64,000 bases of DNA from Plumapathes pennacea (Eukaryota; Cnidaria; Anthozoa; Antipatharia; Myriopathidae). The stretch lies in the NCBI GenBank assembly GCA_964036295.1, contig OZ038466.1, positions 22,868,597 to 22,932,596 on the forward strand. The letters are read 5' to 3'. A model generated the notes under the pieces. The model was not told the origin of the DNA. It searched no databases and saw only the letters and a list, made by a program, of their open reading frames with translations. The translations under genes were made by a program, and so were the position numbers. This document shows, in pieces, positions 1 through 64,000 of this stretch (position 1 is its first letter; each line of letters begins with the position of its first letter).

Positions 1-325
1 AAGAAGAAAGAAAGATCTATAAGGTAGAAAAATAAGACAAGGAAACTACTGTTAAAATAATTCATCTTTCAGCATAGCTGCAATGTCCCCATTCCCAGAC
101 AAGGAAAAGCTGGTAATTTCACCCTTTTTCTATGGCTGTAGTCACCCGCTTTTTTTCTATTAGATTTTTATTATTGCCTTGCAAATTATTCCAAGACCTG
201 AATGTGGTGAGGTTGCAATATTACTGGCGGTTTGACTGTCCTTCAGACAAGTATGGCATGGTGTTATAAATTTTTACTTGAAAATTGCACTGTGTACACA
301 CATACAGTACTTGTACTATACAAAC

Positions 326-3300
326 CTGGAAATTTTCTTTGATCCTTTGTGGGGTGACACTCTTAGGAATGACCACAACACCTCTCTGGACTTGAAACCG
401 AATGCAGACCTGTGCAGTTGTCTTGCCATATTTCTTGGCAATCTCTACGATTTTGGGGTCATTCAACAGCAAAGGATCACCTGGCTTTGCCCAAGGCCGG
501 TCTGGAGATCCAAGGGGACTGTATGCCGTTACTAATGGATATAAATAGAGCATCAAGCAGTGAGTGAGTATTAATTAAAAATAGTCTCAGCAACCTGTAA
601 TTAAAATATTATATTCAGTCTGCAGAAAGCACTTAGACTTTAGGGATGGAAATGACATTTTAGAAAGCCAAATCTAAAAATTCTTCAAGGGGAGAGAGCA
701 TCCCCCCAGACACCCCAGAAGCTCATGCCTTTGGTGCTTAAGATTTGGGAACTTATAAGATTTTCTCCAGGATTTCCCAGGTAAAAATAGTATGCGGGAT
801 CCCGGCCGGGATTATGGAACGTTGGGATCCCACCCGGGATTATGGAACATCCCAGGTGGGATCCCACCCGGGATTTGGTGGGATCCCGCCAATCCCACCC
901 GGGATCCTGCCCCCAAAAGGTGGGATCCCGGCCTGGATTATGGAATGTCGGGATTCCACAATCCCACCCGGGATCCCACCCAGGATTTGGCGGGATCCCA
1001 TCCCGCCATCCCGCCATCCCGCCCGGGATTATGGAACATCCCAGGTGGGATTTGGCGGGATCCCGTCCCGCCATCCCGCCCGGGATTATGGAACATACCA
1101 GGTGGGATTTGGCGGGATCCCGTCCCGCCATCCCACCCGGGATTATGGAACATCCCAGGTGGGATTTGGCGGGATCGCATCCCACCATCCCGCCCGGGAT
1201 TATGGAACATCCCAGGTGGGATTTGGCGGGATCCCATCCCACCATCCCGCCCGGGATTATGGAACATCCCAGGTGGGATTTGGCGGGATCCCATCCCACC
1301 ATCCCGCCCGGGATTATGGAACATCCCAGGTGGGATTTGGCGGGATCCCATCCCGCCATCCCGCCATCCCGCCTGGGATTATGGAACATCCCAGGTGGGA
1401 TTTGGTGGGATCCAATCCCGCCATCCCAACCGGGATTATGGAACATCCCAGGTGGGATTTGGCGGGATCCCATCCCACCATCCCGCCCGGGATTATGGAA
1501 CATCCCAGGTGGGATTTGGCGGGATCCCATCCCACCATCCCGCCCGGGATTATGGAACATCCCAGGTGGGATTTGGCGGGATCCCGTCCCGCCATCCCGC
1601 CCAGGATTATGGAACATCCCAGGTGGGATTTGGCGGGATCCCATCCCGCCATCCCGCCTGGGATTATGGAACATCCCAGGTGGGATTTGGTGGGATCCCG
1701 TCCCGCCATCCCACCCGGGATTATGGAACATCCCAGGTGGGATTTGGTGGGATCCCGTCCCGCCATCCCGCCCGGGATTATGGAACATCCCAGGTGGGAT
1801 TTGGTGGGATCCCGTCCCGCCATCCCGCCCGGGATTATGGAACATCCCAGGTGGGATTTGGCGGGATCCCGTCCCGCCATCCCGCCGGGATTATGGAACA
1901 TCTCAGGTGGGATTTGGCGGGATCCCGTCCCGCCATCCCGCCCGGGATTATGGAACATCCCAGGTGGGATTTGGCGGGATCCCGTCCCGCCATCCCGCCC
2001 GGGATTATGGAACATCCCAGGTGGGATTTGGCGGGATCCCGTCCCGCCATCCCGCCCGGGATTATGGAACATCCCAGGTGGGATTTGGCGGGATCCCGTC
2101 CCGCCATCCCGCCCGGGATTATGGAACATACCAGGTGGGATTTGGCGGGATCCCGTCCCGCCATCCCACCCGGGATTATGGAACATCCCAGGTGGGATTT
2201 GGCGGGATCCCATCCCACCATCCCGCCCGGGATTATGGAACATCCCAGGTGGGATTTGGCGGGATCCCATCCCACCATCCCGCCCGGGATTATGGAACAT
2301 CCCAGGTGGGATTTGGCGGGATCCCATCCCGCCATCCCGCCATCCCGCCTGGGATTATGGAACATCCCAGGTGGGATTTGGTGGGATCCCATCCCGCCAT
2401 CCCACCCGGGATTATGGAACATCCCAGGTGGGATTTGGTGGGATCCCATCCCACCATCCCGCCCGGGATTATGGAACATCCCAGGTGGGATTTGGCGGGA
2501 TCCCATCCCACCATCCCGCCCGGGATTATGGAACATCCCAGGTGGGATTTGGCGGGATCCCGTCCCGCCATCCCGCCCGGGATTATGGAACATCCCAGGT
2601 GGGATTTGGCGGGATCCCGTCCCGCCATCCCGCCCGGGATTATGGAACATCCCAGGTGGGATTTGGCGGGATCCCGTCCCACCATCCCGCCCGGGATTAT
2701 GGAACATCCCAGGTGGGATTTGGCGGGATCCCATCCCACCATCCCGCCCGGGATTATGGAACATCCCAGGTGGGATTTGGCGGGATCCCGTCCCGCCATC
2801 CCGCCTGGGATTATGGAACATCCCAGGTGGGATTTGGCGGGATCCCGTCCCGCCATCCCACCCGGGATTATGGAACATCCCATGTGGGATTTGGCGGGAT
2901 CCCGTCCCGCCATCCCGCCCGGGATTATGGAACATCCCAGGTGGGATTTGGCGGGATCCCGTCCCACCATCCCGCCCGGGATTATGGAACATCCCAGGTG
3001 GGATTTGGCGGGATCCCGTCCCGCCATCCCGCCCGGGAGTATGGAACATCCCAGGTGGGATTTGGCGGGATCCCGTCCCGCCATCCCGCCCGGGATTATG
3101 GAACATCCCAGGTGGGATCCCACCTGGGATTTGGTGGGATTCCATACCGCTATCCCACGTAGGATTTCACCGGGATGGCGGGACGGGATCCCACCAGGGA
3201 TGTTCCATAATCCCGAGTGGGATGGCGGGACGGGATCCTACCAAATCCCGAGTGGGATCTTCCATAATATTTCAGGTGGGATGGTGGGATGGGATTCCGG

Positions 3301-5285
3301 GTGGGATAAAACTGGGATCCCACATACTATTTTTACCTGGGTTGTTCCTAGGCCTGCATAAACTATATTTGCCCCTAAAAGTTTGGCCTGCATAAACTAT
3401 ATTTGCCCCTAAAAGTTTGGCCTGCATAAACTATATAGTTGTCCCCTAAAGTTGTATTTTACTTAATAGTACTTGTGATTTACAATGTTCATGTTTGTTT
3501 TGTGTGATGTTTAACTGTACAATGTAAATTGCTGGACGGGTACACTTGTCATGGCACCCTAAAAAACCTGTACATGGAGCTTACAGTTTCTTCTGGCATA
3601 ACTTGTAAAATACTGACCTAAAGTGTCATGTTTCTTGCATTCTTGTATGAGTGGATTTTGAGTCAAGTACGGATGGCATTCCACTTGGTTTGTCACTGGC
3701 TTTATTCTGCCTCTTGATACAATTTCATTGACTTGCTTAGAATTGAAGTTTGACACACCTGAAACAAAGAAATTAGGGAATGTAAAATTTAGGGAGAAAG
3801 GCATATTACTGTGTGTCACTCAATTACTTTGTAGTTATGGTACTACAGGTTAATACATTTCAATAAAAAAGAAAATTCACCAATGGATTTGCAGAGGCCT
3901 TCATCAACAAGTTTCTCCATGGCTTCCCAAGTTTCACATGGGTGGTGATATGCATACAGCATGTTCCCTTGGTCATCCTTTGGAAACTTATCATCCCCAT
4001 CTTTGAAGGATGTAGGCCAGTGCATCAGGTAGAGGTCAACATATTCAAGGTTCAGGTCCTTAAGTGTCTCCTGCAAGGCAGACCGCACATCCTTTGGATT
4101 GTGTTTGGTGTTCCAGAGTTTGGATGTGATAAACAAATCCTTCCTTTCCACTACCTGTTGGAGTCATGGTATGATAAGTTATCAGTGCACAATTCATGGA
4201 CAATTTGTACTTAAGGTTATGTTGTCATCAGCCACTGTGAACATTGAGCCAATGTTTAAAATAATTTTAGGAGTAACTTCAGAAGGGTTCAAAATTAACT
4301 TTTGTGCTGTCAATAAAATTGTTTCATTTTCTCTATTGGTTGGCCTAAGGGACAACCATTAATTTGCACATGCACTGTTTGGCTCCCCAGCATGTTTTCC
4401 GTTTTCACTATTTTTCAACTCCATAATAACCCTTGTTATGAAATTATAAACATGATTTCCCTCAAATGTTTTGACCCTATTTTAATAAACCAGTAAAAAA
4501 TGCAGATGCATGTTTAGGGTCCAATGTTGTCAGTTCAATATACACTTATTTCAACTTAACCTCGTCATCACCAAAGATGGGGTTGGGGGTTGGTGTCCAG
4601 TAACAGAGTTGTCAAAGTGCAGTGTCTGAGGGCCTAAGGAGGTATCCATGGCAACACCCGGCCCGTCACTGATAATCAGTGGAGATCGATACCTCACTAA
4701 CTTATCGTGGGGGAGATGCGAGAAAAGCAAAATAAATGTGTGATGATCTACTAAGCAAAATTGATCTGCTATGTGAAGCACAGACCAAGCAAATTAAATG
4801 CATGTGCAGGTGCTTAAAACCCACCTATTGGGTGTGCCTGGCTGAAGAGGGTAATAGACCTGACCAACAAGTCCCAGAGTTAACTTAGGCTAAAATGCAT
4901 GTAGTGACATTTACAATAATGAAAAGGTAACAATATCAATCGGATTTTTTGATCAAAATTAATGTGGATTTATTTATTTTGTGTAGGATATTAAAAATAT
5001 ATTTTTTATACAAGGGAGATGTACAGCACTGCAAGTTATGTCTGCTGGATCGTCCCGTTTTTGATCGAGTGTACGCAGGGAACAGCATCTCACCGTGCCT
5101 ATCTTCTCCTTCAGGGCTTGGCCGACTTCCTTCTCGTTTCCGTACGCCGCGGCACAGTCGATGTGGCGGTATCCGCAATCAATGGCACATTTCACGGCAT
5201 TTTCCACTTGCCCTGGTTTACTTTTCCACGTTCCCAACCCTACTGCTGGCATTTCTATGCCATTATTCAGTTTCAAAGTGGTCAT
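326..5285 (-). CDS. AKR1A1: Aldo-keto reductase, AKR1A1-like (3' end outside window)
   Basis: NADPH-dependent cytosolic reductase of aldehydes to alcohols. Four exons on the minus strand: 5285-5094, 4154-3881, 3758-3618 and 531-326, summing to 813 nt (271 codons). The last ~54 codons of a usual ~325-residue enzyme must lie left of position 1. Visible AKR hallmarks are the N-terminal GTW strand, the DCAAAYGNE segment (catalytic Asp and Tyr), TSKLWN (catalytic Lys), LMHWP (catalytic His), GVSNFNS across an exon junction, QVECHPY, TAYSPLG and the cofactor-binding IPKSVTP. Closest in wording to alcohol dehydrogenase [NADP+] (AKR1A1), although other AKR1 members cannot be excluded. It shares a 184-bp head-to-head interval with RPF1. 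Its third intron contains a large minisatellite. Confidence 0.9.
784..3330. repeat. 57-bp GC-rich minisatellite inside an AKR intron
   Basis: About 36 regular copies of a 57-bp unit (clear from about 1022 to 3115, flanked by degenerate copies) built around CCCGGGATTATGGAACATCC and a GGGATCCC palindrome. The unit length is a multiple of three and lacks stops, so all three plus frames and several minus frames stay open for hundreds of codons. Variant units recur in the same order about 1 kb apart (for example the GGAACATACC variant at 1091 and 2124, and the extra CCATCCCGC at about 1362 and 2338), showing a higher-order duplication. It lies wholly between AKR exons at 531 and 3618, so it is read as non-coding. 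Confidence 0.95.
3351..3450. repeat. 34-bp tandem repeat, three copies
   Basis: The unit beginning GGCCTGCATAAACTATAT starts at 3351, 3385 and 3419, directly beyond the 57-bp minisatellite and in the same AKR intron. Confidence 0.9.
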
Positions 5286-5469
5286 CCTGCTCTAGAAAGG
5301 TGGAATATTGGCGTTGGAGTGCTCAGTTCAGGTGAGTCAAGAAACGGAAATGAAATATGACCCAATGTCTCGTGATCACACTTCTTTCCGAGTGCCCCAC
5401 GAAAATATCCGAAGCACTTTATCTTACCCAGTCCTACTCGATCATTCGACTCACGTGTTGAAAACAAAG
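5286..5469. promoter_or_regulatory. Divergent promoter, AKR / RPF1
   Basis: Only 184 bp separate the two divergent start codons (5285 minus, 5470 plus), so both core promoters and 5' UTRs must share this interval. No TATA box was seen. The RPF1 start lies in AAAGATGGCGG, which matches the YY1-type AAnATGGCGG element often found over start codons of animal housekeeping genes. Confidence 0.7.
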
Positions 5470-7571
5470 ATGGCGGACTCACAGAGCAAGAAGTCTGTGG
5501 ATTTTTCCCAGATCAAAAACAAAGTAAGACGAAGCCAACTGTACCATAAGGAGAAAGAAAGAAAGTCCAAGGAGAAGACAGAGAGGAGAAAGAAGCGGAA
5601 GCGAGAAGAGAGTGCAACAGATGTCGAGGTATTTACAAGGCCTACAAATTTTACTCAGCTGTGTTTACAGTTTGTCTTCGACAACATGTGATCGAGCTGC
5701 ACGTGAACTGGGACAACCAAATAGTGTGCAATGTTTGTCCCTTGGGCAACCAATGGCTTTGATAAAAATGCTTGCATGATGTTGCTACTCCCAGTACTTT
5801 TCAACACAATGTGGCCGGGCACCAAGAGATTGGATGGGGTAACCAAACCATAACTTGTGGTTGTTCCTGGGGCAAATGCACAAACGTTATTTTTGAACCC
5901 TGTTCTGTAAAAATCAATCATCTACTGTACATTGTGTATTCATGGTTCACATGCCAGTATATAAGTTAGTACAATCCTGTCTGCACATTCCTTGCCTACA
6001 GGTTTGTAGTTTGACATGCACCACATTACAGTAAATACAATCATGTGTTTCTTTTTTGTGCTGACTACATGGTTACAGGTTTACTTAAATTTTAAATTCC
6101 ACAGGCTCCACCCAAACAGGTTCCTCGTACAATTGAAAATACAAGGGTTGTGGATGAAACAATTGTGGGCCCAGAAGATGAAGAGGTACAGTGTAATACT
6201 GTATGATCTCCACAGTGTTCTAGTTAGCCCAAAAATAGAACATAAAAGGGCATTCAGCATGCAGCACTTCATCATTCTATGCCAATTTACTTCATGTGCA
6301 CGTACACCAATGCACTGCATGCAGCCATAATGTAGGGTATGCTCAAACTTATTATCTTATTATCTTTATCCTTTGTTTTGCTTTTCTACTATCACTTTTT
6401 TGCAATACTTCCCTTATTTCTACATGTACTTGTATAGTGTTTCTTCTTCTCCTTTTTCTTCTTTATACATGTAACTTTCATCTTTCTGATAACCGTGCAA
6501 TGTGTTGTAATGTAAACTTTTTTCAATTTTAGGTTCAGCAGGATGAAGCCAGTGATGAACTGGGAAAATATTTCAAGTGTGACATTACTCCCAAAGTTTT
6601 AATTACATCAAGCAATAAGGCAACTCTGGTAAGAGCCATACAAAGTAGTGGAGCTTGTTAGTAAAGTACAGTACTCATAATCTGCATGTGACACCATCAA
6701 AGGGTTGAAAAGTTGAACCTGTCTACAGCGGCCACCCTGGGGACAGAGAGCTGTGAGTGTCGTAGAGAGGTGGCCATTTTTGGGAGAGGAGAGGTTGTTT
6801 TAGGGATCTTGGGACCCATTTTTCTGGTTGTCACCACTGTCAAGAGGTGGCCATTTTGGGAAGTTTCAGTGTATGGATTACTGTCCTTGGACGAAAACTG
6901 ACCTCAAGTGGAGATGTACAGTAAGAAGTTACTGATATGTATGCATTCTTTTGTCAGAAAACAGTGCATTTTATGGAGGAACTTCAAAAGGTCATTCCTA
7001 ATTCTGAAATTCGTGAGCGGAAAGGCCTGGACTTGAAGAGGATAATACCACAAGCAAAAGAGAAGGACTTCACAGCCATTGTGGTTGTGCATGAAGACAG
7101 GAAGAAACCCAGTATCCTTGCAATTCTACATGTAGCTTGATTTATCATTATCCAACATTTTTTATTTGAAGTGATATTATCAGGCAGGCAGCATTTCTGT
7201 AGCTACTTATACATGTTCCTTGACTGGTGTGAGATGCTTTGCTGGTGTGCCATTTACCAGATGGGCCAACTGCACATTTCAAGCTCAGTAGTGTGAAGTT
7301 GACTAAAGACATCAAGGTAAAAGTTTTAAAGTACCTGTAGCAGCGAACCAGGAGTCAACTAATAAAGGTGGAACCTTGCACAAAGTTCTACATTCAGTAG
7401 ATGGTATTCTGTACACTGTTCCCTATCTGTGGTGAGATTTGTCTTTATACTTTACGTTGGTTAGTACATGTAAAGCCCGCAGTGTCATGATGGGTTTGTG
7501 GGCTACCCGGATGTTGTAGGATTCTAAGATGCGTGCTATATAGTGTTACTCACCCTTTTATTTAATTAATT

Positions 7572-7602
<31 letters not shown>

Positions 7603-8933
7603 ACATTTTTTTGTGGGTTAGTGTTATTTTGATCTTGGATTTTTGTGCATTTCTCATAATTTTGGTTTCAGTTACTGTAGTGATGTTTGACAATCTTCCT
7701 CTTATTTCAGAATCATGGCCGCATGACAAGTCACAAACCTCAAATCGTTCTGAACAATTTCAACACCAGACTTGGCCACTCAGTAGGCCGTCTCTTGGCT
7801 GCAATATTTCCTTATGACCCGCAATTTGAAGGCAGACAATGTGTGACATTCCACAACCAGAGAGACTTCATTTTTTTCAGGAGACATAGGTAAGTAGTGT
7901 TTGTGTTCTCAAAGGTCCTTCTTCTCGCCCTGCACGAATGTAGGAAGCGGGTAAGGTAGCACCAAAAGTTGCTCATTTTCGGCAAAGTTTTGACCTTGGC
8001 ATCATAAAGAGCTTCTGATACATCTCAAGCCGATTCAGCTCCAAACCAAAATGAGTTTAACCCTTTCACTCCCAAGAGTGATCAACTTCAATTTTCTCTT
8101 TCAATTTCTCACAAGAAATATATCATACAGTAGGGAGAACTTTGCTTTTGATACCTTGCTCATATTAAAGCAGATTGAACTATCAATTCTCACTACATTA
8201 CTCATACATTTTCCTCTTAAAAGGTTGGGAGAATCTGCATTTTGAGATTGGGAGTGAAAGGGTCAACTACAGTAGAACTCTGCTATCCTGAACTGTGTTA
8301 TCTCAAAGTCCCCACTATCTTGAACAGAATTCAATTTCCCTTGAAAACGAACCTGATAGAAATTCCCCCATGGTAGAACCCTGCTACCTCAATCTATTTT
8401 TTGATTCCCTTGAGAGTTAGAGATGGCGAGGTTTTACTGTATTGCTATTCCTATTTCAGAAAAGCCCAAACAAACATGTTTTAAATTGCCGATCTTTGTC
8501 CATTGACACAGATATATTTACAAGAATTCAAAGAAAGTCGGACTGCAAGAGCTGGGTCCCAGGTTCACTCTCAAGTTGCGTTCACTCCAGAAGGGAACCT
8601 TTGACTCCAAATATGGCGAGTACGAGTGGGTTCACAAGGTATGTGCACAGACTCTTGTAGCATCTTTTGAAGTTCAGAAATCTGTATGGGAAAAGTTGCT
8701 GGGATGCAAGGGTTTTGCAACGTCTTTTGTGCTTGTGATTCCCTTTGTGTTTTCAGAATCACAATATTATTATCAACTGCTCGTAATTGATCTGTGTTAT
8801 TGCCCCTCGTATAATCACGAGGCTTTCTGCATTATTAGTAAATCAAGAAACTTTTGGAAACTAACTGGACATTGTTGATTGTTCATTGCAGCGAAAAGAG
8901 ATGGACACGAGCAGACGGAAGTTTTTCTTGTAA
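5470..8933 (+). CDS. RPF1: Ribosome production factor 1 (Brix domain)
   Basis: Nucleolar Brix-domain protein needed for 60S subunit assembly. Eight exons: 5470-5628, 6105-6185, 6533-6628, 6958-7111, 7234-7316, 7711-7889, 8512-8638 and 8892-8933, summing to 921 nt (306 residues). The lysine/arginine-rich N-terminus ([18 protein letters not shown]) is typical of RPF1. The Brix core includes [57 protein letters not shown] and [19 protein letters not shown], and the C-terminus ends SRRKFFL. The family's usual length is about 350, so the N-terminal region is somewhat short. Introns 4-7 carry short repeat elements. The family assignment is secure; function is inferred from orthology. Confidence 0.95.
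6700..6910. repeat. Degenerate dispersed repeat in RPF1 intron
   Basis: Contains repeated GTGGCCATTTT(T)GGG blocks and a CCTGTCTACAGCGGCCACC segment. It looks like an eroded interspersed element. No coding capacity was seen. Confidence 0.4.
7557..7606. repeat. TTTA microsatellite
   Basis: A run of TTTA/TTAA tetranucleotides in an RPF1 intron. Confidence 0.9.
8057..8266. mobile_element. MITE-like element, 210 bp
   Basis: Terminal inverted repeats TTAACCCTTTCACTCCCAA at the left and TTGGGAGTGAAAGGGTCAA at the right, with an AT-rich interior lacking ORFs. No clear target-site duplication can be read. It lies in intron 6 of RPF1. Confidence 0.75.
8268..8441. mobile_element. MITE-like element, TACAGTA termini
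   Basis: Immediately follows the previous element. The left end TACAGTAGAACTCTGCTAT and right end GATGGCGAGGTTTTACTGTA form imperfect inverted repeats, resembling pogo/Tigger-type ends that begin CAGTA. Non-coding. Confidence 0.65.
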
Positions 8934-10019
8934 GAGAGCAATGGACGAGAAATTGGAAAGAATTGGATGAGGATGCGTGGACTGCAGCAGGAACTGTCCC
9001 AGAAAGTGAATTGTCACTGTTGTCCAAGAATAACACGGTGATGTCCAAGGAAAACTAGCTGCAAATGTGGACAATAGATCGACGTTTAGAAAACTTTAGA
9101 CTTTTCATCAACATCTTGAAACTGCAAAACATTTCTAAACAACCATTACAAATATACCATCAACAGGCAACTGATATGTAAATGGATACTCGAGTTTCCG
9201 TGTCTTGCTACGCAAAACCTGTTCAATACAGAAAACAAGGTTGCGTTCCATTGGGACTATTCCTGAATGGGCTAATGAAGATAGTTCTGGCAAAGTTGAG
9301 CACAATGTTTGGAGTGTGTTGATGAAAGTTCTGCATGCATCCGACTTTGGAAAAAAAAAAGAGTAACCGTTGAAGCTATTGAAACGTCCAGGTAATACTT
9401 TCAGCAGTATTACGAAACTGTTGGCAATACGTCTTGCATGTCCAAGTTTTTACAACCGTTGTGGAAATATATTGTTAAATCCGCGGACATAAGGCCCAGG
9501 AAGGATAGTCTCTCTCCCTCTCCTCTCTTCCTCCCTCCTTCTCCGTTCCGCTTTCTTTTATGTATCTGTGTCGCACACACCTACAAACTTATTGTTATGT
9601 TAACCATGTTCTCACTGTGTGTATGCGCTTTCTATTTCACTTCACAATGTAGTGGCGACGAGCTGCTGTTTGTAAAGCTGATATTCGACGTCCAGTTGAA
9701 CGAGCTCGCGCCCCTGGCCAGCAATGTACAGAGGGTCAGCTACAATCCTGGAAAAAACGTTTAGACACTTCAATCATTTGCTTTTATTAGCCGACAAAAA
9801 GTTATAACAAATCGTTTTCCATCGCAAATATTGCTAAGCAAGCGAGCATATAGCCTGCGTTGCAAGTGTTTCCGTAGGTTTCTGAGCGCATACATAGACT
9901 TTTTCGATCCTTGACCGCGCGAAAATTGGGGCGAATGCAAAAGGGACGTCGAGAGGGAGGTGGGTCCAGGAGAGACGGACTGTTATTAAAACTACAATTC
10001 GACGTACTAGCTTTACCGT
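8934..10019. other. Intergenic, convergent 3' ends of RPF1 and TPR-CHAT
   Basis: No gene recognised. A minus-strand AATAAA at 9788-9783 is the probable polyadenylation signal of the TPR-CHAT gene, 232 bp past its stop. Positions 9838-9970 look like part of a dispersed repeat (CCTGCGTTGCAAGTGTTTCC), but its ends are unclear. Confidence 0.5.
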
Positions 10020-13000
10020 TTACGCGGTACAGTATACTGGTCCTGTTGCTCCGATTATCGCAAACGCTGCCCATTGCTCCGGACTTCTGGTGCTTTCACT
10101 TCTTCTCAAAGTACGCATGGCTTTGTGCAGTGCCAACGCTGCGTTCCGCGAGTTCTTGTACTCTTGGTAAAAATACTTCATGAGCTGAGACGTGCAGTCG
10201 TCTTCGATCTTCCAGAGAGTCACCACGACACAAGCTGCACCGGCTGCGATGAATGCACGTGACAGGCCTGAGGGAAAAGAAGTCAGAAACGATTTTTCGA
10301 ATGAATTAAAACAAAAAACAAAAAAAAAAGAAAATCAAAGTAATTACTGTCGATCATAATTTAGAGCAGAATTATAATTTAGGTGGGTCAGGGACATCAC
10401 TTACCTAAGATGCCTTCACCTGTAACCTTGCCAAGTCCCGAATCACAGCAACTTAGAACAACAAGCTCTGCCCTCAGGCTCATCTGCTTGACTTCTTCAG
10501 CCATAAGGAGTCCGCTGCAGTGCTCATCAGACTTGGCCAGGACTATGAAGCCTCGGTGGGTAAAATCTCCGTGCGAATCCGATACGTCGACAACGGCATG
10601 CGTGGCAAAATGAAGAACCTGGAAGTTTGGCATGGCCGAGGTTACGTGATTCTTGGTGGCACGACTTCCCAAGGCAATCTCGTTTCGAGGACAATTGAGG
10701 ATTTCGGCAATCATACGGGCTTCCTGTGCAGACGCAGGAAGCGATGGAAGTTCTTTGCAAGGCATCAGCGGATTGCCAATGGCAAGAAGACTGAGATCTT
10801 CAGGTGCACTCCCTTCTTGAAGGTTGCTCAAATAGTCGACGGTCAGGTCAAGAAGGTGAATGGATGGACTTGTTGAGATGACAAAGTTCTCCACGAGATA
10901 AGAATTGCCGCTGCCTTCACAGAGGGCTGCAAAGGGAACTCTGAGAAGAAAGTCCTGAGGGATAAATGTGACACGAGAACTGTCCCCGTGGTCACTTGAA
11001 AGAAGGTCTTTTATTGGCTCTATCAAAACCCTGTAAGCAGAATTCAACAACGGTTTCCAGTTTCTCGGCCCAGGATCGTTTGTGTTTACAGTTTCTTTTG
11101 CAGCATTTTGAAACTGAGTACCACTTTGACATGTTTCCTCGCTGGGACAATTCTCGCCTACCTTAAAGGCTACTTCTGAAAGTACTGCCAAGCCCTGGCC
11201 ACTCAAAGAATGTTCATGATTAGTTTCGTCTGAAAGGCCTTCCTCGGATACTTCGTCAGTTTGTGAGGGATATAATGGCATTTCAACGGACTCTTCTTGG
11301 ATTTTAGACTTTTCTTCGCATAGACTATGAACACCTGGGGATGGCGAACCAACTGGTTCTGGCACTGAAGAGTGTTCTTGATTGCCAAACTTTCCTTCGC
11401 ATGGACTATCAACACCTGGAGGTGGCGAACAAATTGGTTCTGGCGCTGTAGCCGAGTGTTCTTGATTGATGGAGTTTCCTTCGCATAGAGTATAAGCACC
11501 TGGGGATGGCGAACCAATTATTGGTTTCGGCACTGAAGAGTGTTCGTGGTTGACGGAATGTCCTTCACATTGCTGATGAACGTTGGGCTTTGGCATCTCA
11601 CATGGTTTCTCTGGGCTGGATTCTTCGTAATCTCCGCACTCGTTTTTAAGAGACACCTCAAAATACAGGCTTGACGAACTTGCAGATACAGGCGATGTTA
11701 AATCGTATGGCTCTTTGCATGAAACTGATTCTCCAGTGCTCTTCTCCTGACCGTCTGCTAGGTCACAAACGTCGCTTTTCGACGGCGCCATTTCTCTGTG
11801 ACCCTGCAAATCTTGGACGTCTTTCAGTTCTTTGCTTTCCTTCGATAGGTCAGTGAGGACACCATCTTCGCTACAACTATTAAGTAGATCTTCAATCCGT
11901 TCAAGTTCGTCAACGTTTTGTGCATTTAACAAAGGACCTTTCGTTCCTCCGAAAACCGAGACCTCGTTGCACTGAATGCTTCTCAAAGCTAATTGCAGTT
12001 GCGAATTTCCACGGTAGCCTCCCCGAAGCGAGAAAATGCAATCCTTGCTTATGTCAACTTTGGTAGCCAACGTTGCTTCAAGACGCGATTTGGTAAAGTG
12101 AAGGTCACCCGAGGGCGTCAGCACCCACATGTACACCCATTCTTCAGAGACACCTTTGACATCAAACTCTTTAACTAAAGAGTAGGTCACCAGAGTTGTA
12201 GCAAGCTTCTGACTGACCAAGACTGCCTTCCTGAAGTACTCTTCTACATTTGCAGTGTTTAATTCTAATGATCTTCCATGACCAAGATCTGAGCCAGGAT
12301 TAGGACCCATGCTGAGATTTTCCGTTTTTTCTGACTCTGTCTTGAAGGATGAAAGCCTTTTCTGAACGATCTCTGACAGAGCCCGCGTTCGACTTCTGTC
12401 TGAAAGAACAAAAGCCTCTTTGTATTTCCCTTGAGCAGTAAGTACAACCTGTAGGAGGTTGTGGGCTTCGGCTTGATTCTTCTCAAAATTTGAAATTTTG
12501 GATTCGTCTTCATCGCCAATTTGAGAGCGAATTTTCTCGAGCGTCTGACAGCAATCTAGGATTGCTCGTTCAGCTTCGAGTAGATCTGCTTTGAGTAAAA
12601 AATCCATGGCTATCTGATGCTGCATGATTGCAACTCCACCAATATCCAGTCGCTTGGAAGCATTCTCCCGGTAGACCAAATGACATTCGATAGCCTCATC
12701 TAATCGCCCCAGAACGCGATACACGGTACCAAGGTTTCCCCACGCCATTCCTTCACGTGCAATGTTGTGCGCCTGCTTTTGTATTTTGATGGCAAAACGG
12801 AACAGTTTCACAGCTTCTTCATAGTGGCCCAGAGTTGTATATAACTTGCCTATCTTGTTACAGGCCATACCCATTCTAGTAGAGTCTCCTACTTGTTCAG
12901 CCAAGGAATATCCAATTGCCTGCAAGATGACGGACATTTTGTACTCTTCAGGATCGTAAGACTTAAGGAAGCCTAGGTGGCCACTTGCAACCGCAAGGCC

Positions 13001-14555
13001 ATGAAGGTCCCCCCTTCGGCGTGCAACGTTGAAATGCTTTACGTGGCATAATTCTGCATCCTTGTATCTGTTTCACAGAATGAAGAATAATGAGTACTTC
13101 ACATGGGGAAGATGAGTGACTGTGTTTGGAGAATGAAAACACTAACACACTTTTCTGTCTTAAAAGGTTTATTTTCTGCTTCTGTTGCTGGAAGTGGAAA
13201 CAAAAGTAGACAGGAAAAGAGCTTGGTCAGGGACTATGTGCCAGAAGAAAGTGAGGATCAGATAGTTAACTGAATAACAACAGCACCTCTTTGTGCTAAG
13301 GCTCTAAAACCAATAGTCACCATCGACCAAAACCTACTGTACCTTCCTTCAGATCTGTAAACGTTGCCCAGATCTCCACAGCAAGCAGACAACAGACCAG
13401 GTTCTCCCAGTTGAATTGCCAGGTTTAGGGCCTCTCGCAAGCAAACCTTGGCTGGGCCCCAGTCAGCGGCAGATCGGCTTGCATTACCATAGTGTTGAAG
13501 ATAGAGAGTTCTTGTAAATGGTTTCATTTTATCTTTGATAGAAAACAAGGGTTTGAAGTAATCATCAATTGCCACCTTAAGCTGACCTTTGTCCAAAAGA
13601 CACATTGCCAGGTGTACTTTGGCTGCAGCTTGACAGTCAAAGTCTTGTAATGACTGAGCAACACAAAAAGCTTTGTGGTAATGAGACTCTGCCTTATCGA
13701 AGTCTTTCAGGAGGCGGTATGCAGTGCCAAGATTGAGTTGAGCTTGGAATAGCCATTTTTGTGTGACAGGACAACCTAAAAAGAAAGTATGAATCAAAAC
13801 AATGATAACTGCGTACAACTCACTGTCGTATATCCCAGTCCAAACACCAGTTGAGGAGGGGAAGTGTGGCCTATCTATTTTGAAGTTACAAATGCACGTA
13901 CACACAGCTGTAGCTGTAGTCTCATGCAATTCCTACCAGGGGGGTGGGGGGGGGGGGGGTACTACCATATATGAGCCATATGGGTATGTGCCACCCCAAA
14001 AGGTGTCATTTTCAGCATTTTAGTCTGATTTTAACCTTTTGGTCTGGGACAGCGGGTTGGAGATTTTGATATTTGGTCTGAAATAGGGTCGAAAATTGCA
14101 CATTTTGGTCTTAAATAGGGTAAGGGTTTTCAGTCCAGGGCGGCACACTCCCACCCAAATTTTTGAGGAGTACCCCTCCGGGGGACATTACCTATGGTGT
14201 TCTGTGTGGCCTTCCAAGCTTGTAGTTCTCCAAACAACATTCTAGCAGTTTCAAGAGCAGACATCCACGGCCCCACTGCTAAACGTGCTTGGAAAAGCTG
14301 GTTCAGGACAACTCTGCGTTCTTTTTTGTCACTGACTCGTGTCAAGAGTGTTTCCCACACAATGGCAGCCATTGGGAGATTCCCTTTCATGCACAGAAAA
14401 CCGAGATCCATCGCTTCTTGGATGGAGAAACATCCCCTTTCCAGTTTCTGTTGGGTATCAACAGACTGAACAGGGAGAGACTTTCGAAGAAGTTTTAGCT
14501 TTTCTTCCGCCTGTTGACGGTGCAATGGAGTAAAGTGCTCCATGTCTGGGCACAT
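10020..14555 (-). CDS. TPR-repeat protein with C-terminal CHAT (caspase-like) domain
   Basis: Four exons on the minus strand: 14555-14192, 13775-13343, 13067-10405 and 10267-10020, summing to 3,708 nt (1,235 residues). The first half contains tandem tetratricopeptide repeats (for example LNLGTAYRLLKDFDKAESHY, MACNKIGKLYTTLGHYEEAV and MAWGNLGTVYRVLGRLDEAI). A ~350-residue acidic, Pro/Ser-rich linker follows, then a CHAT domain with LLAIGNPLMP, VLHFATH (putative catalytic His), VVLSCCDSGLGKVTGEG (putative catalytic Cys, second C) and VVVTLWKIEDD. CHAT domains are separase/caspase-fold cysteine peptidases, so protease activity is plausible but not shown. The linker holds an imperfect ~28-residue repeat. 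Codons just upstream of Met1 are also open back to an AG at about 14,573, so a further 5' exon is possible. Confidence 0.88.
11270..11600 (-). repeat. Coding minisatellite, ~28-residue units, in TPR-CHAT linker
   Basis: Three and a half units of about 27-28 residues, each starting CEG/CEE, continuing with (N/H)xEHSS and P-E-P, and ending SPSPGV-type sequence. All units are in frame, so copy number can change without breaking the gene. Confidence 0.85.
13939..14184. mobile_element. MITE-like element with poly-G / GGGGTACTCC ends
   Basis: The left end is a G run followed by TACTACC; the right end reads GGAGTACCCCTCCGGGGG, giving inverted GGGGTACT-type termini. The interior has TTTTGGTCT repeats and no ORF. 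It lies in the first TPR-CHAT intron and ends about 6 bp from the splice donor (14191-14190). Confidence 0.75.
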
Positions 14556-14662
14556 CCCAGTATCATGTAATGCCTAATATAATGTCAGTGTCATGTCCCA
14601 TACTGCCTTTCGGGCGTACAGCTCGTCACCAGAGTGGTCTGGAAACCAGTGAGTAATCCAAG
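14556..14662. promoter_or_regulatory. Divergent promoter, TPR-CHAT / PRPF38A
   Basis: Only 107 bp lie between the two start codons as modelled. The PRPF38A start sits in CCAAGATGGCGAAC, a YY1-like AAnATGGCG context. If the TPR-CHAT gene has an additional 5' exon, that exon would overlap PRPF38A transcription. Confidence 0.6.
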
Positions 14663-17600
14663 ATGGCGAACCGGACAGTTTCTGACGCGAGAACCGTGAA
14701 GGGAACCAACCCGCAGTATCTAGTGGAAAAGATCACTCGATCACGTATTTATGAAAGCAAATACTGGAAAGAGCACTGTTTTGCGCTCTCAGGTACGAAA
14801 TTTATTGGGAATGTTGCCCGTTCACTGCAGCCATTGGATAGACTGTAGACTCAAGTCATGCCAGTGGCCCGCATGTTTAGCTTGGGAACGCGGATTTCTT
14901 TCTAACACTTGTGTATATGATGTTGCCTTTTGTCAGCTGAGCTGCTTGTCGACAAAGCAATGGAACTGGATCACATCGGTGGGACATTCGGCGGGAACAT
15001 CAAGCCTACTCCTTTCTTGTGTCTGGTGCTGAAGATGTTGCAGATTCAACCGGAGAAAGAAATCATTGTTGAGTTTATAAAGAATGACGAGTACAAGTAA
15101 GAAAGGGATATCCCGTCCATGTTTTTCATTTAAATGATATAAGTTTGAACGACTTTGGTCAGCTGATCTGTCTTGTGTCAGTTTGTGAGGAATGCCTCCA
15201 TCATCTGGTTTTGATTATTACACGGGAATGAGTGCATTACGGTGGAGTATTTTAACGAGTCGGTTTTATTTTTTCGAGCCTGCTTCAGGCAAAAATTAAA
15301 TTACATATTTTTTATCATATAGGTATGTGCGTGCTCTGGGTGCAATATACATGAGGCTGGTTGGAACATCCTTAGATTGCTTCAACTATCTCGAGCCACT
15401 GTTTAATGATTACCGGAAGATGAAGAGAAAGTCAAAACTTGGAGGTAATGAAGCCTGTACATTGTATATGTCAATGAATAATGAGTTTTTTTGCATGTAC
15501 CACCAGGCTCCTAGACTCTTTTGCTGCATGTCTATACAAGTGAAACTAAAAATCTGTGGCCATGAAATCCAGTACAACACACAGAGGAAGTATTTTTGAG
15601 ACACTTGAGTATTTTTGGTGCACAACTAACCCTGCAGACCATCTCCTTGCCAATGCACTAGTAGGGATGTTATTCAAGCACTTGATTTTTGTTGTTGTAT
15701 TTATCCTTTTACCTGTAAAAAATAAGAAGCATTGACACTATTGGCTCCTTTGTAAAGGGCAGACAGACTTTTCATCATAATCAGATTCTCTATCACAGTT
15801 TTCACATGTTTCTTTATCAGTGATGGTTTTTATGCTGCAAGACTGATGTCTTAAATTGCAATTATGTGTACTTAATCCTCATTCACAAGCAAAAATGTTA
15901 GAAAGTGAGATGATGCAGAAAACGTTTTGTATTTCTTAGTCTTTGAGCTGATCCATATGGATGAGTTTATCGATGAGCTGCTGCGAGAGGACAGAGTCTG
16001 TGACATCATATTACCAAGAATTCAGGTCAGGGCTGGATACATTCCACAAACTTCTCTATAACATTTTTCATCTACCGAGTGTGCAGTTTATGACTTTCGT
16101 ATATATTGGTATACTGTACTATATGGACTCTGGTTCTACAAGCCTTGCATGCCCAAGACCAACACTGGTCAATTTGGTGCTTACATCCATCTTCTTTGCA
16201 GAAGAGGGTTGTTCTGGAAAATACAAATCAGTTGGATACCAGAGTGAGTAATAGTGCTTCCTACTTTCTTTTTTTGTTTTGTTTTGTTTTTTTTTTGTGT
16301 GTGTGTGCACTACAAACAGTAGCTCCGTTTGTTTTCATAACTGTGTGTTTTGGATTTGGTGTCTGCAGCGAAGTCTTTTGGAAGACGATCTTGAAGATCT
16401 GGAGTCCGAGTCAGAGGAGGAGGAGGATAGGGTAAGCAGATCAGTGTGAATGTGTGAATACTGGAAGCTTGCGATCTTGTTTATCTAGGAGTTCATAGAT
16501 AGAAATTGGATAAGAAATAAAACGGCGCTTATAACATCTATCTAAAAAATACTGGATAATACTGAGATTGGAGACTGACGCCCAATAAACAGGGAGGCCA
16601 TACGTAAAATTAGGTAAAACTAAAGATATAAATAGGTGGTCTATCTCTGCCTGAGTGTATTGTTCCCTTCTAAGCGTTCTTAAAACATGTAGGCATCTGT
16701 TTGCTTTAACTAGTTTCTGTCTGACATGAGAGTTGAACTTGAAATCACTCTGCAGAGTTACGCCTAGCGAAAGCAGATTGTTACACTGTGGAACGTTGTT
16801 AAGAGGCTCGTTTTAGACTTAGAATAACCAAGGTGGCCTAAGGCACGATCTAGCGCAATAATTCCCGAGCAAAGCGTTATCCCTTCGCTTCTGTGGCCTT
16901 GGTTATATGGCTTCACTTTTGGACTTAGAATAACCAAGGTGGTTTATAGCACGATTTAGCGCAATAGTTGCCGAGCAAGGCGTTATCCCGTCGCTTCTGT
17001 GGCCTTGGTTATATGGCTTCACTTTTGGACTTAGAACAACCAAGGTGGCCTATGGCGCGATCTAGCCCAATAATTTTTGATCAAGGCGTTATCCCGTCGC
17101 TTCTGTGGCCTTGGTTATATGGCTTCACTTTTGGACTTAGAACAACCAAAGTGGCCTATGGCGTGATCTAGCGCAATAATTCCCGAGCAAGGCGTTATCC
17201 CTTCGCTTCTGTGGCCTTGGTTATATGACTTCACTTTTGGACTTAGAATAACCAAGGTGGCCTATGGCGCGATCTAGCCCAATAATTTTTGATCAAGGCG
17301 TTATCCCGTCGCTTCTGTGGCCTTGGTTATATGGCTTCACTTTTGGACTTAGAATAACCAAAGTGGCCTATGGCACGATCTAGCTAAATAATTCCCGAGC
17401 AAGGCGTTATCCCGTCGCTTCTATGGCCTTGGTTATGTGGCTTCACTTTTGGACTTAGAATAACCAAAGTGGCCTATGGCACGATTTAGCGCAATAATTG
17501 TCGAGCAAGGCGTTATCCCGTCGCTTCTGTGGCCTTGGTTGTATGGCTTCACTTTTGGACTTAGAATAACCAAGGTGGCCTATGGCACGATCTAGCTGAA

Positions 17601-19628
17601 TAATTTCCGAGCAAGGCGTTATCCCGTCGCTTCTGTGGCCTTGGTTATATGGCTTCACTTTTGGACTTAGAATAACCAAAGTGGCCTATGGCACGATCTA
17701 GCGCAATAATTGTCGATCAAGGCATTATCCTGTCGCTTCTGTGGCCTTGGTTATATGACTTCACTTTTGGACTTAGAATAACCAAGGTGGCCTTTTGCAC
17801 TGGACCTGAAGACAGGACTACCGTAAGAACTTACATGAAGGGTTTGCTATTAAGGGCACTTGCAAGGAGAGGGCCTAATCAAGCTGGTTTTATTTCCATC
17901 CATAATGTTGATCATTCCCACATTCTACTTAGGATAATAAGCTATGACAAACAGTAGCATTCAGTCATCAAGTCAAAACAAATTGTGCCTCAACAGCAGA
18001 CCAAAGTGACCACTCAGTACAGTGTTGTCATCATCTGACAAAGACTGTTCACTCGACTCAGGCACTGAATTCCCACCAGCACAATATTACACCAGACAAA
18101 GAACTCTAGATGTTTGACAAACCACCTACATTACCATAAAGGCTCAGGTGAAACAGGCCATTAGCATGTAATCTGTTATCCTACGTGGTAACATAAGCAT
18201 CGTCAGCCTTCAAGGCTTGGACAATCGTGCAAAGCGTCTCCATGACAGATTTCTTTGTCTTGGTTCTCGCAGCAGTCGCCTCCTCGTCGTAGCCGCAGTC
18301 GGAGTCATTCGCCTGGTCGTCGGCGTGGCTATAGAGATTACGACAGGTACCGAAGGCACAGCAGGTCACCAGGTCACCACAGGTCAGTAAACCCAAAGTC
18401 TACAGGTCGAGACCTTCACGACCAGCCTCCCGCCCTGAGTTGGAGGAATGTATGTGTGGGGTGGCGGGGGCGGAGGAAAGTTACCTTTGGTACCCAGGGT
18501 AGCGATACTGCAGCAAACAAGACATTTTTGTCTACAGCTTTGATGATGATCCTAACATTAACAGTGATTATTATTGTTTTGTGATCAGGCGAAGTTCCCG
18601 CTCTCCTCGCCGTCGTTCACCGTCGCCTCATCGCAGCAGAAGACGCAGGTAAGTGACCAATGCAAGCTTCTCTTCCATTGTTCTTTGTTCAGCGTAGAAG
18701 TTATGGCGGGGTTCTATATAGGCTGTGCCAGATTCACCAAAATTTCGTTTATCCATTCTGATTCCGGAATGAACGGAATAGTTTACGGAATAGACGGAAT
18801 GGCGTTTAACTCGGAATGGACAGAATAGCCGGTAATCGTTTTTTTTTTTTCTTCTTCTTCTTCTTCTTCTTCTTTTCTTTGCCGTATTCTGTCACGTCAG
18901 CTATTTTGTTTTCGGAATAGGCTGAATAGCGCAAAGTCTCTTTTTTATTTTTGTGAACTGGTATTCTCTGTATTCTGTTATTTCTATTCTGGATTAGAAA
19001 TAGACGGGGTAGTCCCAAAACAATGCACATTAAGTTTGACTTACGCATTCTACAGTACCTTGCACAAGATAGTAGTCCATACTTACAAACATTTTCATAT
19101 GTACGAAGTTTGGTCCCTAATTTTAGCTTCTGCATGAAACAGCTTTTGAAGGACGTTTGGATTGCATACAGTAGAAAACTGAAATTCATTGAAGCTAAGA
19201 AATTTGTAGGATCTTGAAGTATGCATTCCACTAAAGTGCGTTTGATTTAGCTCGATTTCTGTGTCCCGAACATTCTAACTTTGGTTTCGAACCTTTACCC
19301 CAGTGTTTCACCGAGAAGGCGTCATCGGAGCCCCTCACCTCATCATCGGAGCCATCGGAGCCGAAGTCGTTCCCGATCACCTCATCGCCGTCATTCGCGT
19401 TCACGATCGCGTTCGCCGCACCGTCGTCGCCGGCGATCAAGGTCTCGGTCGCGATCACGTTCGGAGTCACCGGAAAGGTCGAGAAAGCACAAGAAGAAAT
19501 CAGACAAGAAGTCCAGGAAAGAAAGAGGTGAAAACGAACCCAGTGAAAAGATGAGCAAGGAAGAATTAGAAATCAGAGAAGCGAACGCAATCAGAGCGAA
19601 GCTTGGGATGAAGCCGCTGAAACCTTGA
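14663..19628 (+). CDS. PRPF38A: Pre-mRNA-splicing factor 38A (PRP38) with RS tail
   Basis: Spliceosomal B-complex protein required for spliceosome activation. Nine exons: 14663-14792, 14937-15096, 15323-15444, 15940-16025, 16202-16243, 16369-16431, 18273-18382, 18589-18648 and 19304-19628, summing to 1,098 nt (365 residues). The N-terminus MANRTV, then GTNPQYLVEKI, YESKYWKE, GGNIKPTPFLCLVLKMLQIQ, RALGAIYMRL, FIDELLREDRVCDIILPRIQ and an acidic stretch are diagnostic. The last three exons encode an Arg/Ser domain with SPSPH and SRSRS blocks. The final ~20 residues (EELEIREANAIRAKLGMKPL) match the Hub1-binding HIND motif, which to my knowledge human PRPF38A lacks. An AATAAA at about 20,074 is a candidate poly(A) signal. 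Confidence 0.95.
16498..16790 (-). mobile_element. Non-LTR retrotransposon reverse-transcriptase fragment
   Basis: The minus strand, read from 16767 down to 16498, is open for about 90 codons without an ATG: LGVTLQSDFKFNSHVR, then KLVKANRCLHVLRTLRRE, AEIDHLFISLVLPNFTYG and LDRCYKRRFIS. This is the C-terminal region of jockey/RTX-like LINE reverse transcriptases. Both flanks lose homology, so it is a truncated remnant antisense to PRPF38A in its large intron. Confidence 0.8.
16811..17800. repeat. 106-bp minisatellite in PRPF38A intron
   Basis: Nine units with GGACTTAGAA at 16921, 17027, 17133, 17239, 17345, 17451, 17557, 17663 and 17769 (exactly 106 bp apart), plus a diverged first unit at 16815. 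Each unit opens with ATAACCAAGGTGGCC and closes with GGCCTTGGTTAT, so each can fold as a hairpin. Confidence 0.95.
18748..19022. mobile_element. MITE-like element rich in GGAATAG, copy 1
   Basis: Shares GGAATAGACGGAATGG-type motifs and a terminal GGGGTAGTCCCAAAA with the copy at 29676-29917 in the other orientation. The interior includes a (TTC)n run at 18852-18880. It lies in the last PRPF38A intron; the left boundary is uncertain. Confidence 0.6.
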
Positions 19629-19846
19629 TTGGGACACACAACATTCCGTGCAAGTTAGCAGACGTAGAAGAAGTAGTTTGACTTCAGTAACATTCCGCAC
19701 CGTGTGCTCTTGCATTGCTCTGTGTCCGGATCTAGAAAGTTCCTTCACAACCAGTAATACGCTGTCTGTACTTACAGTAAGAGCAGTGCATATATATCTA
19801 CTATAGCTCTCCCTGAAACAGCGTGGACAACATTAAAGCTGTTTTA

Positions 19847-19878
<32 letters not shown>

Positions 19879-20773
19879 GGACAGACTTTTCTTTCTGTTG
19901 GACTCCCTCATTTGAAAAACTACGTTTTATATGCATTGCATATTGTACATGGCAGCATCATCCTTTTTGTTCTTGAGAACTACTAACGATTTGTCATTTT
20001 CTGGCTAGATAACATAAAGAAGTTGAGTGAACTCTTGTTCACCATTCATGCACCCCGTACGATACCTTGATGGAATAAAATGTTCCCCTGCAAGGGACTT
20101 TGGTCCGTTGTATAAATCGGATTTAGAGAGAAGCGGAAGACTTGGACACGTATAGGCCGTACTCACTAACTTTTAAAACAAAGTTCGTACGAACGAAACG
20201 TTGCAAAGTTAGCAAAAGAATTATTTACCGAGCTTGCGTGCGGAAACCGCCGTAATTTTGAAGTCAAATTCTGACCACTCGAATGTGAAAACTGTTCGTA
20301 CAAAACGGTCCGCCAACCGTTTTGACAAAGTTTATATCTAGCGATAAACGCAAACAATGAATAGGCATTTCAACACTTTGGCGGACAAGGATTGTAGCTT
20401 TTCCAACTTGCCGCTGTCCTTTTCAGTAAAACCAACTCACCGACGTTTAGTCTACACCCAGGCTAGAAAACGTTTGCTAACCGGTGATTTGCAAGTCAAA
20501 GACCTTTCAAGGGAAGAAAGCACGGCAGACATTGATCAAAAGTACACAATGCGGTCAAACCACGAAATTCCCCACCAGAAATAACAAAAACAGGTTGGTA
20601 CATTTATTTAATAAGTAGCCCGCACTGTTTTTTAGCTTTCCATGTTATCTTCAGTTCTGTGTTTAGGAGCATGTTCAAGAAAGCCTGTACGGCTGGCGTT
20701 TCACGTACGCCACCATGTCTTATACTTTAATGCTAAGAGCTCAAAACTGGTGTCTCTACAGTATGTTGAAGGA
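19629..20773. other. Intergenic, PRPF38A 3' UTR and downstream
   Basis: Contains a 28-bp poly-T tract at about 19,849-19,876 and the candidate PRPF38A AATAAA at about 20,074. No further gene recognised. Confidence 0.5.
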
Positions 20774-21055
20774 GGCAGTGTGGCCGAGTGGTTTAGGGTG
20801 CCGGACTTGAAATCCGGAGGTCCCAGGTTCAAGTCCCGCGGGACTGAATTTGCAACAGAGTAGCCCTGAGTTCAAATCCTCGGCCACACTATGTAAATAG
20901 TCAACTGGTTAGCCTCCGACCAGTTGGGATTCTTAACGAATTTGCGTTCAGTTTATGATATTTCGTTTCTGCATTTCAAGTCTCCCCAATTAGCACGGCA
21001 GTGCTAAATACACTGAGACTTAAATAAAGTGATTTATTTTTATTTTTATTTTTTT
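20774..21055 (+). mobile_element. tRNA-Ser-derived SINE
   Basis: The head resembles tRNA-Ser(UGA): A box TGGCCGAGTGG at 20781-20791, anticodon stem-loop CCGGA-CTTGAAA-TCCGG and B box GGTTCAAGTCC at 20826-20836. Instead of closing a tRNA acceptor stem at the usual length, it continues into a conserved-looking body with a CAACTGGTT / AACCAGTTG-type hairpin and ends in an AATAAAG ... (ATTTTT)n tail. This is SINE organisation, not a functional tRNA. The body may belong to a deeply conserved metazoan SINE domain (Nin-DC type), but this was not tested. Confidence 0.8.
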
Positions 21056-21206
21056 CGGATGGCATGGGTTATCCCTCGCGCTCACGTGTCATAAACAAAA
21101 CCATTGAAAGAACCTCTGGTACCTTAAAAATGTTGACCATGTCTTTGAACAAGTTTAGTGCTAACTGAGGTAACAGTTTTGAAAGTGCTAACGTCACATT
21201 GCTGTT

Positions 21207-24200
21207 CTAGGTTTGTGGCTGCTTGGTTCCCTCGCCAATTTCCGCGTTTATTTCACGAATAATGTCCATGTGATCAAACTTATGTGGCTCGCGATTGAAG
21301 GCGTGTAACATATCCTCCCTGTTTTTCTTGTCCGTCGAGTAGAATAGCTGCACCTGGTAAGCTAACCACTGGGCGTCTAGTACACTCTGAAAGACCCGGA
21401 AAAAAAAGAACACAATGTCTTTATAACCTTGTGTAAAGTTATCGCTATCTATGTGATGTACTAACATATAGCACCAAACTTAAAACTAAACCTAATCCCT
21501 AACCATAATGATAAACCTGACAAAGGCAATTTTTAAAGGTTTGAGCTTGATTTGGACATGCTCTAAATACAGCTTGAATCGAGTTGTGCCACCGCGAGAT
21601 TCCGTTTGAATTCGTCTACATCTGCATTTGAAAACTTCACAGATGGTTCTATAGTGGAATGGACAACAAAAGCTGACAGAGTGGCAGTTGGTGCCAATCT
21701 GTACCATCCAAAATTACTTCTTCACTATACTTACCATTACTTGTTTGTCCAGCTCACCTACCATCAACACTATTCCTAATAAAACCAAAGAAAGATGATA
21801 AACACAGGGTACCATAGTTTTTGCTACAAAATCTTACAATATGACCCTTTGAATCTTAAGAGCTATCATGCAGACTATCATAAGAACTATTTGGTAAACT
21901 GGTATTTTGAGTTCTGAAACAAGTTTCCTGGCATACACCTATAACCATTTAGTTATAAAATAATAGACATGATCACATACCTTTGCTTTCTTTCAGTTCT
22001 GTAAAATGTGTCATTACAAGTGACCAAGGTGCATTTTCACCAAGAGTCTGCAGGAGAAAAATGAAAGTTGGTTGAATGTTAGAGCAATATTGTTCTAAGC
22101 ATGAATGTAAGTAAGACAAAAATACCAAGTGATCAATTTTCAATCTCTTTCAAAACCTTTTTTTTTAAAGGTGCCCAAGTGGCTGCAAAATATTTTTCAC
22201 TTTACAGTGCTCACAGCGAGGACATTAACCTGGTAACACCGCTTTAAAGCAGTCTTGTTCTTTCCAAAAGGCTTCAAAAAGTTAATTTTGAAAAGCTTGT
22301 ACAGCATGCAGTATCATTGTTTAGTAAGAGAAAAGGTGAGGGTCGATGGAATGATCAGTCCTTGCTTATAAAATTCTGCTTCAATCACTCTCTCACCTGG
22401 TAGTTTATAAGTGATGTGAAATAGCACTGGTTTTCAAGGAACTCTGAGTAGATAAATTCATATCCCTGCTCTTTTGGTAAACCATACAGAAACTGCATAA
22501 AAAAGACAACAAAAAAACATAAGTGCTTGAGACTTATCAACAGTTATTAAAAGTTAGGTGCTATGCTACTCTCGTGTTCTCCTAACTTCCCGCATGTTTA
22601 GATGAGGCCACATTACACAAGAACGCGTTATATATTTCATAAATAATATTATTATACCGTATGTAACTACTGTACAGGCCCATGCTAAAGCATTGACACT
22701 TTTAAATAAGCTCTGGACAGTTCAGTGAAGAGTTCAACATACCAAAGGAAACAATTTGGATCTTTCTTCAATTCTGTCATACAGGTGACTCTAAAATTGT
22801 TGAAAAAAGAAAAATATTATTGTCTTGAAATACAGCAGCATTAAAATATGCTCGCTCAATATAGTACAGTCTGTACTTACAGGTATAACAGCACTGATGC
22901 AGTCTTTATCTCGGTAGTACTCTCTCCAAATCTATAAACAACATTGTAGATTAGTTAATGTGAATAACAAATCCAAGTCAAGAGAGTTAGGGAGGATCAC
23001 AAGAGGTGCACAGTGCAACCTCAGCCCATATGGTGAACTCTGATGATAATATTATTGAGTTATAATTAACATTTTGATAAATATCTGTTTCTCCAAAAGG
23101 ATCAAGCCTTACCAGTATGCAATAACAGTTTGATCTTGTTTTACAATCATGGCAGCATCTAATCCCCTTATTTAGGTCCTGATTCCTAGTCAGGTTGGAC
23201 TGAACTTTAAACATGTTTTCTCTGTTAACTGGAGGTAATTTATGACAGTTTTATGACCTTTATAATCTTCAAGCATATTAATCACCAAACCTGTGAAATG
23301 TCATCTTGACTTTTGTCCACAATTTTATCCAAGTGAATGATTGAATCTAAAGACTTGAAAAACAAAATTTGTTAAATAATTATATAACATGATTTTAAAA
23401 GAAATGTATTTCAGCATGTCTGAGCATTCAATAAAGGTTTTTATAAAAATCATTAGAATTTTGACCAAAACTCTTGCTCTATTAAACAAATAAAGCAATT
23501 GCATCAATATGCAGCCTCGTGCTTGTCCAAACTTCTCTAGTGTTCTTTCAAATTCCTGTGTGCATCTATAACTCATTATATGCATGCTGACAAAGTGCTT
23601 CATTTCTCTTATAAGATAAAAAGCAAACAAAACTTTGCAAAAACAACAAAGAAAACATTGAATTTAATGCAAGCTAACATCAAATTGATGCATGTGTGTG
23701 TACGTTGAGTAATAATGTATGTGCATATAATGGGTAATAGCATACAGTACATTCAAGTTCTGTGACTGCTAACCTTGTTTCCATAGACTGCCTTTTCTCC
23801 TCTTTGTGAATACTGGTTTATCCCAAGAGAATCCTATAGAACACAACGCCAGTACCCAGAACATACCAAAGATTAATTGCACTGGAGATTGACGCTAGGG
23901 AAGTGAGCTCCAGGTTGGTGAAAGGTTGGTGAAAGGCCAGACCATGTTAATTGAGATCACCACTTGTGATGCAGACTCAATAAGAAGCTAAATTATCCAA
24001 ACTGAATTACAGTAAGTTGCAGCTCCTCTAAGCGGTCACCAAAGTTTGAGTGGGCTAGAGTTTAACATGGTTTTGTAGAGGTGTTCATAAGTAGAGCTGT
24101 CCACTTACAAGAGTGTATGCAAAGAGATCTTTGACTGTATATTCTGGAAGTGAAAGGATTATGAATAAACAATCCCAGTTGTTACCATCCTCATATTCTT

Positions 24201-25098
24201 ACAGTTGGCATGCAAATGCCCAACCTTATCCAAAGCCAACTAGAGGTAGTAAGTGTTGGCAGCCTTGTTCTTAGGCTCTTTTCCCTTGCCAAATCTGCCC
24301 TCTCCCTCCTGGGTGGGGGAAGGGGGGGGGGGGGGGGGGGGGGGGGAGAGAGAGAGAGAGAGAGAGCCTTGGAATGGGGTTTACACTTGATGTGCTCAGA
24401 AAGAAGGAATTTCTAAATGAAGTGTCACAGGCACAAGTGATGCACAGTAGCAAGTAATAAATTGCTTTGAGTAACTACAATCTGATTACCTTTCTGTTGT
24501 TCATTTTGACTTTGTTCTTGAATGTCTCCGCAGCATCCCTTGTAGCTTCATCATGTTGAAACTTGTCTTCCAGACTTTTCTTTTCACTACAAACATTTAT
24601 TTTCAAGGATTGAGAATTGATGAGGGAAAGGGGGGGGGGGGGGGGGGGGCATTCCACGGAACAGGGTATGATTTCAGGGGTTGTATTCGACTGAATATAC
24701 CCTAGGTTCTAGAAGAGTGCCACTTTCTCCCTGACTCTCCCTGTGGGCTAGGCAATATTCACACTTGCATTGCTAAAATTATGGGATTGATCCGATTTTT
24801 TTTTCTGGGGACTTGTCCATAGCGTGTATCTGGCTGAAGTTACTCTGTGGCTTTTGGGTATTCTGCAAAAATATATTTCTCACCCCTCTCCTTGCTTCGC
24901 CAGATCTCGAACTCGCTTGATCTTCTCGGCGTACTTGTTAAAAAAGGGATTTTCCTCGATGTCTTCATGCTGCAATAAGGAACTTGAAGTAGCAATCGTT
25001 CGGTACATGAGCCTGTTGTTTCTCTGCAAAACAAGGTTTAGACAAGGCAACGGGGTGCGTATTGCATTGAGGCGACGGACACTCGCGAAAGCCGCCAT
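21207..25098 (-). CDS. ATPAF1: ATP synthase mitochondrial F1 complex assembly factor 1
   Basis: Mitochondrial chaperone (yeast Atp11 family) that binds free F1 beta subunit during F1-ATPase assembly. About 11 exons on the minus strand: 25098-24894, ~24590-24488, ~24146-24098, ~23834-23773, ~23353-23291, ~22932-22879, ~22790-22741, ~22493-22406, ~22050-21990, ~21781-21735 and ~21387-21207. The N-terminus MAAFASVRRLNAIR is basic and Ser/Arg-rich, as in a mitochondrial presequence. Family segments are ENPFFNKYAEKI, SQDDISQIWREYY with DKDCISAVIP, FLYGLPKEQGYEFIY, GIVLMVGELD and AQWLAYQVQLFYST. An in-frame ATG 45 bp upstream (25143) is possible, but the chosen start sits in a YY1-like AAAATGGCGGC. 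Small-exon edges are approximate. Confidence 0.9.
24263..24366. repeat. Short palindromic element disrupted by poly-G and (GA)n
   Basis: The left arm CCTTGTTCTTAGGCTCTTTTCCC matches the arm of the palindromic element at 29022-29093. The right arm is replaced by a G run of about 25 and a GA microsatellite. It lies in an ATPAF1 intron. A second G run at 24,631-24,650 lies nearby. Confidence 0.6.
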
Positions 25099-25287
25099 TT
25101 TGCAAAAAATTAGGCACCAGACCAGCGCGTCCCCTGCTGTCAACTGGTGACCAAGCCACTAACCGGTGGTGGTGGCCCGTGACAACCTGGTGGCGAGAAA
25201 GGGGAAGTGATCTTCCATGGTTTCGTCGATTTCGTAGTTGTGTCAATGGAAGAAAAAGTTTAATTTAAACCAGCCACAGACAAAAAG
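25099..25287. promoter_or_regulatory. Divergent promoter, ATPAF1 / GIPC
   Basis: 189 bp between divergent start codons. No TATA box seen. The ATPAF1 ATG is embedded in AAAATGGCGGC; the GIPC start (AAAAAGATGCCC) is not. Confidence 0.65.
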
Positions 25288-28200
25288 ATGCCCTTGTTTA
25301 AGAAAGGAGGCGCTAGTTTTGCAGATGCTCGGAAAAACGAAGGATTTGACGCGAAGAAAGGCCGGAACGCTCGCACAGATGGCGCGAATTCTGGCGTTAC
25401 AAAGGAAGTGCCAGCAACGACAAATTTACCCTCTCAGCCTTCACGTCCTGAACAGACAAGTACTGCTTCTCGAGCTGAGACAGAACGTCCTGAAAAGCCA
25501 GCAGCTGCGCCTCCATCGACTCAAACACCCACTCGATTCGTGTTCTACTGTCAATTAGCTCATGGCAGCCCCACTGGGAAAGTTGAAGGGTTTACTAATG
25601 TTCGAGAACTCTACCAGAAAATCGCAAGGGCTTTCAACATTCAAGCCAGCGAGGTCAGTGAAAGTTTGGATTTGCTTTGTTACATGTGGGGGTTGCGGGA
25701 GCTTTACAAACTTGTGTTGATCTGAGAGAGAGAGTTGGTTTCCATCGGCGTAACTTCTGATCGCTTCTTTGTGGAGTTTATTCAGCTGTTTGACACAAGA
25801 ATTATATTCCGAACTGTCGAAACGCGATCATATTGGTACGTTCGGCTGCAGTTTAATACGCGCCCTTTTCCGTGGTCGCAATATAATTCATTCATTTACA
25901 AATTTTCCTTTCTCCAGAGTGTTTAATTTATAATATACTTAAAACACGAGCAAAGTCCCAAATCAAAGGAAAGCTATTTCCGGAAACAATTTCAACATAA
26001 TTTGTTTTTGTCCCATTTCGACCTTGAAACTGTCGAACATAAGAACGTATAATAATTTCACGACGATTAGCTGCTGTATTGCTCTGTTTACTTTTTGTGA
26101 CGCTGTACCGCCAAAACAATATAAGTACGTTAAATTAGAAAAATGTTGGCTTCGGCACCATTTGTTCATTCCAGATTAATTTTTGCCAGGTTTTAAATGA
26201 ATAGGAAGGTGTCCTCAATCGTCGACAAGTTATGATTACTTGATTGAGATAATATCCAGCCTGATCTTAGAACGATTAGATTTGCATTACCAAGCAGGGT
26301 GGGGTGGGGTTTGAATTTTTCTTTTCGCTTAATCTTATTCAAACAGCAATGTTGACAAAAACCTGCAATGTTTTGATTAAAATAATGAAAAACAAAATAG
26401 TGTTAAATACAGGTAAACCATTGACAATAAATTTATGAACAATAATTAGACACAAAGTTCACTTTTTCTGACTTTCAAAGTCTGCAGTAACAAATTTAAA
26501 TGCATATTAAATATTGTGTAAAGCAAGCTGAGAATTTTAAGTTTTTCTTTAATTTTGTAGATCAGTACAGTACAGGGACATACTGTTAGTTGTTATTTTT
26601 CTGATGGGAACTATAAGAAATTGAGATGACATTTTATTAATATTTTTTGTAGAATACATTCTGGGTATAGTTAACCTGAGTAATAGAATTAGTACAGTCG
26701 ATACTCCCCATGCAGCCACTCTCGTAAATGACCAGCTCTAGTTATACAACTGTCACTCATGAGAGCTTTGCCACTGTACAGTATCAAAGTAGTGAACTGT
26801 GGAGCCCAAACTCGGGACTCCAAAAGGAGACTCCAGGAATTTACTGTGATTTTCTCCCACAGATCTTATTTTGCACTCTCAATACATTCAGAATTGACAT
26901 GGAAAGACTCCTTGGTGGCCAAATTGGTTTGGATGATTTTATTTTTGCACATATAAAAGGACAGAAGAAGAAAGTCCAGATTCAAAAAACACACCCTGCC
27001 CTTGGTCTGACCATCACTGATAATGGTGCAGGCTGTGCCTTCATCAAGCGCATCAAGGAGGGAAGCATAGCAGCTAACTGCCCTCAGATCTGTACAGGAG
27101 ACCATATTGAATACATCAATGACAAAAACCTGTTGGGCATGCGGCACTTTGATGTGGCAAGAATGCTACGAGAGCTGCCACTTGGAGATCCACTCATATT
27201 GCAGTTGGTGGAACCTTGCAGAGGATTTGGTAAGTTTAGTTCTTGATTCACTTGACAGAAATTTGCATGGGAATCATGTGCATTCACACCAGACGTATGT
27301 CTACCTAGAAACATTATTTTTAATTAGTGGTTACACAGTCTAAAATTTGACAGTACAATACAGTGTAAGTATTGCATTATGCCTCACATATTTTAAACCC
27401 TTTAGTTCCCCAAATATTTTGTCCTCAACAACTAAATGAGTAGTGCTTGAAGAATATTCATAGTCTGGCCAACTTGGCACAAGCAAGCGATCACCTTCCA
27501 TTTTGTTCATACTGAACTACATTGCTGACTGGGTATTGAAGGGTGAAGGTTGCCTCTGATCAATCTTGAGGCTTGAAGGGTTAAATTTCTTGTGCCACTC
27601 TTTACATGGCCTTTCTTGACATACTTTTAATGTTGGCATGCAGAGGGAATTGGTCCAAGGACAGCCAGTCGTGGAGGGGCAGCAAACCCAGTGTCTGAAC
27701 CAAACTCAAAAGCTGCAGACGCCTTAGGGAGTGGGAAGGCCACGCTAAGGCTGCGTTCAAAGGGACCCCCAGTTGTCGAGGAAGTGCAGGAGGTAATGTA
27801 TGGGCATGAGTTTGGGGGAAAATGTTTTAGTGATCCAAAACTGGAAAATATATTTTCCAGGGCCCCAACATGGTTAGGCTAACTTTAATGTCATTTTTGA
27901 GCTTGAAAATGAGAAGCTTATCCAATATTTCTTACACTCTACTGTACATGTAGCTTGATCATTGCACAACATACCTTTTCCATGTTTTCTTTTTCTGTTT
28001 AATATGTAACTCATAATACAGTCAAACCTGTGTTTATTTATTTAATATTTATTTGTTTTTATTTAAACATATTTGAGCATTCACCCCAAGAATGCAAGGC
28101 TCATTGAGGGGGCTTACGTAGGGGCAAACCTGTATTTAGCAGACGGTTGTCCAAATCCCAAAAATCTACTCCCGCAGTAAGATACTGCAAAATATACCTG

Positions 28201-28624
28201 TAAGCAGACAACTTTTATTGAGTGAACACTTCACAGTTCCCTAAGAGTGTCTGCTAATGCAGGTTTGACTAAGAAAGCAAACCAAGGTTAAGACTGCTTT
28301 ACTTTCAAAATCAGTCCACTGCGTGGGAACTGAAAGCGACAAAGAAGATAGATGACCTACTGGAGTCATTTATTGGCATCAGGGATGAAGACTTGGGTAA
28401 GCTATGTAACACTTGACTCCTTTTTCTGTGTTTTTGATTTTGAGGGCTGAATTTTTTCCTTGTCTTTTTTAGCAAACACGCTTGTGGATTTGGGCAAGGA
28501 CAAGACTAACCCAAGTGACTTTGCATTGGCCGTTGACAAGGACTTTGCAGACTTTGAGTTTCCAGATGAGTTCATTTTTGACATTTGGGGAGTAGTTTCA
28601 GATGCCAAGAGTGGCAGAATGTAA
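25288..28624 (+). CDS. GIPC: GIPC-family PDZ adaptor protein
   Basis: Cytoplasmic adaptor linking membrane-protein C-termini to myosin VI during endocytic trafficking. Five exons: 25288-25653, 26863-27229, 27644-27792, 28315-28396 and 28473-28624, summing to 1,116 nt (371 residues; vertebrate GIPCs are about 310-330). The order is a basic/Pro-rich N-terminus, GH1 ([19 protein letters not shown] ... [10 protein letters not shown]), the PDZ domain (~residues 150-240, with binding-loop [10 protein letters not shown] and [10 protein letters not shown]) and the C-terminal GH2 region ([19 protein letters not shown] ... [18 protein letters not shown]). This is the single cnidarian-type relative of GIPC1/2/3, so no paralogue number is assigned. 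ATTAAA at about 28,799 may be its poly(A) signal. Confidence 0.93.
28019..28270. mobile_element. MITE-like element with CAGTCAAACCTG ends
   Basis: CAGTCAAACCTGTGTTTA at the left and TAATGCAGGTTTGACT at the right are inverted termini. An AT-rich block at about 28,036-28,130 looks like a nested insertion. Located in GIPC intron 3. Confidence 0.7.
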
Positions 28625-29021
28625 TGGTCGTTTTTGAGAGATATTATTTCATTCGTAGTTATGACATTACAGTGACCAGTAACTTACACTCAACCAACAC
28701 TCATACAGTGTCAAGTAATTTTGGTTCTTGTTTTTGTTTTAATGCACTTCTGTTGTAGGATATTTTAATTGTATTTATAGTGTCACTTACAGCATGCTAT
28801 TAAATTTATGGAATGAATTTATTGATTCAAGTGCCAAGTTTTGATGGCAAACTTTGGAAGTCAATACACAATGGTAGTAATTTAATACCAAGCAATCTGT
28901 ACATGTGTTGATGTGCTCGCTCACTTTAGTATGGGCACTTTTCATTGGTCAACCCCAAAAATGAAGTATTGAGCTTTTCAGAGTAAAAAGAGTAAGAACA
29001 TGAAGGAAATGCAAATCCACT

Positions 29022-29093
29022 CTTGTTCCCAGGCTCTTTTCCCTACCCTGCCCCCCAGGGGGGGAGGGGTAAGGAAAATAGCCTGAGAACAAG
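29022..29093. mobile_element. 72-bp palindromic element
   Basis: CTTGTTCCCAGGCTCTTTTCC on the left and GGAAAATAGCCTGAGAACAAG on the right form near-perfect inverted arms around a C-run/G-run core. A related arm occurs at 24263. Confidence 0.75.
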
Positions 29094-29675
29094 GATGTGC
29101 AAAATCTAAAGGAGTAAAACATGTGCTTCAAATGACTGTGCAATCAACATGCACTTAGTGCACGTAACCATAAATATATTTACTTGAGCTTCAGATTAAA
29201 TGTGTTGTAGTTCCGATTATTACCCCAAATGCATCCCCCAGGGGATATTGTTGGCTAAAGAAACTTGGCCTTGTTTTGTCTGAGCTGTATCCCACACAAA
29301 GAATTAATGTTTGAAGCATTGCAGACCTTCACCAGAGCATAAGATTACAACTTTTCTCAATGAAGCATTTTGAATCCACTAAAGGCTCTTCTCAACACAT
29401 TTGGAATCATAGCAAAATGCTGGTCCATTTAAGGATGTGCCTGTTGCCCCTGTTTCAAAGCAAGGTCCAGTGCGAAGCTGTCTCTTACTTGCATGTTAAT
29501 TTTCATGCAAATCAAACTCATTTTTGTACTTAAGGTTTCACACAAGACCCCTTTTTTGAGACAGGCAGCAAGCAGGCCTATTGAAGTAAGAGATACCATA
29601 GAGTTGGGGTGGGACTTATTGAAATGTAATGTAGTTCCGGTGCATTTGACTGTTTGTGTGCCAATCATGGGTGTA

Positions 29676-29917
29676 TTCTTTTTGGACTATTGCGTCTATT
29701 CCTATTCCGGAATAGGAATAACAGACTACCAGTTCCCACAACAGATCTTGCACTATTCCGAAAACAGAATAGCTGACGTGACAAAATATGAAAAAAGAAT
29801 ACCAAAAGAGCACGATTACCTGGTATTCTGTCCATTCCGAATACACCGCTATTCTGTCAAAAGAACACGATTACCGTCCATTCTGTAATAGGAATAGATG
29901 GAATAGCCCCAAAAGAA
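29676..29917. mobile_element. MITE-like element rich in GGAATAG, copy 2
   Basis: The left terminus TTCTTTTTGGACTATT and right terminus GGAATAGCCCCAAAAGAA are inverted repeats of about 26 bp with mismatches. The interior carries alternating ATTCC/GGAAT motifs. Related to 18748-19022 in opposite orientation. Confidence 0.7.
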
Positions 29918-29974
29918 CCTGCCCTTATAAGTATAAATGTCTTACAAATGCAGGAAGAAGTGTTTTCTTTTTTC

Positions 29975-30005
<31 letters not shown>

Positions 30006-31165
30006 TTTGCACATGACAATCACAGCATTCAGCTGCCTGTCCAGTAAAATCCCTCGGACAGCATGTTCAGTCAAATAAAAAGTGAACTTACTTTTCTTCA
30101 GCATAGTGGTTTTCGATTGACTTTCGTAAAAAACCAATACAGCGGCAGTCACAGACTAAGAAAACACTTTCAACAACCAGGAGCCAAGAATTGGTTTTAC
30201 TTTGAGCAACATTGCTTGCATGAGCAGATCACAGCTACTTTTGCTGTTGACTGGCCAAGACTGCTTCTAACTTGTTTGGATCAATTCAAAAGCACAGCAA
30301 ACACAAAACCAAAGCAATCACACATTCGACAGTCAACAGAAAACCGCTCTTGTGCTCTTGTGCTCTTGTAAGTAACTTTGGCTTATCGATTTTGCCAAGT
30401 TTGATAGTTAGCTAGTGAGAAATAAAAGAGATTTGTATGGGACTGAAATGTCTTCTGTTTCCTGTCACAAAATGTTGGTGCATTAATCAGTGCCTCTCTA
30501 GACTCTCTTTGGAGTGGTTGAGAACAGAGTGTTTGACACCTAAAGCTTTCTTCCCGAGTTCTTGAGCATTCTTCCCCCAAAACCAACTAACTCTACTTGT
30601 AATAATATGAGCTTTATTTAACCAGGATAACTCTATCACTTGTATAGTACTGTTCTCCATGTTGGGCCCTGACAGTTTTGAACCTGGACTTTGTATAGTG
30701 CTGATCTGGTTCTGTACTGTTTAATGTATCCACATTTCTAATACTTTTTGTTTCTGAATTTTTATTCTCAGAGATATAAAAGGTACTGTGTTTCATGTTT
30801 CATAGTGCAACACACAATGAACCTTCCCCCTGTATATTTCTCTTGATTCCGTAAAAAAGAAAAACATCTCAAAAAGAGCGTCTAACTGGCCGGCCAAAGA
30901 ATTCTCGACCTATGAATAGAATTGAAGTCTTCTAAAGATTTACCGTCAACGCTCCGAGACTGTTCACTGGCCACAAAGTAAGCAACCTTTTTTTGCTGCG
31001 ATACCTGGAAAGCGCTGTATCTTTGACTAGACTTTTATGAGGTTTGAGTAGTTGAGTTGCTAAACTCAATAAAATAATAAACTAACAAACGATAAATAAT
31101 CTAATGTCGGATGCATGAGTTTCTATGTACACTAGCAAAAAGAGATGTGTTGTAAGATGTTTCCA

Positions 31166-32053
31166 CTAGCGCTTCCCACCAACTGCTCCAGCTCCTCCCA
31201 TTCCGCCCATGACACCCATGTCTCCGGGAGGGCCCTGACCTCCCATAGGGCCTGGAGGACCCATAGGACCGTCTCTACCGGGGGGGCCAGCAGGGTTGCC
31301 AGGGTAACCAGCGAGTCCGGGGGGTCCAGGAAGGCCAGGAGGGCCTGGGGGTCCCTTGGGGCCATCAGGGCCTGGAGGTCCCGGCATGCCCATTGGTCCG
31401 TCGGGGCCTGGAGGACCTGGGGGTGGTGGAGGCGGGGGTGGCGGAGGAGGAGGTGGTGCGGGCCATGTATAGGGATACACGTAGTGTTTCTTGGGGCCTG
31501 GGATGAGAGGGAAGAAGGATCGTTGTGAATACAAAGAAACAGACAGGGACAAAGATAAGAGACTATCAACCGACATACGTAGCCACTACCTACTGTCGAT
31601 CAGCTACAAACGGCATGTACGCGTAAAATGCTTTTGAATAATCGTCAAAGGCAAATCGATTCCGCCTGAGAAGAAATTTGAGTGTGAAAAAAGAATGTGA
31701 AGCACATTTCGAATAGCAGTGTTCACGTTGTCGTATTTTTAATGTGGACAAATTTGCAAGTGAAACTGCGAACCAATAAAGAATCGGCTGGCAGCAGAAG
31801 AACGGCGCTCTTTTCATTCGGACTTAGGACAAACGACGAGTGAGGTCGGGAGCCACGGAGATTCTTGAAATAGAGATACTTCTATATACCAGCTTATGAC
31901 AACTTGTCTTATCAGCATGAAAGGAAACTTCTGAGTTGCCTCGCTTAACTTGATGATGCAGCTTTGTTCGTTGAAACTACAGTTTCCATTCTAGTTAGAA
32001 ATTGCTTGGTTTAGTTTAGTATAGTATAGTATAGTTTAGTTTAGTTTTTTTTT

Positions 32054-32085
<32 letters not shown>

Positions 32086-33273
32086 TTTCTTTTTTTTTCT
32101 TTTTCGTGTCTTTTTTCGTGTCTTTTTCCGAGTCTGCGGTCTGTTCAGAATGTTAAATCATCGTCTTCAACCACTGTGACAATTCAGACCGCGTCGCCAA
32201 AATCAAAATTACCAACAAAAATAGTCCTAATCTGGGTTTGTTGCATGCTTTTGACAGTTGCATTTGCGTCAATCTCCGTCCCTCTGCCTAAACTGAAATT
32301 TTAAAGAAATTGATAGATCCCTTCCGCGCCCCAAAACCATAATTGTACGTGGCAGGTTTTGAGTTAAAACACATCGCGCACACACACACACACACACACA
32401 CAAAAAGCCCCGCAGTGTTTTGAACAAAATTAGGTGCAATGGAGACGTGTAACTTGTGTGACGTTTGTTTGCCAAGGTTCTAACAACACATCACCTGGTT
32501 GTTATGGTCGGTGCCTTCATTGAATATGCAACTAACGTGGGCTCTGGCTGGTTCGCTTATGATCATCCGATCAGGTGCGCGGGTAAAATGACAAAGAATT
32601 CAACGACTAAGACAAGCGATTAAACAAGTTCATAAGAAGTTACCGATAAGCTTCTAAATAGTTTTCTTTTACAAATGATCCGGTTCGTGTGAATAAGAAC
32701 GCTTTCCGTATTCTTAGTTGAAAGTGGCAGTGTTACACTTTGCATAAATCGTACTTTCGTTCACCGGACGTGCATAATTTTTCACTACTTATTACGATTA
32801 CTATTTGAGATTTTCTGCGAAAAAAAGCAATTTAAACAGAAAAAAACAGAAGTTGTTAACACACCTTCTTCCGTCTTTGCATCCTGGGGCTGAACTATTG
32901 GTTTGAAAAAAAAAAAAAAAAAAAAAAAGAAAGTAAGAAGAAAGTTCACATTCAGAAACACTGACCAATAACAAAAAAGGAAAGAAAGAAAGAAAGAAAG
33001 AAATACAAGATCATTTCATTACAAGAAATTCATCTTTACCTTTTGAGGCTACATTTAGCGTGGACTTAAGTGCGTCATTCTGGAATTTTGGAGGAACTGA
33101 AGCAGAAGAAACAGAAAAAAAGTTAGTTTTGAAGTTACATGAATTGTTGATGAACGAAATTTCTTCACTAACTTACTTGGTTGCAAGATCTTGGCTAATT
33201 TACGCTCTGGAAATGAAGCAACAAGCGCAAATGCTACGGAGAGTAGCAAGAAGGGAAGCGCTCTCCGAACCAT
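31166..33273 (-). CDS. Secreted cysteine-free minicollagen-like protein
   Basis: Four exons on the minus strand: 33273-33177, 33096-33040, 32894-32865 and 31497-31166, summing to 516 nt (171 residues). Residues 1-20 are a signal peptide ([20 protein letters not shown]). A basic propeptide-like segment with LAKILQP follows, then a HYVYPYTWP linker, a run of 13 prolines, exactly 14 uninterrupted Gly-X-Y triplets, a one-residue break (Ala), about 8 more triplets, and a Gly/Met-rich end finishing GGKR. Polyproline next to a collagen helix of about 14 triplets is the core plan of cnidarian minicollagens, the nematocyst wall proteins. However, the flanking Cys-rich domains are absent and the protein contains no Cys, so disulfide cross-linking of the usual kind is impossible. 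A different extracellular collagen-like role is possible. A TATAAAA lies about 125 bp upstream of the ATG. Confidence 0.8.
31498..32864. other. Intron of minicollagen-like gene with simple repeats
   Basis: Contains (TAGTT/TAGTA)n at about 32,015, a poly-T/(CTTTTT)n tract at about 32,047-32,110 and a (CA)n run at about 32,378-32,402. No exon-like sequence was found on either strand. Confidence 0.6.
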
Positions 33274-33395
33274 TGTCCTGTGAAAGCACACAGCGTCAAG
33301 AGCAAGACACGGCACAAGGAATATTGAAGACTGTTGTTGAACGTACCTTTTTTCGTTGTGATGAAGAGCTTTGCTGGGTTCTAGAGACAAGATGC

Positions 33396-33404
33396 AGATT
33401 TTAT
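33396..33404 (-). promoter_or_regulatory. TATA box of minicollagen-like gene
   Basis: The minus strand reads GATATAAAATC here, about 125 bp before the start codon at 33273. It is the only convincing TATA box seen upstream of a multi-exon gene in this window and suits a strongly, cell-type-specifically expressed gene. Confidence 0.5.
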
Positions 33405-35600
33405 ATCAGCAGGTTGTACATTATTAATCACATAAAAAGGTTTCCCGGCTTTATTTCGGTTTGTTCCGAGGTCTATTGTCCTTAGGGAAATGGTGGTGTT
33501 TTGTTAAGATTGCTGGTAAACGTTGGTGGATCGGAGGTGGATAAAATAAAGAACACAAGAAGTGACTGGTTTTTAAGAAACGGGCGTCTGATTTGAAATA
33601 TAGCCGAACAGTTTAGGCCGGCATTTCATAACGTGTTTGCTGAAATAGTACGCATATACAGTAAGAGTCTGAGTTCAAAATGGTCCTGCATACGAAACAG
33701 CTTGACGATCGTATGGCGAGCTAAAATTGTACTTCAGCACTGCTTAGGTATTTTTTATTCAGTCATCAAAATGGTCAGTCATAGAAGACTTTTAAACAAG
33801 TCGAGAGTGGAACGGTTTTATCATAAGAAGGAGTCGAGCAACAGTTTTGGAAAAGAGTAAGGAAAGATGGTAAACTTAGATTTTCTTTTCGGCCCCTTAT
33901 CCTCCCCGTTCGCCCCATCCGACCATCTATTCGGTCCTGTGTAAACTGCCGTAGTGAAGGAGAAATTAAAATCATGCTGCATTTGTCTTTTCGAGTACGC
34001 CATGACCCGTGTAATCGTTTTGCGTGATTTGAAGTGCATGGCTGACCACGCGGAGTGAATACACACAAGGAAGAGAACTGGAAGAGCGGATGGGACTCCG
34101 CGGAAATGCATTTTTTCGACCGTGCGGTCTCCTTATTTTTGAGTCAGCGGTCATTGCACAAATTTGGATTTAAGTGCAGATTTTCGTCTTTTGTCAGTTC
34201 AGTGTAACGCTCGTAAAACCTTAGCCAAGAAACTGACTTGATACTGATCTATGAGTTTAATACATTGATTTTCACGCTGATCAACGGAAACACGTGTTTT
34301 CACACTGCAATGCGGCACTCGATGTTGTGTTGAAATTAACCCTGGCTTTCTATTTCACAGCATCGCTCTGAATTGTTGCGTTGTTGTTAAGTCGCGCAGG
34401 CTCTGCTTTGTGTCAAGAGGATTATAAAAGTAACAATCGGGAGCTGTTATATATATAATTTCATTGTCCCGTCCGCTATACACACAGATCCCTGGATTTG
34501 TCTCGATCAACCTTTTAGTTTTGTGACCCGTCATCGAATGATGCAGTTTAAAATGTGAAAACGAGTCTTTCGTTGAAACCAGATTTTAAAATCACTTGCT
34601 TTGAAACAACCAAACGGCACTGAGAGAAAAGATTTAAGCAACTATACGCGGACGCTTAATCAGAACAGGTGGAATAGTGTCTGGGGACCTGGAACGAGCT
34701 TGTAATTTTCGAGTTCACTTTTTGTCTCTCTACTGTTTCAAAACGAGGTCAGCACAAAAGCCGTGAAAGAGCCTCGTTTTGAGATAGAGGCAAACGGCGA
34801 CACGGATGAAACCACCGTAACAATGCTTTTTCTCACTGATGGACATCGTGAGTGTCTAATAATATCTAACTTTTAAACTCTTCGAATATGCATGAAAGGA
34901 TTAAATTCTTACGGTATCTCGGCCATCGTAAATGCATTATTAACACTTTCCGAGGTTTTCGGTTCCGTTTCAGATGTCCTATAAAACATATTTATAGCGA
35001 TATATTTACCGCGTAAACGACAGCCACTCCAACTGCAAATATCCCACAATGCTGTCGGGGCAGGCCAGGGCAAACGGTGAAGTCGAAAAATACGTTGTAC
35101 TTTTTGCTACGTTGTATTGAAAGGATACTTTGCAGTTCCTAACAAAGAATAACAGCCTTTTTAGTTTACTGAGTCTGTTTTTAAGTTGTTGGTCATATTA
35201 CCTACTCTAGAGTTACTATGACAACTGATTCTGCCTTGACACGAGTCACAAATCTTCAACCTGGCAATAAATTTTGTTTGAATGTGGGTTTCAGGCAGGT
35301 CCATAATTTAGATTACGAGATCTAGTTATAGTGATCTAAATTGTGCAAAAAAGTTTCTCTTCTGTCCGTAATTACATGTCAATTATAATAGCATTCATGG
35401 GAACAACCAAGCACAAAAAAGCTGTTAAAAATGTTAGATCAGATCAGATGTCACCAGGATCAATTATAGATTTTGATTCTCTTTATCAAATTGGTTAAAC
35501 ATTTAATCGCGTTGCGAAATTTGGCCGATTATCAGATAGTTCTTCTCGTGACTTAGCATTTCGCATCGGATCGATCTCCAGTTGACTTGCAAACAATTGA
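33405..35600. other. Intergenic, no gene seen
   Basis: Short ORFs only, none with recognisable domains. Around 34,735-34,785 AAAACGAGGTC and GCCTCGTTTTGAGA form an inverted pair. No transposon coding sequence was recognised. Confidence 0.5.
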
Positions 35601-35639
35601 TTCGCCCAAATTATTCTACCAAAAAAACAACCAGGGTGT

Positions 35640-38600
35640 GCTCGGACCGGAGCCTCAAATTGAATCTTTGCATCCTTTGCCAACGCCCTATGCTTCTGTT
35701 CAACGACAAGGGTGGGGTCGCGGCATATCGGTAGAGCGTCCTCAAAGCGAGTTTTCCGATTCTTTGCCAACGCCTAAGGCTTTTACTCAAAGCCTTCGCG
35801 AAGACGGAGTTTGCAGGAAAGAAGCGACGACAGCCTGATGAAGACGGGCACAGACTTTATGAACAGGATTTTTCGACAAACTCCGCATGTCGACTCCAAA
35901 GTTGGACAGGACACGAACCCTGAGGATGTGCGCCTGGTTAAGAAACTACGGAGCAAAAGTGAAAAACAAGAAGTGGACGATAATGAGTTAAAGGGAATTG
36001 GTTCGACACTTGCAATGATTAAACAACAAACGCAAAGACCATCAACTGACAGTTGAAACTGAAACAGCATCGCACGACAGCGAAATGATAAAACAGCATC
36101 AACTTATAGATTCTGAAATCCATCAAGGAGAAACAGATATCGGCAGCGAAAAGGCATCAAAGGAGAAAATTAATCCTGCCATTGGCAGTGATAAACTGAA
36201 GGAGGAGCCAAGAGGCAAAGCAGCTGGAATGAAATTAAATGGTGAAATGAAGGTTGCAATAATGGTTCTGCATTACACACAAGATTCGTCCCGGATAAAG
36301 ATGAAGACAGTCTATTTCACACCACGCCGCTGAAACCACCCGCATACTATGAACAGAAGGCCAAAACATCATTTTCACTGCTCATACGACAAAAACGAGA
36401 AGAGTCAGAGAAAGAAAACAAATCGACTCAAGCAGAAAGTCCCATAGTCCCGCTTTCACCGAACATTAGATGTCATGACGACCGTTCTTGTCGAGGAAGA
36501 TGCACACTGGAACGAGAGGCTGGTCCAACTAACGACTCCCTACAGTGTTTCTGTGACAATGAATGCGAGATATTCCAAGACTGCTGTGCAGATTACGATC
36601 ATCACTGTCCCACTAACCGCAATATGACGTCACCAGCATCACCGGATGTTCAGTGGCAGTGCGCTTTCCAAGGAGGGCGGGCTCACGACATGCAATTTGC
36701 CGGAATTTGGATGATCAGCTCGTGCCCAAAATACTGGCCAAATGAAATAGTGCCGTCCAACTGCCTTCTTTTTCCTGCAGACGCTGGGAAAGAATACAAT
36801 GGTGCCGTACCAGTGACCACTAGTAACGGCAAAACGTTCAAGAATCATTTCTGCGCTCAGTGCAACGGGATCAAACCAGACGACATGATCTATTATGATC
36901 TCTATTATCATAGTGAGTGTAAACAGGCAGAGCCGACTAATTGTCCCCTCCGGTGGATGCCGTCCAATGCCATTCACAGAAGATACTGCTTGAAGTTCTA
37001 CTCTTCTTGTTTGTCAAGTAACATTTCTGCGTATGTCCGATATCAGTGTAAAAATGGAACTTTCCGAGTTGTCAATTAGGAGAACAATAACTTTAAAAAT
37101 CGTTTCTGCTTGAAGTGTTATGGGCGATTTCGGTCAGTTCGGTACACTTGTGGTCCTGCGAAAATTGATATCCATAGGGGACCTTCTCGGGGATATTTTA
37201 TACAACTATTTAACAGACAAAAGGAACCTGTTAATTCTCATGAACCTGTTCGTGTCAGGCACTGCTCTGATCGAGAAGGGTTTGATTCCATCTTACAAAC
37301 TTGCCGCCCGGGTGTTATCAGCTCCTCAACAAACGTCAAGTTGGACAAGCTTGCTGTCGCCATCTGGATGAAACCTCACAACACGCAACCAAACCGAACT
37401 GCGTTCAATCAGCAACATATCTTGGATTCTCTGCTCACTTATTTTGGCATCCAACCCTCGCAAGTCTTCAATTTTCAAATCCAGAAAATGTTCAATGCTT
37501 TTATCGTCTCCTATAATCTGGACACACGACGAAGCGGAGAAACCAAATGACGAGAGACACTACAGCGCCTCACAGCATAGACAACCTCCTGAACTTTACA
37601 AGTATAATTACCGTCCAAATAGCCACTGACACGTACGACTTTTACAAAGTCACCTCCAGGTTATTTGCTTGTATCGATGAGCAAGAATTTCAGCCCAGTG
37701 AGTACACGGTACTGACGTCATCCCCGCCAGCGGTTTACATCAATCAGTCACGCGAGATATTTTACTCGTACCAGTACTTCGCCAACAGCACAAAGAATAC
37801 AGGTGATCGAGTCATTCCTGTTGGAAGCATTTTTGTGTGCAGACAGTACCTGACAAGCAATTGCTCCGGTGCGTACCTTCCTTTACAAGAAGACGAGTAT
37901 ACTGTCTTCCCAAACGGCTCTCTTTATCGTAACATTTCAAGAGAATGTTTCGCGCGTGGAAGTTACGATATACGAAACAAGACGGCGTGGATCTGCACCA
38001 ACTATTCTGTATCTTACTCAGAAACGCGCAAGACAAACAGCAACAACACCAATGATTTGGTGTTGAGTATCCTGCCCAACATCGGTTTGTCGCTTTCCAT
38101 CTTCTCCCTCGTCCTTTATCTGATGACTTATTGTCTTTTCTCTGAACTGCGCACATTGCCCGGTATCAACGTCATGAACCTGTCATTCTCGCTGCTGTTG
38201 TTACAGTCAGTCTGGTTTGCCACAAGCCAAACTCGTGTACAAATCCTGTGCACTTTCATTGCTGCGTTTATTCATTATTTGGCCCTGGTGTCTTTTACGT
38301 GGATGTCCATCATTGCATTTGACACGAGGCGAGCATTCTCTAGGTCCCGGATGAGATCGCAAAGGTCACGAACAGCCAAGATCCTCAGATTCATGGCTAT
38401 TGGCTGGATTACTGCTTTGATTTTCGTGATTATCTGTGTAGTCCTAGACCAAACCAAAGTGTTCAATATTGGTTATGGAGGAGAGAACAGTTGTTTTATT
38501 CAAAACAGCAGCGCGAGCGTGTTCTTGCTCGGTATTCCAGTTGCAATTTCCATTGCATTCAACGGCTTCTTCTTCGTCAAAATTGTGCTGATAATCAGAA

Positions 38601-38947
38601 AAATAAAAAAACAAACACGAGCTGTGGCCGGCCAGTCTCGAAACCAGAGGAGCTTTCAGCTTTATGCTCGACTTGCTGCCTTAATGGGCTTTACGTGGGT
38701 TTTCGGTTTCCTGGCGTTGCTTGTCAGTGAATACTTACTGTATCCGTTTGTAGTATTCACCACGCTCCAAGGGGTATACATAGCCGCGGTGTATGTTTTC
38801 AAAACTCAAGTGAAGGAGCTGTACATGCAACGCTTCTGTTCTAAAAGTGGTAGCGTGTCGACAGACCCTGTGGTCACAAAATGCGTTGTCAGTGTTGATC
38901 GTACAGAAAAGAACACAGGAACTGCGCATTTACAGACACGATTATAA
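35640..38947 (+). pseudogene. Degenerate SMB-7TM receptor copy, inverted relative to array
   Basis: Homologous along its length to the minus-strand receptors. The N-terminal region (SLPTPKAFTQSL, DVRLVKKLRSKS) is scattered over different frames. From 36246 one frame is open through LIRQKREE, the SMB domain (SCRGRC ... CDNECEIFQDCCADY) and the Cys-rich region, until an in-frame TAG at 37077-37079. The frame reopens after it but shifts near 37,520-37,545, where about 5 extra bases sit opposite the intact genes. From 37547 a 466-codon frame is intact through all seven membrane helices to the stop at 38947, and the end still reads QTRL. The 3' flank is not shared with the array, so this is an older copy. 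A truncated 7TM-only product cannot be excluded. Confidence 0.8.
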
Positions 38948-40107
38948 TTTCTTGCGGATGTTTACGAGTTAAATGTCCGACTTATTAAAGTCGCTGGGCT
39001 ACAGGCTGTGGTATCACTTTGCACCTGATTGCTTTAAATAACTCCACCAATGCTGACACCAGAAGGAGAATGATTATTCTTGAAATGTTTCCATATTTGT
39101 GCAATGCACAATTTACGGGATTGTCACTCCTTTTAAAGTAGTTGTGAACTGTAGAGTCCTACAACGGTAAGCTGCCTGGAGAGTGTTCATTTGTAATTTG
39201 TAAAACAAACAAACAAACAAATAAGAAAACCCGCTGCATTGGTTTATTAACCCATGAGTGCGCGCATGCGTGTTTGTGTGCGTGCTGTTGGGGAGGACAG
39301 TTTATGTTGGAGGGGTATAGTGACGTGGGTTGAACGAGAAGAGAGCTTAGCTTTATGTTTAGCTGCCTTTGAGTTGTCTGTGGTGGGAGTTTAAGCGTTT
39401 TCAGGCGACTTTTACGCTCCCTGTGTCCCTTGTTGTTAAGCTGTCAACGTCAACCCGACCGTTCGAATAGAGAAGGTACCGTATCAGAGAACATTTCATG
39501 GAACGATTAGAAAACAAGAAGGGCAATAGTCCTCAGGTTACTTTTGGATATGCCTTTACTCTAGCACAGGACACAAAGAATTTTGTTAGTTTTCTATCAT
39601 GTGTCACAATTTAGACAACACCACCCGCGGTCCCGCAGTAGGCGATGTGAAAGTCTTCCGCGCCCGCAGTGTGATATACGGTGAAACAATAAAACTAATT
39701 ACAGAAGACAGAAGGAACACGTGAATATCTGAAACTGACATTATCTCGGGGTCGTCGTGCTCTCGCGTCCGACTTCAAATACTTCTTTTTTACGTCGTTG
39801 TCAGGACATGGACGGCATTTCGAGAAATTGCGACAGTCGTTCTTCTTAGTAAGAGACGATGAAAGCAACGGAACCTCGGTAAAAACAGAACAAATTGAGT
39901 AACCTAGGAATAGACAAAGGGAATACGGAGACACCTTTTCTTGGTTCCTCGCGTTGCCGTCGCCGTCCTAGGCTTCCTAAACTCCCTAGCAACATAAAGT
40001 AAACGCAAGTCCAAGTGCTGTTTGGTACGAGCCTACTTGGTACGAGCCCGACACTGATGTTCAAAGGAAAAAGGATCCAGCCGAGAAGGCAGTGAAAATT
40101 ATGTGAA
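38948..40107. other. Intergenic between convergent pseudogene and receptor A1
   Basis: No gene recognised. An (AAAC)n run lies at about 39,205-39,225. Confidence 0.5.
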
Positions 40108-40901
40108 AGCAGAGTGCGTCGCTGGTGTGAGGTTCCTTACACAGGTATGGTTCTTGACTATCAACTCTACGAGTGGACTGAATGAAGCTCTGTTCTGTTA
40201 ATAGGTGTTTAGTGGGTGGTGTTATAATCTCGTGTCCGCGGTTGCTTAAAGTCATAACGACACCATCACATACGCCACTTCTCCCTTTCCAATTACTCAC
40301 AAGCCAGGGTCCACTCCTTCCCCACACACAGTATACACACACACACACATGGACAAGGTTTTATTATTTTACACAACAGAACTCGATCTTAAGGGACATC
40401 AGGTTAATCATTAAGGACACCCGTTCACGGACATGTCAGTTAGTTTGTCCCGACACCGGATAATACGGACAACGGACACTCTTTCAGTATGATAGTTTCA
40501 TACAACACCAACCTAGTTAGTACGGACACTGTGTCTGGTCCTGATCTTCAAATAACTCTACGACCACACTAAGTCTACATGGTACACCACATGGATTTAC
40601 AGCGCCTTATGAAGAACATCATAACTTTACATTCTCTTACGAACCTAGTAGTTTAAGACGTTTTTTGATTCCTGATAAATTAACCTAGTTGTGTACATTG
40701 ATATCATTTATCATAGCTGCAATTTTAACGCAATTACAAGCGATGCAATGCGAAACGATGGAAGTTTACAGGCAACACCTAGCGAGTCTAATCGGACCGT
40801 CAATGTTTAGTGACCCGAGAAAAAACATTGTAACGACAATTCAACGTTCAACGGAAGCACACAGTTTATTGTGAACAGCCGCTATCAGTATGATAATCTG
40901 T
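40108..40901. repeat. Receptor 3'-flank duplicate, copy 1 (A1)
   Basis: First and most diverged of five copies of the block found downstream of each array receptor. Recognisable by GAGTGCGTCGCTGGTGTG, a (CA)n stretch, ACTCGATCTTAA and a cluster of TACGGACAC-type motifs, and CTACGACCACACTAAGTC. The minus-strand AATAAA at 40870-40865 is the probable poly(A) signal of A1, about 31 bp past the stop. Confidence 0.85.
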
Positions 40902-43817
40902 CTACAAACGCGTTTCTTTGTTAGCAGTTGAAGGATCCACACCCGTACGTTTTGTATTTGACACAACTATGCTTGACACATCGTTATTACTTTTATGACA
41001 AAAGCGTTTCATGTACAGCTCCTTCACTTGAGTTTTGAAAACATACACCGCGGCTATGTATACTCCTTGAAGCGTGTTGAATACAACAAACGGATACAGT
41101 AAGTATTCACTGATAAGAAAGGCCAGAAACCCGAAAATCCAAGTGAAGCCCGTGATGGCAGCAAGTCGAGCATAAAGCTGAAAGTTTCTCTGATTTCGAG
41201 ACTGGCCAGCCACGACCCGTGCTTGTTTCTTTACTTTTCTGATGATCACCACGGTTTTGACAAAGAAGAAGCCGTTGAATGCAATGGAAATTGCAACTGG
41301 AATACCGAGCAAGAACATGCTCGCGCTGCTGTTTTGAATAAAACAACTGTTCTCTCCTCCATAACCAATATTGAACACTTGGGTGTGGTCTAGGACTACA
41401 CAGATAATGACAAAAATTAAAGCAGGAATCCAGCCAATAGCCATGAATCTGAGGATCTTGGCTGTTCGTGACCTTTGCTGCCGTCTCATCCGGGTATTGC
41501 AAAATGCTCGCCACGTGTCAAATGCAATGATGGACATCCACGTAAAAGACACCAGGGCCAAATAATGAATAAACGCAGCGATGAAAGTGCACAGGATTTG
41601 TAAACGAGTTTGGCTTGTGGCAAACCAGACTGACTGTAACAACAGAAGCGAGAATGACAGGTTCATGACGTTGATACCGGGCAATGTGCGCAGTTCAGAG
41701 AAAAGACAGTAAGTCATCAGATAAAGGACGAGGGAGAATATGGAAAGCGACAGACCGATGTTGGACAGGATACTCAACACCAAATCATGGATGTTGTTGC
41801 CGCTTGTCTTGCGCGTTTTTGAGTAAGATGCAGAATATTTGATGCAGATCCATGCCGTCTTGTTTCGCACATCGTAACTTCCACGCGCGAAATATTCTCT
41901 TGAAATGTTACGATAAAGAGAGCCGTTTGGGAGGACAGTATACTCGTCTTCTTGTAAAAAACGGTATGCACCAGAGCAATTGCTTGTCAGATACTGTCTG
42001 CACACAAAAATGCTTCCAACAGGAATGACTTGATCACCTGTTCCATTTGTGCTGTTGGCGAAATACTGGTACGAATAAAATGTCTCGCGTGACTGATTGA
42101 CGTAAACCGCCGGTGGGAATGACTTCAGTACCGTGTACTCACTGGGCTGAAATTCTTGCTCATCGATACAAGCAAGTAGTCTGGAGGTGACTTTGTAAAT
42201 GTCGTACATGTCAGTGGCTACTTGAACGGTAATTACACTTGTAAAGTTTAGGAGACTATCAATGCTGTTAGGCGCTGTAGAAATGTTTCTCGTGATTTGG
42301 TTTTTCCACTTCATGTCCAGATCAAAGGACACAATAGAAGTGTTGAGTTTTTTCCGAATGTGAAAACCAAAGACTTGTGAGGGATAAATGCCAAAATTTG
42401 TAAACAGAGAATCCAAGATATGTTGCTGATCAAACGCAGTTCGGTTTGGTTGCGTTTCGTGAGGCTTCATCCAGATGGCGACAGCAAGCTTGTCTAACTT
42501 GACGTTTGGTGAGGAGCTGATAACTTCTGGGCGGCAACTTTGTTTATCGGGGCAGTGGCTTTTTTGTACAGGAGTGGGCTCCTCTTCTTTTTTAAATAAT
42601 GGCAAAAAATATGCCTTAACAATAAGTGGTGCGAATTCTTGTGGGCCACAAATGTACTTAAATTTTCCTTCACACTGCTGCAAGCAGAATCTATTTCTAA
42701 AGTTCTGGTACTTCTCGATATCGCTGACAACTCTGATTATTCCGTTTTCACACTGATATCGGACATGTGCAGACATGTTACTCGAAACACAGGAAGACTC
42801 CAAATTCAAGCAGTATCTTCTGTGAGTGCCATTGGCCGGCATCCATTTGAGGGGCCGACAGTTAACTTTGTCTGGTTCTGGTTCTTTACAATCAGACTTG
42901 TAGTAGAGACCATAATATATCATGTCGTCTGTTTTGATCCCGTTGCACTGAGCGCAGAAACGATTCTTGAACGTTTTGCCGTTGCTGGTGGTCACTGGTA
43001 CGTCACCATTGTATCCTTTCCCAGCGTCTGCAGGAAAATGAAGGCAGTTGGACCGCACTTTATCATCTGGCCAATTCCTCGGGCACGAGCTGATCATCCA
43101 GATTCCAGCATTTTTTTCCATGGGAAGTTCTCGCCATCCTTTGGAAACACACTGCCACTGAACATTCGGGGATGCTGGTGACGTCTTATTGTTAGCGGGG
43201 CAGTGATCATCATAATCTGCACAGCAGTCTTGGAACATGTCGCATTCATTGTCACAGAAACACTGTAGGGAGTCGTTAGCTGGACCAGGCTCTCGTTCTT
43301 GTGTGCACCTGCCTCGACATGAAAGCTTATCCTCACATGCGATGTTCACTGGGCGAGATTCTTGTTGGCTTGATTTGCTTGTTTTCCCTTGTTCTTCTCG
43401 TCGTTGTCGTATGAGTTGTGTGAATGATGTTCGTGGCTCACTCTTAGTTCGAACCACAACTTCAGCAGGTTGTTTCTTGAGACCCAAAACGTCTTTGCTT
43501 CGAGAACTAATACCCCGTATTTTCTTGAGTACGGCGATGCGCTGCGTGTTCTCTACGGCGTTCTTATTCTGTCCAAATTCCATGTTGCGATGAAGAGTTT
43601 TCCCAAAAAGGCCATGCTTGACTACTTCTGAGAACATTTGTTCAACGCTTTCCTTCTTGATAGCTCCGGCTTCATGAAATCGTTGATGAGAAGCATTGGG
43701 CGTTGACCGCAAAGGGCGAGAGGATTTACTTTCGTGATCTGACAATCTCCCGGCCTTGATCACCAGCAGAAGGGCTGAGACAACCAGTCCTGCTTTTATC
43801 AGAGCCAGTTTGCGCAT
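40902..43817 (-). CDS. SMB-domain Methuselah-like 7TM receptor, type A copy 1
   Basis: Single uninterrupted exon of 971 residues. A signal peptide (MRKLALIKAG plus hydrophobic LVVSALLLVI) leads a basic N-terminal region. The SMB domain is at ~161-208 with all eight SMB cysteines (SCRGRC ... QCFCDNECDMFQDCCADY ... C). A Cys-rich ectodomain (~209-430) includes FKNRFCAQCNGIK and HRRYC. An N-glycosylation-rich membrane-proximal region has CRQYLTSNCSG, with no GPS cleavage motif. The 7TM core is at ~679-938 with conserved Cys in TM3 (ILCTF) and ECL2 (NSCFIQ) and LYARLAAITGFTWIFGF in TM6. The tail ends KETRL. Compared with its paralogues it lacks about 7 residues (VFDSILQ) after CPDKQ and has an extra Gln beside a Cys in CLQQCEG. 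Class-B/adhesion-like fold by similarity; ligand unknown. Confidence 0.88.
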   Translation of the reverse strand: MRKLALIKAGLVVSALLLVIKAGRLSDHESKSSRPLRSTPNASHQRFHEAGAIKKESVEQMFSEVVKHGLFGKTLHRNMEFGQNKNAVENTQRIAVLKKIRGISSRSKDVLGLKKQPAEVVVRTKSEPRTSFTQLIRQRREEQGKTSKSSQQESRPVNIACEDKLSCRGRCTQEREPGPANDSLQCFCDNECDMFQDCCADYDDHCPANNKTSPASPNVQWQCVSKGWRELPMEKNAGIWMISSCPRNWPDDKVRSNCLHFPADAGKGYNGDVPVTTSNGKTFKNRFCAQCNGIKTDDMIYYGLYYKSDCKEPEPDKVNCRPLKWMPANGTHRRYCLNLESSCVSSNMSAHVRYQCENGIIRVVSDIEKYQNFRNRFCLQQCEGKFKYICGPQEFAPLIVKAYFLPLFKKEEEPTPVQKSHCPDKQSCRPEVISSSPNVKLDKLAVAIWMKPHETQPNRTAFDQQHILDSLFTNFGIYPSQVFGFHIRKKLNTSIVSFDLDMKWKNQITRNISTAPNSIDSLLNFTSVITVQVATDMYDIYKVTSRLLACIDEQEFQPSEYTVLKSFPPAVYVNQSRETFYSYQYFANSTNGTGDQVIPVGSIFVCRQYLTSNCSGAYRFLQEDEYTVLPNGSLYRNISREYFARGSYDVRNKTAWICIKYSASYSKTRKTSGNNIHDLVLSILSNIGLSLSIFSLVLYLMTYCLFSELRTLPGINVMNLSFSLLLLQSVWFATSQTRLQILCTFIAAFIHYLALVSFTWMSIIAFDTWRAFCNTRMRRQQRSRTAKILRFMAIGWIPALIFVIICVVLDHTQVFNIGYGGENSCFIQNSSASMFLLGIPVAISIAFNGFFFVKTVVIIRKVKKQARVVAGQSRNQRNFQLYARLAAITGFTWIFGFLAFLISEYLLYPFVVFNTLQGVYIAAVYVFKTQVKELYMKRFCHKSNNDVSSIVVSNTKRTGVDPSTANKETRL

Positions 43818-44376
43818 AGTGGTGTCGCACGAAATAATGTTCGTGTTGCGTTTTTGAAGAAGGGCATTAGATATAAATTGTTGATCAAAGTGAGAGCTTA
43901 TAATCCTGACAATCGATCTATGTAAATTTTAGACGGCGTTAATGAAAGTAATACTGGGATATTTAAAGAACGGAAACAACATGTGTGGAGTTCTTTAAGC
44001 TGAAAAAAAATTAACAGTATCGAAGAGAAACTCCTGTTTGGTAGATATGACCTAGTTGGTAAAACAACTTAGAATTTAGGAAAAAAAATCATTATTGTTC
44101 CTTTTGTTCTCACCTAATGCAATACTTTGATTGATGGATCTAGATGACTGTCAACATTTGTGTTATAGCTGATTGGTGTCATGCCGCCAACAACCTCTAA
44201 GTATATCGTTGTGACGCCGTTATTGATGTTTTTGCATTAGCAGGCGCCCTTCCTCTTAATTGCCTTTTAACAATTACACATCCTTTAGTATAAACATATA
44301 TCGATCAATTCCAGCTGTTACCTTCTCCCCTCTCCCCTCTCCCCTCTCTTCTTGGGTGGGGGGGCCGCCAAAAGGA
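43818..44376. repeat. Type A 5'-flank duplicate, copy 1
   Basis: Upstream region of A1, matching 54,300-54,873 upstream of A2. The minus strand has a TATAAG about 80 bp before the start codon and a pyrimidine-rich (CTCCC)n stretch at about 44,323-44,350. Confidence 0.8.
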
Positions 44377-45379
44377 GAGTTCGTCTCAATTAGTCCGCAC
44401 TTCTACCGACTGGTGCATTTGCAAAAAAAACAAAACTATATTGCAAAGTGAATGGGTGAAACTCAAAACGGACATAGAACCGACACGGCATAGTGTTTGA
44501 ACTCAAAGGCAAGTCATCACTTCGACAACCGATCGCATACCCGGCCAGTTTCCGTCTCTTTTGCCCGGGGAGCGAGAATTCGTAATTTCTGAGTGCGTCG
44601 CTGGTGTGTGGTTCTTTACACAGGTATGGCTCTTGACTAACTCTACGAGTGGACTAAATGAGGCAATGTGCTGTTAAAAGGTGATTAGTGGTCTTATGAT
44701 CTTTTGTCCGCGGTTACTAAATGTCATAAGGACACTGCCACATACGCCACTTCTCCCCATTCCTCTCATCTCCCCACCCGTCACATTGAAAGCGGTCTGT
44801 TATTATTATAAGCAACGGCCCACTCCTTCCCCCACAAAGTATACATATACATACACACGGACAAGGTTTTAATATTTTACACAGTAGAACTCGATCTTAA
44901 AGGGACACCCGGTTAATCATTACGGACACCCGTTATCACGGACATGTTATTTTGACCCGACACTGGACAATACGGACAACGTGTCGTCGTGTGCGGTAAT
45001 ACGGACACTGTGTCTGGTCCCGATATTCAAATAACTCTACGACCACACTAAGTCTACATGGTACACCATATGGATTTACAGCGTCTATGAAGAACATCAT
45101 AACTTTACATTCTCTTACGAACCTAGTAGTTTAAGACGTTTTTTGATTCCTGATAAAGTTACATTGTATACATTAATATCGTTCATCATAGTTGTAATTT
45201 TAACACAATTACAAGCGATAATACGAAACGATAGCAGTTTACAGTCAGCAGCCCAGCCAGTCTAAGTAATCGGACAGTCACTGTTTACTGACCCGAGAAC
45301 AAACACTGTAACGACAATTCAACGTTCAACGGAAGCACACAGTTTATTGTGAACAGCCGCGCTGTCAGTAATAATCTGT
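44377..45379. repeat. Receptor 3'-flank duplicate, copy 2 (B1)
   Basis: Begins at the shared junction sequence GTTCGTCTCAATTAGTCCGC and runs to the B1 stop codon. Contains the TACGGACAC-rich segment and a minus-strand AATAAA at 45358-45353. Confidence 0.9.
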
Positions 45380-48346
45380 CTACAAACGCGTTTCTGTGTT
45401 AGCAATTGAAGGATCCACACCTGTACTTTTTGTATTTGACACAACTATGCTTGACACATCGCTATTACTTTTATGACAAAAGCGTTTCATGTACAGCTCC
45501 TTCACTTGAGTTTTGAAAACATACACCGCGGCTATGTATACCCCTTGGAGCGTGGTGAATACTACAAACGGATACAGTAAGTATTCACTGACAAGCAACG
45601 CCAGGAAACCGAAAATCCACGTAAAGCCCATGATGGCAGCAAGTCGAGCATAAAGCTGAAAGCTCCTCTGGTTTCGAGACTGGCCGGCCACAGCTCGTGT
45701 TTGTTTTTTTATTTTTCTGATTATCAGCACAATTTTGACGAAGAAGAAGCCGTTGAATGCAATGGAAATTGCAATTGGGATACCGAGCAAGAACATGCTC
45801 GCGCTGCTGTTTTGAATAAAACAACTGTTCTCTCCTCCATAACCAATACTGAACACTTGGGTTTGGTCTAGCACTACACAGATAATCACGAAAATCAAAG
45901 CAGGAATCCAGCCAATAGCCATGAATCTGAGGATCTTGGCTTTTCGTGACCTCTGCTGCTGTCTCATCCGGGTATTGGAAAATGCTCGCCACGTGTCAAA
46001 TGCAATGATGGACATCCACGTAAAAGACACCAGGGTCAAATAATGAATGAATGCAGCGATGAAAGTGCACAGGATTTGTAAACGAGTTTGGCTTGTGGCA
46101 AACCAGACTGACTGTAACAACAGCAGCGAGAATGACAGGTTCATGACGTTGATACCGGGCAATGTGCGCAGTTCAGAGAAAAGACAGTAAGTCATCAGAT
46201 AAAGGACGAGGAAGAATATGGAAAGCGACAGACCGATGTTGGACAGGATACTCAACACCAAATCATGGATGTTGTTGCCGCTTGTCTTGCGCGTTTTTGA
46301 GTAAGATGCAGAATAGTTGGTGCAGATCCATGCCGTCTTGTTTCGCATATTGTAACTTCCACGCGCGAAATATTCTCTTGAAATGTTACGATAAAGAGAG
46401 CCATTTGGGAAGACAGTATACTCGTCTTCTTGTAAAGAAAGGTACGCACCGGAGCAATTGCTTGTCAGATACTGTCTGCACACAACAATTGTTCCAACAG
46501 GAATGACTTGATCACCTGTTTCCTTTGTGCTGTTGGCGAAGTATTGGTACGAGTAAAATGTCTCACGTGACCTATTGATGTAAACCGCTGGCGGGGATGA
46601 CGTCAGTACCGTGTACTCACTTGGCTGAAATTCTTGCTCATCGATACAAGCAAGTAACCTGGAGGTGACTTTGTAAATGTCGTACATGTCAGTGGCTACT
46701 TGGACGGTAATTACACTTGTAAAGTTTAGGAGACTATCAATGCTGTGAGGCGCTATAGAAAAGTCTCTCGTGATTTGGTTTTTCCACTTCATGTCCAGAT
46801 CAAAGGAGACGACAGAGGTGTTGAGCATTTTCTGGATGTGAAAATTGAAGACTTGCGAGGGTTGGATGCCAAAATTAGTGAGCAGAGAATCCAAGATATG
46901 TTGCTGATTGAACGCAGTTCGGTTTGGTTTCGTGTTGTGAGGTTTCATCCAGATGGCGACAGCAAGCTTGTCTAACTTGACGTTTCTTGAGGAGCTGATA
47001 ACTCCTGGGCGGCAAGTTTGTAAGATGGAATCAAACACTTGTTTATCGGGACAGTATACTGTATGTACAATAGTGGGTCTTACAGCGAGTTCCGGGTTTT
47101 GGATAAAAAGTTCTGAAAAAAATGCCGGTGGCTCGGGTTGTAAGTGGCCCACGTCGACCATTCCTGCAGATACCGCTACTTGTGGGCCGCAACTGTACGG
47201 AAATGCTCCTTCACACTGCAAGCAGAATTTATTTTTATAGTTTCTGAAACCCATGACATAACTGACAACTCTGAATGTTCCGTTTTCACACTGATATCGG
47301 ACAAGCGCAGACGTGTTACTTGAGAAACAAGAAGATTGCAAATTCAAGCAGTATCTTCTGTGAGTGTCTTTGGCCGGCGTCCATTTGAGGGAACAGTTAA
47401 ATTTGTCTGCTTGGTCACAATCAGAACTGTAGTTAAGCTTAACATAATAAATCATGTCCGCTGGTTTGATCCCGTTGCACTGAGCGCAGAAACGATTTTT
47501 GAACGTTTCGCCTTTGCTGGTGGTCACTGGTACGGCACCATCGTATCCTTTCCCAGAGTCTGGGGGAAAATGAAGGCAGTTGGACCGCACTTCATCAATT
47601 GGCCAATTCCTCGGGCACGAGCCGATCATCCAGATCCCAGCAATTTCTTTCATAGGAAGTTCTCGCCATCCTTTGGAAACACACTGCCACTGAACATCCG
47701 GGGATGCTGGTGACGTCTTATTGTTAGCGGGGCAGTGATCATCATAATCTGCACAGCAGTCTTGGAACATGTCGCATTCATTGTCACAAAAACACTGTAG
47801 AGAGTCCTCAGTTGGACCAGGCTCTCGTTGTTGTGTGCATCTGCCCCGACATGAAAGCTTGTCCTCACATGGGATGTTTCCTGCGCGAGAGTCTTGTCGA
47901 CTCGAATTGCTTTTTTCCCCTTTTTCTTCTCGTCGTTGCCGTATGAGTTGTGTGAATGATGTTCTTGGCTCGTTCTTACTTTGAGGCACAAACTCAGCAG
48001 GTTGTTTATTGAGACCCAAAACGTTTTTCCTGCGAGACCTTCCCCGTAATTTCTTGAGTACGGCGATGCGCTGCGTGTTCTCTACGGCGTTCTTATTCTG
48101 TCCAAATTCCATGTTGCAATGCAGAGTTTTCCCAGAAAGGCCATGTTTGACTACTTCTGAGAACATCTGTTCATCGTTTTGCTTCTTGATAGCTCTGGCT
48201 TCACGAAATCGTTGATGAGAAGCATTGGGCGTTGACTGCAGGGGATGGGAGGATTTACTTTTGTGATCTGACGAACTCCCGACCTTGATTATCAGCAGAA
48301 GGGCGGAGACAACCAGTCCTGCTTTTATCAGAGCCAGTTTTGGCAT
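45380..48346 (-). CDS. SMB-domain Methuselah-like 7TM receptor, type B copy 1
   Basis: Single exon, 988 residues from the ATG at 48346. An in-frame ATG at 48412 would add 22 residues, but the chosen start (MPKLALIKAG) aligns with the only possible start of A1 and puts the signal peptide at the N-terminus. SMB domain ~160-206; Cys-rich ectodomain including THRRYC and CLQCEGAFPYSCGP; a type-B-specific linker (VDVGHLQPEPPAFFSEL); 7TM ~696-955; cytoplasmic tail with SSIVVSNTKSTGVD ending TETRL. About 98% identical to B2 (roughly 19 differences by eye). No introns, although all recognised non-receptor genes here are split. Confidence 0.88.
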   Translation of the reverse strand: MPKLALIKAGLVVSALLLIIKVGSSSDHKSKSSHPLQSTPNASHQRFREARAIKKQNDEQMFSEVVKHGLSGKTLHCNMEFGQNKNAVENTQRIAVLKKLRGRSRRKNVLGLNKQPAEFVPQSKNEPRTSFTQLIRQRREEKGEKSNSSRQDSRAGNIPCEDKLSCRGRCTQQREPGPTEDSLQCFCDNECDMFQDCCADYDDHCPANNKTSPASPDVQWQCVSKGWRELPMKEIAGIWMIGSCPRNWPIDEVRSNCLHFPPDSGKGYDGAVPVTTSKGETFKNRFCAQCNGIKPADMIYYVKLNYSSDCDQADKFNCSLKWTPAKDTHRRYCLNLQSSCFSSNTSALVRYQCENGTFRVVSYVMGFRNYKNKFCLQCEGAFPYSCGPQVAVSAGMVDVGHLQPEPPAFFSELFIQNPELAVRPTIVHTVYCPDKQVFDSILQTCRPGVISSSRNVKLDKLAVAIWMKPHNTKPNRTAFNQQHILDSLLTNFGIQPSQVFNFHIQKMLNTSVVSFDLDMKWKNQITRDFSIAPHSIDSLLNFTSVITVQVATDMYDIYKVTSRLLACIDEQEFQPSEYTVLTSSPPAVYINRSRETFYSYQYFANSTKETGDQVIPVGTIVVCRQYLTSNCSGAYLSLQEDEYTVFPNGSLYRNISREYFARGSYNMRNKTAWICTNYSASYSKTRKTSGNNIHDLVLSILSNIGLSLSIFFLVLYLMTYCLFSELRTLPGINVMNLSFSLLLLQSVWFATSQTRLQILCTFIAAFIHYLTLVSFTWMSIIAFDTWRAFSNTRMRQQQRSRKAKILRFMAIGWIPALIFVIICVVLDQTQVFSIGYGGENSCFIQNSSASMFLLGIPIAISIAFNGFFFVKIVLIIRKIKKQTRAVAGQSRNQRSFQLYARLAAIMGFTWIFGFLALLVSEYLLYPFVVFTTLQGVYIAAVYVFKTQVKELYMKRFCHKSNSDVSSIVVSNTKSTGVDPSIANTETRL

Positions 48347-50106
48347 AGTGGTGTCGCACGATGTTCGTGTTGCGTTTTTGAAGAAGCGCATTAGATTTAA
48401 ATTTTTGATCAATGTGAGCTAATAATACTGACACGCGATCTATGTAAATTTTACACGGCGTTAATTAAAGTAATACTTAGAAATTTAAAGAAAGGAAACA
48501 ACATGTGAGGAGTTTTTAAGCTAAAAAAAATAGGCAGTTTCGAAGAGAAACATGTTTGGTGAACTGTATGGCCTGGTTTGGTAAAACAAATTATGGCCCG
48601 GTAGCACTGGGAAGTTTAGTCGATAATAACTCATCATCGAGAGCAATATGACGGCTTCTTTCATGTTTGGTAGCAACTTGCTGACATATAATTTTGGTGG
48701 CAAGCGCTGGGCATGTTTGTGACTTCAAATGATACAAATGTCGATATTAATGTCGTTAAAGTTACGAGTGCGACCGGAGAAAGAATTTAAGAAAAGCATC
48801 ATTGTTGCTTGTTTTGTTTTCACGTATTAATGCAATACTTTGATCGATGGATATAGAACTGTCAACATTTTTGTTAGAGCTCATTGGTGTCATGCCACAA
48901 TTTCTATATATCGATGTGACGCCGTAGTTGATGTTTTGGCATTAACACGCGCCCTTCGTCTTAATTGCCTTTTCACAATGAACTCACTGTAGTAAAAACA
49001 TGCATCGATCAATTCCAGTTGTTACCATCTCGGCCTGTGTATCGGGGACGGGAAATTTGTACAGCAACGTGTTACCCCGGTGGCGGGGCTGGAGGCAAGG
49101 AATTGATCATAAAACCCAAGATGGTCGCCAAAAAGAGAGCATTTGCAGAAACAAAAAATATGTTTTAAAAGTGAAGAAGTGAAACTCAAAATGGGCATAG
49201 AACCGACACGGTATAGTTTGAACTCCAAGGGAAGTCATCACTTCGACAACTGATCGCAAACACGGCCAGTTTCCCGTTTCTTTTGGGGAATTTGTAGTCC
49301 CATGATTTTTTTACGAACTCCCGGTGGTCGGAGGGGGGATGGTAAAGAACAGCTGGAATTGATCGGTGTATAAACGCCAATTTTTTTTAAAAGAAAAAGA
49401 CAGTCCATCTACGACTAGAGGTATGGAAGAAATTCACCACACACAATACAACTTACATTTTTATTGTTATTTACAAAAACAAAGAACCAGTCACGTTCGG
49501 TGTGCTCAGGTCGACTGTAATCTCTATGAGACTAATCTGCAGTGTATGCAGGACAAAACCAAACTAAGGCATACATGTCAATTATGCCAGAAAATAAAAA
49601 CAAGCAAACTGAGACGTTTTCATGTTTTTCTACCGCAGCAGTTGTGTCATGGGGAAAATAGCTGCTCCGAGGTCTTGTCACGGTTTTCTGCAAGAGGATG
49701 ACGTGCACAGGAAGCAAAAATTAGAGGATCTATTGATCAATATTTTTAATGATCACACTAACGTAAGTAAATATTAAGTTGTATTACTTCTAGTTCTGCC
49801 ACTGCCACAACGACTTGTAGTAAATGTACGAGACCCGACCGCATCATTAAGTAACGATTCCACAGCGTTTTGTACCGGCCAACTAAAAACTTTTAGTGTT
49901 TTTAGAAACCCTTGCAGCTTTACCTTGTCTCAAACTGCTTCTCGACGCCTCGGACTTTTGTTCAGGAGTTGTGCAAGACGACAAAGCCCAGATACCACGC
50001 ATTTTGAAGTTCTCTACAGTTTGACCGACTAAGAAGAGGAAGAAATATAGACAACTCGTCAGCTTAAGGACTTCGTTGTTGTTTGAAAACGAGCAATTGA
50101 TTCAGA
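48347..50106. repeat. Type B 5'-flank duplicate, copy 1
   Basis: Upstream region of B1, shared with 58,825-61,631 upstream of B2 except for a ~1-kb segment present only there. Includes a 92-codon plus-strand ORF (49423-49701) repeated in the other copy, not recognised as any family. Confidence 0.85.
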
Positions 50107-51065
50107 TTGAGAGTTCGTCTCAATTAGTCCGCACTTCTACCGACTGGTGCATTTGCAAAAACCAAAACTATATTGCAAAGTGAATGGGTGAAACTCAAAA
50201 CGGACATAGAACCGACACGGCATAGTGTTTGAACTCCAAGGCAAGTCATCGCACTTCCACAACCGATCGCATACCCGGCCAGTTTCCGTCTCTTTTGCCC
50301 GGTGAGCGAGAATTTGTAATTTCTGAGTGCGTCGCTGGTGTGTGGTTCTTTACACAGGTATGGCGCTTGACTATCAACTCTACGAGTGGACTAAATGAGA
50401 CAATGTGCAGTTAAAAGGTGATTAGTGGTCTTATGATCTTTTGTCCGCGGTTACTAAATGTCATAACGCCACTTCTCCCCATTCCTCTCATCTCCCCACC
50501 CGTCACATTGAAAGCGGTCTGTTATTATTATAAGCAACGGCCCACTCTTCCCCCACAAAGTATACATATACGTACACACGGACAAGGTTTTAATATTTTA
50601 CACAATAGAACTCGATCTTAAAGGGACACTCTGTTAATCATTATGGACACCCGTTATCACGGACATGTTATTTTGTCCTGACACTGGATAATACGGACAA
50701 CGGACACTTTCTCGTGTGCGGTAGTACAGACACTGTGTCTGGTCCCGATATTCAAATAACTCTACGACCACACTAAGTCTACATGGTACACCATATGGAT
50801 TTACAGCGCCTTATGAAGAACATCATAACTTTACATTCTCTTACGAACCTAGTAGTTTAAGACGTTTTTTGATTCCTGATAAAGTTACATTGTATACATT
50901 AATATTGTTCGAAACGATGGTAGTTTAAAGTCAGCAGCCCAGCCAGTCTAAGTAATCGGACAGTCAGTGTTTACTGACCCGAGAACAAACACTGTAACGA
51001 CAATTCAACGTTCAACGGAAGCATACAGTTTATTGTGAACAGCCGCGCTATCAGTAATAATCTGT
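50107..51065. repeat. Receptor 3'-flank duplicate, copy 3 (A2)
   Basis: Starts at GTTCGTCTCAATTAGTCCGC and ends at the A2 stop. Minus-strand AATAAA at 51034-51029. Confidence 0.9.
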
Positions 51066-54000
51066 CTACAAACGCGTTTCTGTGTTAGCAGTTGAAGGAT
51101 CCACACCCGTACGTTTTGTATTTGACACAACTATGCTTGACACATCGTTATTATTTTTATGACAAAAGCGTTTCATATACAGCTCCTTCACTTGAGTTTT
51201 GAAAACATACACCGCGGCTATGTATACCCCTTGGAGCGTGTTGAATACTACAAACGGATACAGTAAGTATTCACTGATAAGAAACGCCAGGAAACCGAAA
51301 ATCCAAGTGAAGCCCGTTATGGCAGCAAGTCGAGCATAAAGCTGAAAGTTTCTCTGATTTCGAGACTGGCAAGCCACAGCCCGTGTTTGTTTCGTTATTT
51401 TTCTGATTATCAGCACGATTTTGACGAAGAAGAAGCCGTTGAATGCAATGGAAATTGCAACTGGGATACCGAGCAAGAACATGCTCGCGCTGCTGTTTTC
51501 AATAAAACAACTGTTCTCTCCTCCATAACCAATATTGAACACTTGGGTGTGGTCTAGCACTACACAGATAATCACGAAAATCAAAGCAGGAATCCAGCCA
51601 ATAGCCATGAATCTGAGGATCTTGGCTTTTCGTGACCTCTGCTGCTGTCTCATACGGGTATTGGAAAATGCTCGCCACGTGTCAAATGCAATGATGGACA
51701 TCCACGTAAAAGACACCAGGGCCAAGTAATGAATAAACGCAGCAATGAAAGTGCACAGGATTTGTACACGAGTTTGGCTTGTGGCAAACCAGACTGACTG
51801 TAACAACAGCAGCGAGAATGACAGGTTCATGACGTTGATACCGGGCAATGTGCGCAGTTCAGAGAAAAGACAGTAAGTCATCAGATAAAGGACGAGAGAG
51901 AAGATGGAAAGCGACAGACCGATGTTGGACAGGATACTCAACACCAAGTCATGGATGTTGTTGCCGCTTGTCTTGCGCGTTTCCACGTAAGATGCAGAAT
52001 AGTTGGTGCAGATCCACGCCGTCTTGTTTCGCACATCGTAACTTCCTCGCGCGAAATATTCTCTTGAAATGTTACGATAAAGAGAGCCATTTGGGAAGAC
52101 AGTATACTCGTCTTCTTGTAAAGAAAGGTATGCACCAGAACAATTGCTTGTCAGATACTGTCTGCACACAAAAATGCTTCCACCAGGAATTACTTGATCA
52201 CCTGTTCCATTTGTACTGTTGGCGAAGTACTGGTACGAGTAAAATGTCTCACGTGACTGATTGATGTAAACCGCCGGCGGGAATGACTTCAGTACCGTGT
52301 ACTCACTGGGCTGAAATTCTTGCTCATCGATACAAGCAAGTAGTCTGGAGGTGACTTTGTAAATGTCGTACATGTCAGTGGCTACTTGGACGGTAATTAC
52401 ACTTGTAAAGTTTAGGAGACTATCAATGCTGTGAGGCGCTGTAGAATTGTCTCTCGTGATTTGATTTTTCCACTTCATGTCCAGATCAAAGGAGACAATA
52501 GAAGTGTTGAGTTTTTTCCGAATGTGAAAACCAAAGACTTGTGAGGGACGAATGCCAAAATTTGCTAGCAAAGAATTCAAGATATGTTGCTGATTGAACG
52601 CAGTTCGGTTTGGTTTCGTTTTGTGAGGTTTCATCCAGATGGCGACAGCAAGCATGTCCAACTTGACGTTTGTTGAGGAGCTGATAACTCCTGGGCGGCA
52701 AGTTTGCAAGCTGGAATCAAACACCTGTTTATCGGAGCAGTGACTTACTTGTATAATAGCCTGTTCCTCTTGTTTTTTAAATAGTGGCAAAAAATATCCC
52801 CTGGGCAGTTCCGGACCTCGACCAGGTGGTCCAGGTGGTCCAGCTTCTCCAGAGGGCACCTGTTCTCCATGTGACCCTTTTTGTGGACCACACCTGTACT
52901 CAAATGCTCCATCACACTGCAAGCAAAATTTATTTTCAAAGTTCTGGGATTCCATGAAATCACTGACAGCTTGACCAGGTTGCTGAGCTGCTCCAAGGGG
53001 CCCCGATGCCCCAGAAGGTCCCGATGCTCCAGGTAGTCCAGGTGCTCCAGGGGGTCCCCGAGCTCCAGGCGGTCCCCATGCCCCAGGGGGTCCCCATGCT
53101 CCAGGGGGCCCCGATGCTTCAGGTACCGCTCCTTTTGGACCACAACTGTACATAAATTCTCCTTCACACTGCAAGCAGAATTTATTTTTAAAGTTCCGTG
53201 ACCCCTTGGCATCACTGACAACTCTGAATGTTCCGTTTTCACACCTATATCGGACATCCGCAGACGTGTTACTCGAGAAACAAGAAGACTGTAAATTCAA
53301 GCGGTATCTTCTGTGAGTGCCATTGGCCGGCTTCCATTTGAGGGGACAGTTAAATTCGTCTGGTTCTTTACAATCAGACCTGTAGTAGAGAACATAATAG
53401 ATCATGTCAGCTGGTTTGATCCCGTTGCACTGAGCGCAGAAACGATTCTTGAACGTTTTGCCGTTGCTGGTGGTCACTGGTACGGCACCATCGTATCCTT
53501 TCCCAGCGTCTGCAGGAAAATGAAGGCAGTTGGACCGCACTTTATCAACTGGCCAATTCCTCGGGCACGAGCTGATCATCCAGATCCCAGCAATTTCTTT
53601 CATGAGAAGTTCTCGCCCTCCTCGAGAAACACACTGCCACTGAACATCCGGGGATGCTGGTGACGTCTTATTGTTAGCGGGGCAGTGATCATCATAATCT
53701 GCACAGCAGTCTTGGAACATCTCGCATTCATTGTCACAGAAACACTGTAGGGAGTCTTTAGTTGAACCAGGTTCTCGTTGTTGTGTGCACCTGCCTCGAC
53801 ATGAAAGCTTATCCTCACATGCGATGTTTACTGCGCGAGAGTCTTGTTGGCTTAAATTGCTTGTTTTCCCTTGTTCTTCTCGTCGTTGTCGTATGAGTTG
53901 TGTGAATGATGTTCGTGGCTCACTCTTAGTTCGAACCACAGCTTCAGCAGGTTGTTTCTTGAGACCCAAAACGTCTTTGCTTCGAGAACTTATACCCCGT

Positions 54001-54299
54001 ATTTTCTTGAGTACGGCGATGCGCTGCGTGTTCTCTGCGGCGTTCTTATTCTGTCCAAATTCCATGTTGCGAAGCAGAGTTTTCCCAGATAGGCCATGTT
54101 TGGCTACTTCTGAGAACATCTGTTCATCGTTTTCCTTCTTGATAGATCCGGCTTCACGAAATCGTTGACGAGAAGCATTGGGCGTTGACCGCAAAGGATC
54201 GGAGGATTTACTTTCGTGATATGACGAACTCCCGACCTTGATCACCAGCAGAAGGGCTGAGACAACCAGTCCTGCTTTTATCAGAGCCAGTTTGCGCAT
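51066..54299 (-). CDS. SMB 7TM receptor, type A copy 2, with collagen-like ectodomain insert
   Basis: Single exon, 1,077 residues from the ATG at 54299 (an upstream in-frame ATG at 54398 would add 33). Signal peptide and SMB domain (~161-207) as in A1. The ectodomain differs: after the Cys module ending YSCGP there are about 13 uninterrupted Gly-X-Y triplets (~396-438; GPPGAWGPPGAW ...), a second copy of the Cys module (NFENKFCLQCDG ... YRCGP, ~453-472) and a short GPPGPPGRG (~484-497). These ~90 extra residues are absent from all other copies. 7TM ~785-1044 with the usual TM3 and ECL2 cysteines; the tail ends TETRL. The frame is fully preserved, arguing that the insert is translated. Confidence 0.87.
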   Translation of the reverse strand: MRKLALIKAGLVVSALLLVIKVGSSSYHESKSSDPLRSTPNASRQRFREAGSIKKENDEQMFSEVAKHGLSGKTLLRNMEFGQNKNAAENTQRIAVLKKIRGISSRSKDVLGLKKQPAEAVVRTKSEPRTSFTQLIRQRREEQGKTSNLSQQDSRAVNIACEDKLSCRGRCTQQREPGSTKDSLQCFCDNECEMFQDCCADYDDHCPANNKTSPASPDVQWQCVSRGGRELLMKEIAGIWMISSCPRNWPVDKVRSNCLHFPADAGKGYDGAVPVTTSNGKTFKNRFCAQCNGIKPADMIYYVLYYRSDCKEPDEFNCPLKWKPANGTHRRYRLNLQSSCFSSNTSADVRYRCENGTFRVVSDAKGSRNFKNKFCLQCEGEFMYSCGPKGAVPEASGPPGAWGPPGAWGPPGARGPPGAPGLPGASGPSGASGPLGAAQQPGQAVSDFMESQNFENKFCLQCDGAFEYRCGPQKGSHGEQVPSGEAGPPGPPGRGPELPRGYFLPLFKKQEEQAIIQVSHCSDKQVFDSSLQTCRPGVISSSTNVKLDMLAVAIWMKPHKTKPNRTAFNQQHILNSLLANFGIRPSQVFGFHIRKKLNTSIVSFDLDMKWKNQITRDNSTAPHSIDSLLNFTSVITVQVATDMYDIYKVTSRLLACIDEQEFQPSEYTVLKSFPPAVYINQSRETFYSYQYFANSTNGTGDQVIPGGSIFVCRQYLTSNCSGAYLSLQEDEYTVFPNGSLYRNISREYFARGSYDVRNKTAWICTNYSASYVETRKTSGNNIHDLVLSILSNIGLSLSIFSLVLYLMTYCLFSELRTLPGINVMNLSFSLLLLQSVWFATSQTRVQILCTFIAAFIHYLALVSFTWMSIIAFDTWRAFSNTRMRQQQRSRKAKILRFMAIGWIPALIFVIICVVLDHTQVFNIGYGGENSCFIENSSASMFLLGIPVAISIAFNGFFFVKIVLIIRKITKQTRAVACQSRNQRNFQLYARLAAITGFTWIFGFLAFLISEYLLYPFVVFNTLQGVYIAAVYVFKTQVKELYMKRFCHKNNNDVSSIVVSNTKRTGVDPSTANTETRL
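52985..53115 (-). repeat. 18-bp coding repeat encoding Gly-X-Y collagen segment
   Basis: The unit GCTCCAGGGGGTCCCCAT (plus strand) recurs about seven times with substitutions, encoding GPPGA(W/R/P/S) hexapeptides in receptor A2. It looks like a minisatellite expansion kept in frame. Confidence 0.9.
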
Positions 54300-54873
54300 A
54301 GTGGTGTCGCACGAAATAATGTTCGTGTTGCGTTTTTGAAGAAGGGCATTAGATATAAATTGTTGATCAAAGTGAGAGCTTATAATCCTGACAATCAATC
54401 TATGTAAATTTTAGACGGCGTTAATGAAAGTAATACTGGGATATTTAAAGAATGGAAACAACATGTGTGGAGTTCTTTAAGCTGAAAAAAAAAAATTAAC
54501 AGTATCGAAGAGAAACTCATGTTTGGTAGACTGTATGACCTAGTTTGGTAAAAGAACTTAGAATTTAAGAAAAGAATCATCATTGTTCCTTTTGTTCTCA
54601 CATAATGCAATACTTTGATCGATGGATCTAGATGACTGTCAACATTTGTGTTATAGCTGATTGGTGTCATGCCGCCAACAACCTCTAAGTATATCGTTGT
54701 GACGCCGTTATTGATGTTTTTGCATTAGCAGGCGCCCTTCGTCTTAATTGCCTTTTAACAATTACACATCCTTTAGTATAAACATATATCGATCAATTCC
54801 AGCTGTTACCTTCTCCCCTCTCCCCTCTCCTCTTCGGGGGCATAAAAACCCAAGATGCCCGCCAAAAGGAGAG
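54300..54873. repeat. Type A 5'-flank duplicate, copy 2
   Basis: Upstream of A2 and nearly identical to 43,818-44,376, including the minus-strand TATAAG about 80 bp before the start. Confidence 0.85.
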
Positions 54874-55857
54874 TTCGCCTCAATTAGTCCGCACTTCTAC
54901 CGACTGGTGCATTTGCAAAAAACCAAAACTATATTGCAAAGTGAATGGGTGAAACTCAAAACGGACATAGAACCGACACGGCATAGTGTTTGAACTCCAA
55001 GGCAAGTCATCACTTCCACAACCGATCGCATACTCGGCCAGTTTCCGTCTCTTTTGCCCGGGGAGCGAGAATTCGTAATTTCTGAGTGCGTCGCTGGTGT
55101 GTGGTTCTTTACACAGGTATGGCTCTTGACTAACTCTACGAGTGGACTAAATGAGGCAATGTGCTGTTAAAAGGTGATTAGTGGTCTTATGATCTTTTGT
55201 CCGCGGTTACTAAATGTCATAACGCCACTTCTCCCCATTCCTCTCATCTCCCCACCCGTCACATTGAAAGCGGTCTGTTATTATTATAAGCAACGGCCCA
55301 CTCCTTCCACCACAAAGTATACATATACGTACACACGGACAAGGTTTTAATATTTTACACAATAGAACTCGATCTTAAAGGGACACTTTGTTAATCATTA
55401 TGGACACCCGTTATCACGGTTATTTTGTCCTGACACTGGATAATACGGACAACGGACACTTTCTCGTGTGCGGTAGTACAGACACTGTGTCTGGTCCCGA
55501 TATTCAAAAAACTCTACGACCACACTAAGTCTACATGGTACACCATATGGATTTACAGCGCCTTATGAAGAATATCATAACTTTACATTCTCTTACGAAC
55601 CTAGTAGTTTAAGACGTTTTTTGATTCCTGATAAAGTTATATTGTATACATTAATATTGTTCATTATAGTCGTAATTTTAACACAATTACAAGCAATAAT
55701 AGGAAACGATGGCAGTTTACAGTTTGCAACCCAGCCAGTCTAAGTAATCGGACAGTCACTGTTTACTGACCCGAGAACAAACACTGTAACGACAATTCAA
55801 CGTTCAACGGAAGCATACAGTTTATTGTGAACAGCCGCGCTATCAGTAATAATCTGT
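54874..55857. repeat. Receptor 3'-flank duplicate, copy 4 (B2)
   Basis: Starts at GTTCGCCTCAATTAGTCCGC and ends at the B2 stop. Minus-strand AATAAA at 55826-55821. Confidence 0.9.
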
Positions 55858-58824
55858 CTACAAACGCGTTTCTGTGTTAGCAATTGAAGGATCCACACCT
55901 GTACTTTTTGTATTTGACACAACTATGCTTGACACATCGCTATTACTTTTATGACAAAAGCGTTTCATGTACAGCTCCTTCACTTGAGTTTTGAAAACAT
56001 ACACCGCGGCTATGTATACCCCTTGGAGCGTGGTGAATACTACAAACGGATAAAGTAAGTATTCACTGACAAGCAACGCCAGGAAACCGAAAATCCAAGT
56101 GAAGCCCATGATGGCAGCAAGTCGAGCATAAAGCTGAAAGCTCCTCTGGTTTCGAGACTGGCCGGCCACAGCTCGTGTTTGTTTTTTTATTTTTCTGATT
56201 ATCAGTACAATTTTGACGAAGAAGAAGCCGTTGAATGCAATGGAAATTGCAATTGGGATACCGAGCAAGAACATGCTCGCGCTGCTGTTTTGAATAAAAC
56301 AACTCTTCTCTCCTCCATAACCAATACTGAACACTTGGGTTTGGTCTAGGACTACACAGATAATCACGAAAATCAAAGCAGGAATCCAGCCAATAGCCAT
56401 GAATCTGAGGATCTTGGCTTTTCGTGACCTCTGCTGCTGTCTCATCCGGGTATTGGAAAATGCTCGCCACGTGTCAAATGCAATGATGGACATCCACGTA
56501 AAAGACACCAGAGCCAAATAATGAATGAATGCAGCGATGAAAGTGCACAGAATTTGTACACGAGTTTGGCTTGTGGCAAACCAGACTGACTGTAACAACA
56601 GCAGCGAGAATGACAGGTTCATGACGTTGATACCGGGCAATGTGCGCAGTTCAGAGAAAAGACAATAAGTCAGCAGGTAAAGGACGAGAGAGAAGATGGA
56701 AAGCGACAGACCGATGTTGGACAGGATACTCAACACCAAATCATGGATGTTGTTGCCGCTTGTCTTGCGCGTTTTTGAGTAAGATACAGAATAGTTGGTG
56801 CAGATCCATGCCGTCTTGTTTCGCATATTGTAACTTCCAGGCGCGAAATATTCTCTTGAAATGTTACGATAAAGAGAGCCATTTGGGAAGACAGTATACT
56901 CGTCTTCTTGTAAAGAAAGGTACGCACCGGAGCAATTGCTTGTCAGATACTGTCTGCACACAACAATTGTTCCAACAGGAATGACTCGATCACCTGTTTC
57001 CTTTGTGCTGTTGGCGAAGTATTGGTACGAGTAAAATGTCTCACGTGACCTATTGATGTAAACCGCTGGCGGGGATGACGTCAGTATCGTGTACTCACTG
57101 GGCTGAAATTCTTGCTCATCGATACAAGCAAGTAACCTGGAGGTGACTTTGTAAATGTCGTACATGTCAGTGGCTACTTGAACGGTAATTACACTTGTAA
57201 AGTTTAGGAGACTATCAATGCTGTGAGGCGCTATAGAAAAGTCTCTCGTGATTTGGTTTTTCCACTTCATGTCCAGATCAAAGGAGACGACAGAGGTGTT
57301 GAGCATTTTCTGGATGTGAAAATTGAAGACTTGCGAGGGTTGGATGCCAAAATTAGTAAGCAGAGAATCCAAGATATGTTGCTGATTGAACGCAGTTCGG
57401 TTTGGTTTCGTGTTGTGAGGTTTCATCCAGATGGCGACAGCAAGTTTGTCCAACTTGACGTTTCTTGAGGAGCTGATAACTCCTGGGCGGCAAGTTTTTA
57501 AGATGGAATCAAACACTTGTTTATCGGGACAGTATACTGTATGTACAATAGTGGGTCTTACAGCGAGTTCCGGGTTTTGGATGAAAAGTTCTGAAAAAAA
57601 TGCCGGTGGCTCGGGTTGTAAGTGGCCCACGTCGACCATTCCTGCAGATACCGCTACTTGTGGGCCGCAACTGTACGGAAATGCTCCTTCACACTGCAAG
57701 CAGAATTTATTTTTATAGTTTCTGAAACCCATGACATAACTGACAACTCTGAATGTTCCGTTTTCACACTGATATCGGACAAGCGCAGACGTGTTACTTG
57801 AGAAACAAGAAGATTGCAAATTCAAGCAGTATCTTCTGTGAGTGTCTTTGGCCGGCGTCCATTTGAGGGAACAGTTAAATTTGTCTGGTTGGTCACAATC
57901 AGAACTGTAGTTAAGCTTAACATAATAAATCATGTCCGCTGGTTTGATCCCGTTGCACTGAGCGCAGAAACGATTTTTGAACGTTTCGCCGTTGCTGGTG
58001 GTCACTGGTACGGCACCATCGTATCCTTTCCCAGAGTCTGGGGGAAAATGAAGGCAGTTGGACCGCACTTCATCAACTGGCCAATTCCTCGGGCACGAGC
58101 CGATCATCCAGATCCCAGCAATTTCTTTCATGGGAAGTTCTCGCCATCCTTTGGAAACACACTGCCACTGAACATCCGGGGATGCTGGTGACGTCTTATT
58201 GTTAGCGGGGCAGTGATCATCATAATCTGCACAGCAGTCTTGGAACATGTCGCATTCATTGTCACAAAAACACTGTAGAGAGTCCTCAGTTGGACCAGGC
58301 TCTCGTTGTTGTGTGCATCTGCCCCGACATGAAAGCTTGTCCTCACATGGGATGTTTCCTGCGCGAGAGTCTTGTCGACTCGAATTGCTTTTTTCCCCGT
58401 TTTCTTCTCGTCGTTGCCGTATGAGTTGTGTGAATGATGTTCTTGGCTCGTTCTTACTTTGAGGCACAAACTCAGCAGGTTGTTTATTGAGACCCAAAAC
58501 CTTTTTCCTGCGAGACCTTCCCCGTAATTTCTTGAGTACGGCGATGCGCTGCGTGTTCTTTACGGCGTTCTTATTCTGTCCAAATTCCATGTTGCGATGC
58601 AGAGTTTTCCCAGAAAGGCCATGTTTGACTACTTCTGAGAACATCTGTTCATCGTTTTGCTTCTTGATAGCTCTGGCTTCATGAAATCGTTGATGAGAAG
58701 CATTGGGCGTTGACTGCAGGGGATGGGAGGATTTACTTTTGTGATCTGACGAACTCCCGACCTTGATTATCAGCAGAAGGGCGGAGACAACCAGTCCAGC
58801 TTTTATCAGAGCCAGTTTTGGCAT
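55858..58824 (-). CDS. SMB-domain Methuselah-like 7TM receptor, type B copy 2
   Basis: Single exon, 988 residues from the ATG at 58824 (a 22-residue upstream extension from 58890 is open). Same layout as B1: signal peptide, SMB ~160-206, Cys-rich ectodomain, linker with GHLQPEPPAFFSEL, 7TM ~696-955, tail ending TETRL. Differences from B1 are mostly conservative single substitutions, spread over ectodomain and membrane regions. They include ECL2 GEKSC for GENSC and YLLTY for YLMTY, both shared with the next copy to the right. Confidence 0.88.
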   Translation of the reverse strand: MPKLALIKAGLVVSALLLIIKVGSSSDHKSKSSHPLQSTPNASHQRFHEARAIKKQNDEQMFSEVVKHGLSGKTLHRNMEFGQNKNAVKNTQRIAVLKKLRGRSRRKKVLGLNKQPAEFVPQSKNEPRTSFTQLIRQRREENGEKSNSSRQDSRAGNIPCEDKLSCRGRCTQQREPGPTEDSLQCFCDNECDMFQDCCADYDDHCPANNKTSPASPDVQWQCVSKGWRELPMKEIAGIWMIGSCPRNWPVDEVRSNCLHFPPDSGKGYDGAVPVTTSNGETFKNRFCAQCNGIKPADMIYYVKLNYSSDCDQPDKFNCSLKWTPAKDTHRRYCLNLQSSCFSSNTSALVRYQCENGTFRVVSYVMGFRNYKNKFCLQCEGAFPYSCGPQVAVSAGMVDVGHLQPEPPAFFSELFIQNPELAVRPTIVHTVYCPDKQVFDSILKTCRPGVISSSRNVKLDKLAVAIWMKPHNTKPNRTAFNQQHILDSLLTNFGIQPSQVFNFHIQKMLNTSVVSFDLDMKWKNQITRDFSIAPHSIDSLLNFTSVITVQVATDMYDIYKVTSRLLACIDEQEFQPSEYTILTSSPPAVYINRSRETFYSYQYFANSTKETGDRVIPVGTIVVCRQYLTSNCSGAYLSLQEDEYTVFPNGSLYRNISREYFAPGSYNMRNKTAWICTNYSVSYSKTRKTSGNNIHDLVLSILSNIGLSLSIFSLVLYLLTYCLFSELRTLPGINVMNLSFSLLLLQSVWFATSQTRVQILCTFIAAFIHYLALVSFTWMSIIAFDTWRAFSNTRMRQQQRSRKAKILRFMAIGWIPALIFVIICVVLDQTQVFSIGYGGEKSCFIQNSSASMFLLGIPIAISIAFNGFFFVKIVLIIRKIKKQTRAVAGQSRNQRSFQLYARLAAIMGFTWIFGFLALLVSEYLLYPFVVFTTLQGVYIAAVYVFKTQVKELYMKRFCHKSNSDVSSIVVSNTKSTGVDPSIANTETRL

Positions 58825-61631
58825 AGTGGTGTCGCACGATGTTCGTGTTGCGTTTTTGAAGAAGCGCATTAGATTTAAATTGTTGATCAATGTGAGCTAA
58901 TAATACTGACACGCGATCTATGTAAATTTTACACGGCGTTAATTAAAGTAATACTTAGAAATTTAAAGAAAGGAAACAACATGTGAGGAGTTTTTAAACT
59001 AAAAAAAATAGGCAGTTTCGAAGAGAAACATGTTTGGTGAACTGTATGGCCTGGTTTGGTAAAACAAATTATGGCCCGGTAGCACTGGGAAGTTTAGTCG
59101 ATAATAACTCATCATCGAGAGCAATATGACGGCTTCTTTCATGTTTGGTAGCAACTTGCTGACATATAATTTTGGTGGCAAGCGCTGGGCATGTTTGTGA
59201 CTTCAAATGATACAAATGTCGATATTAATGTCGTTAAAGTTACGAGTGCGACCGGACAAAGAATTTAAGCCAAAGCATCATTGTTGCTTGTTTTGTTTTC
59301 ACGTATTAATGCAATACTTTGATCAATGGATATAGAACTGTCAACATTTTTGTTAGAGCTCATTGGTGTCATGCCACAATTTCTATATATCGATGTGACG
59401 CCGTAGTTGATGTTTTGGCATTAACACGCGCCCTTCGTCTTAATTGCCTTTTCACAATGAACTCACTGTAGTAAAAACATGCATCGATCAATTCCAGTTG
59501 TTACCATCTCGGCCTGTGTTCCGGGGCATTGGCAGAAATATCGGACAAGATGGCCGCCCCGCATGCGCATTGACGCACACAATCCGTTGGCTCTCTCTCA
59601 GATCAATAAAGGAAAATGTATGGGAGAAATAACAAAATGCATAATTACTCGTTCCTGACGAAAGACCGGCAAAATGTCCAGCTCAGTAGCTGTAGTTATG
59701 ACTTAAAGACATCGTTTTAACCGTAGCTGGGTACATTATTTCGAGTCCTTCTTTCTTCTTTCGAGCGGTAAAACTTACCTTCATTTCACGCTCTGTGAGC
59801 ACACTGTTTCTTTGTAATTTTCGCAATTAAGCTACATTTCAAGTCCGTCTTCCGATGACTTGCTTGTGTCGGGTACAGTTTGTCCAGCTCGCGATATCGA
59901 GTCGAAGCTTTATAGAGTCCGTAGAGCCCAAAATGACCTTCATCTTTTGAGCTTTAATTTCTTCTCTAAGCCAAAATATATTGCCATGTTTCCTCTAACT
60001 CGATGCCATTATGGAAGGCCCGTAGGCGAAGAAACCACGACCGTGAGATCAATCTGCCATGTTTTCTGGCCGCCATGTTTTGTTATGTTAGTTCCTAGTC
60101 CTCCTCAGTCTTAAGTAAGGGTGCCTGACTGTTCTGGTAGGAACGGGGAGGGTTTTTGTGGAGTTTTTGCCGATTTGCAGGACAGTCATGTCCGAGGTCA
60201 AAGGTCATTTTACAGACTATGACAGTTATTTGCTGCAGGAGATCTAGTGCAATGTTAACAAAGCATATTTCTAGCTTTGGACAGCACTGTCCAGCTATTA
60301 CAATCAGAATCACAAACGCTGACATTTGTTGACACTATTCTTGGTCGTTATTTGTACCGAGCAGTCAAATCTGGCAGTTTCCCAACGTTTCCATACTATT
60401 ATTAATGGCAGTATTTCGAATCTAAAATTGATAAGCGCTGCTTGTGATGTACTAAAAACGCTCAATAAACTCTTCTGGCCAACTTTCTCGCACAATTTAA
60501 CGGTTTATTGAAAAACTAAGGGAAAAACCGCTGACATCGGCGTGCGGGCTAAAAATGTCCAACATTTCTCCTGATGACGGGAAATTTCTACGGCAACGTG
60601 TTACCCCGGTGGCGGGGGTGGAGGCAAGGAATTGATCATAAAACCCAAGATGGTCGCCAAAAAGAGAGCATTTGCAGAAACAAAAAATATGTTTTAAAAG
60701 TGAAGAAGTGAAACTCAAAATGGACATAGAACCGACACGGTATAGTTTGAACTCCAAGGGAAGTCATCACTTCGACAACTGATCGCAAACACGGCCAGTT
60801 TCCCGTTTCTTTTGGGGAATTTGTAGTCCCATGATTTTTTTACGAACTCCCGGTGGTCGGAGGGGGGATGGTAAAGAACAGCTGGAATTGATCGGTGTAT
60901 AAACGCCAATTTTTTTAAAGAAAAAGACAGTCCATCTACGACTAGAGGTATGGAAGAAATTCACCACACACAACACAACTTACATTTTTATTGTTATTTA
61001 CAAAAACAAAGAACCAGTCACGTTCGGTGTGCTCAGGTCGACTGTGATCTCTATGAGACTAATCTGCAGTGTATGCAGGACAAAACCAAACTAAGGCATA
61101 CATGTCAATTATGCCAGAAAATAAAAACAAACAAACTGAGACGTTTTCATGTTTTTCTACCGCAGCAGTTGTGTCATGGGGAAAATAGCTGCTCCGAGGT
61201 CTTGTCGCGGTTTTCTGCAAGAGGATGACGTGCACAGGAAGCAAAAATTAGAGGATCTATTGATCAATATTTTTAATGATCACACTAACGTAAGTAAATA
61301 TTAAGTTGTATTACTTCCAGTTCTGCCACTGCCACAACGACTTGTAGTAAATGTACGAGACCCGACCGCATCATTAAGTAACGATTCCACAGCGTTTTGT
61401 ACCGGCCAACTAAAAACTTTTAGTGAAACCCTTGCAGCTTTACCTTGCCTCAAACTCCTTCTCGACGCCTCGGACTTTTGTTCAGGAGTTGTGCAAGACG
61501 ACAAAGCCCAGATACCACGCATTTTGAAGTTCTCTACAATTTGACCGACTAAGAAGAGGAAGAAATATAGACAACTCGTCAGCTTAAGGACTTCGTTGAT
61601 GTTTGAAAACGAGCAATTGATTCAGATTGAG
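58825..61631. repeat. Type B 5'-flank duplicate, copy 2
   Basis: Matches 48,347-50,106 but is split by a ~1.05-kb segment at about 59,523-60,575. The 92-codon ORF recurs at 60950-61228 with a few substitutions. Confidence 0.85.
59523..60575. other. ~1.05-kb segment present in only one type B flank
   Basis: Homology to the 48-50 kb copy stops after GGCCTGTGTTCCGGGG and resumes at GACGGGAAATT. The segment has no coding ORF of note, no clear terminal inverted repeats and no obvious target duplication. It contains two AAGATGGCCGCC / GGCCGCCATG-type motifs. It is either an insertion of an unrecognised non-autonomous element or a deletion in the other copy. Confidence 0.7.
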
Positions 61632-62612
61632 AGTTTGTCTCAATTAGTCCGCACTTCTACCGACTGGTGCATTTGCAAAAAACCAAAACTATATTGCAAA
61701 GTGAATGGGTGAAACTCAAAACGGACATAGAACCGACACGGCATAGTGTTTGAACTCCAAGGCAAGTCATCACTTCGACAACCGATCGCATACCCGGCCC
61801 TTACCGTCTCTTTTGCCCGGGGAGCGAGAATTTGTAATTTCTGAGTGCGTCTTCTTTACACAGGTATGGCTCTTGACTATCAACTCTACGAGTGGATTAA
61901 ATGAGGCAATGTGCTGTTAAAAGGTGATTAGTGGTCTTATGATCTTTTGTCCGCGGTTACTAAATGTCATTACGCCACTTCTCCCCATTCCTCTCATCTC
62001 CCCACCCGTCACATTGAAAGCGGTCTGTTATTATTATAAGCAACGGTCCAGTCCTTCCCCACACAGTATACATATACATACACACGGACAAGGTTTTATT
62101 ATTTTACACAATAGAACTCGATCTTAAAGGGACACTTTGTTAATCATTATGGACACCCGTTATCACGGACATGTTATTTTGTCCCGACACTGGATAATAC
62201 GGACAACGGACACTTTCTCGTGTGCGGTAGTACAGACACTGTGTCTGGTCCCGATATTCAAATAACTCTACGACCACACTAAGTCTACATGGTACATAAT
62301 ATGGATTTACAGCGTCTATGAAGAACATCATAACTTTACATTCTCTTACGAACCTAGTAGTTTAAGACGTTTTATATAATTCCTGATAAAGTTACATTGT
62401 ATACATTAATATCGTTCATCATAGTTGTAATTTTAACACAATTAGAAGCGATAATACGAAACGATGGCAGTTTACAGTCAGCAGCCCAGCCAGTCTAAGT
62501 AATCGGACAGTCACTGTTTACTGACCCGAGAACAAACACTGTAATGACAATTCAACGTTCAACGGAAGCATACAGTTTATTGTGAACAGCCGCGCTTTCA
62601 GTAATAATCTGT
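61632..62612. repeat. Receptor 3'-flank duplicate, copy 5
   Basis: Starts at GTTTGTCTCAATTAGTCCGC and ends at the stop of the partial receptor. Minus-strand AATAAA at 62581-62576. Confidence 0.9.
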
Positions 62613-64000
62613 CTACAAACGCGTTTCTGTGTTAGCAGTTGAAGGATCTACACCCGTACTTTTTGTATTTGACACAACTATGCTTGACACATCGCTATTA
62701 CTTTTATGACAAAAGCGTTTCATGTACAGCTCCTTCACTTGAGTTTTGAAAACATACACCGCTGCTATGTATACCCCTTGGAGCGTAGTGAATACTACAA
62801 ACGGATACAGTAAGTATTCACTGATAAGAAACCCCAGGAAACCGAAAATCCAAGTGAAGCCCGTTATGGCAGCAAGTCGAGCATAAAGCTGAAAGTTTCT
62901 CTGATTTCGAGACTGGCAAGCCACAGCCTGTGTTTGTTTCGTTATTTTTCTGATTATCAGCACGGTTTTGACGAAGAAGAAGCCGTTGAATGCAATGGAA
63001 ATTGCAACTGGAATACCGAGCAAGAACATGCTCGCGCTGCTGTTTTGAATAAAACAACTCTTCTCTCCTCCATAACCAATGTTGAACACTTGGGTTTGGT
63101 CTAGGACTACACAGATAATCACGAAAATCAAAGCAGGAATCCAGCCAATAGCCATGAATCTGAGGATCTTGGCTTTTCGTGACCTCTGCTGCTGTCTCAT
63201 GCGGGTATTGGAAAATGCTCGCCACGTGTCAAATGCAATGATGGACATCCACGTAAAAGACACCAGGGCCAAATAATGAATGAATGCAGCGATGAAAGTG
63301 CACAGGATTTGTACACGAGTTTGGCTTGTGGAAAACCAGACTGACTGTAACAACAGCAGCGAGAATGACAGGTTCATGACGTTGATACCGGGCAATGTGC
63401 GCAGTTCAGAGAAAAGACAATAAGTCAGCAGGTAAAGGACGAGAGAGAAGATGGAAAGCGACAGACCGATGTTGGACAGGATACTCAACACCAAATCATG
63501 GATGTTGTTGCCGCTTGTCTTGCGCGTTTTTGAGTAAGATACAGAATAGTTGGTGCAGATCCATGCCGTCTTGTTTCGCATATTGTAACTTCCAGGCGCG
63601 AAATATTCTCTTGAAATGTTACGATAAAGAGAGCCGTTTGGGAAGACAGTATACTCGTCTTCTTGTAGAGAAAGGTACGCACCAGAGCAATTGCTTGTCA
63701 GATACTGTCTGCACACAACAATTGTTCCAACAGGAATGACTCGATCACCTGTTTCCTTTGTGCTGTTGGCGAAGTATTGGTACGAGTAAAATGTCTCACG
63801 TGACCTATTGATGTAAACCGCTGGCGGGGATGACGTCAGTATCGTGTACTCACTTGGCTGAAATTCTTGCTCATCGATACAAACAAGTAACCTGGAGGTG
63901 ACTTTGTAAATGTCGTACATGTCAGTGGCTACTTGGACGGTAATTACACTTTTAAAGTTTAGGAGACTATCAATGCTGTGAGGCGCTATAGAAAAGTCCC
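62613..64000 (-). CDS. SMB-family 7TM receptor, third-unit copy (5' part outside window)
   Basis: C-terminal ~460 residues of another array member, open to the window edge. Membrane-proximal ectodomain with CRQYLTSNCSG, 7TM core and tail ending TETRL. Sequence before TM5 is B2-like (FAPGSYNMRNK, YLLTY, GEKSC), TM5-TM6 is A2-like (KITKQT, VACQSRNQRNF, AITGFTWIFGF, FLISEY) and the tail is B-like (KSNSDV, KSTGVD). It occupies the position expected for a type A gene in the A-B repeat. Confidence 0.85.
   Translation of the reverse strand, partial: DFSIAPHSIDSLLNFKSVITVQVATDMYDIYKVTSRLLVCIDEQEFQPSEYTILTSSPPAVYINRSRETFYSYQYFANSTKETGDRVIPVGTIVVCRQYLTSNCSGAYLSLQEDEYTVFPNGSLYRNISREYFAPGSYNMRNKTAWICTNYSVSYSKTRKTSGNNIHDLVLSILSNIGLSLSIFSLVLYLLTYCLFSELRTLPGINVMNLSFSLLLLQSVWFSTSQTRVQILCTFIAAFIHYLALVSFTWMSIIAFDTWRAFSNTRMRQQQRSRKAKILRFMAIGWIPALIFVIICVVLDQTQVFNIGYGGEKSCFIQNSSASMFLLGIPVAISIAFNGFFFVKTVLIIRKITKQTQAVACQSRNQRNFQLYARLAAITGFTWIFGFLGFLISEYLLYPFVVFTTLQGVYIAAVYVFKTQVKELYMKRFCHKSNSDVSSIVVSNTKSTGVDPSTANTETRL

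Follow-up and report, generated by a model that had tools for sequence, protein, structure and literature searches.

Receptor A2 and its domains

The window analysed here, the whole 64,000-nucleotide stretch of the Plumapathes pennacea genome, carries several related genes for 7TM receptors, one of which, receptor A2, contains a collagen-like segment in its ectodomain. The positions of the genes and of the features of A2 are collected in Table 1. A2 lies in an open frame that spans positions 51066-54410 of the minus strand. Its N-terminal residues look like a signal peptide when judged by eye, and the product would presumably be expressed and secreted to the cell surface as a receptor. The somatomedin-B profile scores 32.9 bits in A2 against a Pfam cut-off of 23.1, and the somatomedin B of vitronectin was also matched. 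The 7tm_2 match is in line with an adhesion GPCR, and when the family profile is compared with the PDB, the chains nearest to its 7TM part are likewise those of adhesion GPCRs, ADGRG2 being the first. The receptor-ectodomain setting of the collagen-like run is thereby supported. For A1, B1, B2, C and a distant relative on contig C11, Pfam gives 7tm_2 and somatomedin B and no other family at E <= 1.

Table 1. Receptor genes of the cluster lying in the window and features of receptor A2 (window positions)
Feature	Position	Strand	Description
Receptor A2 CDS	51066..54299	-	1077 aa and stop, single open frame; ATG at 54299, TAG stop
Somatomedin-B domain of A2	53679..53804	-	residues 166-207; Pfam E 8.1e-8; PDB vitronectin chains
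Residue 333 codon of A2	53301..53303	-	Arg; Cys in A1, B1, B2, C and the C11 relative (RYC -> RYR)
Cys module 1	53136..53216	-	single-copy in every paralogue
18-bp tandem array	52989..53123	-	Tandem Repeats Finder: 7.5 copies, 77% matches, score 149
Long Gly-X-Y run of A2	52986..53111	-	14 unbroken triplets, residues 397-438, seven 18-bp units
Cys module 2	52884..52964	-	additional copy carried by A2; 83% identical to module 1 at the DNA level over 27 codons
Second short Gly-X-Y block of A2	52815..52850	-	GEAGPPGPPGRG, 4 triplets
7TM domain of A2	51219..51944	-	secretin/adhesion class; residues 786-1027; Pfam 7tm_2 E 4.4e-26; ADGRG2, ADGRL3 chains
Paralogue D	36246..38947	+ (opposite strand)	broken frame; no Gly-X-Y run
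Paralogue A1	40902..43817	-	no Gly-X-Y run; linker 29 aa
Paralogue B1	45380..48346	-	no Gly-X-Y run; linker 43 aa
Paralogue B2	55858..58824	-	no Gly-X-Y run; linker 43 aa
Paralogue B3	62613..63998, cut by window end; whole = C5:22931212-22934287 (L023)	-	frame broken near linker; no Gly-X-Y run

Gly-X-Y blocks and cysteine modules

In gene order, 5' to 3', the insert region consists of Cys module 1, the long Gly-X-Y run, Cys module 2 and the short block GEAGPPGPPGRG. An initial annotation of this DNA had described about 13 unbroken Gly-X-Y triplets in A2 and a second short block, bracketing a duplicated Cys module, with all of these parts in frame and built from an 18-bp repeat. This anatomy is real, and both modules and both Gly-X-Y blocks share the frame of A2; the count of triplets is 14, read from 53111 to 52986 as GPPGAWGPPGAWGPPGARGPPGAPGLPGASGPSGASGPLGAA. 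The 18-bp repeat accounts for the long run, whereas the short block is built differently and contains two 9-bp GGACCACCT units. The seven 18-bp units of the core array have no internal indels and show 19 differences from the unit consensus. An alternative period of 54 bp was also reported by Tandem Repeats Finder over the array, with a score of 170.

With its 14 triplets the run has the uninterrupted Gly-X-Y character of collagen-domain proteins. The Pfam Collagen family matches residues 395-443 with an E value of 1.2e-5 and 25.4 bits, which falls just short of the cut-off of 27.2. When the A2 protein was shuffled 1000 times, the longest run was from 1 to 5 triplets, and 5 was reached in two shuffles. 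Proline occupies 12 of the 28 X and Y positions (43%), six of them in Y, only one of the 28 is charged, and two Gly-Ala-Trp triplets lie inside the run. NCBIfam models of bacterial collagen-like adhesins also fall on this stretch; they score far under their cut-offs and were put down to Gly-X-Y similarity, not to kinship.

The modules of A2 have the pattern FCLQC...CGP, and no proline run adjoins the triplets. Between modules 1 and 2 dS is 0.27, similar to the value between module 1 and the other copies, which means either that the duplication is not very recent or that the region changes fast. The A1 counterpart depends on the method, since blastn extends A1 into module 1 and MAFFT places A1 on module 2. 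Module 2 adds three cysteines, and the ectodomain of A2 contains 30 cysteines, as if 28 plus 3 minus 1; A1 and B2 each have 28, and B1 and C each have 29. Our guess is that a cysteine of the extra module might pair with the partner orphaned by the change at residue 333.

Receptor family and uniqueness of the run

Searching the whole genome (290 Mb, 24 contigs) with A2, in a search that scored 43 of the 66 candidates, gave at least 21 matches, and the family size of eight is therefore a lower bound. Fifteen of the 21 matches fall on the seven cluster copies, all on one chromosome (C5:22904701-22939135), and on the distant relative (L026, C11:15076910-15079717), a single open frame of 936 aa that is 29-30% identical to A2. 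The other six are confined to query residues 661-882, that is, to the region before the 7TM domain and its first part. Within the cluster, the frames of A1, B1, A2, B2 and C are intact and those of D and B3, two of the seven, are broken. No relatives of A2 were found in viral contigs or in prokaryote genome contigs.

The earlier statement that A2 alone carries the run holds among the eight family members found: a six-frame reading for runs of at least five Gly-X-Y triplets, which took in window positions 36001-64000 and the loci L023, L025, L026 and L027 (C, B3, D, the C11 relative and A2), finds only that of A2. The genome has at least 149 matches to 7tm_2, and the uniqueness applies to the family of eight.

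Divergence of the linker and selection

The linker is defined here as the stretch from the CGP of the Cys module to the next C[PS]DK. It is 34 residues long in C and 132 in A2 when counted from module 1, or 48 when counted from module 2 (Table 1 gives the lengths of A1, B1 and B2). In windows of 25 columns, the mean pairwise identity of the intact cluster copies is 0.00-0.29 across the linker, compared with 0.80-1.00 in most other windows, the four exceptions being 0.56, 0.58, 0.64 and 0.76. It is in this part, the site of the insert, that the intact copies of the cluster diverge most.

A segmental duplication of 6.4 kb (42638-49047 versus 53132-59526, 96.3% match), which pairs the 5' half of A1 and the whole of B1 with the corresponding A2/B2 block, ends at the linker. 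Between the blocks, gene B diverges by 1.2%, the sequence upstream of B by 1.0%, that between A and B by 4.4% and the 113-base stretch ahead of the start codon of A by 0.9%. Higher values are seen in the 5' coding part of A (7.3%), in its 3' coding part (5.0%) and in the 150 bases downstream of A (13.1%). Such uneven divergence indicates that parts of the blocks have different histories, and gene conversion among the copies is one possible cause.

When A1 and A2 are compared, dN is 0.316 and dS 0.343 over the 60 codons that align between A2 residues 361 and 522, and dN is near dS in several windows of the ectodomain. In the windows within 770-1069 dN is 0.007-0.053 and dS 0.096-0.184. The 7TM part of A2 is under constraint: over the last 300 aligned codons, which are mostly 7TM, the dN/dS of A2 is 0.16 with A1, 0.27 with B1, 0.22 with B2 and 0.29 with C.

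For the glycines of the run, selection is marginal. Positions 1 and 2 of the glycine codons are changed in 0 of 28 cases in the core array, compared with 19 of 98 for the remaining positions (p 0.005, a post hoc test). When the upstream half unit is included the counts become 1 of 30 and 19 of 108 (p 0.037), and with one degenerate downstream unit in addition 3 of 34 and 27 of 122 (p 0.061). As the test is post hoc and weakens with the edge units, it is not used as proof of selection.

Origin of the insert

The origin of the run by in-frame minisatellite expansion, as had been proposed for this DNA, is well supported by the seven 18-bp units that follow each other in frame without internal indels, and no donor was seen at the DNA level. 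In a genome search that skipped simple repeats, the DNA of the insert matched only the single module of the other cluster copies. A search with a generic GPPGAP repeat, in which 150 of 439 candidates were scored, gave only A2 at E <= 0.01 and no minicollagens. At the DNA level, the B3 linker (AVSEGMV) aligns with the start of the A2 linker (AVPEASG), which suggests that the repeat grew from a pre-existing linker.

At the protein level, a search of the genome with the insert, in which 114 candidates were scored, gave at least 36 matches at E <= 1; 15 collagen loci outside the receptor cluster were examined. Outside the cluster, the best matches fall on collagen exons, many of which belong to genes that combine collagen with Ig-like domains. 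These exons (collagen-Ig clusters on C9 and C10, and exons on C2, C3, C8 and C12) have Gly-X-Y runs of 8-36 triplets, mostly with 23-46% charged X/Y positions and 16-38% proline, and no DNA relation to A2 was seen. In the two collagen-Ig clusters (C10:6024784-6083905 and C9:13625480-13678704) a run of 25 triplets is followed by what resembles, by eye, an Ig-like domain.

Of the loci examined, the C2 exon L056 (C2:8564800-8565500; 31 triplets, 48% proline, 13% charged X/Y, E 0.14), a lower-ranked match, comes closest to A2 in composition. It was not accepted as a donor, as no word longer than 8 bases is common to it and the DNA of the insert; its glycine codons are mostly GGT, versus GGA and GGG in A2. 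The presence of this proline-rich exon is evidence against a simple origin in place and makes an old donor, diverged past recognition at the DNA level, conceivable. We consider such a donor unlikely.

Interpretation of the insert

With modest confidence, we read the A2 insert as a proline-rich, collagen-like spacer that arose by duplication of a module and minisatellite expansion in a tolerant linker. A2 belongs to a tandem series of adhesion-type 7TM receptors with somatomedin B and is encoded in one open frame, and the site of change would be the freely diverging linker between the last Cys module and the region before the 7TM domain. The linker of A2 was presumably enlarged in frame by the duplicated Cys module together with its short Gly-Pro tail, and the 18-bp unit probably expanded to give the 14 Gly-X-Y triplets. 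The product would most likely be a stiff spacer of the polyproline-II type, shifting the part with the Cys modules and somatomedin B away from the membrane, and a short triple helix could also form where three chains meet.

The initial annotation had gone further in proposing that a collagen helix imposes trimerisation or matrix binding on the receptor, which we treat as a possibility and not as a finding. A genuine short collagen triple helix, with A2 trimeric like a membrane-tethered minicollagen and stabilised by prolyl hydroxylation and perhaps also by disulphides of the flanking Cys modules, seems to us a doubtful though serious candidate. Its length is suitable. Minicollagens have 12-16 Gly-X-Y triplets between Cys-rich domains (PMC4863159, PMC7981951), similar to the 14 triplets of A2 with a Cys module on either side, and their Cys domain trimerises (PMC4863159). 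A (Gly-Pro-Hyp)n peptide self-assembles when n > 6 (PMC7824840). The proline content, with six of the residues in the Y position where they could be hydroxylated, fits such a helix as well as it does a spacer. So does the length of the run, and the glycines of the core array are all unreplaced, as a helix would require; these points count against the spacer reading. The even number of cysteines in the ectodomain also agrees with disulphides. However, Pfam names no trimerisation domain in A2, the minicollagen cysteine pattern is missing, and the constraint on glycine becomes marginal once the edges of the array are counted. In addition, a large ectodomain extends on both sides of the run, and the linker in which the run lies varies freely among the copies, in sequence as well as in length. 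The two Gly-Ala-Trp triplets are unfavourable as well, tryptophan being a bad case among Y-site residues for the stability of the collagen helix. Replacements at the Y site cost the helix from 0 to 21 degrees C (PMC7824840). The bolder proposal, in which a 7TM receptor evolved a minicollagen-like stalk of its own from a minisatellite and became a disulphide-braced trimer, is unlikely.

It is also conceivable, though to our minds improbable, that the minisatellite expanded neutrally in a redundant, degenerating copy and has no functional consequence. The broken frames of two of the seven cluster copies point in this direction, as do the ectodomain windows where dN approaches dS and the loss of the cysteine at residue 333, a residue still present in the distant relative and in every intact copy but A2. 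Against this stand the uninterrupted frame of 1077 codons in A2, the low dN/dS values given above for the last 300 aligned codons, and the absence of any frameshift or stop from the seven repeats. Absence of the insert from the mature protein, as an intron or an error of assembly, is very improbable. The insert is known from a single assembly, and according to the alignment its removal would leave A2 with a linker like that of A1. However, both modules and both Gly-X-Y blocks keep the frame, the coding strand has no GTRAG, the only donor word scored, at 52751-53200, and neither the window nor the loci L023, L025, L026 and L027 contain any N. The spacer reading is kept here as the preferred one.

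Comparison with known receptors and collagens

A2 is similar to adhesion (class B2) GPCRs such as ADGRG2 and ADGRL3 in its 7TM domain, as judged from the PDB matches, and in its long modular ectodomain. It differs from them in that no GPS or GAIN family was recognised by Pfam at E <= 1 in the six intact members (A2, B2, A1, B1, C and the C11 relative); a diverged GAIN fold beyond the recognition of Pfam may be present. In the part of an adhesion GPCR review that could be searched (PMC13197933), the terms collagen-like, collagen domain and collagen repeat do not occur. The adhesion GPCR expansion of amphioxus (PMC2246102), which features somatomedin B and kringle domains, shares with the A2 family the presence of somatomedin B in the ectodomains of an expanded 7TM group. 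The word collagen is absent from the text of that paper. Among the titles and abstract openings listed from the open-licence literature, no 7TM receptor with a collagen segment of its own was found.

Cnidarian minicollagens resemble A2 in the short run between Cys-rich modules. However, their cysteine pattern CX3CX3CX3CX3CC and their polyproline flanks are both missing in A2, and a minicollagen is a small capsule protein, whereas A2 is a 7TM receptor. A minicollagen origin of the run was rejected; the length fits and the cysteine pattern does not.

If the triple helix were true, A2 would represent a GPCR whose oligomerisation relies on a domain born locally from a simple repeat and not by domain shuffling, and if A2 were a trimer, the insert-free sister genes of the same cluster would be natural controls. 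Even as a mere spacer, the insert would illustrate how a collagen-like segment can arise within a receptor when a repeat expands in a linker that changes fast.

Other features of the window

Two further tandem repeats lie in the window. A 57-bp minisatellite of 37 copies occupies positions 1009-3118 and is open in several frames on both strands, and a 106-bp repeat extends from 16811 to 17800, with 9.3 copies and 91% matches. Between the two, large open frames of the minus strand (10397-13932) resemble, by eye, TPR repeats followed by a CHAT-type domain.
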